NCBI GenBank assembly: GCA_021234155.1
Contig: JAJEKV010000034.1
Coordinates: forward strand, 1,428,001-1,492,000
From: Isoetes taiwanensis
Taxonomy: Eukaryota > Streptophyta > Lycopodiopsida > Isoetales > Isoetaceae
DNA: 64,000 nucleotides
Direction: 5' to 3'
The notes beneath the pieces were generated by a model that saw nothing but the letters and a program-made list of their open reading frames with translations, had not been told where the DNA came from and made no database searches. Shown in pieces: positions 1 to 64,000 of this stretch (the stretch's first letter is position 1; the number at the start of each line of letters is the position of its first letter). A program made the translations under genes and the position numbers.

Positions 1-1
1 T

Positions 2-539
2 GGCAATTATGTCTCCACTGTTTATGCCCCTTATAAGCCTCCTGTAGTCTATGTCCAAATTGATATATCCAAAGAAATTCCTATTTCCATTCCTTTCACT
101 GATTGCTTTGGCCAAAAAACTTCTCTAGACTTAAGGTGGAATGGTTTACCTCCTATCCTATTCTAATTGTGAATTTAGGCATTTCTGGTATGCCAATTGT
201 ATGGAGAAAGAAACTAATGACAATAATGTTTCTTCTAGCCCCCCCTTGCCTGCTCATTGTCTAATTTCAGAAAAGCAGCAAGGTGAGGGTGTCTTTTCTT
301 GGAGGAAAGTCAATGGCAGCACCAAAAGAATTGCCAAAAAAAGGTTGGAGAAGGAAGCTCAAAATGGAGGTAACTCACAAATTGCTGCCAATCATAATGA
401 CTTCTCACATTCTGGTGGAACCATTATCGATTCTGAAAGATATAAAGAAAAAGGGAAAGCCAAAATGGATGGAGATATCTCAGTCAAGGATTTACATAAT
501 ACCTTGACCAAGATTGTCACTTTGACTCTAAATCCTTGA
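2..539 (+). pseudogene. L1 ORF1 C-terminal remnant (nucleic-acid-binding protein)
   Basis: The frame starting at base 2 is open to a stop at 164-166 and reads like the end of the DUF4283-type domain of plant L1 ORF1 (…YVQIDISKEIPISIPF…LDLRWNGLPPILF). A second frame (141-539) then continues with a degenerate zinc-knuckle region (NC…H…C) and a Ser/Lys-rich tail. The split needs one frameshift near 150-165. In plant L1s this protein binds the element RNA. Identification rests on position upstream of ORF2 and on the motif style, so it is fairly but not fully secure. Confidence 0.6.
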
Positions 540-644
540 GGCATCAAGTCGACTACTCAAATTCCAAATGGAATCTATCAAATTGGATTCCCCGCCAAAG
601 GCACGAGATATTCATTAACTAAGGAAATTCAAGCAAAATATTCT

Positions 645-1690
645 TTGAAGAATAAGGTGACAGGGAAAGTATCTAAAGCACAGACAAGTTTTATTGCCAA
701 AGTGCCACAAGATGTCAACAAAAATAAGGAAATTGCTATTGCTGAAACTGTTGAAAAGTTACCTCCAATAACACATGACCATAATCATACAAAAGGTAAT
801 ATGGGGGAATCTTTTGAGTGCAAATCAAACAAACAAGACAATGATGAGGTAATTCAATTGCTCAAACCGGTTTGTTTGCTTTTTACTAACTCTCATGCAC
901 AAATGATGGAATTATTGCAATCGTAACATGAGGACTTGGTATATCCTTTAGCACCCCCTTGCCCTACAGCTTCATTCACCTACAAAGGTGGTAAATTTCA
1001 TGGATCTTATTGACCTATCTTCTCCCGATGATACTTTACCTTGCCATGAGCAGCCTTCCATTTCGTAAAAAAAATAGCGATCGGGCTTGGCTACATTGAT
1101 TTCAATGACATTGCCATGAGTACTTTCCATCACCATGTCGAAGTTGCAAGTTTGGATAAAGATAAATGCAGACTCACCTTGGTTCAAAGATTCTAAAGTG
1201 ATGGATAGGGAATCAAACATGATTGAAAAATGTGATATTGAGTTTGTTCCGGAGACTCCTCAATCTGGGCCGACTCTCAAAGCATTGAACAAGAAGAAAC
1301 ACCTTCCGTGCAAGTTCTTCATCCAAATAAATCTCTATTTAATAATAGTCTTAACAAAAAATTGACTGGTATTGCTATCACCGATAAGTCTATTAATAAA
1401 CTGCTTTGAATTCATTCCCGGGGGATATCTTCGATGAATTGGATAGTGAAAAGGAAAATTTATGCTCTAAAGAGAATGATAAAATTGGGATTTTGAGTAT
1501 TATCTGAATTCTTCTTCTCTTGTTAGCATTGACAAGAGAGAGTCAACCAAAGTGAATAAGAAAAAAAGCTAAGTTGTTCCTTTAGCTTCAAGCATTGCAC
1601 CGCTAATAATACCGAAGCAAAAATAAGAAAGAAAGAAGAGGGAAAACCAAGCATAGATAGCTTTTTCCTTTCATCCTTCTATATCAATAT
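645..1690 (+). other. L1 ORF1-ORF2 interval, decayed
   Basis: This stretch carries only short open frames (for example 645-926 and 1135-1365) rich in Lys, Asn and Ser. It probably contains the degenerate low-complexity tail of ORF1 and the spacer before ORF2. I recognise no domain in it. Confidence 0.4.
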
Positions 1691-1694
1691 CCTT

Positions 1695-2882
1695 ATGAAG
1701 ATTCTCACATGGAATCTTAGGGGGATTAAAGGTGCTCTCAAAAGAAGGAGAGTGATTTCCCAAATCAAATCCTATAAAGCCGACATCATTCTTTTACAAG
1801 AGCTTAAGCTTCAAAAATTTGAATGTGCAAATCTTGGAGATTGGATAATTCCAGGAAGCTCCTCCATTTGGATGGAAGCAGAAGGAACCTCAGGGGGGAT
1901 ATGTATGATTTGGAAAGATCTTAACACTGAACTGTTTTACAACAGCCCGAGCAAAATGTGGCAGTGTACTATTTTTAATATCATGGACAAATCTTTTGGT
2001 CTTATCAATATATATGCCTCAACCAATCCAAAAGAGAGAGAACTCCTCTTGTTGGATATTAATCATTGGATGAAGGCCCAAAATATTGATGACTGGATCT
2101 TGGCTGGTGATTTCAACAATACTCCTTGTTGGAATAAAAAATTGGGCAATAAGATCAATATGTCTAGACTGGAAAAAACACATTGGAATGACCTCATTGA
2201 TGATAATTCTATGCTCATGATACCCTCCTCTTCTGCTAAATTCACTTGGTCTAACAAGAGAAAAGGGAATGCTAGAGTGTTTTGTGCTTTAGACAGATTC
2301 TATCTTAATATTTCTGGCTCCAATTTCTGGGACAATGCTTATGTTTACAGTGATGAATCTACTGCTATTTCTGATCATCAACCCCAATTCCTTTGCACTC
2401 AACATCAGGTTTCTGTTCCAAGATCTGGTAACATTCCTTACAAGTTCAACTCCAGTTTGCTTCAAAACACATTGTTCTGTCAAGAGTTCAGGGGATTCTA
2501 CTCTAGCCTTCCTAGAGTTACAGAATCCATGTCCATGAAGGGTTTCTATTCGAATCTTAAGGCCTCCAAATCCTGGATTAAAGAATGGTCTAAAAAGCTA
2601 AAATCTGATAAAGTCAGGGAAAAAAACATTCTTCTTCAGCATATGAGAGATGTGAGGTTGGCTTTAAGTGGGGATCCTTTCAATTCTTCTTTACATCTCC
2701 AAGAGGAAAATCTTGAAATAAAGATCAGGATTATTGAGGAATTTGAGGCCAAAGGGGCAGCAATCAGATCAAAAATTAAATACACAAATGACATGGACTC
2801 TGGTAGCACGAATTTTTTCTTTAGAATTGCCAAGACAAGACAGAATAAGAGCTCTATCAGATTCTGGACTGGTTTTGAATAA
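1695..2882 (+). pseudogene. L1 ORF2, endonuclease domain and linker
   Basis: The frame opens with a classic L1 endonuclease (EEP/APE-like) N-terminus: MKILTWNLRGIKG with the catalytic Asn, then LLQELKL with the metal-binding Glu. LAGDFNN carries the central Asp/Asn, and SDHQP is the C-terminal Ser-Asp-His near residue 230. The domain nicks target DNA to prime reverse transcription. The remaining residues are the linker before the reverse transcriptase. The frame closes at 2880-2882, and the protein continues in another frame from about 2850, so ORF2 is frameshifted here. All recognisable endonuclease catalytic residues are present. Confidence 0.85.
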
Positions 2883-4267
2883 TCCCTGTGATATCACTAA
2901 TTATTTCCATTCTAAATATTCTGATCTGTTTTCAAAAAGCATCATTTCTGATATCTCTATGGACAATAATGCCAAGAAATTCATTGATTTGATTGACTCC
3001 ATTATTCCAAATGATCACAATCAAATGGATATTACCCTTTCAGATGCTCCTAGCCCTGATGAAGTTTTATCAATTCTCAAAAGCTTTAAACATGGTAAAT
3101 CTCCTGGTCCTGATGGATTTCCTCCAGAATTCTTTTTAGAATTTTGGGATTTAATCCAGTATGACTTCATGCATTTCATAAGAGGCTTTTGGGAAGCTAA
3201 GCATCTTCATCCTTCTATAGCTAGTGGATTTATCTCTTTAATCCCTAAAGTGGACAAGCCTACTGGGTTTTCTGACTGGAGACCAATATCTTTAACCAAT
3301 ACCACCTATAAGATCTGTTCCAAAATTATTGCCTCAAGAATCAAAGATTATCTTCAGAACTGTATCAGTGGAAATCAGAGTGCTTTTCTCCCTAATAGGT
3401 TTATTCTTGAGAACTATATTGCTGCCATGGAAGGGTTGCATTGGAATAAAATCTCGAATCAAAACTGTGTTCTTCTTAAGTTATTTTAAAAGAGCCTTTG
3501 ATAACATTAGATGGGATTTCATTGAATATGCCATGGAAAAACTCGGTTTTCATGATAAAGTCATCCAGTTAATCAATGGTCTGAATCTTAGATCAAGTTC
3601 AGCAATTCTAATTAATGGTTCACCTAGTCCTTTTTTTCCTTTGGAGAGGGGGGTCAGACAAGGTTGTCCTTTGGCTCCTTATTTATTCATTGTAGTGGCT
3701 GAGTTCTTTAACTAAAGGCTGTCCCGCATCATCAAAATGTTGGGAATTTGACAGGGCTAAAGCTCCCAAAATCCACTGAGTCTATTTGCATCCACCAATA
3801 TGCTGATGACACTTTCTGCTTCCTGGAAAATAAGGATGATAATATTAATCTTTTTATGGATATCTTGAGCCAATTTAGTGCAGCCTCAGGTGTGGACCTT
3901 AATTTATCTAAATGCATTATTATTGGTGATGATGACATTAATGTGCCTGGGATTAAAGTTATTAAAACCTCTGAAGTTACCAAACTCTTGGGAATGCCTT
4001 TATCTTTAAATTCAAATCTTTCTGGTCTGTGGTCTCCTATTGTTGAGAAAATTAGAGCTAAACTTCATACATACAGATTTTCACTATCTCTGGCTGGTCG
4101 AGTGGTAATTGCTAATCAAGTTCTCACCAGCTCCCATATTTATTTCTCCACTGCTCTTGTGGCTCCTGCATGTGTCTATAAACAGATTGAGAAGATCATA
4201 AGGAATTTTATATGGAATGGTAACAACTTAGTCAATTGGAACACAATCACCATGAAGAAGAAAGAGG
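2850..4267 (+). pseudogene. L1 ORF2, reverse transcriptase domain (frameshifted)
   Basis: Three frames together give a non-LTR reverse transcriptase. They show the PGPDGFPPEFF motif near 3100, SLIPKV…DWRPISL near 3240-3290, FKRAFDNIRW near 3485-3520, RGVRQGCPLAPYLF near 3645-3690, and the catalytic YADD box near 3800. The thumb region with LAGRVVIANQVL lies near 4095-4125. Frameshifts lie near 3485 and between 3715 and 3748. The reading frame ends in NWNTITMKKKEEG at about 4265, exactly where plant L1s continue with GGLGLKDIH. That continuation is found at 9413, so this half is interrupted by the nested LINE. Confidence 0.9.
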
Positions 4268-4290
4268 AAGGAAGGAAGGAAGGAAGGAAG
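4265..4290 (+). repeat. (GGAA)n microsatellite at the 3' end of the nested LINE
   Basis: A run of GGAA units sits at the junction between L1 ORF2 and the antisense GC-rich LINE. Read on the minus strand it is a CCTT tail, so it is best explained as the microsatellite-type 3' tail of the nested element. It may also partly overlap the purine-rich target. Confidence 0.6.
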
Positions 4291-4344
4291 GTACTTTTAT
4301 CGTCCACGGAGACCAATCAGTCTATGGGACCCAATACAAAAACG

Positions 4345-4430
4345 CGGCAAAGCGGATTCTTGCCGGATTAAAAACCCCACGGGCCCGGGTTTTGAGGGAA
4401 AACCGTGGGCGACAATCAGCCTGTGACAAA
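4345..4430 (-). repeat. Stem-loop block near the 3' end of GC-rich LINE copy 1
   Basis: The plus strand contains CCCACGG and CCGTGGG arms around an inner GGTTTT(gaggg)AAAACC hairpin. A closely similar block (GGATTAAAAA…GGGTTTT(cgagg)AAAACCC) occurs at about 31283-31325 in a different, non-coding element. A shared 3' stem-loop is the pattern expected for a LINE and a non-autonomous partner. Confidence 0.5.
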
Positions 4431-4591
4431 ACTGTGCTAATCATATAAAATGCAAAACATCCCAATATATACAAATATGCACCACCCCCGTAGTGCCTAG
4501 TCACGGACAGCCAAAGGGGCAAATGTGACCTCCCTCGCAGTCCAGTACCTCGGATGTATGACCCTAGGGCACGCATTGGACGGTGTGTTCA

Positions 4592-6543
4592 TCAACAAAT
4601 GCAAGGGGGCACGTCCCGCCGCATTAAGGGGCGTGATCGGCCCGATCTGACGAACACCGGGCAACTCGAAAGTGTGAGACTCATCCTCAATGGCACCCGC
4701 TTGACAAAGATCGACAGAGCTTTGTCCGGCGGGGCTCCCCAATCCACCCGCCCGCCTCGATCTGCGAAGATGGTGGGCACCGTGGATGAATGGAGGCAAT
4801 GAGTCTCACAGGCTTTTTTGGGCGGGAAACGCAGTAGAGCTTGTGGGCCTCGGGCTAACACGGGGTTGATGTGCTCCTTGTAATGGACCATTTTGACCCG
4901 CTCTAGAGCAATGGGGTCCCGTGAGCTTGCCAAGGAAACAAGCATCTAGGTACTCCCCCGGTTGCCGCGATCGCCATTGCGCCCGGTATGCGCGATCAGG
5001 TTCTCACCTGACGTTCCATCTGGCGAACCAGCGATCTCTCTACCCCTCCAACGGGCCCTAAGCATTTGCGGACTCATGGCCCGCGTAAGCCCAGTCGCGG
5101 GGAGCCGAGCATCACCCATAGTAACCACTTTCTAAAATAGGCGATGTGTCTATCAAGGGCTGCCCGGCTAAGCGGCAAGAATCCGGTTTCTGCAGCGAGA
5201 ATCGATGGGGGCGAAGGTTTCACCCAAGTGCGTGCCAAAAAATGCCTTACGCACTGCTCCAAGTCATTCCAGGTCGCCAAAGAGACGGCCGGGCCCCAAA
5301 CCTCGACCCGCATGTAAGGGCCGGTGCCGACCGATGCGAAGCAGATGTGACCGATGGCCCCAATCATATAGCTCTGGTATTTGTTGTTCGCATGGCATAT
5401 AAAGCTTTCCTGGCCTTTGTCCATAGCCGGATAGGCGCCTCCCAGCCCGGCAGGAGGGAACTCCACCCCAGGTACTTGTAGGTGGGCGTGGCGTCCCGCA
5501 GCTGCCCCGATATGTGAGTGCGGGGAGGCATGGGGTGGCGTGAAGAGGATATGAGAACCACCACGGTCTTGGCAGTTGGCCAGCGCATGTCTCAGAAAGC
5601 GACAAAATGTGTCTAGGGCATCCGGTGAGGCGCATAGCTTAAAGGGTGTGGGCCAGCGGGCCAACATCGTCGCATAGATGAGCTGGCGGATGACCCGGTG
5701 CAAAAGGCGATGCCATCCCCCATGCTGCGAAAGCGGGCTCTAAGCCCGATCATGTAGAGGCCAAAAAGTGTTGGCGAGAGGGGCAACCTGCGCGGACCCG
5801 ATACTCTTGGTGAATGCTTGGCCCGTCGGTGCTGCATCCTGCCAAAACAACTCTCATACAACCTATATATGGCATTACGCACGCGGGCAGGGAGCCCCGA
5901 TGACCCTTGATCTAGCCTGACTTTTCGAGGGGGCCGGTATCAAAAAGCCTTTGCGAAGTCCACAAAAGCGACAATACAAGTCCGGTAGATGATTCCGGTT
6001 GTCTTCAATCGGTGCCCTTGCGTAAAGATATGGTCAATCGTTGAGTGGCGGGTCGAAAAAGCTCCGCTGTGTGAGGGCTCGCACATCATCCCCCTCCGCC
6101 AATGGTCAAGCGCTGCTTTCGAGAATGCCGATAGCAGTTTGGCAAAAATACCGAATCTGACCATGATCGTCCGGTAGTGGCGGACGGTGTGGGTCGCCCG
6201 CCTTGTGAATGGGAACAACCCTGCTTGTGGTCCATTGTCGGGGAACCCTCCGCAATGCCTCAAGTTGAGCAGGTAGTGAGGGCCGCACAAGCGGCTGCCC
6301 CGCCCACTTGAGTAACTTCGGCCTTGCATACCATCCGAGGTCAGCTGCCTTCCCATTAGCTAGCCGTTGCGTGCCCTCCTCAACATCCTCGCCCACGAGA
6401 ACCAATGGGGGCCATCCGGTGGGGGTATGGGCACGTCTGCGTCCTGGGCGGGTCATAGAGTTCTGCTGCAAAGTATTGTTCCCCTTTGCCTCGTGTGATG
6501 TCCCCAGCTGTGGGCTGGCCAACCTTGAAGCACTCTGCGCCAA
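4592..6543 (-). pseudogene. GC-rich LINE reverse transcriptase and C-terminal region, copy 1
   Basis: Minus-strand frames show LANGKAADL near 6330-6360, SRVVPIHKAGDPH near 6195-6235, and RHSTIDHIFTQGHRLK with FVDFAKAF near 5940-6055 (the conserved D-bearing box). LPLSPTLFGLYMIG follows near 5740-5790. Downstream, LARTWVKPSPPSILAAETGF and RAALDRHIAYFRKW match copy 2. The final stretch near 4640-4700 contains CPVF…CIC, possibly a remnant zinc cluster. No single frame spans the domain, so this copy is dead. Confidence 0.75.
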
Positions 6544-6889
6544 AAGGTTCGAGGATGAGTGTCCGCCGGGCGAACATCTCCCACGATGCTTGGCAAAGGT
6601 GCAAGCGCCTTTGTGTCCTTTTCAGATAAAGCGCTGCTGCGTGTGGTAACTTTACTGGCGGTTACTGGATTGAGAATGTGGCGGGCTGCGGCTTGCGTTC
6701 TTTACATCGCATCAAACCATCGGTTCTGGCGGGAATGTTGCTGACCACCACGGCGGCGGCGAGTGCGCCAAAGCACTGTCCGCATCCCGTAATAGCGAGT
6801 CGGTGAGTGCATCTGGCTTGCTCTAGTGTGGAGGTGCTTGGTCTGCGGGAGGCGTCCATGAGCATCTCGGCGTGAGTCCTCTGCACCGC

Positions 6890-7766
6890 TCATAATCGAG
6901 TCTCAAGCGAGGGCGGTGGCATAGTGGGGGTTACGGCTTTCGGCCAAACCGGGTCCAAATAAAGTGGGAGGTGATGCGAGTGGACCTCCTCATCCCGGAC
7001 CGCATCCATTGCCCACCCGAAACTTGGGATGAGATGCATATCTTGCGCAACTACAAGCACATAGTCCACCACACTAGACCCTCCCCCCTGATTGTCCTGT
7101 CTGCATGTGCACTTGCGAGAATCGGGCCACTGTGAAAGGCCATTGCAAATTATCAAGTCAAAAATGCCACATAGCAGGAGCAACTGTCTGCCAAAGCGAG
7201 TGACCTGGCTGTCATCCGACCCGCGTGGCCAGGCTACTTCTGCGGGGCGTAGCTGCAGGACATCGTCAGCGAGGGGGTCAAGTCGCATGGGCTGCTCTAC
7301 TCCTGTCCGTGCATTGAAATCTCCAAGAAGGACGACCCTACCCAACTGCTGATGCTGCTGTATGTCATCATATAGATCGACATACGGGTCCATCCTATCC
7401 GCATCGGGGTGGCTGCGATAGAAGGTCTTTGTCTGCGTGAGGAGGAATGGACAGACGAGGAAAAAGAGGGTTGCCAACGGGTATTATGCACCACGAACCA
7501 GTACGGGTTGTGTACGTCTTACGGAGGGTAGCCGGAATGTGCCAAGGTTGTCCGGTAGTAGCAAGCCACTCCCCATGACCCCGCCGTCTGTCTGGTATTG
7601 AAAGGCAGAAATGTTGGTAACCTGGCAAATCAGGTAGCCTGTGCCCAGCATGCTCCCATGTCTCCATGAGGAAGATGAGATCCATACCGGCTGCCACGGA
7701 GTTCAGACTGTCCCCCTTCTGCCAAGGGAAGCCTCGACAATTCCATGAGACCACCCGGAGGCACAA
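6890..7766 (-). pseudogene. GC-rich LINE endonuclease domain, copy 1
   Basis: Two overlapping minus frames make up an EEP endonuclease: VVSWNCRGFPW and LIFLMETWEH (catalytic Asn and Glu) near 7670-7760, VVLLGDFNARTG near 7320-7345, and SSVVDYVLV near 7050-7080. The last motif, SDH in active enzymes, reads HSHHLP here, so a key Asp is mutated. Copy 2 retains DSDHQP at the same place. Copies 1 and 2 share long near-identical stretches such as KGDSLNSVA and MDLIFLMETWEHAGHR. Confidence 0.8.
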
Positions 7767-7769
7767 TTC

Positions 7770-8237
7770 CTATTTGTCAGCAGGGATGGTATGCGCAGCC
7801 TGAGTCGCGGGGGGAGGACGGGAAGCAGAGGCTGAGTGAGAAGTAGATGGAAGGGAGGCAAAGATGGTCGAGAGGGCGTGGGCCGCGAGGGAGCGGGAGT
7901 AGGAGCAGGAGAAGGGGGGGCCGGGTAGTAGAAGCAGAAACAGAACCCGCGTGGGTGCAGCCTTCTGGTTGGGGCTGGGCGGGGTCTGCAGCGATGTGTG
8001 GTGCCGGAAAATGTGCATCCTGCCTCGAACCAATCCTGCGGCACCCCCCTGTTGGCGAATGCCTCTGACCCTGACAAGCTCCTGTCTGCGTGCCTCCTGT
8101 TGCACGGGTGTGAGGTCCCGGTCCACGTACAGGGATGTCCCCTTCAACATCTGGCCCTGGCGCAATATGGCATCACGCACCTGTGCATCCGCAACCGTGA
8201 ATATGACAATGCGGTCACGCCCGGCCGGTTCCCCCAT
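7770..8237 (-). pseudogene. GC-rich LINE ORF1-like module, copy 1
   Basis: The minus-strand frame contains RDRIVIFTVADAQVRDAIL and LKGTSLYVDRDLTPVQQEAR followed by an Arg/Gln-rich stretch. Copy 2 has the equivalent PRVVIFTVES…LKGTALYVDRDLTP at about 35015-35125, so the module is conserved in the family. It resembles the small RNA-binding fold of LINE ORF1 proteins in size and layout, but I cannot assign it to a named family. Upstream frames (8341-9435, minus) are Pro/Arg/Ser-rich and heavily frameshifted. Confidence 0.55.
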
Positions 8238-9412
8238 GCCGGGCTGCTCGAGAAATGAACTGCCTCGGGAATGCCATCCGACGAGAATGTGTGTTAGGAT
8301 GTGGTGGGCGAGACTCTCCCCTGTTTCGGCATGCCTCGAACTACCCGACAGTGGCCTCTCGCTGCGCTCGAGTTACCACGGCCTCGCTGGTCCAAAGGTG
8401 GGCAAAGGCCGGGTCCCGTGGCCGGGGGTGGTGGTGGTGGCCGGGATGGCGTGGAGGACCGGGAGTATGGCTGGGATGGCGGGAGTGGCTGGAGAGGCGG
8501 GCAGCAAAGTGGGGCGTGGCTGCCCGATTAATGAGGTCAGGGCGGATAGCGGTCACGAGCAGCGTTCGACGCCCCCAATGAAGTCGGGAGGACAGCTCTT
8601 CCCGGGCTTCTTCTTTGCTGGCCATCTCTACTGCTGACCTTCCGCACCGACTATGAACCTCCTCGGTAGAGACCACCCCTGCCTCGCGTGGGCGGTTGCC
8701 CCAACCCGGAGCTCCGGGCTCAGGGTAGCGAGCTTTCGAGCCCGGCACACGGGCGCCGAGGGCGGGCTTGCTGTTGTCTGATCTTACTGTTGAAGATCTG
8801 AAGCCGTGGTGCAGTCAGTGCACCAAAGGCGCCCCGGTGCTCCTCGATGCCATGGTGGTGGTACTCTACCACCTGGCAGAGGCCGCGACCATCGTCTCTG
8901 CATTTAGGCGGCTCCCTCTCGTGTCATGGTGTCGGTGATGAACCACGAGTCTGGGCGGGCGCATGTCACCGGGGACCTCTGCTTCTTTGCCTGCTCGAAG
9001 TGTGCAAGGCCAAAGGCCATCTTCCACATGCGGGCGTCTCTCTCTCAAGCACGTGATACGGTTCTTCTCGACCCCGATTTGCCTTTTGAGCACATGGGAT
9101 CCGCGGGGACTCCATCTCCACCGCCATGCCAACCCGGTGAACGCCTTTGTTAGCCTCAATCACGAGCACCGTTAGCCTCCATTCCCGCTTTGACGTGGCT
9201 CCAATTCTCTGGCCGGCGGCGGAGTTCCTATGTGGTCTGAGCAATTAATCCCTTCCGGCCGGGCTGGCCTCGCTGAGGGGGCCTTAGCCTTAGCCCGAGC
9301 CTCCTTCTTCATGGAGGATGACTCTCCCCTGTCCATGATGGCTGATCGGGACCGTTTGTGCGGCGGGCCCTCGCCTTGGGTTTCCCAGGCCGGCCCATCT
9401 TCTGTGGCCATG

Positions 9413-10290
9413 GGTGGTCTAGCATGTAAAGACATTCATAAACAAGCTCAAGCTCTTGCTGGAAAGTTTGTTTGGAAAGCCCTCAGTGGTTCTAATAGTG
9501 CTGCCTCCAAATTCATTAGATATTGGCTTAAGGAGAGTTCTCCCCTGGGTCATCCCTCAGTCTCCCATGAGCTGCCAAATTCTGCCTTTTGTGAAGTCTC
9601 CTTGGCATCAAAAATGTCTCCTCTTATGAGGAATATTATGAAGGCTTGGAATAATATTTTCTCGGCATTCAAATATGAGCAGGATATATGTTTTCATTCT
9701 GCTATGTCCATTTTTTGGTCTCCTACTTTTAAGGATCATCCAAACCACGTGCTTGCTCTAAAGCACCCTCAAATATACAAAAAGTGGAGTTCTTATGATA
9801 TCATTAACCTGGGAGATCCGTGGCGCGTAATAACAGATGGGTAACCTGGTCTAATCTTAAAGCTACTATTAGGGGCTCTCAAACTGATAAAAAAATTTAC
9901 AAACACATCAGGAACATTGTGGGAAACTCCAACATTAATCAGATCCTGCATAGTAATTTGGATTGGTGTTTAAATAAGAAGAAGTGTTATAAGGTAAAGG
10001 ATGTCTATAATTTCATACATCAGAGTCCTCATCCTCCCAAATCTTCCAGTGTTTGGGGAATTGATCCTCTCGCTACCAAATTCATTATAAAAATGTTTGG
10101 AATTCTTATGTTGCAAAAAAGGTTTCCTTCTTCATTTGGCTCATTGCAAACAAAAGTGTTCCTTGCCTTCAGGTTATTAACAGCAGGAATCCTAATGTGT
10201 CTCCCAATTGCCCTCTAAACTGTAATAATGTTGAGGATTTTGAACATATCTTTTTCTGTTCTAAGTTGGATTCCTTGTGGTCTTGGATCA
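9413..10290 (+). pseudogene. L1 ORF2 C-terminal region with zf-RVT
   Basis: The L1 frame resumes here with GLACKDIHKQAQALAGKFVWK, the usual region after the reverse transcriptase of plant L1s. It runs to a stop at 9842 and continues in a second frame to 10218 and a third near 10197. The zf-RVT pattern is visible (VPCLQV, NPNVSPNCPLNCNNVEDFEHIFFCS), with its Cys/His spacing kept near 10180-10265. At least two frameshifts are present. Confidence 0.85.
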
Positions 10291-11365
10291 ATAGATATTT
10301 TGGTAACTTTGATAGATCTTCTATAATCAATCTCTTACAAGGACAAGACACTTACAAAAACACTATTGTCTATTTATGCCTTTGGAATATCCGGAAATCC
10401 GAAAATAGATGTTTATATGGCAAAAAAGGTTTTCTATTACTTGGATCAAATTGCATATTAAGTATGACATTGAACTTTGTGCTACCGCACATAGGAAATT
10501 ATTTGGTCGACAATTATGATGCAGTGTTGGGATCAAATTGGTGAATTTGTGGGGTATCATCTTTTGTTCATTTCCAGCTCACATTTACAAATGCTAATTG
10601 AGTTTTTTTGCTTAGGATACATGGAGTTATGCAGAGGTCCACATACAAACAGATACTTTGTCACTAAGGATGGGGCCTCTTTGAGAAATGAAGTGGCAGA
10701 TATGGTGAACACGTAATACATGAGCATCAAGTCCGCTATCCTCCACATAATCATTGGACACATAAGCGGTAGTAGATGATGAGGAGGTTAGGACAAAATC
10801 GGAAAGGTTATGGGCTTCAATCTTCTCAAGAGAAGTGATGCAAACAGTCTACTTATTTTGGTTCATGGAAAAGCATCACCATGAATTTACAGAAAGGCAA
10901 TTCTTGAGGTACAGAGAACTTTACTATACACACAGGATGCTAGCTGATGCTTATGGCAATCTTATTCTGCTCATGGTACAGCAAGATTATTATAGACTGA
11001 TCAGAGACCAGTTGTGGAAAGAATACTCATACACTCTGGATACAACTAGCAATTTCACAACCCGCTTCAATATCCTCTTCCAGTCTGATGATCCCAATTG
11101 CCCCATTATTCCTACCATCCCATCAACAAGGATCTTAGCAAAAGTCAGCACTATGGCCTCCTTATGATTGCAATATTTCTGTTTGTATGTGCAGGTTTTA
11201 GTAATGACAACAAAAGGGCAATCTGTGTGGATAATTATATTGTCACCTAATATCATATTGTGCCTTGTTAAGCCTCGATGGGACTTAACAGGATTTTGTA
11301 TGTTTTTCCTTAATTAATGAAAAAATCATCTCGTTCCTTCAAAAAAAAAAATAAAAAAAAAATAA
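10290..11365 (+). other. L1 3' UTR and A-rich tail
   Basis: AT-rich sequence with short frames only. The frame at 10835-11167 is open for 110 codons but has no motif I recognise. The segment ends in a run of A with interspersed T (about 11340-11365), the L1 poly(A) tail. Confidence 0.65.
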
Positions 11366-11373
11366 ATAAATGA

Positions 11374-12081
11374 TCATCTCCGACTGTATGGATTCTCAAC
11401 TTGCCAAGAGGAAGATGCTTGTCTCTTCCTTTGAGTATCCGCTGCAACTTCTTCTGCCAAATCTGCTTCCTGATTTTTGGCAATTCTTACTACCTCCTCT
11501 AGATCCGTATATGCCACTCCAGACATGGTACTTTTGATATCAACATGAAGTCCTTTCACAAATCTAGCACACATTTTAGCTTTATCAACAATAGGACAAT
11601 GTGGTTGCAATCTTCTAAACGTTTCATTGTACTCTGTCACGGTCCCTGTTTGCGCCAAATCTAAGAACTCATTCATCTTATCAACTTTATATCCTGGAGG
11701 TGTAAAATGTCCCTCAAAGGCCCTTTTGAACTCTTCCCACATTGCTTGGCTAGGTCTCTTATTCATGTCAGTTAGGCAAGTCTCCCACCATACTCTTGCA
11801 AAACCTCCCAACATTGCTTGAGCAAGAAGAGCTTTTACGGAATCTTGTGCCTTGATCAAATCAAAATAGAACTCCACTCCACGGAGCCAGGCATCAGCAT
11901 CATCTTCTGTTGTGTTCTCTCCTGTAAAAACTTCCTTTTTGGTGTCCTTTAACACCTTCTCAATTGCTTTCTCAGCCTCGGTCTTTTGTTGTGACACGCT
12001 TTGTGGCAGAGATTGTTGAATAGCTTGCAGGATATTAGTTACATCTTGAGCTCCATCTCCACCTGCACCACCAGCATCCAT
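11374..12081 (-). pseudogene. Ty3/gypsy gag (capsid) fragment
   Basis: A 235-residue minus-strand frame has the retrotransposon gag (capsid) signature: DADAWLRGVEFYFDL, ARVWWETC, WEEFKRAFEGHF, EFLDLAQTGTVTEYNETFRRL, and CARFVKGL. The N-terminus (MDAGGAGGDGAQDV) follows an upstream primer-binding site, so the start is plausible. Gag forms the particle that packages the element RNA. The frame reaches a stop close to the L1 tail junction at about 11370, so the zinc-knuckle and pol parts are missing from the window. The likely cause is truncation by the adjacent L1. Confidence 0.85.
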
Positions 12082-12174
12082 GATCTCCTACTACTCTGCA
12101 TATAGACAATAGGAGCCTTAACAACTCACTTCAAGAACATGAATCATTTCCAAATTCCCTTTAAGATCAAACTT

Positions 12175-12187
12175 GGCTCTGATACCA
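12175..12187 (-). promoter_or_regulatory. tRNA-iMet primer-binding site of the antisense gypsy
   Basis: The minus strand reads TGGTATCAGAGCC, the standard sequence complementary to the 3' end of initiator tRNA-Met. It lies two bases after a sequence ending in ACGTTACA, a plausible LTR 3' end at 12190. The gag ORF begins about 90 bp further on. Confidence 0.85.
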
Positions 12188-12189
12188 AT

Positions 12190-12240
12190 TGTAACGTTCC
12201 TAACCGACATGCCCTTAACCAACCGGGCAAAACCGTCTAG
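12190..12240 (-). mobile_element. Truncated 5' LTR end of the antisense gypsy
   Basis: About 50 bp upstream of the PBS can be read as the end of an LTR terminating in CA. Beyond about 12240 the sequence changes to the decayed GC-rich LINE copy 3, so the rest of this LTR is lost. Confidence 0.5.
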
Positions 12241-13980
12241 ACGTTTATGAGTAGTCGCTTCTACCCATTTATGCTGGTGTCTCGGGAACGCCCCACAGGC
12301 ACATTCAAGGTTCGAATACTCGAGCGGTCTACTATGGGCCCGTTACATAAAGGCCTTGGCAATGATCAAAGGAAAGGAGGATTAGGGGCCAAGCCTATTA
12401 CTCAACTGCACCACAGATTGTCCTCATCCTTACCAGTCGGTTTAATAGGGCCCCTTCTAGAAGGCTTCCCATCACAATGGATCGACAGCAGAGGGGTTCC
12501 AACACATAAGATAGGCGATCCTCACTGCCCTGCTAACTATTGCACAATCATAGTCAATTCATTATTGGCAAAACTATTGGTCAGAATTTTTGCGCAGTAT
12601 GACGGCATGGGCCGAGAAAATAGAGGTGCACGCACTTGCACATGCATAGTCTACACTTAAATACTCCAACATAAACCATATAGGAATCCCCTAGGAGATG
12701 AAAAATGTAGTGTACATGCTCTATGAAACATTCTCAACGGCAAATGCCACGATCAGGATGAGTTATCAATAATAGTGTTGGAGTCCACCAAGGGTGCCCA
12801 ACCTCTCCCATATTATTTGGATTGTACATTCTTCAGCTTGAGGATTGGCTTACACAACATGGAAGTGAAGAAGCCAGACTTGTTGACCATATCATCTGAC
12901 ATCTGATATGTGCAAATGGCAGGAACTTTTTAGATTATACCGCAGCAAGCATGCAGCAGCATCTGGATGCCCTGGATGCACTGAGTACTTTCTGCCAAGC
13001 CACGGGAATGCACGTTAATGTGGCCAAAATTAAGTTGCTGCTGATCTCGCCTTCGAGGGAACAATTCCTTTACTTGTTAAGGTCAAGATCTTGAAGTAAT
13101 GCAAATGTATGAATATCCAAGTTCACTACAATCACGTATTGGGATACTTATATTAGGTAACCATTGACGGCAGGCTGGAAGGCTCTCCATGCAATGCAGA
13201 ACAACTATCACAGAGCAGAGTTTTACGACTTGTCACATCAGTCGCACTTGTTCAGGGTGTTAGTGGAGCTGGTGCTTTTGTATAGAGTGGAAGTATGGGG
13301 GCCAGTTATATCACTTTAACCACTTGGGAGAAATTGGAACGAGTATAGAAAGCCTTTCTGACTCGAGCACTTGGAGTCAAAAGTCCACGGTCCCATATCA
13401 AATTCTTCTGCAAGGCCGAGTTTCGAGCTCTTCAAATAGCTGCTATGCGACATCACGCAATATATTGTCAAAAGGTGATAAACGTGGGAGATACACGCTT
13501 TGCAAACCTCACCTACATAATGGCCATGGGTCCCAACAGCCTTAAAGCCTATTGGAGAAGCTAATCATCTGGTTCTCCAGATGGAATGTGCAGGAACATG
13601 GGTAGATACAGATGCATAACAATGATGATTACAATCGCTTAAAACAATATCTGGTCATATGTGTTTTGAGTAAGCTTGCTTTGGAGGTGATAAAGATATC
13701 ACACTACAAAAACCAGATTAATCCCACACTTGTGAGGGCCCACAACAGTATCTGTTAAGACATTTACCATGATAAAACATAGAGTGATTGCGCCCATTCA
13801 TACGAAAGCACGTCGCCTTAGAATTGAGACAGTCAGATGAGCCCAGGAAATAAGTTTTATAGTCTACCTGCCTACCTACCTACCTACCTACCTACCTATC
13901 TATCTATCTTGTCAATGACAACTATTGTAATCCTTTTTGTTGAGTAATTAAAAACTCCCCTTCGTTGAAAAAAAAAAAAG
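12240..13980 (+). mobile_element. GC-rich LINE, copy 3, very decayed
   Basis: Scattered frames match copies 1 and 2: LEGFPSQWIDSRGVPTHKIGDPHCP near 12455-12535 (compare VVPIHKAGDPH), and SMQQHLDALDALSTFCQATGMHVNVAK near 12950-13030 (compare NATRMLWTLYAQFSDMRVNLAK). The copy has lost much of its GC-richness and is littered with stops, so it is much older than the other two. It ends in a CCTA/CTAT microsatellite (13865-13910) and an A-run near 13970. Confidence 0.7.
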
Positions 13981-14012
13981 AGGGTTTTTTTTTTTTTTTT
14001 TTTTTTTTTTTT
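13865..14012. repeat. (CCTA)n/(CTAT)n microsatellite, then poly(A)/poly(T)
   Basis: A CTAC/CTAT tetranucleotide run is followed about 60 bp later by an A-run and then a T-run of about 26. It marks the tail of LINE copy 3 next to another homopolymer, probably the tail of an antisense element. Confidence 0.8.
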
Positions 14013-14840
14013 GGGGGATGTGGTGGTGCTTGATGTGTTTTCTAGATGCTGAATAGATAATCTATTAGATGTGAATTGAAGGGGTAGATACTAACGTAAC
14101 CGGAAATGATGAAACAATGGTCTCTTCTCTTTGTCTAACATATTCTTTAGTCAATGACAAAAAATGAAAAGGACGTCTATGGTTGTGAGCAACGTAGACA
14201 AAATTGAGTCATAAAACAAATGAATATTTTGGATGTTCAAACATGTTAGACAAACAACAATACATCGTATTTAAATGCGTTTTTGAACTTTACAGGGTGC
14301 ACAACATTATAGAAGAGTGCAAATTTTGTTTTGATATGAAAAACCTTATATATGAGACTGCCATATGTAGGCATATATGGTAGGCATCAATTATTTCAGC
14401 AAATAAGCTCAAAGCACAAATGCCAATGTACGATTCCATGGGACCATTGTAGGTTGTATCTTCTATTATGAGAATACCTAGACGGTAATTGTACAGCCCA
14501 TAAAATGAAATGCTATGGGAATTAATAGAAGGTAGCCCCTACTGACAGACACAGTTTTGTCCTATATCAAGTCTCAATAGGTAAGTTTTGGCGAGAGTTT
14601 GTTATGAGAAATAGAATGAAAATAGGAATAATGAAATGGGAGATAGATTGGATTGTGAATCAGGGCTAGGAAAACAAACAATAAGAGAGGCAAACCGATG
14701 TAAAGTGGGACAGAGGTATAAAAAAAAATTAGTATTGGGGTGATGTAATGGTATAAAAAGGTGGGGGGTGGTAGAAAAAAAAAGGATATATAGATTTAAA
14801 AAATGAAATAAAAAGCCGGAAAAAAAAACTAAAAATTAAA
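14013..14840. other. Unassigned AT-rich spacer
   Basis: There is no ORF of note, no recognisable element end and no RNA gene in this stretch. Short A-runs occur near 14730-14840. Confidence 0.5.
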
Positions 14841-15024
14841 AAGTACCGTTGTCCAAGGAGGTGGGAGAGGAGGAGCACCATTGGTTATTTATTGGTAGGA
14901 GGGAGGGGAGCCGCAGCCGCAATGAGAGAGCCAAGGCGGCAGCCGAAATAGCTCACTTTTTATGCGAAGAGAAGGGGTGTATTATTCGGCTCTCAAGTTG
15001 CATGTGGTCCTACTTTTCAGGTGC

Positions 15025-15031
15025 TATAAAA
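15025..15031 (+). promoter_or_regulatory. TATA-box candidate
   Basis: TATAAAA lies between a GC-richer block (14850-14990) and a pyrimidine-rich CTCTCTCCTCCTC stretch typical of plant 5' UTRs. Downstream is a splice-acceptor-like TTTGATTTTTACAG ending at about 15333. This could be the start of a plus-strand gene, but no convincing coding exon follows. Confidence 0.35.
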
Positions 15032-15122
15032 CTCTCTCCTCCTCAATCTCCGGCCACTCCCAATATTTTAGTACTCAGTATCTCTAATACTCCTCTCAAT
15101 ATCTCTTGTGCTTCTCCAACAA

Positions 15123-15240
15123 AGAGAAAATCAGTTTTGCTGTACCATTCTTGAGAAAATCACTTTTGTTGTACCATTCTTGTGGCCTCTTACAATAGAG
15201 AAAATCACTTTTTGCTGTACCATTCTTGTGGCCTCTTACA
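15123..15240 (+). repeat. Tandem repeat, about 30-60 bp units
   Basis: Three imperfect copies of GAGAAAATCACTTTT-GTTGTACCATTCTTG follow each other. The last two include an extra TGGCCTCTTACAATA segment. Confidence 0.75.
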
Positions 15241-15340
15241 ATCACGTACATTCTCGTGAGCTGAGATCTCATACACTTGATCGAGTTGAGTTGAATTGAA
15301 TTGAATTGAATTGAATTGATTTGATTTTTACAGCTCGCTA

Positions 15341-15523
15341 CGATGGTTGTGGAAATAGTTGTGCTCGCGCTTGCCTCCATCTTCCCCCTCCTCCATTTCG
15401 TCCACTTTGGTACCCGCCTCTCGTGGATCGATCAAATGCAAAAGGCTTTCCTCGAAGATCCCTGCCTTCGGCAGCTCTGTACCTCTCCTCCTCCCCCTCT
15501 CTCTCAGCCCCTTCTTCACTGAA
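15341..15523 (+). CDS. Possible small hydrophobic protein, uncertain
   Basis: Just after the acceptor-like site, an ATG opens a short frame beginning MVVEIVVLALASIFPLLHF, a hydrophobic signal- or anchor-like start. It continues through a Pro-rich end to a stop near 15523. At about 60 codons it could be chance. In its favour are the upstream TATA and pyrimidine-rich leader and the intron-like junction. Against it are the lack of any recognised domain and the minisatellite immediately downstream. Confidence 0.25.
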
Positions 15524-15529
15524 CAGCTC

Positions 15530-15590
15530 CAATTTTGCCATCAATTTTGCCATCAATTTTGCCATCAATTTTTGCCATCAATTCTCCTCA
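15530..15590 (+). repeat. 12-bp minisatellite AATTTTGCCATC
   Basis: Four near-perfect consecutive copies, one with an extra T. It is followed by looser repeats of ACAAATTTTGGAT / GCAAATTTTGAAT to about 15690. Confidence 0.85.
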
Positions 15591-16202
15591 CAAGTTTTGC
15601 ATCAGCCTTTGTTGTATTCTACAAATTTTGGATCCTTTGGATCAGCCTGTTTTGTATTCTGCAAATTTTGAATCAGTCTGTGTTGTATTATCGCATTCTG
15701 TCATGCTCTTTGTGAGTTTTGAATATACACAAAGTTCTTTCGCAGCTCTCTCTTCATTGCCATTATATTGATGTTCTGGCTTTTCATTCAGGCCTTCTGT
15801 ATCGATTTCATTGGGCATTGCTTGTTAATTAGTGGATTAATCGCTTCTGCAGATCGCTCAGCTATCCTCTGGGGAAAATGAATTGCGAAGTAGGATTCAG
15901 CCTTTGGGCTGCTTTAAAATAAACGGGTGTTGCTAGATTATTTTAATTGCTCTATTCAACATTTATTGGCATAAACACACAGAACAAATTCTTCCTGAAT
16001 AGATCGGTTTTCCAAAGCGGGGAAAATCCATGATGCTGAGCCGGCCGGACACAGGGGAAGTGAAGGTCAAAACTACAGAAATTTAATCTCACGAATTGTT
16101 AAATTTCCTTTCGCGACACCTATTTATATTTACTAACCTTTCATCTTCTTTTTTTTTTTGTCTTTCACCCGAGTGCTTTTTTATTAGTGTCACATCCTCT
16201 TT

Positions 16203-16320
16203 GTTAAGAAGGGGATAAACACCCCTGCAAGCCCCTTACAGCAGATAAACAGGCGAACCCGGAGGGGCGAGCCTGTTTATCTGCTATAAGGGGCAAGCAA
16301 GGGTGTTTATCCCCTTTAAC
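16203..16320. repeat. Long imperfect inverted repeat (fold-back)
   Basis: The left arm GGGGATAAACACCCCTGCAA…GCAGATAAACAGGC (16211-16254) pairs with the right arm GCCTGTTTATCTGC…GGGTGTTTATCCCC (16271-16314). The arms are about 44 bp with a 16-bp loop, and the flanks GTTAA / TTAAC extend the pairing. It has no coding capacity. It could be a MITE-like fold-back or a structured non-coding element. Confidence 0.85.
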
Positions 16321-16349
16321 CGGCAGGCAAAAGTTTCCTCACCCATTCC

Positions 16350-16445
16350 TGCAACCACAGCTCGATTATCGTCACCCATAGCTCGATTATCAGCTCCCAC
16401 AGCTGGATTATCACAGGTTCGGCATCTTCTAGACCTGGATTATCA
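16350..16445 (+). repeat. Short degenerate repeat AGCTCGATTATC
   Basis: Five or so copies of (A/C)AGCTCGATTATC and TGGATTATCAG(C) occur within 100 bp, directly after the fold-back. Confidence 0.6.
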
Positions 16446-16449
16446 GCTC

Positions 16450-18247
16450 CGAGGCTGAATCCGATGCTAAAGCTGCCTGTTTCCACGTTTTCAGCTGCCT
16501 CTACATCCATTTCGGGTGGGTTGGGTGCCTGTTACGCCCTATCACAAGGCTTCAATCAACGGTGGACATCGCTGGGATTGGAAAGCCTGCTGGTTAAGGA
16601 TGTATATATCACTTTCTTAAAGTATTATAGAATTTTACTAGAGTGTTTTACAATGGACATAAAAGTAACAAATTGTAGGTGTTCAATATAAATGTTGGTG
16701 CTACAAAAACAAATGCTATACAAGAACCATCAAACGTGTAGTCATAGAGACAACTATCCAACTAATCACTCACTTTTACTGCCATGAACTTTACAATGCA
16801 ATATGGATGTTGGCTTACAATCTAACAGTAAAATGCCGTTTTTCTTATGTGTGGAACTTCCATTCTTTCTTGCATTAGGGTCTGGAAAATTCAATGTAAT
16901 TAACCCAAACGACATCTCGACATCTGCTCCACATAACATTATATCATAACCATTGAAAGTTATCATCATAATGTAATACATGCATGCTTTCTGACTTGAT
17001 TCATTCACAAACATGTATTATATACTTGCTTTTAGCTTTTTTTGAGCTGTCCTAAAGGGCAAACCCTCACTGCTATTGGTGGGTAGAAATATTCTCAGTA
17101 TACGCCTGGATATACCCAAGCCTAAACCTATAATTATGGGTAATTTGTAGGTGGAGGTCTGCAACGTCCCCTCATTCAACAACTCCAAAGATTGCAACGT
17201 CCTCTCATTCAACAACTCCAAAGATAGGCAAATCTATGACACTGTTGAAATACAATTTGCCATAAATTCGTGTCCAAAAATCGGAGGATCTATGTATTTT
17301 CCACCCTGATCATGCTTGATCAGCCTTAACTACGTTCTATAAGCATAAAGGAATTTTTGTTAAAATTAGGCTTAAAGCTGTGGAGGGAGTCGAATCAAGT
17401 GTTGCCATCTAAACAGAAGTTTCCTTTTATGACAGACTTCCATGTTCAACATGTCAACTAGGCCACTGCTTCTGCCTCCAAAATGGGAAACGGCTCAAGG
17501 ATTCCACTCAAGCGGTCAGCTGCAGGTAAGTTGCCATGTTGTGGCAGCCTAGAAGTGGGTCGTTGATTCCAGACCCGCGATCGGCGGGATGGCAGCCTGA
17601 AAGTGGGTCACTGATTCCAGACCCGCTCTCAGCTCCTGCTGGCCGCGGGGCCCCTAAATCAGCTCCCCACTTTCCATGCCGCCATATAAAATGGAAATAA
17701 AGCTGTATTTTTCGCCTAGCGTGCATTTCTGTGGCAACACTTGGCAGCCCCAATACTGCGAAATGGAAATAGGGTGCCCCAATTCTGCATTACCGGTTCT
17801 TCAGGTCAAATTTTAAGGGTTCTAAGTTAATATTTCGGGTTAACCGACCTGCAGATCTGGAGCAAACACAGCTCCAAATCTGCAGGTATTCAGTAAACAT
17901 AGCAAATAAACTTCAAAACAAACTGCTCCTCTATTTCCATTTTGTAGGGGAATGGCCCCTCCTGTGGTGCCAAAACCTCTATACAAAAGTTCCTTTACAA
18001 TCACAAAATCATTTCTTGTAGGTCAAGAACTTACAAGCAATTCATGGAATCATTTCTTGTAAACCTCTAGCTAAAAAGGCAATATAAAAGTTGTGGGGTA
18101 AAGCAATTTCATTCATACACATTACAAATGCCTAAGTGATGTAACCATTTCAATTCATAAAAAAATGGGCAATAACAAAGAATAGACATTCTATGGGAAT
18201 TATGAATAACTATTTAGTTTCACGTTTCCGATCTTGGAAAAACCAAT
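16450..18247. other. Unassigned spacer with a 36-bp duplication
   Basis: No gene is supported. Two copies of GGCAGCCT…GTGGGTC…GATTCCAGACCCGC lie at 17543-17578 and 17591-17627. The last few hundred bases may include the 3' UTR of the kinase gene that ends at 18248. Confidence 0.5.
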
Positions 18248-21733
<3,486 letters not shown>

Positions 21734-24700
21734 TGTCTCTTGTTGTTTTACTCAGACGTAAAGATATATCTGCTCAAAGGTGCATGTTATTTCCTCCTTC
21801 ACAACCTTTTTTCCAATTCATATGTAAGCCATTAACATACAAACCTTTTGACATATTACAACCAAAAGAAAAATATCCACTAACTTTTTAGATGTGGAAA
21901 CATCTACAATTGCCTCTATATCTGCATCTAATACATCTTTGGTCTTAGCACTACATACATTCTCTTCTATTTATTGATGTTTTATTTTGGTTTGATGTTC
22001 TTTCCTACATGGAAATAGGATACATTGCCGTACATGACAACCTCCTGTCTTCGGACCTAGCCAAAGCTCTAGATTTTAGAGTAGTAAGAACTCAAAATGT
22101 GGACGGAGTTTTCTTTTCACCATTCTTGTAATACCACCAACTTAATGTTACTAGATGCTGGATGTTGATGAAAACACAGGGAACTGTCTGAGATCACGCG
22201 CAATAAGAGAAGACACCTTCTCAGCCTTGTACTGTGAATTCCACTCAAACGAATTACCCTATGGTTTGTTGTCAATTGAACATTACAAAGAATATGTTAT
22301 AACTTAAAAAACAAAAAGAAATGTGTACAAGATACTACATACAAAACCAATAAAGAGGATTTGACGGAAGATTCAAATATAAAGAATCAAATGCAAAAGT
22401 TGAAACTAAACATAAATATATTGCAAACCACTCTCAAAAGGCACAATTACAGAACAAAAAGTTAATACAAGCCAATAGCTAGGAAACAAATAGAAGATGC
22501 TTTGATTTGCTCGTGCAAGCACTAGGCTGCTTGTCCTAGCTTCAAAACATAGAGAATTCACTGAAATGGACTTATACAGATACTAAACATCGTCTAACAA
22601 TATTTAGATTTGATTAAGCATATCAAATTATAATAACAACAAATAAAAGAACAAAAAACTAGATGTTGTTGCACAGTGGGTTGCCCGCAAAAATGGGCAA
22701 AAAAAATAGATATAAAAAGGGAGGAAAGAAACCAAATCTGCAGCATCAGGTCAGGATCATTTCGGAGGTCAGGATCATTTCGGAGCTGGCCGGGGCTTGC
22801 AGGGAAAGATGCTGAAGGAGCCCCAAATCTCAAGCTTCTCTCACCCCTGCAACTCAAGCTCAACTCAATTTCCTGCTTTGATAGTCAATGAATCAATCAC
22901 GGCTCTGAATCAAACACGACTCTGAAGGAATCCCAGCAGCATCAAGAATAGGGTCGGAATTGCAATGGAATTCTTTCTCTGAATCGGCTGGGGGAGAATG
23001 CTGGAAGCTGGGGATTTGCAAACGCTTCAGTTTTCCAAGCTGAAATCAAAGGAAAAAGAATGAAACTGAAGCTGCAACACAAGTTCAACAAACTCAATGT
23101 AGAAAGTAAGTGGTGTGCTCTTTCCCTTGCATGCAATCTGACAGTAGCACTCAAACTCCATAGAGCTCGGTTTAGAAAGTATTGCATTTTAGTTGCTTTG
23201 CTTATCTCTGACCGTCGCCTGAGCATATTCTTTCCATATTCCATCCCATACAACTATCTCGGCCACAGCCATACAATGCACATATTCATCATTCCTCATA
23301 ACCGTGCAAAGGGATTGCCTTCGGTCAACCCAAAAAAATGCTTTGTTTCTCCTGGAGTTTTTTCTCTGGTACAAGGTACGACGTACAAACTAAGAACATT
23401 CCATATATATCAGAATCAAGAGTGGGAACTAAACATAAATATATTGCCAACCAATCATAAAGGACATATCCAAAATTTTTTAAGGAGATGATTGGTTAGC
23501 TTGTAGACCAAGCTCAGAAGGCACAAGCTTCGATGCTTAATGTAGATGATCAGCTAGCTTGAAAAGTTATTAAAGGCCAATAGCTAGAAAAACAAATAGA
23601 TGATGCTTTGGTCCTACTGAGTTCAAATAATTGTTTTCTTGCCCTCATTCAATAGCCATGAATTCTAAAATAGCAAACTAAGATGCTTTCCAATTGGCAA
23701 AGTGTAAGCACCAAGACATGGGTTTCAACTGATTATCCTTTTCTTGAAACCAAAAAGCGATGTCTTTTTGTGGGAAAAGACACATGAATCCTTGAGCTCT
23801 ATGGTTAATACACCGTCTTTTGGTAGAAATCATCAGAAAAATGGATTAACATGCACATAAAAAACATCATATGGAACTGAAATATAAAACCCTACCAGAA
23901 ACATGTCCACCATTTTCAAATTTGAGGCAACATAGATGGCAGAAGAGGAACAAAACCCCCACATTTATTTTTCACAGACCATCAATTTCAAAAGGATTCG
24001 AATCTGGCGGTTCAACCCAAAACCTTGAACACGTGCAAAGCCATATAAAGCTCGTATGACAGAATTAAAGAGCAAGGCCGTTGAGCCACATAATCTAAAT
24101 ATATCGGTAGTGTGGTGACTGCAACTGCAATCTGAATAAGAATTTTAGAAGTAGGGAGAGCATGGAGAACCATGTATGGTATCTTAGGATATAAGTTACG
24201 AGATCGAGCATGAAGAACCATGTACGAATCGCTGACAAGTAGAATATGTTCTAATATGGTGGCACATCAGAATATGGGATGTCCTTGCATCCCATTTGTA
24301 ACCATGTGGAGAAGATGATTCTCATCATGTAGAGAAGATGATTCCATTACGCCACATAGGAGGTACGCAGTTCCTTGACTTTCTTCATCTGTTATCAAAA
24401 GTAAAAGACCTCTAGTTCCCTGGTGAAATACAAGAGTCTACAACCTATAATTGAGTATAATCAGCAAATATGAAAAGCTGAAGTCTGAAATCATTATTTA
24501 TACTTGGCATTTGAAAGTGCATATTAGGAAAGCTCTGATTCCATAAACATAAAATTTACTATGAAGAAGTAACAAACATTCATTATGTATGCTGTTAGTG
24601 AAAGTTAGATTAAACAGCTGCAGTAAGGCACCTAAAAAAAGGGATTGGAGAATTGAACCCCACACCCCAAAAGACATAATTTTTTCTACTGTCTAGGAAG

Positions 24701-25125
24701 TAAATAAATTTCCCTTCAAAAAGTGGCTCGTTTAAAAAAAAAACTTTCAAGTTCTAGATCGACCTACATAAGCAATAAAGTCTCCAACAAGACTCTTGTA
24801 TGACTTCATGAAATGATTTAACAACCCAAACATGAAATGATTTGACACCCCAAAATTTAAATATCAAACTGTAATGCCCAGGTTATTATGAGAGATCAAA
24901 CAGAACACTTGACAAAGAATTCTAAAAAGGAAGAAGGTTCTTCTTTGCCACGGTTGGCAGTTAAGAGACACAGAGAATCTGCAATCTTATTTCTGGATAA
25001 TCCTTAATTTATTGAAACAAGCCTGAATTCCATAAGCAGCAAGCAACTTGCCTTCCTGAAGATGATCATTAAGATGATCATTAATTGACTAAATCCTTTT
25101 TTTATTTGTTTATCATAGAACTCCC
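21734..25125. other. Upstream region of the PKA gene; no gene assigned
   Basis: No coding exon is supported. The segment 22740-23060 (minus) reads like a stop-containing, CT-rich leader and ends near CTGATGCTGCAG. It could be a distant 5' UTR exon of the kinase, but nothing decides this. A 19-bp unit TCAGGATCATTTCGGAG is duplicated at about 22750-22787. The remainder is AT-rich spacer. Confidence 0.4.
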
Positions 25126-25126
25126 A

Positions 25127-25750
25127 ACTTGTTACAATCATAACACAACTAATTCATAAGAATTGTTTCATCTCATGAAAGGTTATTTTTGTGCATATTT
25201 TGATGCCCTTTGCTTTATGGTGAAATGGCACATAGACCCTCTCTTAAAAATACTATCTATCTATCTATCTATCTATCTTAATGCTCATATCTATCTATCT
25301 TAATGCTCATACCCCTCTGCCTCTATGAGTGTGAGGGATCGTTCTACTTTGCTTCAACAACCAAAGCTTTGATTATCTTTTTTTTTTTAATTTCACGAGG
25401 CTACTGTTAGAAGTCCTTTGGCCCATAACCACAATGGTAGCTAAAATGAATCAACCAAACTTCAACTATTATGTGAAAGATTAACAAGTGGAAGCTACAC
25501 AAGTACAAATTCAAACATCTATGGACTAACAACCACCATCTAAGCCCTAGGGCCATATAAACCACTACCATCCTTTGACAAATTAACCAGCAGTAATTAT
25601 GCCACATTAACCACTACCACTTGAAGCCATATCAACTACTACCATTCCCTATTCCCTGCCAAAATAACTAGCACTATCTATGGCCACATTAACCATTACC
25701 ACCCATTACTTGTTACAATCGTAACACAACTAATTCATAAGAATTGTTTC
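25127..25750. repeat. Dispersed repeat shared with 47026-47507, flanked by ~40-bp direct repeats
   Basis: The segment from GTTTCATCTCATGAAAGG (25157) to about 25706 is nearly identical to 47026-47507, which lies beside the MULE remnant. In this copy it is bounded by two copies of CTTGTTACAATC…AATTCATAAGAATTG (about 25127-25165 and 25708-25747). A (CTAT)n microsatellite at 25255-25300 is present here but not in the other copy. The right part is an ATTAACCACTACCACC-type minisatellite. Confidence 0.8.
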
Positions 25751-25769
25751 TTACCTGCCCAGAATTCAT

Positions 25770-25830
25770 CAAACATATGATCTAAGGTGCATTTTTCTCA
25801 AACATATGATCTAAGGTGCATTTTTCTCGT
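25770..25830 (+). repeat. 28-bp tandem duplication
   Basis: TCAAACATATGATCTAAGGTGCATTTTTC is present twice in a row. Confidence 0.85.
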
Positions 25831-28300
25831 GACAATCAGAACACCCTAAGAATTCAGCCCAACTCACCAAATCAGGCTCTATTGGTATTTTATTAAAAAG
25901 TCCTCAACTTCATCTATTTGCCATGCTCTGCTTAAAAATGAAAGCATGCATCTGCAATGATCTGCTAGTGGTTTAAATAGATAATCTTGTCACATAGAAT
26001 AAAAACAATGATAACCTTCATCAATTAAACCCCTACAACAATGAATTCTTACTTCTTACTCTTTTAAGTTTTCGTAAACTTTTAGCAATAGCAGGTCGCT
26101 CCATGCTCAAGTTCTGCAAAAAAGCAATATGCATTGTCATAACTCCCAACAAGACAAGCTAAAGTTAAATGTAAATAATCTTTAGACATCTCCCTCACAA
26201 AGCATTGATGTTCTCATTGCATTGTTGGACCATATGGCTGAGAGACCGTTTCTCTCGACCATTTCTGTACTATTAAGTAGCAGCTTATCCTCTCTGCCCA
26301 CTAGAAACCAGCATCTCAGTCTCATCTACATAAATCTGTACCATTGCTCGTAGTAAACAGCGTGTGCAAGCATATCACCATATCTGGGACTGTATGTAGT
26401 TGTACTATGCACTCACTTGTACTGGGCCCTCAACTTTCGTTGTTTTCATCATATATCATGGTTATTTAAAAGCAGGAATTTTTAAACGCTGCTAGTAGAT
26501 GAGGTTTCTTTCAATTTAAGTCATGTATTGGTTTCAATGGCCAGTTTTACCAAGTAAGAACAACCATGGGCTAAACTATGTAATGACAGGAAAACACAAG
26601 AGGTTCGAACCAGCAATTGAACTAAAATCCTCTGGAAATTTTTGTAGCTTCTGCTTGACAGGTTCGTACACACCCGATTAGTTAGTCAAGTTCAATTGCC
26701 TCCAGGCATAGGATATAAGGCCCCTCTGAACCCCTGATAGAATAGCACTCCCCTGTGCCATCTATGATCCTTTACTTCCTACGAAGTTCTGAAGGGCATA
26801 AATAACTTCACTTAGGGTCCTCCTCCTCTGTGCCTCCTTCCCTTGCATTCATGCTTAAACATTCGAGCAAAATATGATGCATTCATAAACCTGCTTGTCA
26901 TAAGCACCAAAACTTCATGCGGATGTGGATGTTCTTAGCAGTTCTAATAATTGTTTGCTTTGTTTCATAAGTTGTCAGCACTTACGGTAAAACTCCAGCA
27001 AGGTTTCCATTTGAACCAGAATAAAGACCCTTAAGAACTAATCCTTCCACCCAATTGAGCTGCCTGCAAAAACCTACATATGCGTAACACGATATCGTCT
27101 ATAACCATAATAAGAAATCCTCAAACAAGTATCTTAAAAATAGAAGTTACAATAAGAAAGAACTAGATAGTTAGGCATTACCCACCAAACAAAATACGAA
27201 GAAAGTTAGCGGACTAATTTTCAACATAATTCAGCTAAATTATGCTAAGCCTAAACCGAGAAAATAATTTCAAACAAACAAATTAAATAACGCCAAATGG
27301 ATAGTTAACTGTTCCAAAGACGAATTGTCAATTCTATTGCATCCATACTCCTTGGGAAGGCTTAGTCAACAGTTTATAGGATCCCTATGCAGAGGTATCC
27401 TATTATACTGAGCATATGCACAGCCCTAAACATGACAACCATATTCTGATGCAATTGCCTGGAATTGGGAAGCTGCCAAACTATAATACTCCACCTAGCC
27501 ACTAGTTTAGAGGATGCCTATGCCTAGCCACTAGTTTAGAGGATGCCTATGCAGAGGTACCCTATTATACTGAGTATAATCACAGACCCTATAATCCAAG
27601 AGAAGATAGGAGGCTTACAAAGCAATATGCAGAGTCATAACCTCAAAAACGAACCAAGAATTCACCTTGTGCCAGCACATATACGTTCTTTACCAGTTTG
27701 CAACATTATGTGCTGATAATAATTAATTAAGATAAACCTAGGAAAGAAATGGCAGGCTGAAGGAGCGATGAGTGGCCATATTAGAGATACAGAATGCTGC
27801 ATTTTCATATAGAATTTTTGGTTCCGCAACACATCAGCAACAGGGTATGTAGATCAAAATGTGGACTGACTACCATTATTGTCCTACATATAGCAAAGGG
27901 GACGTTTTGGTCTTTTCAAATTCGAATAATTAATGTAAAAGAGTCATAGCCATATGCTGATGCATTGAGTTCAAATCGCCCCTTCCTATTTGATGCATTT
28001 AAGGCAGCCGGCAACTTAAGAGACATACAGACTGGCATACCTTTGTGCATATAAAGGCTAGCACCAGAGAAATTATCACTCGGGCCCTGTTCATCAGATA
28101 AAACTTTTAATCATGTCATGCAGAGGTTTTCACTAAAGAATGCATTGCACATGCCTTTGCAGCTAGAACTGACCCCACCACATCTAAACATCAACTTGCA
28201 CAGATTACAGAGCACACTCTGGCAAATAGACATGTTGGTCCATACCAAAGTGAGAACCCGAAATGCAAATGGCATGGCATAGTAACTCACGTCTCAAATG
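25830..28300. other. Spacer with possible exons, otherwise unassigned
   Basis: Apart from the candidate exons near 26.1, 27.0 and 27.7 kb, there is only a direct duplication of CTAGCCACTAGTTTAGAGGATGCCTATGC-like sequence at about 27496-27553. No element ends are visible. Confidence 0.4.
26985..27062 (-). other. Candidate orphan coding exon
   Basis: On the minus strand, GTTTTTGCAG precedes a frame reading QLNWVEGLVLKGLYSGSNGN then LAGVLP, ending at a strong CC|GTAAGT donor. A second candidate at 27668-27720 (HIMLQTGKERICAG…, donor ACAAG|GTGAAT) joins it in phase. A third at about 26050-26112 (…MERPAIAKSLRKLKR, donor GTAAGA) does not join cleanly. I recognise no family. These may be exons of a broken host gene or chance splice-like sites. 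Confidence 0.3.
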
Positions 28301-28309
28301 CCAGGACGT

Positions 28310-29090
28310 CATTATTCTGTGATGGCGGGAACTATAATCTTGAATATTATCTTAATTAAGGCTGGGTAAAGCTACGATAAATAGGAGCTACAAAAACCCT
28401 AATTTGCCTTTGTGGAGCATCTTCTGACCTGACCATAGACGACGATCCATACCTTTGTGGAGCATCTTCTGATCTAACCTAGGCGACGGTCCAAAACGGC
28501 CATTGAATTTTGAAAACAGTCTATTCTAGGTCATGATCAAATGGCTTGAGCCACATCCAACTCAAATTATCCTGTGATGCCGGGAACTATGATCTTGAAT
28601 ATGATCTTAATTAAGGCTGAAATAGAATTACGATAAATAGAGCTAACAAAACCCTGATTTATTTTTGTGGAGCATCATAAGGCGTGGATCCATACCTTTG
28701 TGGAGCATCTTCTGCTCTAACTTAGGCGAACGTCCAGAACGGCCATCGAATTTTGAAGGACCGCTTAAGCCATAACCACTCAGATTTTTTGACACGTGGA
28801 TAGAACCTAGGCGACGGTCCAAAACGACCATTGAATCTATTCTAGGTCATGATCAAATGGCTTAAGCCACATCCAACTCAAATTGCCGGGAACTATGATC
28901 TTAATTAAGGCTGAAATAGAGCTACTGATTTATTATTGTGGAGCATCATAAGACATGGATCCGTACCTTTGTGGAGCATCTTCTGCTCTAACCTAGGGAA
29001 ATGTCCAGAACGGCCATCAAATTTTGAAGGACCGCTTAAGCCATAACCACTCAGATTTTTTGACACGTGGATAGGCTAGCCTTCGAGATA
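28310..29090. repeat. Three-copy diverged tandem array, about 250-310 bp period
   Basis: Three diverged copies start near 28320, 28572 and 28885. Each carries GCCGGGAACTATGATCTT, CTTAATTAAGGCTG, CCTTTGTGGAGCATCTTCTG and CCAAAACG/CCAGAACGGCCAT. Copies two and three share a long block with CCGCTTAAGCCATAACCACT and TTTTTTGACACGTGGATAG. No ORF spans a unit. Confidence 0.8.
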
Positions 29091-29365
29091 AGAGGCCACT
29101 TGTGGTCAGGCTGTGGCGCTAAAAAATAAACTTATCACATGAATACTCAATGGTTCATCAAAATTAATACAGGAATAACATCTACATGAATACACAATGC
29201 TTCATCTTAATTAATTGTGAAATTAATTGTGAAATACTATCTTAATTAATACACATTGCTTTCAACACAAGATCTTCATTTATGGAAAACAAAGGTTCCT
29301 TACTGCTATATACCATGTTCAATCATTTGCCACCTAAAGAATCAAACAACAAAACAAACATCACA

Positions 29366-29450
29366 TGGCTCCTTCGGGATCGAACCCAAGCATTTCCAGA
29401 TAGCCATAAAAGAATCATACCTGGCATCTTCGCATGCGCTCTATCAGGTA
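29366..29450 (-). repeat. tRNA-like fragment, possible SINE
   Basis: The minus strand has TAGAGCGCATGCG (A-box-like) and GGGTTCGATCCCG (a good B-box) about 55 bp apart. A complete cloverleaf is not evident. Confidence 0.3.
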
Positions 29451-29702
29451 GTCATTCCCTACTCCCCTTCCCATGCTAACAACACCAGCCATGCACATCG
29501 ATCTCAGGAAGTTTGTAAGCTTCTCAAAGAATACCAAATCAATGTCCAGTCCACTGCAGGATGGAATCACAGACACATCGATCCACCTGCCATCACCAGG
29601 CCGGAACAATTTCGCCTTTCTTTTTTTCTTAGAGGATGCAACTGATGTTGCCCTTGCAGCATTCCTCATATCCACAAGAACAATAAGAGATACAAGAACC
29701 AC
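29415..29702 (-). pseudogene. Possible F-box/DUF295-like fragment
   Basis: The minus frame includes KKRKAKLFRPGDGRWIDVSV and GLDIDLVFFEK, which resembles the (Y/F)RPGD..W..(I/V)…D(I/V)VFF(K/E)K segment of plant F-box proteins with a DUF295 domain. The match is short and the frame then loses the expected KFYA continuation, so it is at best a remnant. Upstream and downstream exons are not visible. Confidence 0.35.
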
Positions 29703-30110
29703 AATACAAAGGACATAGACAGCCAGGCAATGGTATCAAAGCACCTTCCATCACAATCCAACTGCATTCTTCCAGACTAAGGCGTGTATCATAGATTAGA
29801 CAAAAGAAAAACAACTAGCGGTAATGCAGGCTTGGGGAATGGGTTGGGTTGGTTTTAGAGTTGCCGGATTTGTAGATCATAGTTCTATGACAATGAGCCT
29901 ACCTATATCTGTTGCATGATTCGCATCACGTGTATCAAGTAGCAAATAAGTACATTGGACAATTGTTGGATCCTTGAAAATGTGTGAAGCAACACGTGTT
30001 GAGGCCTAGTCGAAAATGGCTAGAGATATCAAGAAGTAAGGTCGTTTTTGCAAGAGACATACTAGATGTTTTGCAACAAACAAGTCAATCCTGTTTGAGT
30101 CAAACATTAT

Positions 30111-30281
30111 TCAAAGTTCAAATTTCTATTGAAATATAACCATCTACTAGGATGTAACTTCATTGTTTCAAAGTTCAAATTTCTATTGAAATATAACCAT
30201 CTACTAGGATGTAATTTCATTGTTTCAAAGTTCAAATTTCTATTGAAATATAACCATCTACTAGGATGTAATTTCATTGTT
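30111..30281 (+). repeat. 57-bp minisatellite, three copies
   Basis: Three copies start at 30111, 30168 and 30225 and differ by single bases. The unit begins TCAAAGTTCAAATTTCTATT. A further short repeat (ACATCGTTATTGGCCTT…ATGGACTTG) follows at 30345-30410. Confidence 0.95.
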
Positions 30282-30409
30282 TGCATTGCATGTCGAAGCT
30301 ACATTATGGAGTAGATAGTGCCTATCTCACTTTGCTTTCTGATATTAACATCGTTATTGGCCTTTATGGACTTGACATCGTTATTGGCCTTCATAGCATT
30401 TGACATCAT

Positions 30410-31265
30410 TGTTTGTCGTTTATTGTGCATCAAAGCTAGCCTAGGAATGTCCGAAACCTGCTTGCAACTATCCTCAACTTCGCATGCCTTCTTTTCAGCC
30501 ATCATAAGGTTTTGAAGTTGGCATTGAGTTTAATTTCACAACAGTCTTCTCCGTGCCCACCACACATCTCATCAATCTCCCGCACATCAACACATTATAC
30601 CACCATTATTAGCTTACCATCATATATGGAGTCCAATGCCAAGCTCCAGACAGGAATAAGAAGATGTACATGACTATATCAGAAAATAAGCTATGGAAAC
30701 AAAATCATAAATAAGATATAAGCCAATGAAATTGGGATTTCTTCACTTGCAAACTTCTGAAAACAATTTACATGATTGCAACTGCAGAGAATATGCCACT
30801 CATTGGAACATAATATATCTCGTTTTTTTGCATATTGAACATATCAATGCGTCAATGAAGTGTCTCCTATATTATGGTGGTTTTTGCACATGCCAAATTG
30901 CTAGAATATAATCCTTGGTAGCATTACAAAGCATCTTTTCAGCAGAGGTGATATGAAGTAGATATGGAGAACGGTCAATAGAAGCACAAGAAAAGTGTAT
31001 AGTAATTCAATTTCATCCATTTTCTTCACTCTAGATGTTTTGACAGCAACAATGGATAAGCATTTGAATATTCTAGAATGGGACTCGCATGAAACCAACA
31101 AACCTAGACTTGCTTCTCATTCATCTCAGCAGATTTTCTACAATGGTGGATAGTGGGTGGGGAGCCGCACACATGCGAACTACCCATAAAAAATAAAGGG
31201 AAAATCCAATTATATCATTTGGACCCCAACAAAATACAATGCTAATAGAGATCATAGTGTACCGC
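30410..31265. other. Unassigned spacer
   Basis: No gene is supported. The end (31068-31109, TTCTAGAATGGGACTCGCAT then GAAACCAACAAACC) is repeated at 31721-31762, bracketing part of the palindrome-rich element. Confidence 0.5.
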
Positions 31266-32100
31266 CGAAAAGCTTATCAACGGATTAAAAAAACCCGCCC
31301 TTTCGGGTTTTCGAGGAAAACCCTAGTGATAAGCCTTCGGCAAGGGCTTGGACAAACGTGAAGGCATAAAAATCGCCCCCAAAACCCACGAATGGAAAAG
31401 TCGAAAACAGATGCCGCCGCTAACCCTGCACGCACATCACCAACAAAACAACAAGACAAAACAAACCTCCCGTAATGGAGGGGGGTTGATTACGCCGCGT
31501 GCCACGCCGATAAAAATACAATAACAAAAGAAGGGAGGGTGGGTTCAAAGAGAATAAGGTAATCACCGAGAGAGAAGAGGAAGCCCGATGAGAAGTCGGG
31601 CGTAAACGCCGCTTAAAATAGCGAACTCCCAACTGTAACGGGCATGCGCCGCAAGCATGCATGCAAAACATGCATGCTCGTCCCATTCTAGAATGGCGAT
31701 CCGATGTCTCGGATCGATGGGATTCTAGAATGGGACTCGCATGAAACCAACAAACCGCCCGCCAATACCAAAGGACTTCCTTAACAAACTAGGATCGAGG
31801 GACTAAGGTCACAGGACGGAAGGCTAAAGGCCTAAAAAGGACAAAGAAGAAAGAAACGCCAATTGGCCAAACCAAGCAAGGAGAAGCCCCTCCCCTGCCT
31901 GGGAAACAATTCAAAGAGAATAAGGTACTGCTGAGAGAGAAGAGGAAGCGCCGATGAGAAGTCGAAGCAGAAACGCGCCTAAAATAGCGAACTCCCAACC
32001 AGAACGGGCATGCGCCGCCCGCATGCATGCAAAACATGCATGCTCGTCCCATTCTAGAATGGCGATCCGATGTCTCGGATCGATGGGATACTTTACCACT
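31265..32100 (-). mobile_element. Palindrome-rich duplicated element, probably non-autonomous
   Basis: Two ~178-bp direct copies (31545-31722 and 31911-32089, period 366) each contain a string of three perfect or near-perfect hairpins: GCATGCATG…CATGCATGC, CCATTCTAGAATGG, and CGATCCGA-tgtc-TCGGATCG. The block is GC-richer than its surroundings. On the minus strand both copies open with the same short frame (MGRACMFCMHA…GACP…LGVRYF), but neither continues into a domain. At its left end, 31270-31333 carries GCTTATCA…TGATAAGC enclosing GGGTTTT-cgagg-AAAACCC, closely similar to the 3' stem-loop of GC-rich LINE copy 1. It may be a SINE- or TRIM-like element. Confidence 0.55.
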
Positions 32101-34450
32101 CTCCAATGTAGAAGAGAAACAAATCCTTATCTTGCCAATTCTGATGTTTTTTGCTCCTCCTGCCGTTTCTGCAACAACACTCTGCAAGCAATTGTCAAAA
32201 TTCCTACAGATACGCTGATGTCGTTTGCACCTCCTGTCATTTCTACAACAGGATTCTGCAAGTGGCAGTTATGAAATAGTCCTACAAATACTTCTACAGT
32301 TATGACAGTCCAAGGTTCATATACTTCCCATGTGTATTGCTCATTCCGTCTTGCAGTCAACCTATCCACCACAATCCTAGTCCTTACCTATTTAGTTTGC
32401 AGCACAATAAGCATATATTGTTCTGCACCCATTTTCGTTTTAATGGGCAAGAGTCCATTTTCCAGACTAAATCTTCAGTTCTAGCATCCCAGGTGGACTC
32501 CTCTCGTGTTTATATATGAGCTTGAAATGCCTTTCCAATATTCCCAGCTTAATGTACTTTTTGTTGCCATCCAATTTTCACTTCTTGCACCATAAAATGT
32601 ATAGTAGATCATATGATCGTGTGAACATTGGATGGTATCATAGATCTTTGATCATTCTATCTTGGTCTAGAAATATGGTTTTGCAATATTGCTACAATAA
32701 ATGACATGCATATGCACTGAGGATTGACTATAGATAGCAAAAAAAGCCGGTTCTATAAAGAAAAGATAGGAGATGAATAGTCTAAGGACATAGTTATCTA
32801 AGGTTTCTCAAAAAACCATGCTCTAGAATCAATGCATAGACTCCTGAATTTTTTTTTTTTTTTTTTGAAGGATAAAATTAACTAATATTACTCCAGAATA
32901 AATACAAGATGAGCAGTATCAGGGTACACCTGCCCACTAGAGCAAGCACCCACCAAACATGTGTACCTATCTATGACTCAAGCTAGACTCCTGAAATTTT
33001 GATACAAATACACAAACAATTAAACAAACCAAGCTTTTCAACCGCAATTGAAGATAATGCAAGAACAAATCAGCTAAAATAATTTTCATGTGAATGCTAC
33101 CTGAGGATCTTTTATGGAATGGGCAGAGAAAGTCTGCTTCAATCTGCAGAACTATCTGTACCAAGCATGCTAAAGCACCAGAAGCAAACGAATAATGACC
33201 AATCAATAGTGCATCGTTCAAGTTAGAAATTCTATGCACCGTATTTATTACCCTATGCTTGGAAATGCATCCAAGGAAAGATCGTTAGGGAAATGAAGTC
33301 TGCAAAACTTTGTAAAGCTTCTTCTCTACAAAAGCCAATGTTTGGATGCTGGAAAACATTTTCTTGAAGCCTAAAAGTTCCAGTTAGAAGGTACGTTTTG
33401 AAGATTTTTGGTCCACAGGCTTATGCATGCAAGCATCAGCCCCTGCACATGTACATATCAGTACTATTTCTAAAATATTGGGCACTTACACTTCTTTCTC
33501 ATCAATCTTCACAAAATACAGAGAGCTCCTCACCATAGGAAACATGCCCAAGGCTGCCCAAAAATTAGCAACTTAATATGTAGAGCAATGTTCATTGTTC
33601 TTTTCAACCTCTTTACTGTTATATCATTGAAGAAATAGAAATTATTGAAGAAAAAGTCATAACAAATTATTTGAAATGCTCTTGTGCATACAAATATTCT
33701 AAAAATACTTGCCTGGAGACCAATTGAATGTAGATGAACAAACAACAGAATAAACCAAGCTTTCTAACCGCAATTGAAGATAACACAAGACACTAACATA
33801 ATTTTCATGTGACTGCTACCTATGGAATGCGCAGAGAAAGTCTAATTCAACATGCAAATCCATTTGCAACAAATATAAGACAAATATAAGCTCAAGACTC
33901 TAGCCGCTAAAACGATTCAGCGGCTATGCCATTGCTTGATGACATAGCCACGTCAAATTGCTCCAACTTCTTTTATATGTAGCACGCGCTTCTCATATGA
34001 AGTCGCACGGATTCCTCTTTGAATTGCCTGAAGCTCATCAACAACAAGCGCTCCAAGATCATGAAGAACTCCTAGTTCAAACATCAAACATTCATACTTG
34101 ACAATACCGCATTCGTTTCTTGTATAAACTATTTTTCATTACTTTGTCAAAAAATTTAATATTTCAAGCCGTATTGTTTCCATCAGATGCCTATCAAGAG
34201 CTATGTCTTCAACTATGTACAAGATGTCGAATAAGATGAAATAATATTTATGTCATCTTATGAATACATTTATCTCTCTTGGCCATGCTCCCATGCTTTT
34301 AGACAAACAACCCTTTCAACAATGCTACGAATCCAATTAGCATTCATCATTTATATCAATATACTATACACTTTGTTCTATGACTACTTTTTTCTTTCAA
34401 AGGCACAGTTTAAGACACGTCCGTCATTGCTTGCACAAGTATGGTGAGTG
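32100..34450. other. Unassigned spacer with a diverged ~130-bp duplication
   Basis: No gene is supported. A segment containing AACCAAGCTTT, AACCGCAATTGAAGATAA, ATAATTTTCATGTGA and GGCAGAGAAAGTCT-like sequence occurs at about 33017-33150 and again at 33752-33850. Adjacent hairpins AGCCGCT…AGCGGCT and GCTATG…CATAGC lie at 33902-33952. A T-run is at 32850-32868. Confidence 0.5.
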
Positions 34451-34451
34451 C

Positions 34452-34946
34452 TGCCACAATTTGGCAGCATAGAAGAGCAGTTGACATTTCTCATTGATGG
34501 CTAACAATTTGCTGAAATATGTGCATATACCAAGTCTACATCCTCAAGACAATTCAAGCAACCTCAAGAACCAAGCAAGGACTCTCACTTGAAATATTGC
34601 AAAGAAGGGTTGAAGGTCAAAATGTAGTGCAAGGTCAATATAAGGAAGCTCCATGGCAAGATCAAGATTGGAAGACCCCCTAAGAAGTAAGATACTCATT
34701 CAAGTTCTTTGGCATGATTTATACCTTGAGGAACTCCTTGACTCCAATTGCCTCCTTTTACTCACCATTATTCAAATCCAAAATGGCTTAATCTATCTCC
34801 TAGTCAAGAACAACACACACTCCATCACACATCCACTATTTCCATAAATTCCTATTGAAATTGGCATATTAATGGCCAATAGGGCACATTCTCTCTCTAA
34901 AGTCAAAAGGGAGGGAGAAAAACACTCATTTCCATTACAAAGTCAC
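34452..34946 (+). mobile_element. Left terminal repeat (partial LTR) of gypsy element B
   Basis: This 495-bp segment starts with the palindromic TGCCACAATTTGGCA and is almost identical to 41409-41904, differing by a few substitutions and one A indel. It stops abruptly where the GC-rich LINE copy 2 begins. The right copy continues past the same point, so the repeat here is probably truncated. It is interpreted as a 5' LTR remnant. Confidence 0.75.
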
Positions 34947-35384
34947 CGGATGATGTTTCCAGCACCTGTGACCATTGGAAAGGCGAGTCGTCATGGAATT
35001 CAGCGCCCTGATCGCCCCCGGGTGGTCATCTTCACAGTTGAGAGCGTGCCAGAGCGGGTGGCTATCCTGCGTCAGGGCCGGAAGTTGAAGGGGACGGCTC
35101 TGTACGTTGACCGGGACTTGACCCCAAAGACAAAGAAGAGACCCGGCGTGGCTGGCCAAAGTCGAGGACCTGGCCCTTGACATGGAGGGGCAGCGGGGCT
35201 GGTCCGGGGAAGGATGCAGGAATTCAGGCAGCCAAACAGGGATGCAGGCACTCCGGCCCCTCGAGTCCCCTCTGAGGGGGCCCCAGCGGCACAGGCATCC
35301 ACATCTTTCGCTCCCCCTGGGACCACCACTACCACCGGACCTGAAGTGGCGATGCATGCCACTAAATAGGGATCGTGCCTCAGC

Positions 35385-36250
35385 GTGGTATCCTGGAATT
35401 GCCGTGGCTTTCCATGGCAGAAGGGGGACAGTCTCAATTCCGTCGCCATGGACATGGATCTTATCTTCCTCATGGAAACATGGGAACATGCTGGTCACAG
35501 GCTACCTGATTTGCCAGGATACCAGCGCTACTCCGTCTTCAATGAGTGCACCGGGAAACGAGGACACGGAGGAATTGCGTGTTACTACCAGCATGCCTTG
35601 GCCCAATCGGTCTCCCCTGCAAGGCGGACACAACAATACACAGATAGGGTAGTGAAAGAACAGCGATGGCAGCCCTCTCTTTGTGGCGGCTTGCTACTTC
35701 CCACATGCTGAGAGCAACTTTTACCACACGCATTTGATGTGGGCCGAGCAGAGCCCTATGTCGATCTATATGATGACATACGCCAGCATGCATAATTGGG
35801 CAAGGTCATGTTGCTTGGAGATTTCAATGCGCCGCCACAGGCGAGGCAGCAGATCCCAAAATTCGCGCACCTCTAGGCGAGGATGTGTTGCAAATGGACC
35901 CCGCAGAGATGGTTTGGCCAAGGGCCGATGATATGACGGATGACACCGGTATGGCCGGCATTTTTCTTTATTCTTTGGGCGATATCTTTGACCTGGTCAT
36001 TTGCAATGGGTGGCGGCACGTGGGCCGTCCTCCAGCCGCTTCACTTGTAGACAGGAGAACCAGGGGGGCGGCACCAGTGTGGTGGATTACGTGCTAGCAG
36101 ACGAGCAATGCCTACACTTGATCACTCGCTTCAGTGTCGGGACAGGTGGCCGGGACGAGGAAGTAGACTCCGACCATCAGCCCCTGTTCTTGCAGATAGA
36201 TTGGCAGGCCAACCGAGCACCCATTGCCCCAACACCCCATGTACCACGGT
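35385..36250 (+). pseudogene. GC-rich LINE endonuclease, copy 2
   Basis: Frames show VSWNCRGFPW and LIFLMETWEHAGHR near 35385-35500, LLGDFNAPP near 35815-35840, DQNQGGG-like SVVDYVLAD near 36055-36105, and DSDHQPLF near 36165-36190. Unlike copy 1 the Ser-Asp-His motif is intact. Frameshifts near 35700 and 35900 break the ORF. Confidence 0.75.
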
Positions 36251-36353
36251 TGCGTCTGGACTATGATCATGCGGCGGTCTATGCGAGGATGCTTGAGCAT
36301 GAGCTGCCGGGAGTGCTTTGCAATTCCCCACACTTTAACAAATAGACGGCCCG

Positions 36354-38290
36354 GTGAACCAGCTCCTTCTGAGGGTAGGGGACAGATGCTTTGGGAGAGG
36401 CCGCTCTCGACGATCCACAGGGGCTGCAACCACCTTCCCCCGCAATCACTGGTTCGATGACGAATGTCGGGAGCTGAAACGATGGCTCCGCCAAGTGCTG
36501 GACCCCACCATTCGCCCGCAGGCCGTCCGTCAATACCGCTCCTTCCTCAAGACCAAGAAAGCCAGGTACCTTGCGGAGCACCAGCAACAGATGTTTGGTC
36601 TTCTAGGATCACACCCTAGGGCCTTCGGAGAAAGGTCTTGAGTAAGCACCTTACGACCCAGAAATATTACCCCGGAACAATGGGTGAGATACTTGCAGCA
36701 GCTGTATGACCCAATGGGAAGCCGGGCACCAGTACCTCCGCAGACAGGCCTAGCACTGGTCATTACTGAAGGGGATGTCATAATGGGCCTGCAACGCCTC
36801 GCTAACGGGAAGGCAGCAGATTTGGATGGTATGCAGGCAGAGCTTCTCAAGTGGGCCGGGCCCCCAATGGTGCCGGTTCTCCGCGGCCACACTTCAGCGG
36901 GGCATTGCAAGAAGGCTTCCCCCACACCGACTACCGGTAGAGTTGTGCCCATATACAAAGCGGGGGACCCCCATAGCCCGACCAACTATCGTACCATTAT
37001 GGTCGGTTACGTGCTGCCAAGTTGCTTGGGATTCTTGAGCCGATTGACACTTTGGGCGGAGGATGGAGAAGTCGCGGGCTCTCACCTTGGCGGGACTTCC
37101 GCCCCGGCATTCTACTATTGACCATATCTTCACTCTGCGAACACTCATAGAGGATAGCGAGAATCGGCCTTGAGAATCTATCTTTGTTGCTTTGTGGATT
37201 TCGCAAAAGCTTTTGACCACCGGTGCCTCGGGATAAGTTGTGGGGACAGATTGAGACGACTAGGGACCCCGTCGACTGCGAGAATGCTATATACTGACTA
37301 TCTGAGGCTTGCTCCGGTCGTCTCACCTTGTCGGGGAGCCCGTTGTTAGTAGCATTGGGGTGCGCCGGGGCTGCCCTCTATCCCCGACGCTCTTGGCTTG
37401 TACATTGACCAGCTAGAAGAATGGCTAGGCGAGCACGGGGGGCGCTCGGTTGATGCACCACATAATCCGCAACTCATATATCGCGATGATGTTGACCTGC
37501 TGCGCATATACCCCCAGAGGACATGCAACGCCACACGGATGCTTTGGACACTTTACGCCCAATTCAGCGACATGAGAGTTAACTTGGCCAAGACAAGGGT
37601 GCTTCTGGTCCCATCATCCGGCACCCACGCCTTCCCTCATTCACTTACCGGGGCGGGTAGTGGAGGTGGCTCGATCTTATAAGTATTTGGGCATTGAGTT
37701 TTCTACTACCACACACCGGGATGCATCCATCGGGTTCTGCCCGGTCACTGCGGTGAAAGCCACAGATGCAATGCAAAACAACAAATCCAAGGCGTAGCCA
37801 GATGCATGGGGTCACCGGGCACACTTGTTCGGGGGCCTTGGTTGAACCGGTCCTCCTCTATGGGGCAGAAGTGTGGGGCCGGTGATATCCCTCACCACTT
37901 GGAACGATCTAGAGCAGTACAAAGGCCTTCTTGGCCCGAACCTTTGGGAGTGAAATCCACGGCCCCATATCGATCTTGCTCCGGAGGCAGGCTTCCTTCC
38001 ATTCTGAGGAGGGCTGCGCTGGAACGTCACATTATTTACTTCCGGAAGGTGGTGGCTATGGATGAAGCCCGGCTGCCCAACCTTGCTTTGGCGGTGGCGA
38101 TGGGCCCTTGGCGACTCAAAGCTTCTTTGGAAAGACAAGCAAGCCCAGTGGTTCTCGCTATGGAATGTGCAGGCACACAGATGTGGACCAGTGCATACAC
38201 TGAAGGAACGCGTTGCCTTGAAGCAGTACTTGGATGCTTGCTTCATGGCCAAACTTTGGGATGCAGAGGCCCTGTCACATGTCAAGGTGG
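36354..38290 (+). pseudogene. GC-rich LINE reverse transcriptase and C-terminus, copy 2
   Basis: Recognisable parts are NHWFDDECRELKRWLRQVLD (36450-36510), LANGKAADLDGMQAELLKWAG (36795-36860), RVVPIYKAGDPHSPTNYRTIM (36940-37000) and RPGHSTIDHIFTLRTLIED (about 37100-37155). QLIYRDDVDLL (37470-37500) sits where the Y/FADD catalytic box is expected, followed by MRVNLAKTRVLLV. The catalytic box is altered, and several frames are needed, so this copy is dead. Confidence 0.75.
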
Positions 38291-38299
38291 CAAATTATC

Positions 38300-39380
38300 G
38301 ACAGCTAAAGAAATATACTCAGAAATAATAAACCCTGAATGGTTGTCATGTATTGTACCAGTTGATAAAAAGAACAAAGCAATAAGGATATGCATAGATT
38401 ATAGAGATCTAAATAAGGCTACTATTAAGGATTGCTATCCCTTACCCTTTCTGGAACAGGTTCTACATGCTGTGGCAGGTAAGGAAATATACTCCTTCCT
38501 AGATGGATTCTCAGGTTTTAACCAAATCAGCATCAAAGAAGAAGATCAGCCTAATGGCAAAGATTCATCACACCTTGGGGAACATTTGCCATGAAAAGGA
38601 TGCCCTTTGGCCTTATGAATGCTCCAGCTACATTCCAAAGAGCCATGGATGCTATATTTAAAGAAATGCCATCATATTTGTTCAGGGTTTTTTAGATGAT
38701 TTATGCTTAGGTACTTCATTTGATAAACACTTGGACTATTTGACTAAACTCTTTGCTATGTGCAGGAAAGGGGGGGTAAGTTTGAACCCTAAGAAATGTA
38801 TGTTTCTATGTTCAAAAGGAGATTTGTTGGGGCATGAGATATCCACCAAGGGCATTCACGTGGCTGAAAGCAAGATAGAGGCACTAAAGAAACTCACTCC
38901 ACCAAAGACTATCAAACAGGTGAAAAGCTTCTTAGGTATGACAAGTTTTCTCAGAATGTATGTACCACATTTTTCCCATACAGTTAGCCCTATTACAAAT
39001 CTGACAAAGATAGGGAAATTTACAAAGCAAGAGAGTATGCACATTCGGGTTGAGTGGACTGAACCTTGTCAAGAGGCATTTGACAAAATAATTCAAGCTA
39101 TCTGTGAGTCCACCTTGTTAAAACCTCCAGATCCTATGAAATCTTTCCAAGCTTACATTAGTATAACAAAAAAAGCTATAGGGGTAGCTCTGTTACAAAG
39201 CAATATGGTTATTATGTTTGCTAGTAAAGTTTGGTCAGATACAGAAGTTAGGTACTCTAGGCTTGAAAAGAGTGCAGCTGCTCTTATATTCCTCATAGAT
39301 AGACAAGGTCACCTTTTTCAGAATAGTGAGATACAAGTTCTAATGACAAAATCCTATGACTTTGCTTTTTGCTAAAAAAC
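38300..39380 (+). pseudogene. Gypsy element B pol: reverse transcriptase and RNase H
   Basis: The sequence joins the LINE abruptly and reads PEWLSCIVPVDKKNKAIRIC and DYRDLNKATIKDCYPLPF, a Ty3/gypsy reverse transcriptase. FSGFNQI follows. After a frameshift near 38563, FITPWGTFA and PFGLMNAPATFQRAMD appear, and after another near 38685 the catalytic box reads FLDDLCLG (usually YLDD/YIDD). From 38731 the connection and RNase H regions follow (NPKKC, LGMTSFLR, AIGVALLQ). At least two frameshifts inactivate it. Protease and gag are missing, apparently lost with the LINE junction. Confidence 0.85.
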
Positions 39381-40853
39381 AACACAAAGTCAAAATCTAC
39401 AAATGGGCATGCAAAGTGCAGACCTATAATATCAATGTAAAGGTGATTAAAACCATTGATGACCCCAGTGCATACCTTCCCTACATTTTCTTTGAACATG
39501 AGGACCAAGATGGTTTGGAAGAAGGTGAAATTGACAGTGAAACTAACTTACTGATTTCTTGTGTAGAAGAAACAGATTGGCAAGAGGAAATTAAGAGGTA
39601 TCTAGAATTTGGTGAACAACCTCAAGGCTTGAGCACCAACCAACAGAGGAGGTTCTAGGAGAAATGCAGTAAATTTAGACTCATTAACAATGTTTTAAGC
39701 AGGGCTGACAAAGAAGGAGTATTGATGAGATGTGTTAGCAAGGAGGAAGCAAAATTGGTTATTGAAGCGTGTCATGATGGGATATGTGGGGGACATTATG
39801 CAGCAGATACTACAGCCAAGAAGATTTTAAGGTCTGGGTAACTGGCCTTCTTTGTTTAAAGATTGTTATAATATGATCAAAAGTTGCCACAAGTGTCAAA
39901 TATTTGGCAAAAGGATCCTGCAGCCAGCTCCCCTCACAGCTATTACATCCCCAGGACCATTCCAAGTCTGGGGTTTAGACTTTATTGGCCATATAGATCC
40001 ACCTTCATCTGCTCAACATGAATATGTGCTTGTTGCAACAGACTACTTCACAAAATGGGCTGAAGCAATGCCACTCAAGCAGGCTAATGCTATGACCACA
40101 GCTAGATTTTTGCATGAAAATATATGTGCCAGGTTTGGTATTCCTTTTAAGTTAATATCTGATAGAGGCAGCCAGTTCATCAATGAGGTCATTGCCACAT
40201 TGAAGATCAAACATGTTAAGAGTTCTGCTTATTATCCCCAAGGCAATGGCCAAGCTGAATCCACAAACAAAGTCCTCAAATCAATTCTGCAAAAGACCAT
40301 AAGCATGTCCAAAAGAGATTGGCATGTTAAACTTCATGATGCATTATGGGCTTATAGAACCACTATTAAAACAGCTACCAAGCATACACCTTTCAGTTTG
40401 GTTTATGGCATAGAATCCATTGTACCAATAGAGCTTGAGCTGCCATCCTTGAGATTAGCACACAAAATAAATATGGAAATGGAAGAAGCCCTCAAAGATA
40501 GGTTTGTCAGATTGATGCAACTAGAGGAACACAGGATTGAGGCTGAGAATGCAATACTATTGAAGAAAGGTAAGGATATAGCTGCCTTTAAAGCAGCTCA
40601 CAAATTGCAAGGTACTCTAAAGAATGGTGAGTTGGTGTTAAAATGGAACAAGGCAAGGGAAAAAGTGTCAAGCAAATTTGAAAATCTTTGGGAAGGGCCC
40701 TTTGAGGTGATTGGTGTAGCAGGCAAAGATTCCTATTGGCTAAGGTCACTGACTGATGGAAATGAGCTGCTTAATCCTATTAACATTTTGCATCTGAAAA
40801 GGTATTGGCAACAACATGTTGCCCTGTTTCTCTTTGAAAATCGTGCTCAGTAA
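39356..40853 (+). pseudogene. Gypsy element B pol: integrase
   Basis: From 39852 a 333-residue frame covers the integrase: CHKCQIFGK (end of the HHCC zinc module), WGLDFIG and SDRGSQF (two catalytic Asp) and NGQAESTNK (catalytic Glu), giving an intact DD-E set. It continues through a conserved C-terminal region with KFENLWEGPFEV. The part before it (39356-39850) holds the RNase H-integrase linker in another frame with a stop. The core type (no chromodomain seen) fits the Tat-like branch. The frame ends at 40853, 555 bp before the right terminal repeat. Confidence 0.85.
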
Positions 40854-41340
40854 GTAGGTTACAGTAGATTTTGAGTTTTAACTGATTTTTAATGCAGTAA
40901 GTAGGTTACAATAGTTTTTGAGTTTTAAGTGGTTAACTTTGTATTTGCTTTATCTATTTGATTTAGTGATTCACTAAGAGGTCTACAAGTTGCAGGTAGA
41001 TGCAGGAAATCTCAGGGGACAATATTACAATGCTAATGAATACTTGGTTCCATGCAGATGCACCAGCAAGTCCATCCTCATTCTTCACAAGTTGGCCATT
41101 TTCATTCAGACCTGCACTCTTTCACACCATTCAAAATTCCTAAGGTTGCCTATCACCTTCACATCAAAAGGGCAACTTAATGAGAGCTCAAGTGCTTCTA
41201 ATGATTCATTTGTCATGCAGGTGCATCAGCAATTCCATCTCCACCCTTCATTTGTTGACCATACCCACACAAACTTGCTCTATTTTTCATTTCCAAGTTC
41301 CTGAAGGTTGCCTATCACCTTTCCATACAAGGCAACTCAC
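40850..41340 (+). repeat. Repeated blocks between integrase and right LTR
   Basis: GTAAGTAGGTTACA(G/A)TAG…TTTTGAGTTTTAA is duplicated near 40853-40932. A longer unit with CAG(A/G)TGCA(C/T)CAGCAA and GGTTGCCTATCACCTT occurs twice near 41055-41175 and 41218-41335. Confidence 0.7.
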
Positions 41341-41408
41341 TTAAATGATTGCACTCGAGATCAGAAGAATTGGCAGATCAGTCTGTTTCCTTCTTTTTAG
41401 CATGATGA

Positions 41409-42640
41409 TGCCACAATTTGGCAGCATAGAAGAGCAGTTGACATTTCTCATTGATGGCTAACAATTTGCTGAAATATGTGCATATACCAAGTCTACATCC
41501 TCAAGACAATTCAAGCAACCTCAAGAACCAAGCAAGGACTCTCATTTGAAATATTGCAAAGAAGGGTTGAAGGTCAAAATGTAGTGCAAGGTCAATATAA
41601 GGAAGCTCCATGGCAAGATCAAGATTGGAAGACCCCCTAAGAAGTAAGATATTCATTCAAGTTCTTTGGCATGATTTATACCTTGAGGAACTCCTTGACT
41701 CCAATTGCCTCCTTTTACTCACCATTATTCAAATCCAAAATGGCTTAATCTATCTCCTAGTCAAGAACAACACACACTCCATCACACATCCACTATTTCC
41801 ATAAATTCCTATTGAAATTGGCATATTAATGGCCAATAGGGCACATTCTCTCTCTAAAAGTCAAAAGGGAGGGAGAAAAACACTCATTTCCATTACAAAG
41901 TCACTTGGGCAAAATTTGGTCTAAGCATTATTAAGACTTCGTGCCAAAAGTGCATATGATTATGCCATATCATCATCCACCTTACCAAAAATGCCACCTC
42001 ACCATACATGTCATCCACCATTTTGTTTTTCAAACACTCATTACAAAGTTGCTTGGGCAAATTTGGTCTAAGCATTATCAAGATCACATAACCAAAGTGC
42101 ATATAATTATGCCACATCATCATCCACCTCACCATACATGTCATCCACCATTTTGTTTTTCCATCTCACAAAAGTTGTTGACTAGGAGAAGAGATTTTTG
42201 CCATGTCACCATGCCATGTGCCAACTCACTCCCCATGTTTGCCACACTTACACCTTTTTCAAGACATATTATCCAAAAAAGCAAAGATTCCCCTTTGCCT
42301 AGAAGATTCTTTCATTGGTTGGGGAATCAAGGAATATTCTACATGGTTCAAAAAATTCTCCAAAAAAGCCTTGTTTTATGTCTCAAATGTCAAATCTTGA
42401 GATCCATGCCTTGATCAAAAAAATAAAAAAATGTTTCTAATCTACCCCCAAAGCCCAGACCTTTTTCCACCAACCCCCCCTCGCCACGTGGTATCTCCGG
42501 GCGTGTGGGGCGGCAACGGGCCGATACCCACGTGGAAATAGCACGTATATTTAATTATTAAAGTTGCATTTGTTTATATATAACCTGGGCTTCCCGAACA
42601 AAATTTGCTTGTGGGATATATAGTTCTTTGAAAATTTCTG
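41409..42640 (+). mobile_element. Right terminal repeat (3' LTR) of gypsy element B, right end unresolved
   Basis: The first 496 bp match 34452-34946 at about 99% by eye. The repeat likely continues: an internal ~145-bp tandem duplication (about 41893-42036 and 42040-42163, sharing GCTTGGGCAAATTTGGTCTA-like sequence and CACCATACATGTCATCCACC) follows. Then come two CACGTG G-boxes and a TATA box near 42574. Where the LTR ends is not clear because the left copy is truncated. Confidence 0.6.
42480..42584 (+). promoter_or_regulatory. G-box/TATA promoter
   Basis: Two CACGTG G-boxes (about 42485 and 42529) flank a GC-rich stretch, and TATATATAAC follows at about 42574. This is a typical plant promoter arrangement. 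It may be the U3 promoter of the element B LTR or a separate gene promoter. Confidence 0.5.
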
Positions 42641-42849
42641 AATTCACGTCAAGATCCGAATTTTCGGTTGGATCTGGCTGGATAATCATGAACCCTGAGC
42701 CTTATTTTAGATCCTCGGAAGCCAAGGAATACTGGAAAGACAAAACAAACAACTCAGAGTGCCAAGAACTGACCGGATCAAGTAATTACAAAAAGGGGAA
42801 AAAAGATTTCGAGGGATCGTCGGCTTCTATGCGAAATTCTGACGTCTGA
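42628..42849 (+). CDS. Short ORF downstream of the G-box promoter, unknown
   Basis: A 73-residue frame starts about 45 bp after the TATA box (MKISEFTSRSEFSVGSGWII…) and is rich in Ser, Lys and Glu. I recognise no domain. It could be a leader ORF of the LTR transcript, the first exon of a host gene, or chance. Confidence 0.25.
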   Translation: MKISEFTSRSEFSVGSGWIIMNPEPYFRSSEAKEYWKDKTNNSECQELTGSSNYKKGKKDFEGSSASMRNSDV

Positions 42850-44530
42850 GATACTCTGTGTACCGGATTTGGAAGTTTTTAGCGAAGAATGGCCTGCCTT
42901 GCTTGAAGTTTATCTGAATTTGATGCAAAAACTTGATTGTTTACCTTCTTATGACTATTTTGGATCCTGTGCCCAAGACTTTGAGCTTGGGAATTGATGT
43001 TTACCTTCTATGTGATAATCAAATGAGAGAAAATCCGACCTTGGTAAGTACTATTGTCATTTAACAGTTTGAATTCTTATTCCTTTATGCAAAAAATCCA
43101 TAAATACAGAAAATAAAGGCTACCAACAGTAACTGAGTTAGTTTTTCTTTGCACCATAGGGTCTCTGTAGTAAGCACCATTCCAAAAAGTCATCAAAATA
43201 TAACTCTGGAAGCCATCTGTCTGCTCATTCTTGAATCAAGAACTGTATTAGCTGATGAACAACTTTTCCCCACAAAAAAATAGGAGATTGCTTTTGTGAT
43301 ACATATGCACTTAGTCTGCAGAGTCATTAGAAGTTAAATCAGTTGTCAAAACTTAAAAAAAGTGCTCGATCTCAAGAATTGGCAAAACAAGCTCTTGGGT
43401 TGGGATATTGACTCAAAATTGACTTGGTCAGTAAGTCCAATTCCATAGAGAAGCCTAAGGAATCTCCAAGTAGGCTTTGGTATACAAATCAAGCATATTG
43501 TCTAGAAGCTTTGAGGATTGGATTTGTAGAAAAACTCATCAAAGATTGTTCCAGAGCAGGCTTTTTGCTGTGACTGGTTTTTTTCTGTTTAGGGAAACTG
43601 ATCTCTTTTGGTTCTTTGAGCATAGTATTTGCAGAATTCTCTACAGAGTGGTTGCCTATAGCAACCTGGAGGTCCTATACCCTTGAGGTTGAGGGTTTTG
43701 TCCAGGAAAACCTTCAACTAATATAATTTTGAGCATATGCTGGGTATTGGCTTTTTTTCCTTGATCTTAACTAGCTATTTCTGCATTTTAGGGAGCAAAT
43801 AATCTGAAACTATAATATAAGAAGAGCCTATAACTACATTGAAATGGTAACTTATTCATAAATTCTGTGATAGGTGTGCTTGATAATGCAGGGGCATGAC
43901 TAACTACCTTTTCAACAAAAACTTCATTATGATGATACATTGCATGGAGAACCATGTGCTTGCCAACAACAATCATGTTATTTTTCATCAAAAATAGATG
44001 TCCAGTGCATGTCCATCTGCAAACCATGTTTGAAAAGCAGAGTTTCATTTGTCATTGTTGTTCCTGTATACAGCTTAAAAGAGCATCAGATCTGGTTTTG
44101 CGTTGCTTCTCTTTTTGAGAAACTGTGATATGAACTAAAGGAGATATAATAAGATGGTCAAATACTGCAAACGAGCCTCTTTATCCAACCTTAAAAAGGC
44201 ATTAACTACCTAGCTGAGCGTAATATGTAGATCTTTTTATGGTGCAAAATTGATCAATGGCTTTAAACCAAGTGTTATCCGAGATGTTGACAAGGTTGAT
44301 AATGAATTCGCTTATTCTGGATGCAAGCGAGGAAGTTCAAAACTGTGCATGCTTTTCTCTACTATAACCTGAATTGGCAGTCCATTGTATAATATGGAAA
44401 TGTCGGAACTTTACTCTATCATTTTTCTTTGTAGCAGTAGAACTGCCAGTTGTGCGGGGAAGTGGTTCTTACAGGAAGTATCCTGCATAACCTTTGCAAA
44501 ACACAATAAGTTTAAGGCCAAATCTCTAAA
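42850..44530. other. Unassigned spacer
   Basis: Only short frames without recognisable domains. No element ends or RNA genes are seen. Confidence 0.45.
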
Positions 44531-44539
44531 TGTGGTTTA

Positions 44540-44805
44540 TGGTGGTGGTGGGGACTTACAGAATGCACAAGGTGTGTTCAATAAAATGCCTATTAGATAC
44601 ATGATATCAAATATACTTATGCCAAACATACACATGCTTATGTCAAATATTTATACTGATGTTGGCAGATGGCATGATGTGGAAAAGATAAGGAGTTTAA
44701 TGCAATCTATGGGAATGTAGAAGGAGCCTGAGATTATTGTGGTTGGATCTGCTGGCAAGAATCACAGTTTCCTTGTTGAAGACATATTATGCATGGGAAT
44801 TGAGG
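44540..44805 (+). pseudogene. PPR protein (PLS/E-type) fragment
   Basis: The frame contains DLQNAQGVFNKMPIR, a pentatricopeptide motif end. After a jump it reads MSNIYTDVGRWHDVEKIRSL then MQSMGM, a stop, KEPEI and NHSFLVED. The second part is the classic junction into the E domain of plant PLS-type organellar RNA-editing PPR proteins (LSNIY…GRW.DV…R..M…G..KEPG…H.F…D). The internal deletion, stop codon and lack of other repeats show a pseudogene fragment. Confidence 0.75.
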
Positions 44806-44809
44806 CATG

Positions 44810-45985
44810 AGGATGAACTTAGGCATTTGTGGTAGAAGAGCATATGTAACTGAAGGTATCAGCAGAAACGGTATAATGGCTGGAAAATGTTTGTTAGCTT
44901 TGCAGCTAATCTAAGCAAAAACATAACTGGCTGTATTGCACTTTTAGTCTTGAGGCCCCTTTTGAACGGCTGAGTTCTTTTGGTGGGGTTTCTACTTCCG
45001 AGCACTTTAAAACTCTATAAAAGGCGTGACTATTAAGCAAAAGACAAGAACAACATGGATTATACATAGCCTGTAGTAAGAATCGTGCATGTATATGTCT
45101 CATATAATGATGTTCTATGAGCATAAAAAAAACAAAGATCAGCAACTGATTTAACAGCGCTAAGCATCAAATGTTTGTTATAGCTGTGAAACTAACTGCA
45201 CTTCCAACATACAAAAGTTACAATCAATTTCTAAATTGACAGTCTTTCTGACTTCACTTTTTGGTTCAGAAGTTCAGGAAGAGATTTGATCTCAAACCAT
45301 CTGCATTTCCAGTTCTAACAGAACCTTTATATGAAAAATTTAAGGCAAATTACTAAAATACCTCCAATTTTTGTTAGAAGTTATCAAAACATCCCTAAAA
45401 TAGAAAAAAAGATTGCCATGAAAAAATATTATAGCTTTTTTAATTCTAATCTTCTGTTTTGGCCACAATGCACACTTTAGAAATCTAAACATTATTACAC
45501 TCATTATATGAATTGCAGTGTAATTGTGGTCATGCCCAAGTGTTAAATTGTGCACAATCAATGTCTTTATAACCCATGGGTATTTACCGTTTTATGTTCT
45601 AAATAAGACCAAGCATAAAAGAGTATAATATCGACCATGGAGATCCTATGAATTTGTTACAAAATTTGAACCTATGAACAATGCTCTATAGATGTTTTCA
45701 ACTCTGTTTTATCTGCATATCATCATGGTCTATAACTTTTACATTTCATCCCTTGAGGACCTTTAGCATTTAAGATCACACAAACTAATATGGACACTAG
45801 CGAGGATCATACAATCTATCAATAATCACGAGTTCAAAAAGGTGAGATGAAATCCATACAATAAATTTCCCTAAATTTGACAAACTAAGATATCACTAGC
45901 ATTGTAAATATAACAAATGATGATACTAGCAATAGTTAATATGCCTTTTCAAATTAAGATACTAGCAAAAACATTTGCCCTTTCA
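44810..45985. other. Unassigned spacer
   Basis: AT-rich with no supported gene. Short minus-strand frames (44906-45145, 45340-45561) show no recognisable motif. Confidence 0.45.
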
Positions 45986-45989
45986 ACTT

Positions 45990-46995
45990 TTGGACCATCT
46001 TTATAAGTTTTTGGACCTATTCTCGACAAAAAGCCCAGCACCGATGGGCACCTTTTCTAGTAAGCCTCTATAGCTGCATTTGTCTCTTGGTTGGCATGAG
46101 GATACATTCTCATGACAATGGCCCAAGAGATGATATTCTTCCTCCAAGTCCTGTTCATGTACTTAACAATCCTCTTCCAAGATTTTTCTTCTTCTTGAAC
46201 TCATCTAATAGCATCAACCCTTCCCATTCACATGTTTCCACATAATCCTTACCAAATCTTCCATCCCCTTCTACATGTGTGCCATACACTATGTGGCCAA
46301 GATCCTTAAACATTTCCCCCTAACCTTCTTATTCTTCACACGCTTCAAGAGCATTTTCATCCAATTTCTCCTCACATGCCAAATGCATAATTGTATTCTA
46401 GCTTTGGGCCAAACCTTTTCTAAAAGAGCCAAGGTTGGATGTCCTCTTCCCTCGAGAGAACCCAAGCAACAGGTACACCATTTCCATGGTCATCGTCTAC
46501 TAATAGGTACACCATTTCCACTTGCATTTCCATGGCATCTACTAACAAGGTGTACAAACTATAACAATGGTCGTTTGTCTTGGAGGTTGAGTCCATTGCC
46601 ACAACATTATTCCTTCCATGTTCCAATGGAATCTTCATGTAAAAGGGAGTGGTTATCCCTAAGATGGACGATACACCTTCATGGTATAGGAACACCAATT
46701 CTAGATATAACTCTACCCACATCCTTACACTCAAAACAACATCCTGTGAAGCATCCAAGTGTTTAATGCTATCTTCATTGACAAATTGTAGAGATGATCC
46801 ATGTCAAGGAATTGATCTCTACTCTTTTCAATGTTGGGATCCATCCTCTTCTTTAGAGCCCATTGCTTTTCATTCTGCCGGTAAACCTCATGTGGAGTAT
46901 GATCCTGTACCAACTGATCTCCAGCCCAGTCTTTCTTTTCCTTTGACAATGGAGCTACCTCATGCTTGGTCTTGGCACATTAAGGATCCTTAATC
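45990..46995 (-). pseudogene. MULE/FAR1-like transposase remnant
   Basis: Minus-strand frames give, in order, HTPHEVYRQNEKQWALKKRM (46850-46915), VAMDSTSKTNDHCYSLYTLL (about 46545-46605), GNGVPVAWVLSREEDIQPWL (about 46430-46490) and QLCIWHVRRNW (about 46360-46400). These match the DDE core of plant Mutator-like (FAR1-type) transposases, in which MDST…N…YPLYTLL, GVPVAWVI and C.WHV are conserved. A ~33-bp internal duplication lies inside the core. Several stops and frameshifts (near 46420, 46320 and 46750) kill the gene. Confidence 0.75.
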
Positions 46996-47025
46996 CTGTG
47001 GCATACTTTGCCTTCTTGGTCAATG

Positions 47026-47705
47026 TGTTTCATCTCATGAAAGGTTATTTTGGTGCATATTTTGATGCCCTTTGCTTTATGGTGAAATGGCACATAGACC
47101 CTCTCTTAATGCTCATACCCCTCTGCCTCTATGAGTGTGAGGGATCGTTCTACTTTGCTTCAACAATCAAAGCTTTGATTATCCCTTTTTTTTTTTTTTT
47201 TTCACGAGGCTACTGTTAGAAGTCCTTTGGCCCATAACCACAATGGTAGCTAAAATGAATCAACCAAACTTCAATTATTATGTGAAAGATTAACAAGTGG
47301 AAGCTATACACGTGCAAATTCAAACATCTATGGACTAACAACCACCATCTAAGCCCTAGGGCCATATAAACCACTACCATCCTTTGACAAATTAACCAGC
47401 AGTAACTATGCCATATTAACCACTACCACTTGAAGCCATATCAACTACTACCATTCCCTGCCAAAATAACTAGCACTATCTATGGCCACATTAACTATTA
47501 CCACCCAAGGCCACATTAACTAGTACCACTTTTTCACAAATTAATCAGGACTAGCTATGGCCAGATTAACCACTACCACCCCTGGGCAGATTAACCAGCA
47601 CTACCTATGGCCACATTAATCACTACCACCTAAGGCCAGACTAACACTTTGACAAATTGATCAGCACTACCTATGGCCACGTTAACCACAACTGACCTCA
47701 TGATC
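47026..47705. repeat. Repeat shared with 25157-25706, with an extended minisatellite
   Basis: 47026-47507 matches 25157-25706. Its right part is a degenerate array of about 20-40 bp units built on ATTAACCACTACCACC and CTATGGCCAC, extended here to about 47700. The first half sits next to the MULE remnant and may encode its N-terminal zinc-binding part in degraded form. Confidence 0.75.
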
Positions 47706-47842
47706 TTCATATAATCATGCTCGCCAACCCGCCTCATATAAGCTCTTTGGATAATTTTGTTCCTCATTGATGAAGTCTGAAAATCTATTTGTTGGAATAT
47801 AGCAATAGGAACAACAATAGATTCAGTCTTTGCCACCGTGTG

Positions 47843-49387
47843 TGTGACGTTCCAGAATAATATACGGTATGAATACGTATATTATACTGACACGTCACTA
47901 GTACCGCGACCATAAGGGGTAATACCCTAGGGTACGACCCTGTGGACCATTATATTGCACATGTTAAGGCCACATGTGAATATAATACCCTTTTGCCATG
48001 TGGCAATGGCCCATTGCCCAAAAAGGGACCAGCCCTAAATTCGTGGGGATAAAGGGACATAAACCCTAAAAGGGAAACCTTTTCGGTTCCCAGCCCCTAT
48101 AGGTCGGATTGGAGCAGCATTGGACGCCCTTTCGCCTGAACAATAGCAGAGGAACCGGAATTGCTAGGTTGCAGCTCGATCCAAGACCAGCAGCCTCGAG
48201 ATCCAGCAGCATGGATGCCTTCAGAGGAGTGGGAGCCAGCCAAAAAGCGGGTTAGTGGTTGATCCGATAGTTAGATCCGAGTTTTCAGCTCTCATTCTAT
48301 AGGATTCGTATTCATTCTTAGCTATAGGCGACCCCTACAGCCTAAGAATAATAGACACTAACAAAGGAACCTAACCATGTATGATTAGGTAGATTAGAAT
48401 AGATGTATTCTATTATTTTCAGTTCTGTTGTGATGATGTTTTGACATTCTATGCGCCACTCTTGTGTATTGGGAAGGGGGGTAGAGACCCAGAGCCCAAG
48501 TAGTTGTATGATCATAGTTTTAGCCCATTAATTCCCAATTAATGCGGCCTGTGCATAAGAGCCCGCCTGGCTGTGGGTGGCGGAGCTAGACCGGCTGACA
48601 AGGAAGGGCTTGTCTGATCACAGTTGATCCCTCAGTGTGCGTGGCGGCAGTAGGGAACATTGTGGGCTAGGCCTAATACCCTGGCATTGCGTGAGGCCTG
48701 GGTATGGGCTCGACACCTCTTGGGTGATGCCTCATCTTCTAGGGGTTCAAGTCGTGTACGAGCAGTGGCTCTCTAGCTCGCCTGTGATTGGCATGAACCT
48801 TCTGGAGGGGAGTGATCTCCTCCTGCCTCATCGGGGAGGCTGGGGAGATGCAACCCGAAGAGTAGCCCCTTTGGCTCTGAACCGGCGCGAGGCTACGGTC
48901 AGGCTCCAATACTTTTCAGCCTATCTGCAAAGTATGCACAGGAGGGGCGGATGGAGTGGACTACCCAACGACCATGTTTCTATGCCGGCCAAATCCATTT
49001 GCCATGAATTCTGTCTGCATTGTTATCCGGAGAACCAAGCCGTCAGTCTTTCCCCAAGAGTCTGAGCCTGGGTAGGATTTCCCCATGTGATGTTGATGTA
49101 CTGATGTGTTGATGCAGCTACTATGATATGGTGGACCACCCTTCGAGGTGGGTATGTTATTGTTGATTGATGTCATGTGCTCATGTGTGTTTACGCTTCC
49201 GCAGCTAGATCGATCCCGAGGGAGACGGGATGAATGGCACGTCCATTCTTCCCCGTCGGGTTCTTGACTACCAACAAGGGCCCGATGTTAGGTGGACGGC
49301 CTCATGTCAGCGAGTAGATGCTGGGTTGAGGGATGATCTCCAGTTTGTATACGAGCGGGGCATCGTATAGGAGCTGGGGCCGTCACA
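47843..49387 (+). mobile_element. 5' LTR of the H3-carrying retrotransposon
   Basis: The segment begins TGTGACGTTCC and ends GGGGCCGTCACA, so its ends are TG…CA with matching inverted termini TGTGACG/CGTCACA. One base after the end is a perfect tRNA-iMet primer-binding site. At about 1545 bp the size suits a Ty3/gypsy LTR. No partner LTR lies within the window, so the 3' LTR is expected beyond 64000. A second possible start two bases earlier (TGTGTGACG) cannot be excluded. Confidence 0.8.
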
Positions 49388-49388
49388 A

Positions 49389-49400
49389 TGGTATCAGAGC
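49389..49400 (+). promoter_or_regulatory. tRNA-iMet primer-binding site
   Basis: TGGTATCAGAGC directly follows the LTR end with one spacer base. This fixes the orientation of the element as plus and makes the sequence to its right internal to the retrotransposon. Confidence 0.92.
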
Positions 49401-49652
49401 TATGATCTTGGCAGACCAAGATCGAGCACTGACCGTATTCCTATAGGAACTAACTAATCTAGACATTCAGTCTTGGAGATAAAACCCAAGCACAAACCTC
49501 GAATAATGGGAAAAAAAAAAATTCCCCAGGAATAGAGTCAGTAATTATCTAGAATTAGGATAATTAGAGAACATATTTAAGATGAAATAGATAGAAGAAA
49601 AGCCTCATAAGAAAGCCTAGTAAATTTTAGTCACTTTTTTGGCGGACACCTC
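49401..49652 (+). other. Internal leader of the H3-carrying element, left of the nested gypsy
   Basis: AT-rich leader. Its last bases (TTTAGTCACTTTTTTGGCGG then ACACCTC) match the sequence just before the palindromic repeat unit at 60711 (AAAAGTCATTTTTGGAGCAACACCTC). It is therefore the left edge of a repeat unit cut by the nested gypsy insertion. The split unit resumes at 60495. Confidence 0.75.
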
Positions 49653-50225
49653 TGTTTGGGGTCTGGGTTCGGGAACTCCTGGAAGACAGCCCTCTGTGAG
49701 GACCCGTGGATCTAACAGGAGAGTCCGGGGGACTATGTCACGCGGGATTTGCAAGAAGAGAAGAAGAAGAAGAAAACAGAAGAAATGAGAGAAAGATGAT
49801 AAGCTTCCTTGATATCAATGATGAACATACATGAGCTCTCGCAATAGAGAGAAAACTGAAAGGAGACAAGACTCAAAACTCATCTAAAAACTCATGTGCT
49901 AGCTCTACTCATATATATAGTACAATGGCCTTGGGCCCAATATAGACACTCGACCGATCTCGGTGCCGACTCGGAAGGAGGCCCGATTCTTGTGGAATGT
50001 TGGCGGTGCCTCTTGAAGTGCCTAGAATCTCGGCCGACGACGACGGTGGCGGACGGGTCGCCACTTGTCCGAGCGGCGCCTTTGTTGACTGGCCAAAGGC
50101 TTTGACTACGTGGTCTGCCGCTTGGTCTTCATGAGCCTTTGATGGCTGACCCGTGGTCGAGGATCCTTGAGCTTGACCTCGTCTGTCAGATGCATGAATA
50201 GTCCCACTGGAGGCACAGACTAACA
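49653..50225 (-). repeat. 3' LTR of the nested gypsy
   Basis: 573 bp, with many small indels relative to the right copy, including an AAGAAG-rich patch and TTCCTTGATATCAATGATGA. It is preceded on the element strand by the polypurine tract. Confidence 0.92.
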
Positions 50226-50237
50226 CTCCCCACCAAA
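50226..50237 (-). promoter_or_regulatory. Polypurine tract of the nested gypsy
   Basis: On the minus strand, GGTGGGGAG directly precedes the TGTTAGT start of the 3' LTR, the expected plus-strand primer position. Confidence 0.8.
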
Positions 50238-51669
50238 CGACACTCGAAAGTGAAGAAAAGGGAGGAAGTGTTTCTGAGGGCGGGAAGCCATCTGTTCGAA
50301 AGTGATCCTCACGAGTGAGGACTCCGCACCATTATGGTAATCGGCTAATGAGATCCCCCGTGTGTTTGAAGAGCGAGGAGTGTTTTTGGCCAAGGGCAGG
50401 GATCTGCATCAATAAGAAAGCGAGAGCGTACCATGTCTTCAAGGGCGCTGTGGGCGCCCGAAGAAATGTACCGACATTCCATGAGGAGACAGTCCGGAGG
50501 CCAAAGGCAATCCGACACCGGCATTCGGATTGCAAAGGAAAAATGGGACGCCGCCGATTTAAGGAGCTTAGCAAAATGCATTTGAGAGCAGCAAAATCCC
50601 CGCTTGAAGATGGATCAAGGATCGTGAGGTGGTGGCATTCTCGCAAGAAGGTGTCAAGACCATGAAGCGCGCATCCGTAGGGGCGTTTACCAACCACGCT
50701 CATTAGCAATGTAGATCCAATTCGTGGTGGTATCCAGAGTGGCACCTTCTTCCCAATGTGAACGGGCGAACAAAACGTGGATCCCACCGGAGATCCGGCC
50801 GAGATCCGGGTGGTGGTGTCCATCCGGCATGACCATCCATGACCTTGGTCCAAAAAGGAAGGCGCCAATCGAAGTCAGGAACCCGGGGCGTGGAGGTGCG
50901 CCCCGGGGAATCATAGGGAGAAGGAACCATGCCCGTGGGGGTGGGTTCTTGAGCCGGTCTCCCCGAATTGATCGACAAGATCCGGATCAAGATCCCGACA
51001 CCAACGATCCCAAAGAGAAGCAGAGAGTCGAGAGTTGACAGGAGGGCTATCCCATCCCGTGGGGACCGCCTTGCTATCCAACAGAGCTTGTAACCGATTG
51101 TAACCCAAGAGGTGTCTTTGCATATAAATTTGTGCATAGGGAAGATCCTCGGGATGTCCTAGATACTTCGATTTGTTGCGGCGCTTCCGCTTGCCGGAGA
51201 GATAAATGATTGGCAAGCTTCGGGCATGTACTCGATGAAGAGTTTAGGTCCGGCGGGATCCGCAAGATATGGATTGTTATCCCGAAGCACCCATTGCACA
51301 AAGGGGTCACCACGAAAAAGTCTGGCGTGGCCCATTTCCAAAGTGTTCCCGTATCACCCGGATAGAAATCATGAAATATGTAAGCCATGGGCTGAACCAC
51401 TCGAAGGTGATAAAGTCCGGATCGCAACACGGTGTATGAGATCAAAGACCACAAGGGCACAAAGACAACCCTTTGTCTTCAATGGAGAGTTCGGCCAAAT
51501 CCAAGAAAATCTCAGACCGCCGGGGAATATCCACGAGGCCATCTCCGCGATGCCGCCGAAAAGGAAGAGGTGGCGTCGAGCAACCACATAATCGTGATAG
51601 CAGGAGGGAACTGGAAAGTCAACAGGCATTCTGTTAAGAATGGCGGTATGGGCGTCAAGTTTTGCTTGA

Positions 51670-53223
51670 GCCTCATCGGCGAAGCCCGAATAGCTTGCGC
51701 AAACATTGTTCGAGATCACGGATCCGGTTGTCCCTTTCGAAAGCGGCGAAAAGGTGGATCGGGTCACGCACCCGTTTCTCGAAGTGTTGACCGGGAGGAG
51801 GATTTCCCGGAGTATTGAGACGAAGCACGGCAATCTCCGTCATCCAAGATCTTCGTTTTACGCACCTCCGTAGCTGATCTTGAAGAGAGGTGAGCTGAGA
51901 GGTCTGTGTAGAAAGCTGAGCCGTCAAGGAGGCGACTTGAGCGTCCCGTTCTGTAAGGTTTTGAACTTGAGTGCTGAAGTTTTCACAAAGTTCGGAGTAC
52001 AAGGCGTTGAGCTTAGCAATATCTGCATCCTTGGTACTCAGGAGAGCGGCTTTGGACTTGTTGTGCTCCAATAGAGTCTGAATTTCTGATTGAGCCGAGC
52101 CCATTGATCCGCAAGTTGGCTGACTTGAGCTTGTGCACTTTTGAGATCCGCATGAGCCCAGCCAAGAAGAGAGCTTCACGCTTGTCTTGAAGTTTGGCCT
52201 CCAAAGTTGCAACGTGGGCAGTTGCAGCTTGAAGGTCCTGGTGTACCGCATCAGAGGCTTCTAGTGCCCGGTGAACCCCGCTCATAAGAGCGTCTTGGGA
52301 TTCTTGTAACTTGAGAGCAGCAGCTTGAGCATCCTGGCCGATAATCGATACAACAACCCCGACGAGGGTGTTGTGGTGGTGGAGCCGGCTGTTGCCTGGT
52401 TTGTGATGTTTGGGAAAAATGGTGTGAACTGGATGGTGTAGCGGAGGAGGAGACAGTGACATGGGTGTGCGGACTTTGGACATGACCAGGGGAAGACGGG
52501 CGTGAAGTGCCAGCTTGGTGAGTTATTGGAAGGGAGCGCTGAGTGGAATTATGAGAATTTGGTGGTGTGGGAGGGAAGTAATGACGGATGAGGGCTTGAA
52601 AGTGGCCTCCCACAGAAACTTCAGAAATGGAAGTGGTACCCCTAAGGCGGTCCATTTCTTGGAGAAGACGATAGAACATCATTTGGGGCCAATCTATGTG
52701 GTGTTTGGAGTGTGTAGCAGTGAGGACCAGGTTATAGAAAGGCTTTATTGATATGGGTGTTCTTGATAGAATACCCCAAGGAACTTCGCCACGTAAATTT
52801 AACAAAGGTTTACGTGAGGCTTGTCGATATTGGTCGACGATGGACATTGGCATGATAAGCGGTGCACCAAACTCGCGGACATCGAGATCCCAGATAGCGC
52901 ACCATGATACAAAAGGGGTGTGCAAGGGAATATGAAATACCTCAAAATCAAATGTTAGAGTCAATGAAATGGTGGTGCCATCGACCACGCGGGTGTAGCC
53001 TTATGGGTGTTAACGATATTGGCGATGAACCGCTTCAACCGGGTCAGATTTGGAGCCGAAGTTCCATTTGAGAGAATTCGAAAAGCTTGTGGCGTTCAAA
53101 TGACTTCTTTTATTTGGGCCAACAAGGGCGCGCTACTAAAGTGGGCCAAGAAAGATACGATGCAAAAAGAGCCGGATCCTTGGGAGCAAAAGCTTGAAGT
53201 GTAGAAAATCTTGGGGCAGCCAT
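51670..53223 (-). pseudogene. Extra ORF of the nested gypsy downstream of integrase, unknown function
   Basis: Between integrase and the 3' LTR lies 3.7 kb of same-strand sequence. From an ATG at 53223 (MAAPRFSTLQAFAPKDPALF) it can be followed, with frameshifts, through 52251-52988 (FEVFHIPLHTPFVSWCAIWD, a Pro/Ser/His-rich tail). It then reaches 51673-52251, where a coiled coil is evident (DADIAKLNALYSEL, LTERDAQVASLTAQL then STQTSQLTSLQDQL). Tat-branch plant gypsy elements commonly carry an additional ORF; this one I cannot assign. It has no transmembrane pattern suggesting an envelope protein. Confidence 0.5.
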
Positions 53224-54175
53224 GGTAACGATTTGCCGAAACAAAGAGTGATTCCAAAGGCGGAGGACAAAAAGTCGAAAGCACCTGAGGACAAAGGCTA
53301 AGAACGAAAAGGTTTTTAGGGCTACAACCGAGGCGAAGAGGTATGAAGAGGGCGAAACTCGAACCGCTGATGGTGCCGTGTCAAAAGATGCCAAGAAGGG
53401 TATTGAGAGGCAAAATTTGGCTAAGTCCCAAAAAACGTAAGGGAGAAGCAATGAACGGTGAGGATGAGACGTGAAAGAAGGATCGGATGTGACAGGTGGC
53501 AAAGGACACATTAATGTTCGACGGGCGAAAAGAAGGAATGGCATTTAATGCTGGCAACTCGAAGTGGGATATCATTTAAAAGGAATGTGTCGAAGGTACC
53601 ATGGCTAGATATGCGGCGGAGAAAAGATTCTCATTTTAGAAACAAATTTTGCATTGCAAACACGCTGGCGATTTGTGTGATTGGTCCACGCCGACAAGGA
53701 GTTCCTCGCTTACTATATAAGACGAACCGGAGGAACGGCGCATCCGATGGCGCCAAGATGGTCCGCCGGCTTGAACGAAGATCGCACTATGCCCACGAAC
53801 CGCCGAGTGGGTTACATGCAAGATGAATTGTTCGGATCTTCGGGCGCCGCCACAACCGCGGGTATTCGAATGGACGGCTGGTGTGCCGGGATGGCTGAAC
53901 ATCCCGACCGAAGACCAACGGGATGGAGGTGGTTCTCGCACCTTCGCCGGGATCCCGAAGAACCTCTACCATCTCCCTCCGCGATACCTGCTCAAGCTCC
54001 AACCCGAGTAGAGGGTTTTTCCTCTTAGGACTTAGTAGATAGGGCCGAGCCCGCTTTTTGTATATAGGCGCGTGCCCATAGCGAAATAGCTGGGCGCCCA
54101 CATTTTGTAAAAAAATCTCCACTATAATATAATATACCGCCTTTCTAGTCACTTTCGTGGTCTTTGCATCTTGAA

Positions 54176-55250
54176 TCAGATCTGTTTGTTGATTTTCGCC
54201 GGCGCGTGTGATGAAATGTTTTGAGATCTAAAACCATTAACCAATGTAGGTAATGGAGTGCCATCTAACCACGTGAACAATTTGATAAGGGCCAAGCCAA
54301 CGAAACTTGAGTTTACCCGAAAAATTTTTGTACCTGAATCATAAAGAAGAACCAAATCGCCTTCTTTGAATGTTTTTGTCTTCGGGCGCTTGTCATGTAA
54401 AGATTTTTGCAAATCGTTGTCCATGGAGAACACGAATATAAGCATCCCGTCGAAGTTCATCCAACCGTTCTAATTGATAGACCCTTTCTTTGAGTGCGGC
54501 AGGGATTATGAGCGTGCTTGCCGGTTGAAAACCGGAGTGTTGGAAGGATGTATTCAAACGGCATGAGAGCTTCCTGACCATAAACCAATTTAAAAGGAGT
54601 GTGACCGGTAGCAATCTTGAAACAAGTATTGTAGGCCCAAAGAACAGTAGGAAGTTTTGTCTGCCAATCTGTGCGGGAAGCGTCACAAATTTTCTTGAGA
54701 ATGGTGACCAGAGTTTTGTTGGTGCTCTCTGCCAAACCATTGCCTTGAGGATAGTAAGGTGTGCTCTTGTGATGATGTATCAGGAGATAATCCGTCAGCT
54801 CCTTGATAGTATGATTGATGAAATGGACACCACTGTCCACCACCAGCTCAGGTGGGGCAGCCAATCGCGATAATTTGTTGATAGAGGACCCTAGCTGTGC
54901 TTGCGGCAGTGTTGTCTGGAAGTGCACAAGCTTCCGCCCATTTGGTGGCGTAGTCAGTGAGGACCAGAATGTAACGGGCACGGGTGTGCCGCGCAGGAGG
55001 ATCTATAGGTCCCACAAAGTCCATTCCCCATTTGCTGAAGGGAAGTGGCGTGGCGACCGGCGTCAAGGGAAGAGCCGCCACGGGCCGGGGCGTCCCACCA
55101 CCCGCTGGCAAGCGCCACACGCGGGCGTGGCGTATGAGCATCTTTGAAGAGCGTGGGCCAATAATACCCCCGAGAAGGATTTTTGCGTCTTTGTGGTGTC
55201 ACCATGAAAATGACCACCACCAAGCCCTTGATGAGCTTCTCGAACAATAT
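54176..55250 (-). pseudogene. Nested gypsy integrase
   Basis: Minus frames include KWGMDFVGPIDPP (first catalytic Asp) near 55000-55040, VVDSGVHFINHTIKELTDYL near 54785-54850 (second Asp), and YYPQGNGLAESTNKTLVTIL near 54715-54770 (Glu). LWAYNTCFKIATGHTPFKLV follows near 54590-54650, then FKEGDLVLLYDS near 54335-54370. The DD-E set is present but split by frameshifts. No chromodomain is seen at the end. Confidence 0.85.
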
Positions 55251-55582
55251 CTGAACTTCATGAGGTAGAACACGGATGGCCGGCTGATGGTGTCCTTACC
55301 CTTTTGTAGAGATGTCCTGCAACCATGGTGCGTCACCGGACCTCTGGAGAAATTGATGGCGACGGGATTGTCGCTTGGGCGAGAGAGCGTCTGGCCTTCC
55401 GGTGGAAGATCACCCGTGGAGGAGGTAATCCGCTGAAAATCATGGAACCAATGTGGTGTTGCCGTGACTAAAAAGAGCTGGAGCATCGTGAAAGGCATCC
55501 GAGACTCCGCCTGAGGGATCATCCGTGGATGCGTGAAAGATAATCCGAACGACATGAGATTTTGGCCGCCTTATGAACGATT

Positions 55583-57100
55583 TCAAAAGGAGCAAATTCT
55601 TGGAGAAGAAGGACCCAACGAAAGCAATGCGCCCGTGGGCGTGGACTTGTTGATCAAATAGAGGAGTGCTTGGTGGTCCACAAAGAACTTGATTTGACTG
55701 CCCAAAAGGTAATGACGGAAGCGTTGGACCTGAAAAATGAGACCCAAAGCTTCACGCCCGCGGCGAGAATAGTTGCGCCAGCCAGAATTGAGTTTTCTAC
55801 CGGGCGAAGCGATTTGGTTTGTCGGTGTCGCATCATATTCTTGAGAAAGAACAGCTCCAATAGCAAAACGCCAGACATCGACATGAACGTGAAAGGGCTT
55901 GTCCCATTGAGGAGGAACAAGAACCGTGCCTCGAGTAAGCAAAAGCTTCAAATTGTTGGAAGCAAAGATCCGCCGGGAATTCCAAGCCCGGGTAGATTCG
56001 GCCACCGTGAGTTTATGAATGGGATCTCGCAATGGCTGCTAGTCCCGGTATGAAGGTGGAGTAATAATTGACCTTACCCAGAAAGAGCGTGTCTCCTTGA
56101 TATTGGCTGGTGCTTGAGCCTTGAGCACACAACCCATTTTGGCGGGATCCGTGGTGATACCGCTTTGTCGGACAACATGGCCTAACGTAACACCGAGGGT
56201 GACGCAAAAGGTGCATTTCTCAGATTGAGACTAATGCCTACTCATCACATTTCGGAAGACGAGTTCCAATTTATCCAAATGGTCAGCCATGGAACTCAGA
56301 GGCGAGAAGTCATCTTGAAAAATTTGCAAGAAGGGATTTTTCTTCATGAAATCATGAAAACCGAGAGCATGATGCTGAAAACGTTGATGGAGAGTTTGAT
56401 AGTCAAAGGAACCACCTTGTAGGCAAAAGTGCCCACGGGGTGGTGAAGGTAGTCTTGAGTTGATCGTGATTCTTTGATTGAGATCTGATTGTAGCCGAAA
56501 AAACCATCCATGAAGGAGTACATCTCATGTCAATTTCCGCCTTGGCGATCACGGTAATTAGGGTTGAGCTCATCTTGTCGTTGCTACAGTCGCGGATGTA
56601 TCGATTTGGTAGGAATGGTGAGTTCCCCAAGCTTTTGTTGATTCCCGAAGATCTTTGTAACTCCGGCGAAAATGTGTTTGAATTTTTGAACGGCTTGACG
56701 GCCCTGCTACGATAAGGAGCCGGAAGATTTGGCAAAGAATGCGACAAGGTTGATTGTTGCCGACGTCCACAATCTCGACTTCGGAGTCCGAAGATGGGGT
56801 ATTACGTCGGTATCTGGACAATGTGTGCGCAGGAGGTTGGAGCATAACCGATCGCGGGTACTTTGCGTGGTGAAAAAAGAGGGTTGCTTTCGGTTTCATC
56901 CAGCAGAGGTTGCTTCATGACAAATAAGGTACATCAAACAGAGTTGCGGGAGGTTCAGCATCGAAAAGTGATCAACGTTGGATTCGGATTGCAAAGGAGC
57001 GGTAGGGGTCAAGCAAAGCAGCCACGGCACCTCGATCAAGAGTCATTTCTCCCCAAGGATCAAAGATATTCGGTAGGATGACAGAGGCGGAGACTTCGCA
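55583..57100 (-). pseudogene. Nested gypsy reverse transcriptase and RNase H
   Basis: RNase H is clear at 55590-56000: HVHVDVWRFAIGAVLSQEYD, LNSGWRNYSRRGREALGLIF, and FFVDHQALLYLIN. Upstream, QGDTLFLGKVNYYSTFIP (about 56050-56100) is the end of the connection domain, and KTTFTTPWALLP (about 56425-56460) is a damaged ITPWGTF motif. The palm region is badly degraded. Confidence 0.8.
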
Positions 57101-57174
57101 GGTGGAGCCCCGAACTTGATAAATATTCTGAGCTTCTTGAATCGGCCCGGTTCGAGAGAGAGGGGTTCGCATTG

Positions 57175-57600
57175 TCAACAGAAATGATCCCACTTTGTTT
57201 GCAAGTCCATGGTGGCATTGAGATGACCATCGTTGATGACTAACCGTCCGCGGGCCCAAGAATGGATACTCTTTGCTGGCGGAGAAAAGGTCTGTAGGCC
57301 CAAGATTTCATAGTCACCGGATCTTCGCCAGACTTTCCAAACTCCAAATTCCATGGGGAAGCGGAGATCACCAATGTTGATGTGAAGAATAGGTGTGGCG
57401 CCTTGAGGTCGCGTGATATGGCCATTAGCCAATTTGATGTCATATGGGGCACGAAAGAGTTGTGTGATGCCCATTTGTTTTGCGGAGTTTATCCGGTGAT
57501 GAGATTGACCGCGCTACCTCCATCTATTTGAACATGGTTGACTTGCTGATTACCCAACGTGGCATGGACCGTGGGTGTAGAGGTAGCCACGTACCCAACT
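57175..57600 (-). pseudogene. Nested gypsy protease
   Basis: Near 57490-57545 the minus strand reads VNHVQIDGGSAVNLIT, with DGGS in place of the usual DTG/DSG active site, a variant typical of Tat-like elements. The frame 57175-57474 continues with LFRAPYDIKLANGHI, FPMEFGVWKV and further protease-like sequence. Confidence 0.65.
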
Positions 57601-57879
57601 AAAACAGGTTGGGAGTGGTAACTGGTCCTGAGAGCGGGACGAGTTTTAAAATGGTTGCCAAGCTTAAAGGAATTTTGATCTTGGCTAGCTCCTCTTGGAG
57701 TTCTAGAGGCACATGAGAAAAAAAGATCTGGCTGGTGCTACCGGCGGAGTGCGTGGCGGGGAAGCGGTAAGAATCTTTGAGTAAGTCAACCTCGGCAGCA
57801 ATATTGGGATACGTCCCGAGGCGTGGAGGTTGAGATGTGGAAGGGGTATCTTGTCTTTGTTGAGCTCTAGTGGTGGCAT

Positions 57880-59200
57880 GAACATTTGCCAAGGTGCGCG
57901 CCTTCAAAGGCTTGCATGAGGTTCAAAATGCTTTGTCGAACTTTGGGCATGACATGTGGCATAAGCTTCTCCAAGTCGGTGCAAAGTGAACCTTTTTTTC
58001 GTCCTCATGAGGAATGGTGTCAACCGCAAAGGCAAGGTTCGTGCCATTCGAATAATGGTCAAGGGCGTGATGCCTTGGTCCGGCGTGAAACTAAACCAAC
58101 CCAATTTGACTACCGGACCGGAGGATTAAGTGCCCGAAAAATTTCCTCTTGTGCTTGTTGATCCAGCCGAGGTTGATTTGTTTGGAGCTGGTTGATAGCG
58201 TGATTGCCGAGGTGCTCTTGGTGGCTTCTTAAGAACTGGTCTCTCGCCTTGTTTGCCATTAGCAATCCGAGTTGGTAAGCCGTGAGGCGGACCGATGTGG
58301 TCCGATTTGTGCCGTGAAGCCGCACTGAACTTGTGGAAGTTGAGGACACGCCGTGGTGGTATGACCCCATTCTTGACAAAGGATAACACCGAGCTTTAGG
58401 AGGATCAAAAGGAGGACGTTGGTTGGATCCCCGTGGTTGCTCCCGCTGCTGATAGAGTTGCGTGGGTTGCACCCGCCGGTGGTGGTCACCGATAGTGCGA
58501 TTGTTGCCGAGGTGTGGTTTGTACTTGATAAACCATTTTGTTGCGAACGGTGTGGGATGAGTGCGAGTGCACTCTTCCGCGGCATGATTGCACATGTTGC
58601 ATCGCTTTTAATGAGGCGGCCATTGGTGGAGTTGCACTCATTTGCCAAATGGCCTTGGTATTTGCAAAGATGGCACCGTGATTTGATCGCTACTGTAGAT
58701 TAGCGTGTTGAGGCCGAAATACCGTGGAACCATGACAGTGGAATGAACGGGAGCTCTTGAAGAGCCACGCCTCGGAGGAAACATTGATCGAAAGGATTGA
58801 CAGTCGATATAGCCTCCCAAAGTCTTGGGACGCAGTGTATTCATCATGAGTCGAATAGCCGGAGGAAGTCCTGGAGAAACCGCACCAAAATCTGGCTCCT
58901 GGTGGGGTATTCCTTGAGCTTACTTAGCGTAATGTGAAGTCGATCCATAAAATCCCTGCATCTCAGCGGGCTCTTGTTGAAGTTCATTGAGTTGCTTGAG
59001 ATGAAGTTGATCATCATCCGTGGTTCCATAATGAGACGTAAAAGCGCTCGCATTTCGACCATCTTTTGTTTCCAATGGCTTTTGTTGGACATGAGCCATT
59101 GATGAGGAGAGCCAACACGCAGGTGGTGGAAAAAGATGTGGAATTTCAGTTGAGGTTGCGCATGACCATTTAGGACAGCTAGAGCCTCAAATTCTTCCAT
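57880..59200 (-). pseudogene. Nested gypsy gag
   Basis: A CX2CX4HX4C knuckle (CHLCKYQGHLANEC) is visible near 58640-58690, and a second damaged one (CQEWGHTTTAC) near 58350-58385. Upstream, 58844-59200 (FHIFFHHLRVGSPHQWLMS, CRDFMDRLHITLSKLKEY) fits the capsid region. Frames are broken several times. Confidence 0.65.
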
Positions 59201-59916
59201 GTGGGCCCCAGCACTTTGGTCTAACGGTTTGCCTTCGTGTTGCCAAAGGTGGGATAAGTCCGTTTAGAGTCCAAAGGTAGATGTGAAAGTGCTTGGCGGA
59301 CAGAACGAAGATAGTGAGGATATTGAGGTTGAGTTGGATGTGGCATGGTGCCCGGCTGACCCCGATGAAGGGTGACCGTGGTTGAGAAACCGAAGCAGCG
59401 GGAGCATTGGTTTTGAGATCCGTAAGGTTGTAAAAACGAAGGGCGCGGGGAAAACGAGGGAAAGGATATTCCCGGTAGGCAGGAGACGCGGTAGATAGCC
59501 GCGTCTACCCCGGCGGAGATGATGGTTGTGAAGGAAGAGGCGATGGCCCAAGAATGATGGATGTAGGCATGTTCAAAGGGTATGAAAGTACGGTTGAGAA
59601 GGTTGAGCCCCATAAGGCCCCCGATAGTGATGAGGGACCGAGGTTGTGAGCAATGTTTGCACGCTTTGGGGGGAACCGGGACGAGACAGACACGACATCA
59701 GGGTGGGCGCCGACCGAGCCCTAGACCGAAGATGGCCTCCTCCCTATGTCATAAGCAGATCCATACATGTCGCTGGTCAGCTTCCCGACGCCGATGTCGC
59801 CTGCAAGCGAGAGGCCGCTCGAGAAAGGAGTTCTTCCGGGCGTGAAGTTACTAATACACATGGCGGCGTATTTAAGAAAGTAGGATGGAATCGTGACCCG
59901 CAGCCGGGCGAAGCAA

Positions 59917-60494
59917 TGTTTGGCGCCCGATTCGAACTCGAAGACAGCCCCTCTGGAGGACCCGTGGATCTAACAGAGAGTCCGGGGGACTATGTCACGG
60001 GATTTGCAAGAAGAGAAGAAGAAGAAGAAAAACAGAAGAAATGAGAGAAAGATGATAAGCTTCCTTGATATCAATGATGAACATACATGAGCTCTCGCAA
60101 GAGAGAAAACCGAAAGGAGACAAGACTCAAAACTCATCTAAAAAAACTCATGTGCTAGCTCTACTCATATATAGTACAATGGCCTTGGGCCCAATATAGA
60201 CACTGACCGATCTCGGTGCCGACTCTGGAAGGAGGCCTGATTTGCGGTGAATGTTGGCGGTGCCTCTTGAAGTGCCTAGAATTCACCTGACGCCGACGCT
60301 GGCGGTGACGGGTCGCCACTTGTCCGAGCGGGCGCTTGTTGTTGACGGGCCAAAGGCTTTGACCAGCGGCGGGTCCGCCGCTTGGTCTTCATGGAGCCTT
60401 TGATGGCTGACCCGTGGCTGACTGAGGATCCTTGAGCTTGACCTGGTCTGTCGTATGCATGAATAGTCCTGTACCAGGAGGCACAGGACTAACA
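59917..60494 (-). repeat. 5' LTR of the nested gypsy
   Basis: 578 bp copy matching the left LTR. On the element strand it starts TGTTAGTCCTGTGCC and ends CCAAACA. The sequence next to it (TTGCTTCGCCCGG…) is not a standard iMet primer site, so the primer tRNA is uncertain. Confidence 0.92.
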
Positions 60495-60564
60495 ACCTCC
60501 AAGGATGCGCCAGGAGCATGTTAGGTCCATACCTAATTGGTCTCCCGCGCACGCTTAGAGGGGT
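60495..60564 (+). repeat. Palindromic repeat unit 0 (split by the nested gypsy)
   Basis: This is the right part of a unit whose left edge, ending in ACACCTC, is at about 49646-49652. Conserved parts are ACCTCCAAG, GTTAGGTCC, and CGCGCACGCTTAGAGGGGT. Confidence 0.85.
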
Positions 60565-60710
60565 CATCCCATATGAACCCTAGAACTCGGCCTTAGGAGC
60601 CCCAGATTGTAAAAGAAAAGATGAAATCCCATTTAAAAAACTCGAATTAGCTAGAGTTGTATGCTAAAACACAGAAAAAAAAAAATTAAGTAAAAGTCAT
60701 TTTTGGAGCA

Positions 60711-60767
60711 ACACCTCTAAGGGAGGTCATGACCTAACACCCTTCTCGCGCATGCTTAGAGGGGTCC
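60711..60767 (+). repeat. Palindromic repeat unit 1 (shortened)
   Basis: ACACCTCTAAGGG…GACCTAACACCCTT…GCTTAGAGGGGT. The left half of the inner palindrome is deleted, leaving a new GGTCATGACC palindrome. Confidence 0.9.
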
Positions 60768-60906
60768 CCTAAAAGTGACCTCGGAATTTGATCAAAACTT
60801 ACTCAAATTGTAAAAGTAATGATAGAATCTTGCTTAGAATGCTTAAATTAGTGGAAAAGGCATGTTAAATTGTGTAAATTGGATAAGTTTAGAGCAGAAA
60901 GGGACA

Positions 60907-60978
60907 ACACCTCTAAGGGTGCCCCAGGGCATAGTTAGGTCCGGACCTAACACCCTTCTCGCGCACGCTTAGAGGGGT
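60907..60978 (+). repeat. Palindromic repeat unit 2 (best-preserved palindrome)
   Basis: 72 bp. It contains a perfect 18-bp palindrome GTTAGGTCCGGACCTAAC, flanked by AAGGGTG…CACCCTT arms and by CCTCTAAG…CTTAGAGG arms. The left arm could pair with either right arm, so two alternative folds are possible. Confidence 0.92.
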
Positions 60979-61059
60979 TTGAGGGAAAATAGTCGAAGAA
61001 GACCTCACTTTGATCCAAGGTGGGGAGAATTTCGTCAGCAAACCAACAAAATAACTTAT

Positions 61060-61094
61060 TGGGCCAAACCCTAAAAATTAAACCCTATAAAATA
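61060..61094 (+). promoter_or_regulatory. Site II/telo-box/TATA promoter of the H3-fusion gene
   Basis: TGGGCC (61060-61065, a site II core) directly abuts AAACCCTAA (61066-61074, telo-box), and TATAAAATA follows at 61086. This pairing is characteristic of plant genes expressed in dividing cells, such as ribosomal protein and replication genes. The TATA box lies about 110 bp before the chosen ATG. Confidence 0.7.
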
Positions 61095-61196
61095 GTAGAC
61101 TTAGGCCTCATTTTTAGGGTTTCCAACGTTGTTCTTCGAGCTCGTCCCAATAGGCGATCTTCTGGCGCCCTGATCCAAATCGATCGCTGCCAAACA

Positions 61197-62381
61197 ATGG
61201 CTAGAACGAAGCAGACCGCTCGTAAGGTAAACAAAGATGATAAGCCCAGCGCCCAAGTCCTCGCCGCCGAGCAGAAACTCAAAGATGCCGAGAAGAAATT
61301 GAAGGCCGACATGGAGAGGCGACCTAGGTACTACCGAAATTTAGAGAAGAGGCGGAAGAAAGAAGAAAAGGCCAAGAGGAAAGAAGAGAAGGCAAAGAGG
61401 AAAGAGGAAAAGGCCAAGAGGAAGGAGGAGAAGGCAAGAAAGAGAGCAGAGAAAGAAGCCGCAGACGCCGAAGAAGACCAATGGCGCGAGCAAAGGACGA
61501 AGAGCAGGGAAGAACCCGACAGGAAGGGCAAAAGGGTGATGACAGACGAGCCCCCGCCTAAGAAGAGGAGGAGCTTGGTCGGCGTCGTCATCGGCGAACG
61601 ACCCGAAGGCGACCAACCTCCATCCTCGTCTGAAGATTCCGGTGATATGCAGAACTTCTTGGAGGAAGTACTTCTAGGAACTAGAGAATCCTCGCAGAAG
61701 CAGCAGAACCCTCATCCCCAGACAGATGAACCCCAAGAAGAGGATCAAACCCCAGCCCAGGACCCGTCAGAAACACGAGTTGAACTACCCCCACCGTTAC
61801 CTCCACCGTTTCCAGAATGGCAAGAGGCGAGGAAGCTAGATGCAGACAAAGCAGCCGCAAAGAAGGCGAACAAGACGGCCAGGGATTCGTACACCTTAGG
61901 GCCCGAGAGGAGGTACAAGAAAGAGTTAGCAGACTATACAGTATACAAGAAGATGCACACCGAGTACAGTGCCTATTACGAGGCGCACAAGGTAAAATAT
62001 ATTGAAGGAGGGCGGCCAACACGTGAGATATTCCAGCTGGAGCCTCCACCAGAACTTCCGGACCCCCCGAAGAAACCCATGAAAAGATCCCAAGACTCCC
62101 TCTTTGCGAGAGCCCTACGAGAAATCCGGCACTTCCAACGGAGTTACGGATTTCTGATTCCCAGAGCTGCATTCCAGAGATTCGTCCGGGAGATTTTATG
62201 GGACTTCGACCCCAACAAGCGAGTAACTAACGATATGTTACTCGCTTTACAAGAAGCAACAGAGATGGAGGTCGTGCAACACTTCGAAGATTCACTGGCA
62301 TGCACGCTCCATGCAAAAAGGGTCACGCTTCAACCAAAGGACATGAGACTGGCCAAATACATCAAGAGGACAGATAAATAG
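61197..62381 (+). CDS. Chimeric histone H3-like protein inside an LTR retrotransposon
   Basis: A 394-residue intronless ORF. Residues 1-10 (MARTKQTARK) are identical to the histone H3 tail, including Lys4 and Lys9. Residues 306-394 align without gaps to the H3 core, about 43 of 89 identical by hand comparison with canonical H3 from memory: αN ALREIRHFQ, α1 FQRFVREI, α2 ALQEATEM, HAKRVTLQPKD, and α3. The H3-H3' four-helix contacts (Cys369, His372, Arg375, Asp382, Leu385) are kept. Between them lie a KRKEEKA heptad helix (about 52-87), KGKRV…PPKKRR nuclear-localisation-like sequence (110-125), an acidic Pro-rich stretch and PPPLPPPFP (198-206). I chose the ATG at 61197 (context CAAACAATGGCT) because it starts the H3 tail and lies downstream of the TATA; an in-frame ATG at 61020 precedes the promoter. 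Inferred roles are nucleosome incorporation or binding, or titration of H3-tail readers. CENH3 is less likely because loop 1 has canonical H3 length and HAKRVT is retained. Confidence 0.9.
   Translation: MARTKQTARKVNKDDKPSAQVLAAEQKLKDAEKKLKADMERRPRYYRNLEKRRKKEEKAKRKEEKAKRKEEKAKRKEEKARKRAEKEAADAEEDQWREQRTKSREEPDRKGKRVMTDEPPPKKRRSLVGVVIGERPEGDQPPSSSEDSGDMQNFLEEVLLGTRESSQKQQNPHPQTDEPQEEDQTPAQDPSETRVELPPPLPPPFPEWQEARKLDADKAAAKKANKTARDSYTLGPERRYKKELADYTVYKKMHTEYSAYYEAHKVKYIEGGRPTREIFQLEPPPELPDPPKKPMKRSQDSLFARALREIRHFQRSYGFLIPRAAFQRFVREILWDFDPNKRVTNDMLLALQEATEMEVVQHFEDSLACTLHAKRVTLQPKDMRLAKYIKRTDK
61367..61450 (+). repeat. 21-bp in-frame coding repeat (KRKEEKA)n
   Basis: Four consecutive 21-bp units of the type AAGGCCAAGAGGAAAGAAGA encode charged heptads, predicting a single alpha helix or coiled coil between the H3 tail and the rest of the protein. 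Confidence 0.9.
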
Positions 62382-62530
62382 GATAGAAGCTACTTTTTGT
62401 AACTAACAGGCTTATATGTAAAGTGTGAAAATTTTGAATAATAAGGATATATACTTGTTTAAAACGTGCACTGAATTAAGTATAGTAGTAGTTAAGGAGC
62501 AAATGTGAAATTTTGGATAAAAAGAGGCCG
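62382..62530 (+). other. 3' region of the H3-fusion gene
   Basis: AT-rich sequence with AATAATAAGG near 62437, a possible polyadenylation signal, before palindromic unit 3. Confidence 0.4.
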
Positions 62531-62602
62531 ACACCTCTAAGGGTGCGCCAGGGCATAGTTAGGTCTGGACCTAACACCCTCCTCGCGCACGCTTAGAGGG
62601 GT
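62531..62602 (+). repeat. Palindromic repeat unit 3
   Basis: 72 bp, closely matching unit 2. The inner palindrome has one change (GTTAGGTCTGGACCTAAC), and the outer GGTGCGC…GCGCAC pairing is better preserved than in unit 2. Confidence 0.92.
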
Positions 62603-62725
62603 CCAGCCAACTGGACCCTTGATCAACCAAATAAATAAGCAAAGAAACTTGCACTTCAGAAGAAAATAGGTAGGAATTCACGTCTTTAAACTTGTTTTTG
62701 GCATCCATTAGACATAAAAAGACCA

Positions 62726-62797
62726 ACACCTCCAAGGGTGCGTCAGAGGCCACTTAGTTCCCAACCTAACACCCTCCTCGCGCACGCTTAGAGGGGT
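62726..62797 (+). repeat. Palindromic repeat unit 4
   Basis: 72 bp. The outer arms (ACACCTCCAAGGGTGCG…CGCGCACGCTTAGAGGGGT) are kept while the inner palindrome has decayed. It starts 195 bp after unit 3. Confidence 0.9.
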
Positions 62798-62948
62798 CCA
62801 ACCTTTCAAGGTCCATAACTTGTGCTAGACATATCCAAATCGGCCAAAATTTGTTGCATTAGAACCCTAAAATTGTATAGAATCCAATTATAGCTCCAAA
62901 TTAACCTAGAAACGTCAAACTTCATATCAAAATGCCAAAAGTTTTAGG

Positions 62949-62986
62949 AACCCTAAAAATTTTAGGGTACAAGATCCCTATAAATA
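62949..62986 (+). promoter_or_regulatory. Telo-box/TATA promoter of the downstream ORF
   Basis: AACCCTAA (62949-62956) faces an inverted TTAGGGT (62962-62968), and TATAAATA follows at 62979. Another AACCCTAA lies near 62862. The layout parallels the H3-fusion promoter. Confidence 0.65.
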
Positions 62987-63097
62987 TCCTCATAACCCCT
63001 AAACCACACCTACAAAGTTGCTCCTGCGCCCAAGGTGATCTTCCAGCCTCCTTAAGCGCTTCCAGTTCCGTTTGATATCGACAACACGTTTCTCCTC

Positions 63098-64000
63098 ATG
63101 GCTACATCATCCTTCATCAGCTGGTACAGCGCCTCTCCTCACATTGCTCAGGTAGATGTTAACCTAGTATTCCAACTTTTTTAGAAAGAATTTGACTTGT
63201 CGGCAACCCTGAATTCAAACCCATCCTACCAACACGTTCTGCAAGAATTCCAAGAGAAAGTAGCTCCTAGCTTGCAAGAAATACCCCCATGCATAGGGTA
63301 CTTTGTACCAAAGACTGTATTGCAAACATCCCTTAACCATATACCCAACATTGCAAAATTGCTGCAGAATAGAACCGAGCGCCTACCCAACTACATGACC
63401 CTGAGCAGTAACAGAAAGAGATTTTTCTCTTACAATACAGCCTTAGCACTATTTTTATTCTATAGGGCCCAAACCGTGGTAGGTGAACCATCAATCCAGC
63501 CACTTGAGATCACATCCTTGGACTCAGCAGCAGACGAACAACTACTGCTTGAGTACGAGCAGTCCATAGCACAATCATCCGAAGAAAGTGAGGACTCAGA
63601 AGAGGAAAGCGAAGAAGAAATGGAAGTGGACCCAGAAGAAGAACGCCGAGAAGCAGAACAAGATGTTAGCCGTTTCGAAGCTGATAGGAGCACACCGAGG
63701 ATAGCACAACCAATCGGGCTGGGAATAACAAGTCTAGCACCGATCATAGTCGAAGGGCAGGAATATTTGTTCCTAAACGATATTAAAAACCTTCCCGAAT
63801 GCAGGGACAGAGGCTATCGTGTCGACGAACTCCTTCACCTTCTACGGCAGCAGCCGGACTTAGAGGATTTCATCGACCAAGAAACAGATGACTTTCCAGT
63901 TCAAGTAAGGGAAGCAGCCACATACACAGGACACAACATGTCAGATATCGAAGCCTATAGCACTATCAGAGGCATGATGACGGAAGAACAACTCCCTACA
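63098..64000 (+). CDS. Downstream acidic ORF, unknown, one in-frame TAG, runs off the window
   Basis: From ATG 63098, about 112 bp after the TATA box, the frame reads MATSSFISWYSASPHIAQVD then …VFQLF and meets TAG at 63182-63184. It then stays open for 272 codons to the window end. The TAG could be a mutation, a readthrough site, or lie in a spliced segment: GTAGATG…TTTTTTAG (63152-63184) has GT-AG ends and keeps the frame, but 33 nt is shorter than plant introns normally are. The protein has a hydrophobic/basic N-terminal half (NRKRFFSYNTALALFLFYRA) and a strongly acidic tract near 63578-63650 (SEESEDSEEESEEEMEVDPE). I recognise no domain. It could be the element's gag or a second accessory protein. 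The acidic tract is of the kind found in histone-binding proteins, but that link is speculative. Confidence 0.6.

Follow-up and report, generated by a model that had tools for sequence, protein, structure and literature searches.

A Ty3 chromovirus lineage of Isoetes taiwanensis carries a histone H3-type gene that is kept under purifying selection

The window, by which we mean the whole stretch of 64,000 nucleotides of Isoetes taiwanensis DNA that was analysed, contains an H3-like accessory gene (ORF-A) which sits inside a Ty3 chromovirus. The order of this element is LTR, primer binding site (PBS), leader, ORF-A, a second accessory gene (ORF-B) and gag-pol, with further LTRs past the end of the window, and we regard this anatomy as practically certain. 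The features within the window are as follows.

47838..47842, no strand: target-site duplication (TSD) GTGTG, left copy; its right-hand partner lies past the window end, from L010:8184, after the outermost LTR
47843..49387, plus strand: 5' LTR of the H3-bearing chromovirus, TGTGACG...CGTCACA, 1,545 bp
49388..49652, plus strand: leader part 1, up to the nested insertion, with 97% and 90% copies in L010 and L011
49389..49400, plus strand: PBS TGGTATCAGAGC, starting one base past the LTR end
49653..60494, minus strand: later nested Ty3 LTR retrotransposon with its two LTRs at 49653-50225 and 59917-60494, which interrupts hairpin repeat r1
60495..60566, plus strand: hairpin repeat r1, with its 5' end at 49640-49652
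60708..60767, plus strand: hairpin repeat r2
60904..60980, plus strand: hairpin repeat r3
61086..61091, plus strand: TATA-like box about 110 bp 5' of the ORF-A ATG, in a stretch kept among copies; putative promoter
61197..62381, plus strand: ORF-A, H3-like accessory gene, 394 aa
61197..61226, plus strand: MARTKQTARK codons (H3 tail start), dN/dS 0.029 (n=24 copies)
62109..62378, plus strand: histone H3 fold, residues 305-394, dN/dS 0.089 (n=24 copies)
62528..62604, plus strand: hairpin repeat r4
62723..62799, plus strand: hairpin repeat r5
62979..62984, plus strand: TATA-like box 5' of ORF-B; putative promoter
63098..64000, plus strand: ORF-B, second accessory gene, running on to L009:1618, with one in-frame stop near the start in the window copy

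The PBS, TGGTATCAGAGC, is presumably of the iMet type, and with the nested insert removed the ORF-A ATG lies 961 bp past it. Hairpin repeats of 60-78 nt, spaced by about 200 bp within each group, stand 5' of both ORF-A and ORF-B, and matching repeats were seen in three other elements of the same family (family 1) fetched with long flanks; a core-motif search found the hairpin core motif in none of three loci of the second family described below, and tRNA and Rfam scans gave no match. Beyond the window follow the rest of ORF-B (its protein has about 500 residues), gag and the start of protease, a LINE-like insertion, RT and two more LTRs (L010:3550-5124 and 6619-8183), which are 93% and 96% identical to the 5' LTR. 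The insertion within gag-pol, on the minus strand at about L009:3436-6832, appears on reading to be a LINE-type element with RT and endonuclease frames. Since GTGTG borders the outer sides of the first and the last LTR, the window element seems to be a single insertion that contains an additional internal LTR. Its three LTRs (5', middle and outer), with a TSD only on the outside, are perhaps those of a compound insertion which originated in recombination between copies.

The leader is split by a separate, later Ty3 element, bordered by its own TSD ACCTC at 49648-49652 and 60495-60499. Rejoining the flanks of this nested element rebuilds one of the five similar hairpin repeats at the empty-site junction, thus positions 49652 and 60500 were formerly adjacent. 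The initial annotation had placed the H3 gene 3' of an LTR and a PBS; this is correct for the true LTR and PBS about 12 kb to the left, but not for the nearest LTR (59917-60494), which belongs to the nested minus-strand element. The two LTRs of the nested element differ by a K2P of 0.0855, more than the 5' and middle LTRs of the older element around it (0.060), which contradicts the order of nesting unless rates, conversion or assembly errors differ. For this reason, and because this copy was noticed for its intactness, an estimate of the neutral decay of ORF-A since the nested insertion (P 3e-8) was set aside. At 34449-41904 the window holds another, plus-strand Ty3 element whose LTRs are 99% identical and which is therefore probably a recent insertion.

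The reading frame of ORF-A is unbroken over 394 codons, and its protein starts with MARTKQTARK and ends in a gapless H3 fold, as had been reported. In comparison to plant H3.1 the fold shows 43 identities in 89 positions, with no gaps, and spans H3 47-135 to the H3 C-terminus. The proposed profile search returned PF00125 at residues 292-389 (Pfam, E 4.9e-21), and H3 chains from the PDB align to residues 305-390 (E about 9e-20). The residues C110, H113, R116, D123 and L126 (H3 numbering), which we take to be those of the H3-H3' interface, were all found in the window copy, in agreement with the claim that this interface is conserved. An insert of about 295 residues had also been claimed; it is indeed large, and its size is about 280-295 residues, according to the chosen start of the fold. 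The H3 1-40 tail is incomplete, as only residues 1-9 and a KKP near 36-38 are kept and the remainder is replaced. The insert consists of a Lys/Glu-rich part, an NLS-like PPPKKRR, an acidic Pro-rich part and a Tyr-rich part, and residues 11-125 are lysine-rich with an NLS-like run. Two AlphaFold models reached a mean pLDDT of 52.9 and 59.2 and are usable only for helix positions that agree with H3; a low-confidence model places a helix at residues 19-105, and Foldseek with the second, poor model gave no histone among 25 weak matches. The likeness to H3 is not due to chance, since the protein has matches at no fewer than 105 places in the genome and is under strong purifying selection.

These matches come from a search of the genome assembly (1,658,258,908 bases in 1,110 contigs), in which the ORF-A protein gave at least 109 matches at at least 105 places, the window included (four matches are further fragments of copies already counted); these are minimum numbers, as 105 of 40,882 first-look candidates were scored. 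The copies are dispersed in the genome, and 29 of the 109 listed matches are free of stops from residue 1 to residue 393 or 394. For closer study we took 24 family 1 copies, namely the window copy, the seven other best-scoring ones (of which two have one stop), C1018 and 15 others from the stop-free matches, a choice by H3 score and mostly by absence of stops which biases intactness upward. An exact PBS was found 941-990 bp 5' of the ORF-A ATG in 16 of the 24 copies and a degenerate one in two more, with no pattern match in six, and the 3' end of an LTR lies upstream of ORF-A in 22 copies (blastn; the exceptions are L006 and L027). Paired LTRs of the same orientation with TG...CA ends were found in the window element, C980, C1018 and the second-family element C974, and all four elements examined have perfect TSDs (GTGTG, GAATG, GGGAT and CCGGC, respectively). 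In C1035, which is outside this set, a 5' LTR was found, and the 10 kb of sequence taken there holds a single downstream LTR match, in inverted orientation. Gag, protease, RT, RNase H and integrase follow on the 3' side in chromovirus order (Pfam), with frames broken in some copies.

Since the first LTR met to the left of ORF-A is part of a nested element on the opposite strand, the gene could be supposed to be an ordinary host H3 gene beside, and not inside, a retrotransposon. However, the empty-site junction rebuilds a hairpin repeat, an LTR and a PBS stand at a near-fixed distance in other copies, the TSDs enclose the gene in all four elements examined, and the copies are dispersed, so that this explanation is refuted. 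The capture by an LTR retrotransposon that the initial annotation had proposed is thus borne out; it would have fallen if all other copies had been ordinary host loci outside LTR elements, and further copies lie inside such elements of the same genome.

The integrase carries a chromodomain at its C-terminus (PF00385; E 3.2e-8 in family 1 and 2e-8 in family 2, above the cut-off). Among the cage aromatics, which we take to map onto the chromodomains of these elements as Y24, W45 and Y48, only the W is retained, as judged by eye. The three cage aromatics are the criterion for a Group I chromodomain with an H3K9me cage in PMC3350952, and with the first and third missing, H3K9me reading is not expected by that criterion. 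The idea that the chromodomain reads the K9 of the element's own histone is weakened by the missing cage residues.

A query with canonical H3 gave at least 150 matches from 9,022 candidates. Fifteen of these are host H3 genes (96-98%), and the other 135 are folds of 71-86% identity, many of which sit in long frames. They revealed a second, related chromovirus family with an H3-fold protein at the same position in the element, 71-86% identical to canonical plant H3. In three loci with flanks, this family 2 protein has 409-412 aa, starts with MAITK and contains a complete H3 from about residue 36 to its end; an exact PBS lies 745-749 bp 5' of the ATG in two of the three. The C974 element of this family has an LTR pair of 92.8% identity, the TSD CCGGC and a chromodomain, its gag-pol is 48-69% identical to that of family 1, and its ORF-B2 is related to family 1 ORF-B (blastp 5e-9, 25% identity over 261 columns). 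Three further loci (L048, L049 and L050) are members of the second group and are 42-47% identical to L032 over the aligned part; they probably represent a third H3-bearing family. With H4 as the query, 69 candidates yielded 43 matches, of which 16 are full-length genes and 27 are fragments, and the longest frame has at most 176 codons; H4 is not amplified (69 first-look candidates vs 9,022 for H3).

The suggested comparison of dN/dS among copies gave a pooled value of 0.154 for ORF-A (24 copies, 276 pairs) at a dS of 0.66. By part of the protein, the values are 0.029 for residues 1-10, 0.103 for 11-85, 0.245 for 86-200, 0.169 for 201-290 and 0.089 for the fold. In the four elements studied in most detail dN/dS was 0.141 for ORF-A, 0.218 for ORF-B, 0.496 for gag, 0.282 for protease-RT and 0.090 for RNaseH-integrase, the last value resting almost wholly on C980 and C1035 (the window contributes 36 codons and C1018 none). 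Stops were seen in ORF-B of two of these elements, in gag of three and in protease-RT of one, with none in ORF-A; as the four were picked by ORF-A, their stop counts are no test of its intactness. The choice of high-scoring and mostly stop-free copies favours intactness, and does not by itself produce a low dN/dS at a dS of 0.66. Four-fold sites differ by 0.317 on average vs 0.167 in the leader (190 pairs, 20 of the 24 copies), thus the leader changes at a lower rate than silent sites do and cannot serve as a neutral yardstick. For family 2, the 18 copies were chosen for long frames and none has an inner stop; dN/dS is 0.171 overall and 0.050 in the fold, with dS above 0.9.

Pieces of host genes are captured by plant LTR elements (PMC7264820), and ORF-A could likewise be a passenger, a captured host gene of no use to the element. 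This is largely refuted by the dN/dS of 0.154 at a synonymous divergence of 0.66 in the 24 copies and by the same position of the gene in two diverged families, the second with dS above 0.9, and we consider it very improbable. It can be concluded that a Ty3 chromovirus lineage carries an H3-type core histone gene first after the PBS, followed by a second accessory gene and gag-pol, and that this gene multiplied along with the element and stayed under purifying selection. The ORF-A protein is very probably functional for the element.

MARTKQTARK is exact in 19 of the 24 family 1 copies, with K9 in all 24 and K4 in 23, within the most constrained part of the protein. In family 2, ARTKQTARK is not kept, and lysine 5, the counterpart of H3 K4, is found in 16 of 18 copies (the frame start was unmatched in the other two). 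C110, H113, R116, L126 and I130 are present in 24/24 family 1 copies and D123 in 23/24, all six are present in 18/18 family 2 copies, and R83, K115 and T118 were found in the 42 copies of both families without exception. Outside the fold no homology between the families was found (hhalign probability 3.3%), therefore the tail cannot be the function common to both, and since family 2 lacks ARTKQTARK, a common function must rest on the fold (perhaps also on ORF-B). Some H3 features are missing from family 1, where R63 is replaced by P in 23/24 copies, L82 by K in 24/24 and L100 by V in 20/24, so a normal nucleosome is not certain for it.

In a tree with 7 of 24 family 1 and 10 of 18 family 2 copies (L031 was left out), family 2 forms one group beside canonical H3 (87/83), and the family 1 fold, on a very long branch, is nearest to plant CENH3 (82/79), with provisional reference sequences as the CENH3 rows and neither placement starred. 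The placement was no clearer in an earlier tree that included a single family 1 sequence. These positions, together with the lack of homology in the non-fold parts, would fit two separate captures, of a CENH3-like gene by family 1 and of an H3.3-like gene by family 2, in place of one ancestral capture. However, the AU test does not reject a single clade for the two families (p 0.31), the branch is very long and its CENH3 neighbours are provisional sequences, family 1 lacks the CENH3 loop-1 insertion in an alignment with such provisional rows and starts with MARTKQTARK, and gene order and ORF-B are common to both families. We therefore think two captures rather unlikely.

A protein database search, whose length range left out ordinary-length H3 and CENH3, gave 617 matches to the ORF-A protein, and 118 of the 120 listed cover the fold only (22% of the query); the other two cover 40% and 53%, one of them being a double H3. 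Neither ORF-A residues 86-300 nor the first 272 open codons of ORF-B had a relative in that database, and viral contigs gave no match to ORF-A, ORF-B, the hairpin or the H3 alignment. No support was found for a hidden H4 fold in ORF-B.

We favour, at a probability of roughly 0.6, the explanation that a captured H3 gene is kept as a working accessory gene with a nucleosome-type mechanism. A host H3 gene would have been captured and put to use by the element, and would be expressed, possibly from the TATA-like boxes that stand before both accessory genes. Its product could pair with host H4, dimerise via the kept H3-H3' interface and enter nucleosomes or (H3-H4)2 tetramers, either on the DNA of the element or on its pre-integration DNA product. 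In the altered tail most of H3 10-35 is replaced, with K4 and K9 kept in family 1 and usually K4 alone in family 2; such a tail may change the marks placed or read and so ease transcription or integration. The function suggested by the initial annotation, in which the protein would enter or mimic nucleosomes, for instance to escape silencing or to direct integration, is plausible as a proposal. Taken on its own, the nucleosome mechanism is held tentatively and at somewhat below even odds. With R63 and L82 no longer present, family 1 is more likely to form an altered nucleosome or to have a tetramer-only role. A bolder form, which seems doubtful to us, would have the element's own H3 variants replace host H3 on element chromatin or incoming cDNA. 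Their tails would escape the usual marking by host silencing, and the element would thereby set its own chromatin state; on this view, centromeric (CENH3) chromatin might even be the source of family 1 or its site of action.

The position of ORF-A at the head of the gene order, between the PBS and gag, its lysine-rich residues 11-125 with an NLS-like run and the element's own chromodomain would also suit a particle or integration factor. The H3-fold protein would then be the nucleic-acid-binding part of the virus-like particle or pre-integration complex, or a tether of integrase to host nucleosomes, with no lasting deposition in chromatin. However, simple binding of nucleic acid would not demand so strict a conservation of the H3-H3' residues and of several nucleosomal arginines, and a chromodomain without the first and third cage aromatics is not expected to read H3K9me by the criterion in PMC3350952. 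This alternative is thus judged unlikely, and a captured H3 gene working in a nucleosome-type manner is preferred.

The initial annotation knew of no described retrotransposon with a histone gene, and accordingly we found no report of a retrotransposon-encoded core histone in the open-licence PMC literature. CENH3/CENP-A and plant H3 variants, compared on provisional sequences, share an H3 fold and a diverged tail with the element proteins; however, they are host genes, and family 1 differs from CENH3 in its MARTKQTARK and in having no loop-1 insertion. Histones of their own are used by other selfish elements, namely certain DNA viruses, with core histones in marseillevirus and medusavirus and H4 in bracovirus. 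To our knowledge, none of these histone-bearing viruses is an LTR retrotransposon, and none has an H3 split by a 280-residue insert. A close parallel is found in orchids (Phalaenopsis), whose Ty3/Gypsy elements carry an AlkB m6A demethylase ORF (PMC9289625): these too are plant Ty3 retrotransposons with a fixed host-type gene, for epitranscriptomic control, as an extra ORF, but theirs is an RNA demethylase and that of the Isoetes elements a histone. That study screened 121 angiosperm genomes and reported 15 uncommon domains, and "histone" occurs twice in its main text, neither time for a domain of an element. The chromoviruses of non-seed plants (PMC3350952) are likewise Ty3 elements with a chromodomain at the integrase C-terminus; they read chromatin, and no histone gene is named for them in the part of that paper drawn on here, whereas the Isoetes elements also encode a core histone. 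Extra ORFs are also found in plant LTR retrotransposons (PMC7264820), where they are conserved in many copies, as in ours, and thought to encode accessory proteins, but these lie mostly between pol and the 3' LTR, and the word "histone" is absent from the main text of that article.

If the ORF-A protein enters nucleosomes, a transposon would alter host chromatin by supplying the packaging itself, and not an enzyme or a reader. Core histones are among the most conserved host proteins. The two families offer natural, selection-tested H3 variants, with an insert of about 280 residues after K9 or with the tail replaced, in which the need for each part of the H3 tail is testable. A retrotransposon with its own H3, kept in many copies, suggests a home-made histone for handling host chromatin.
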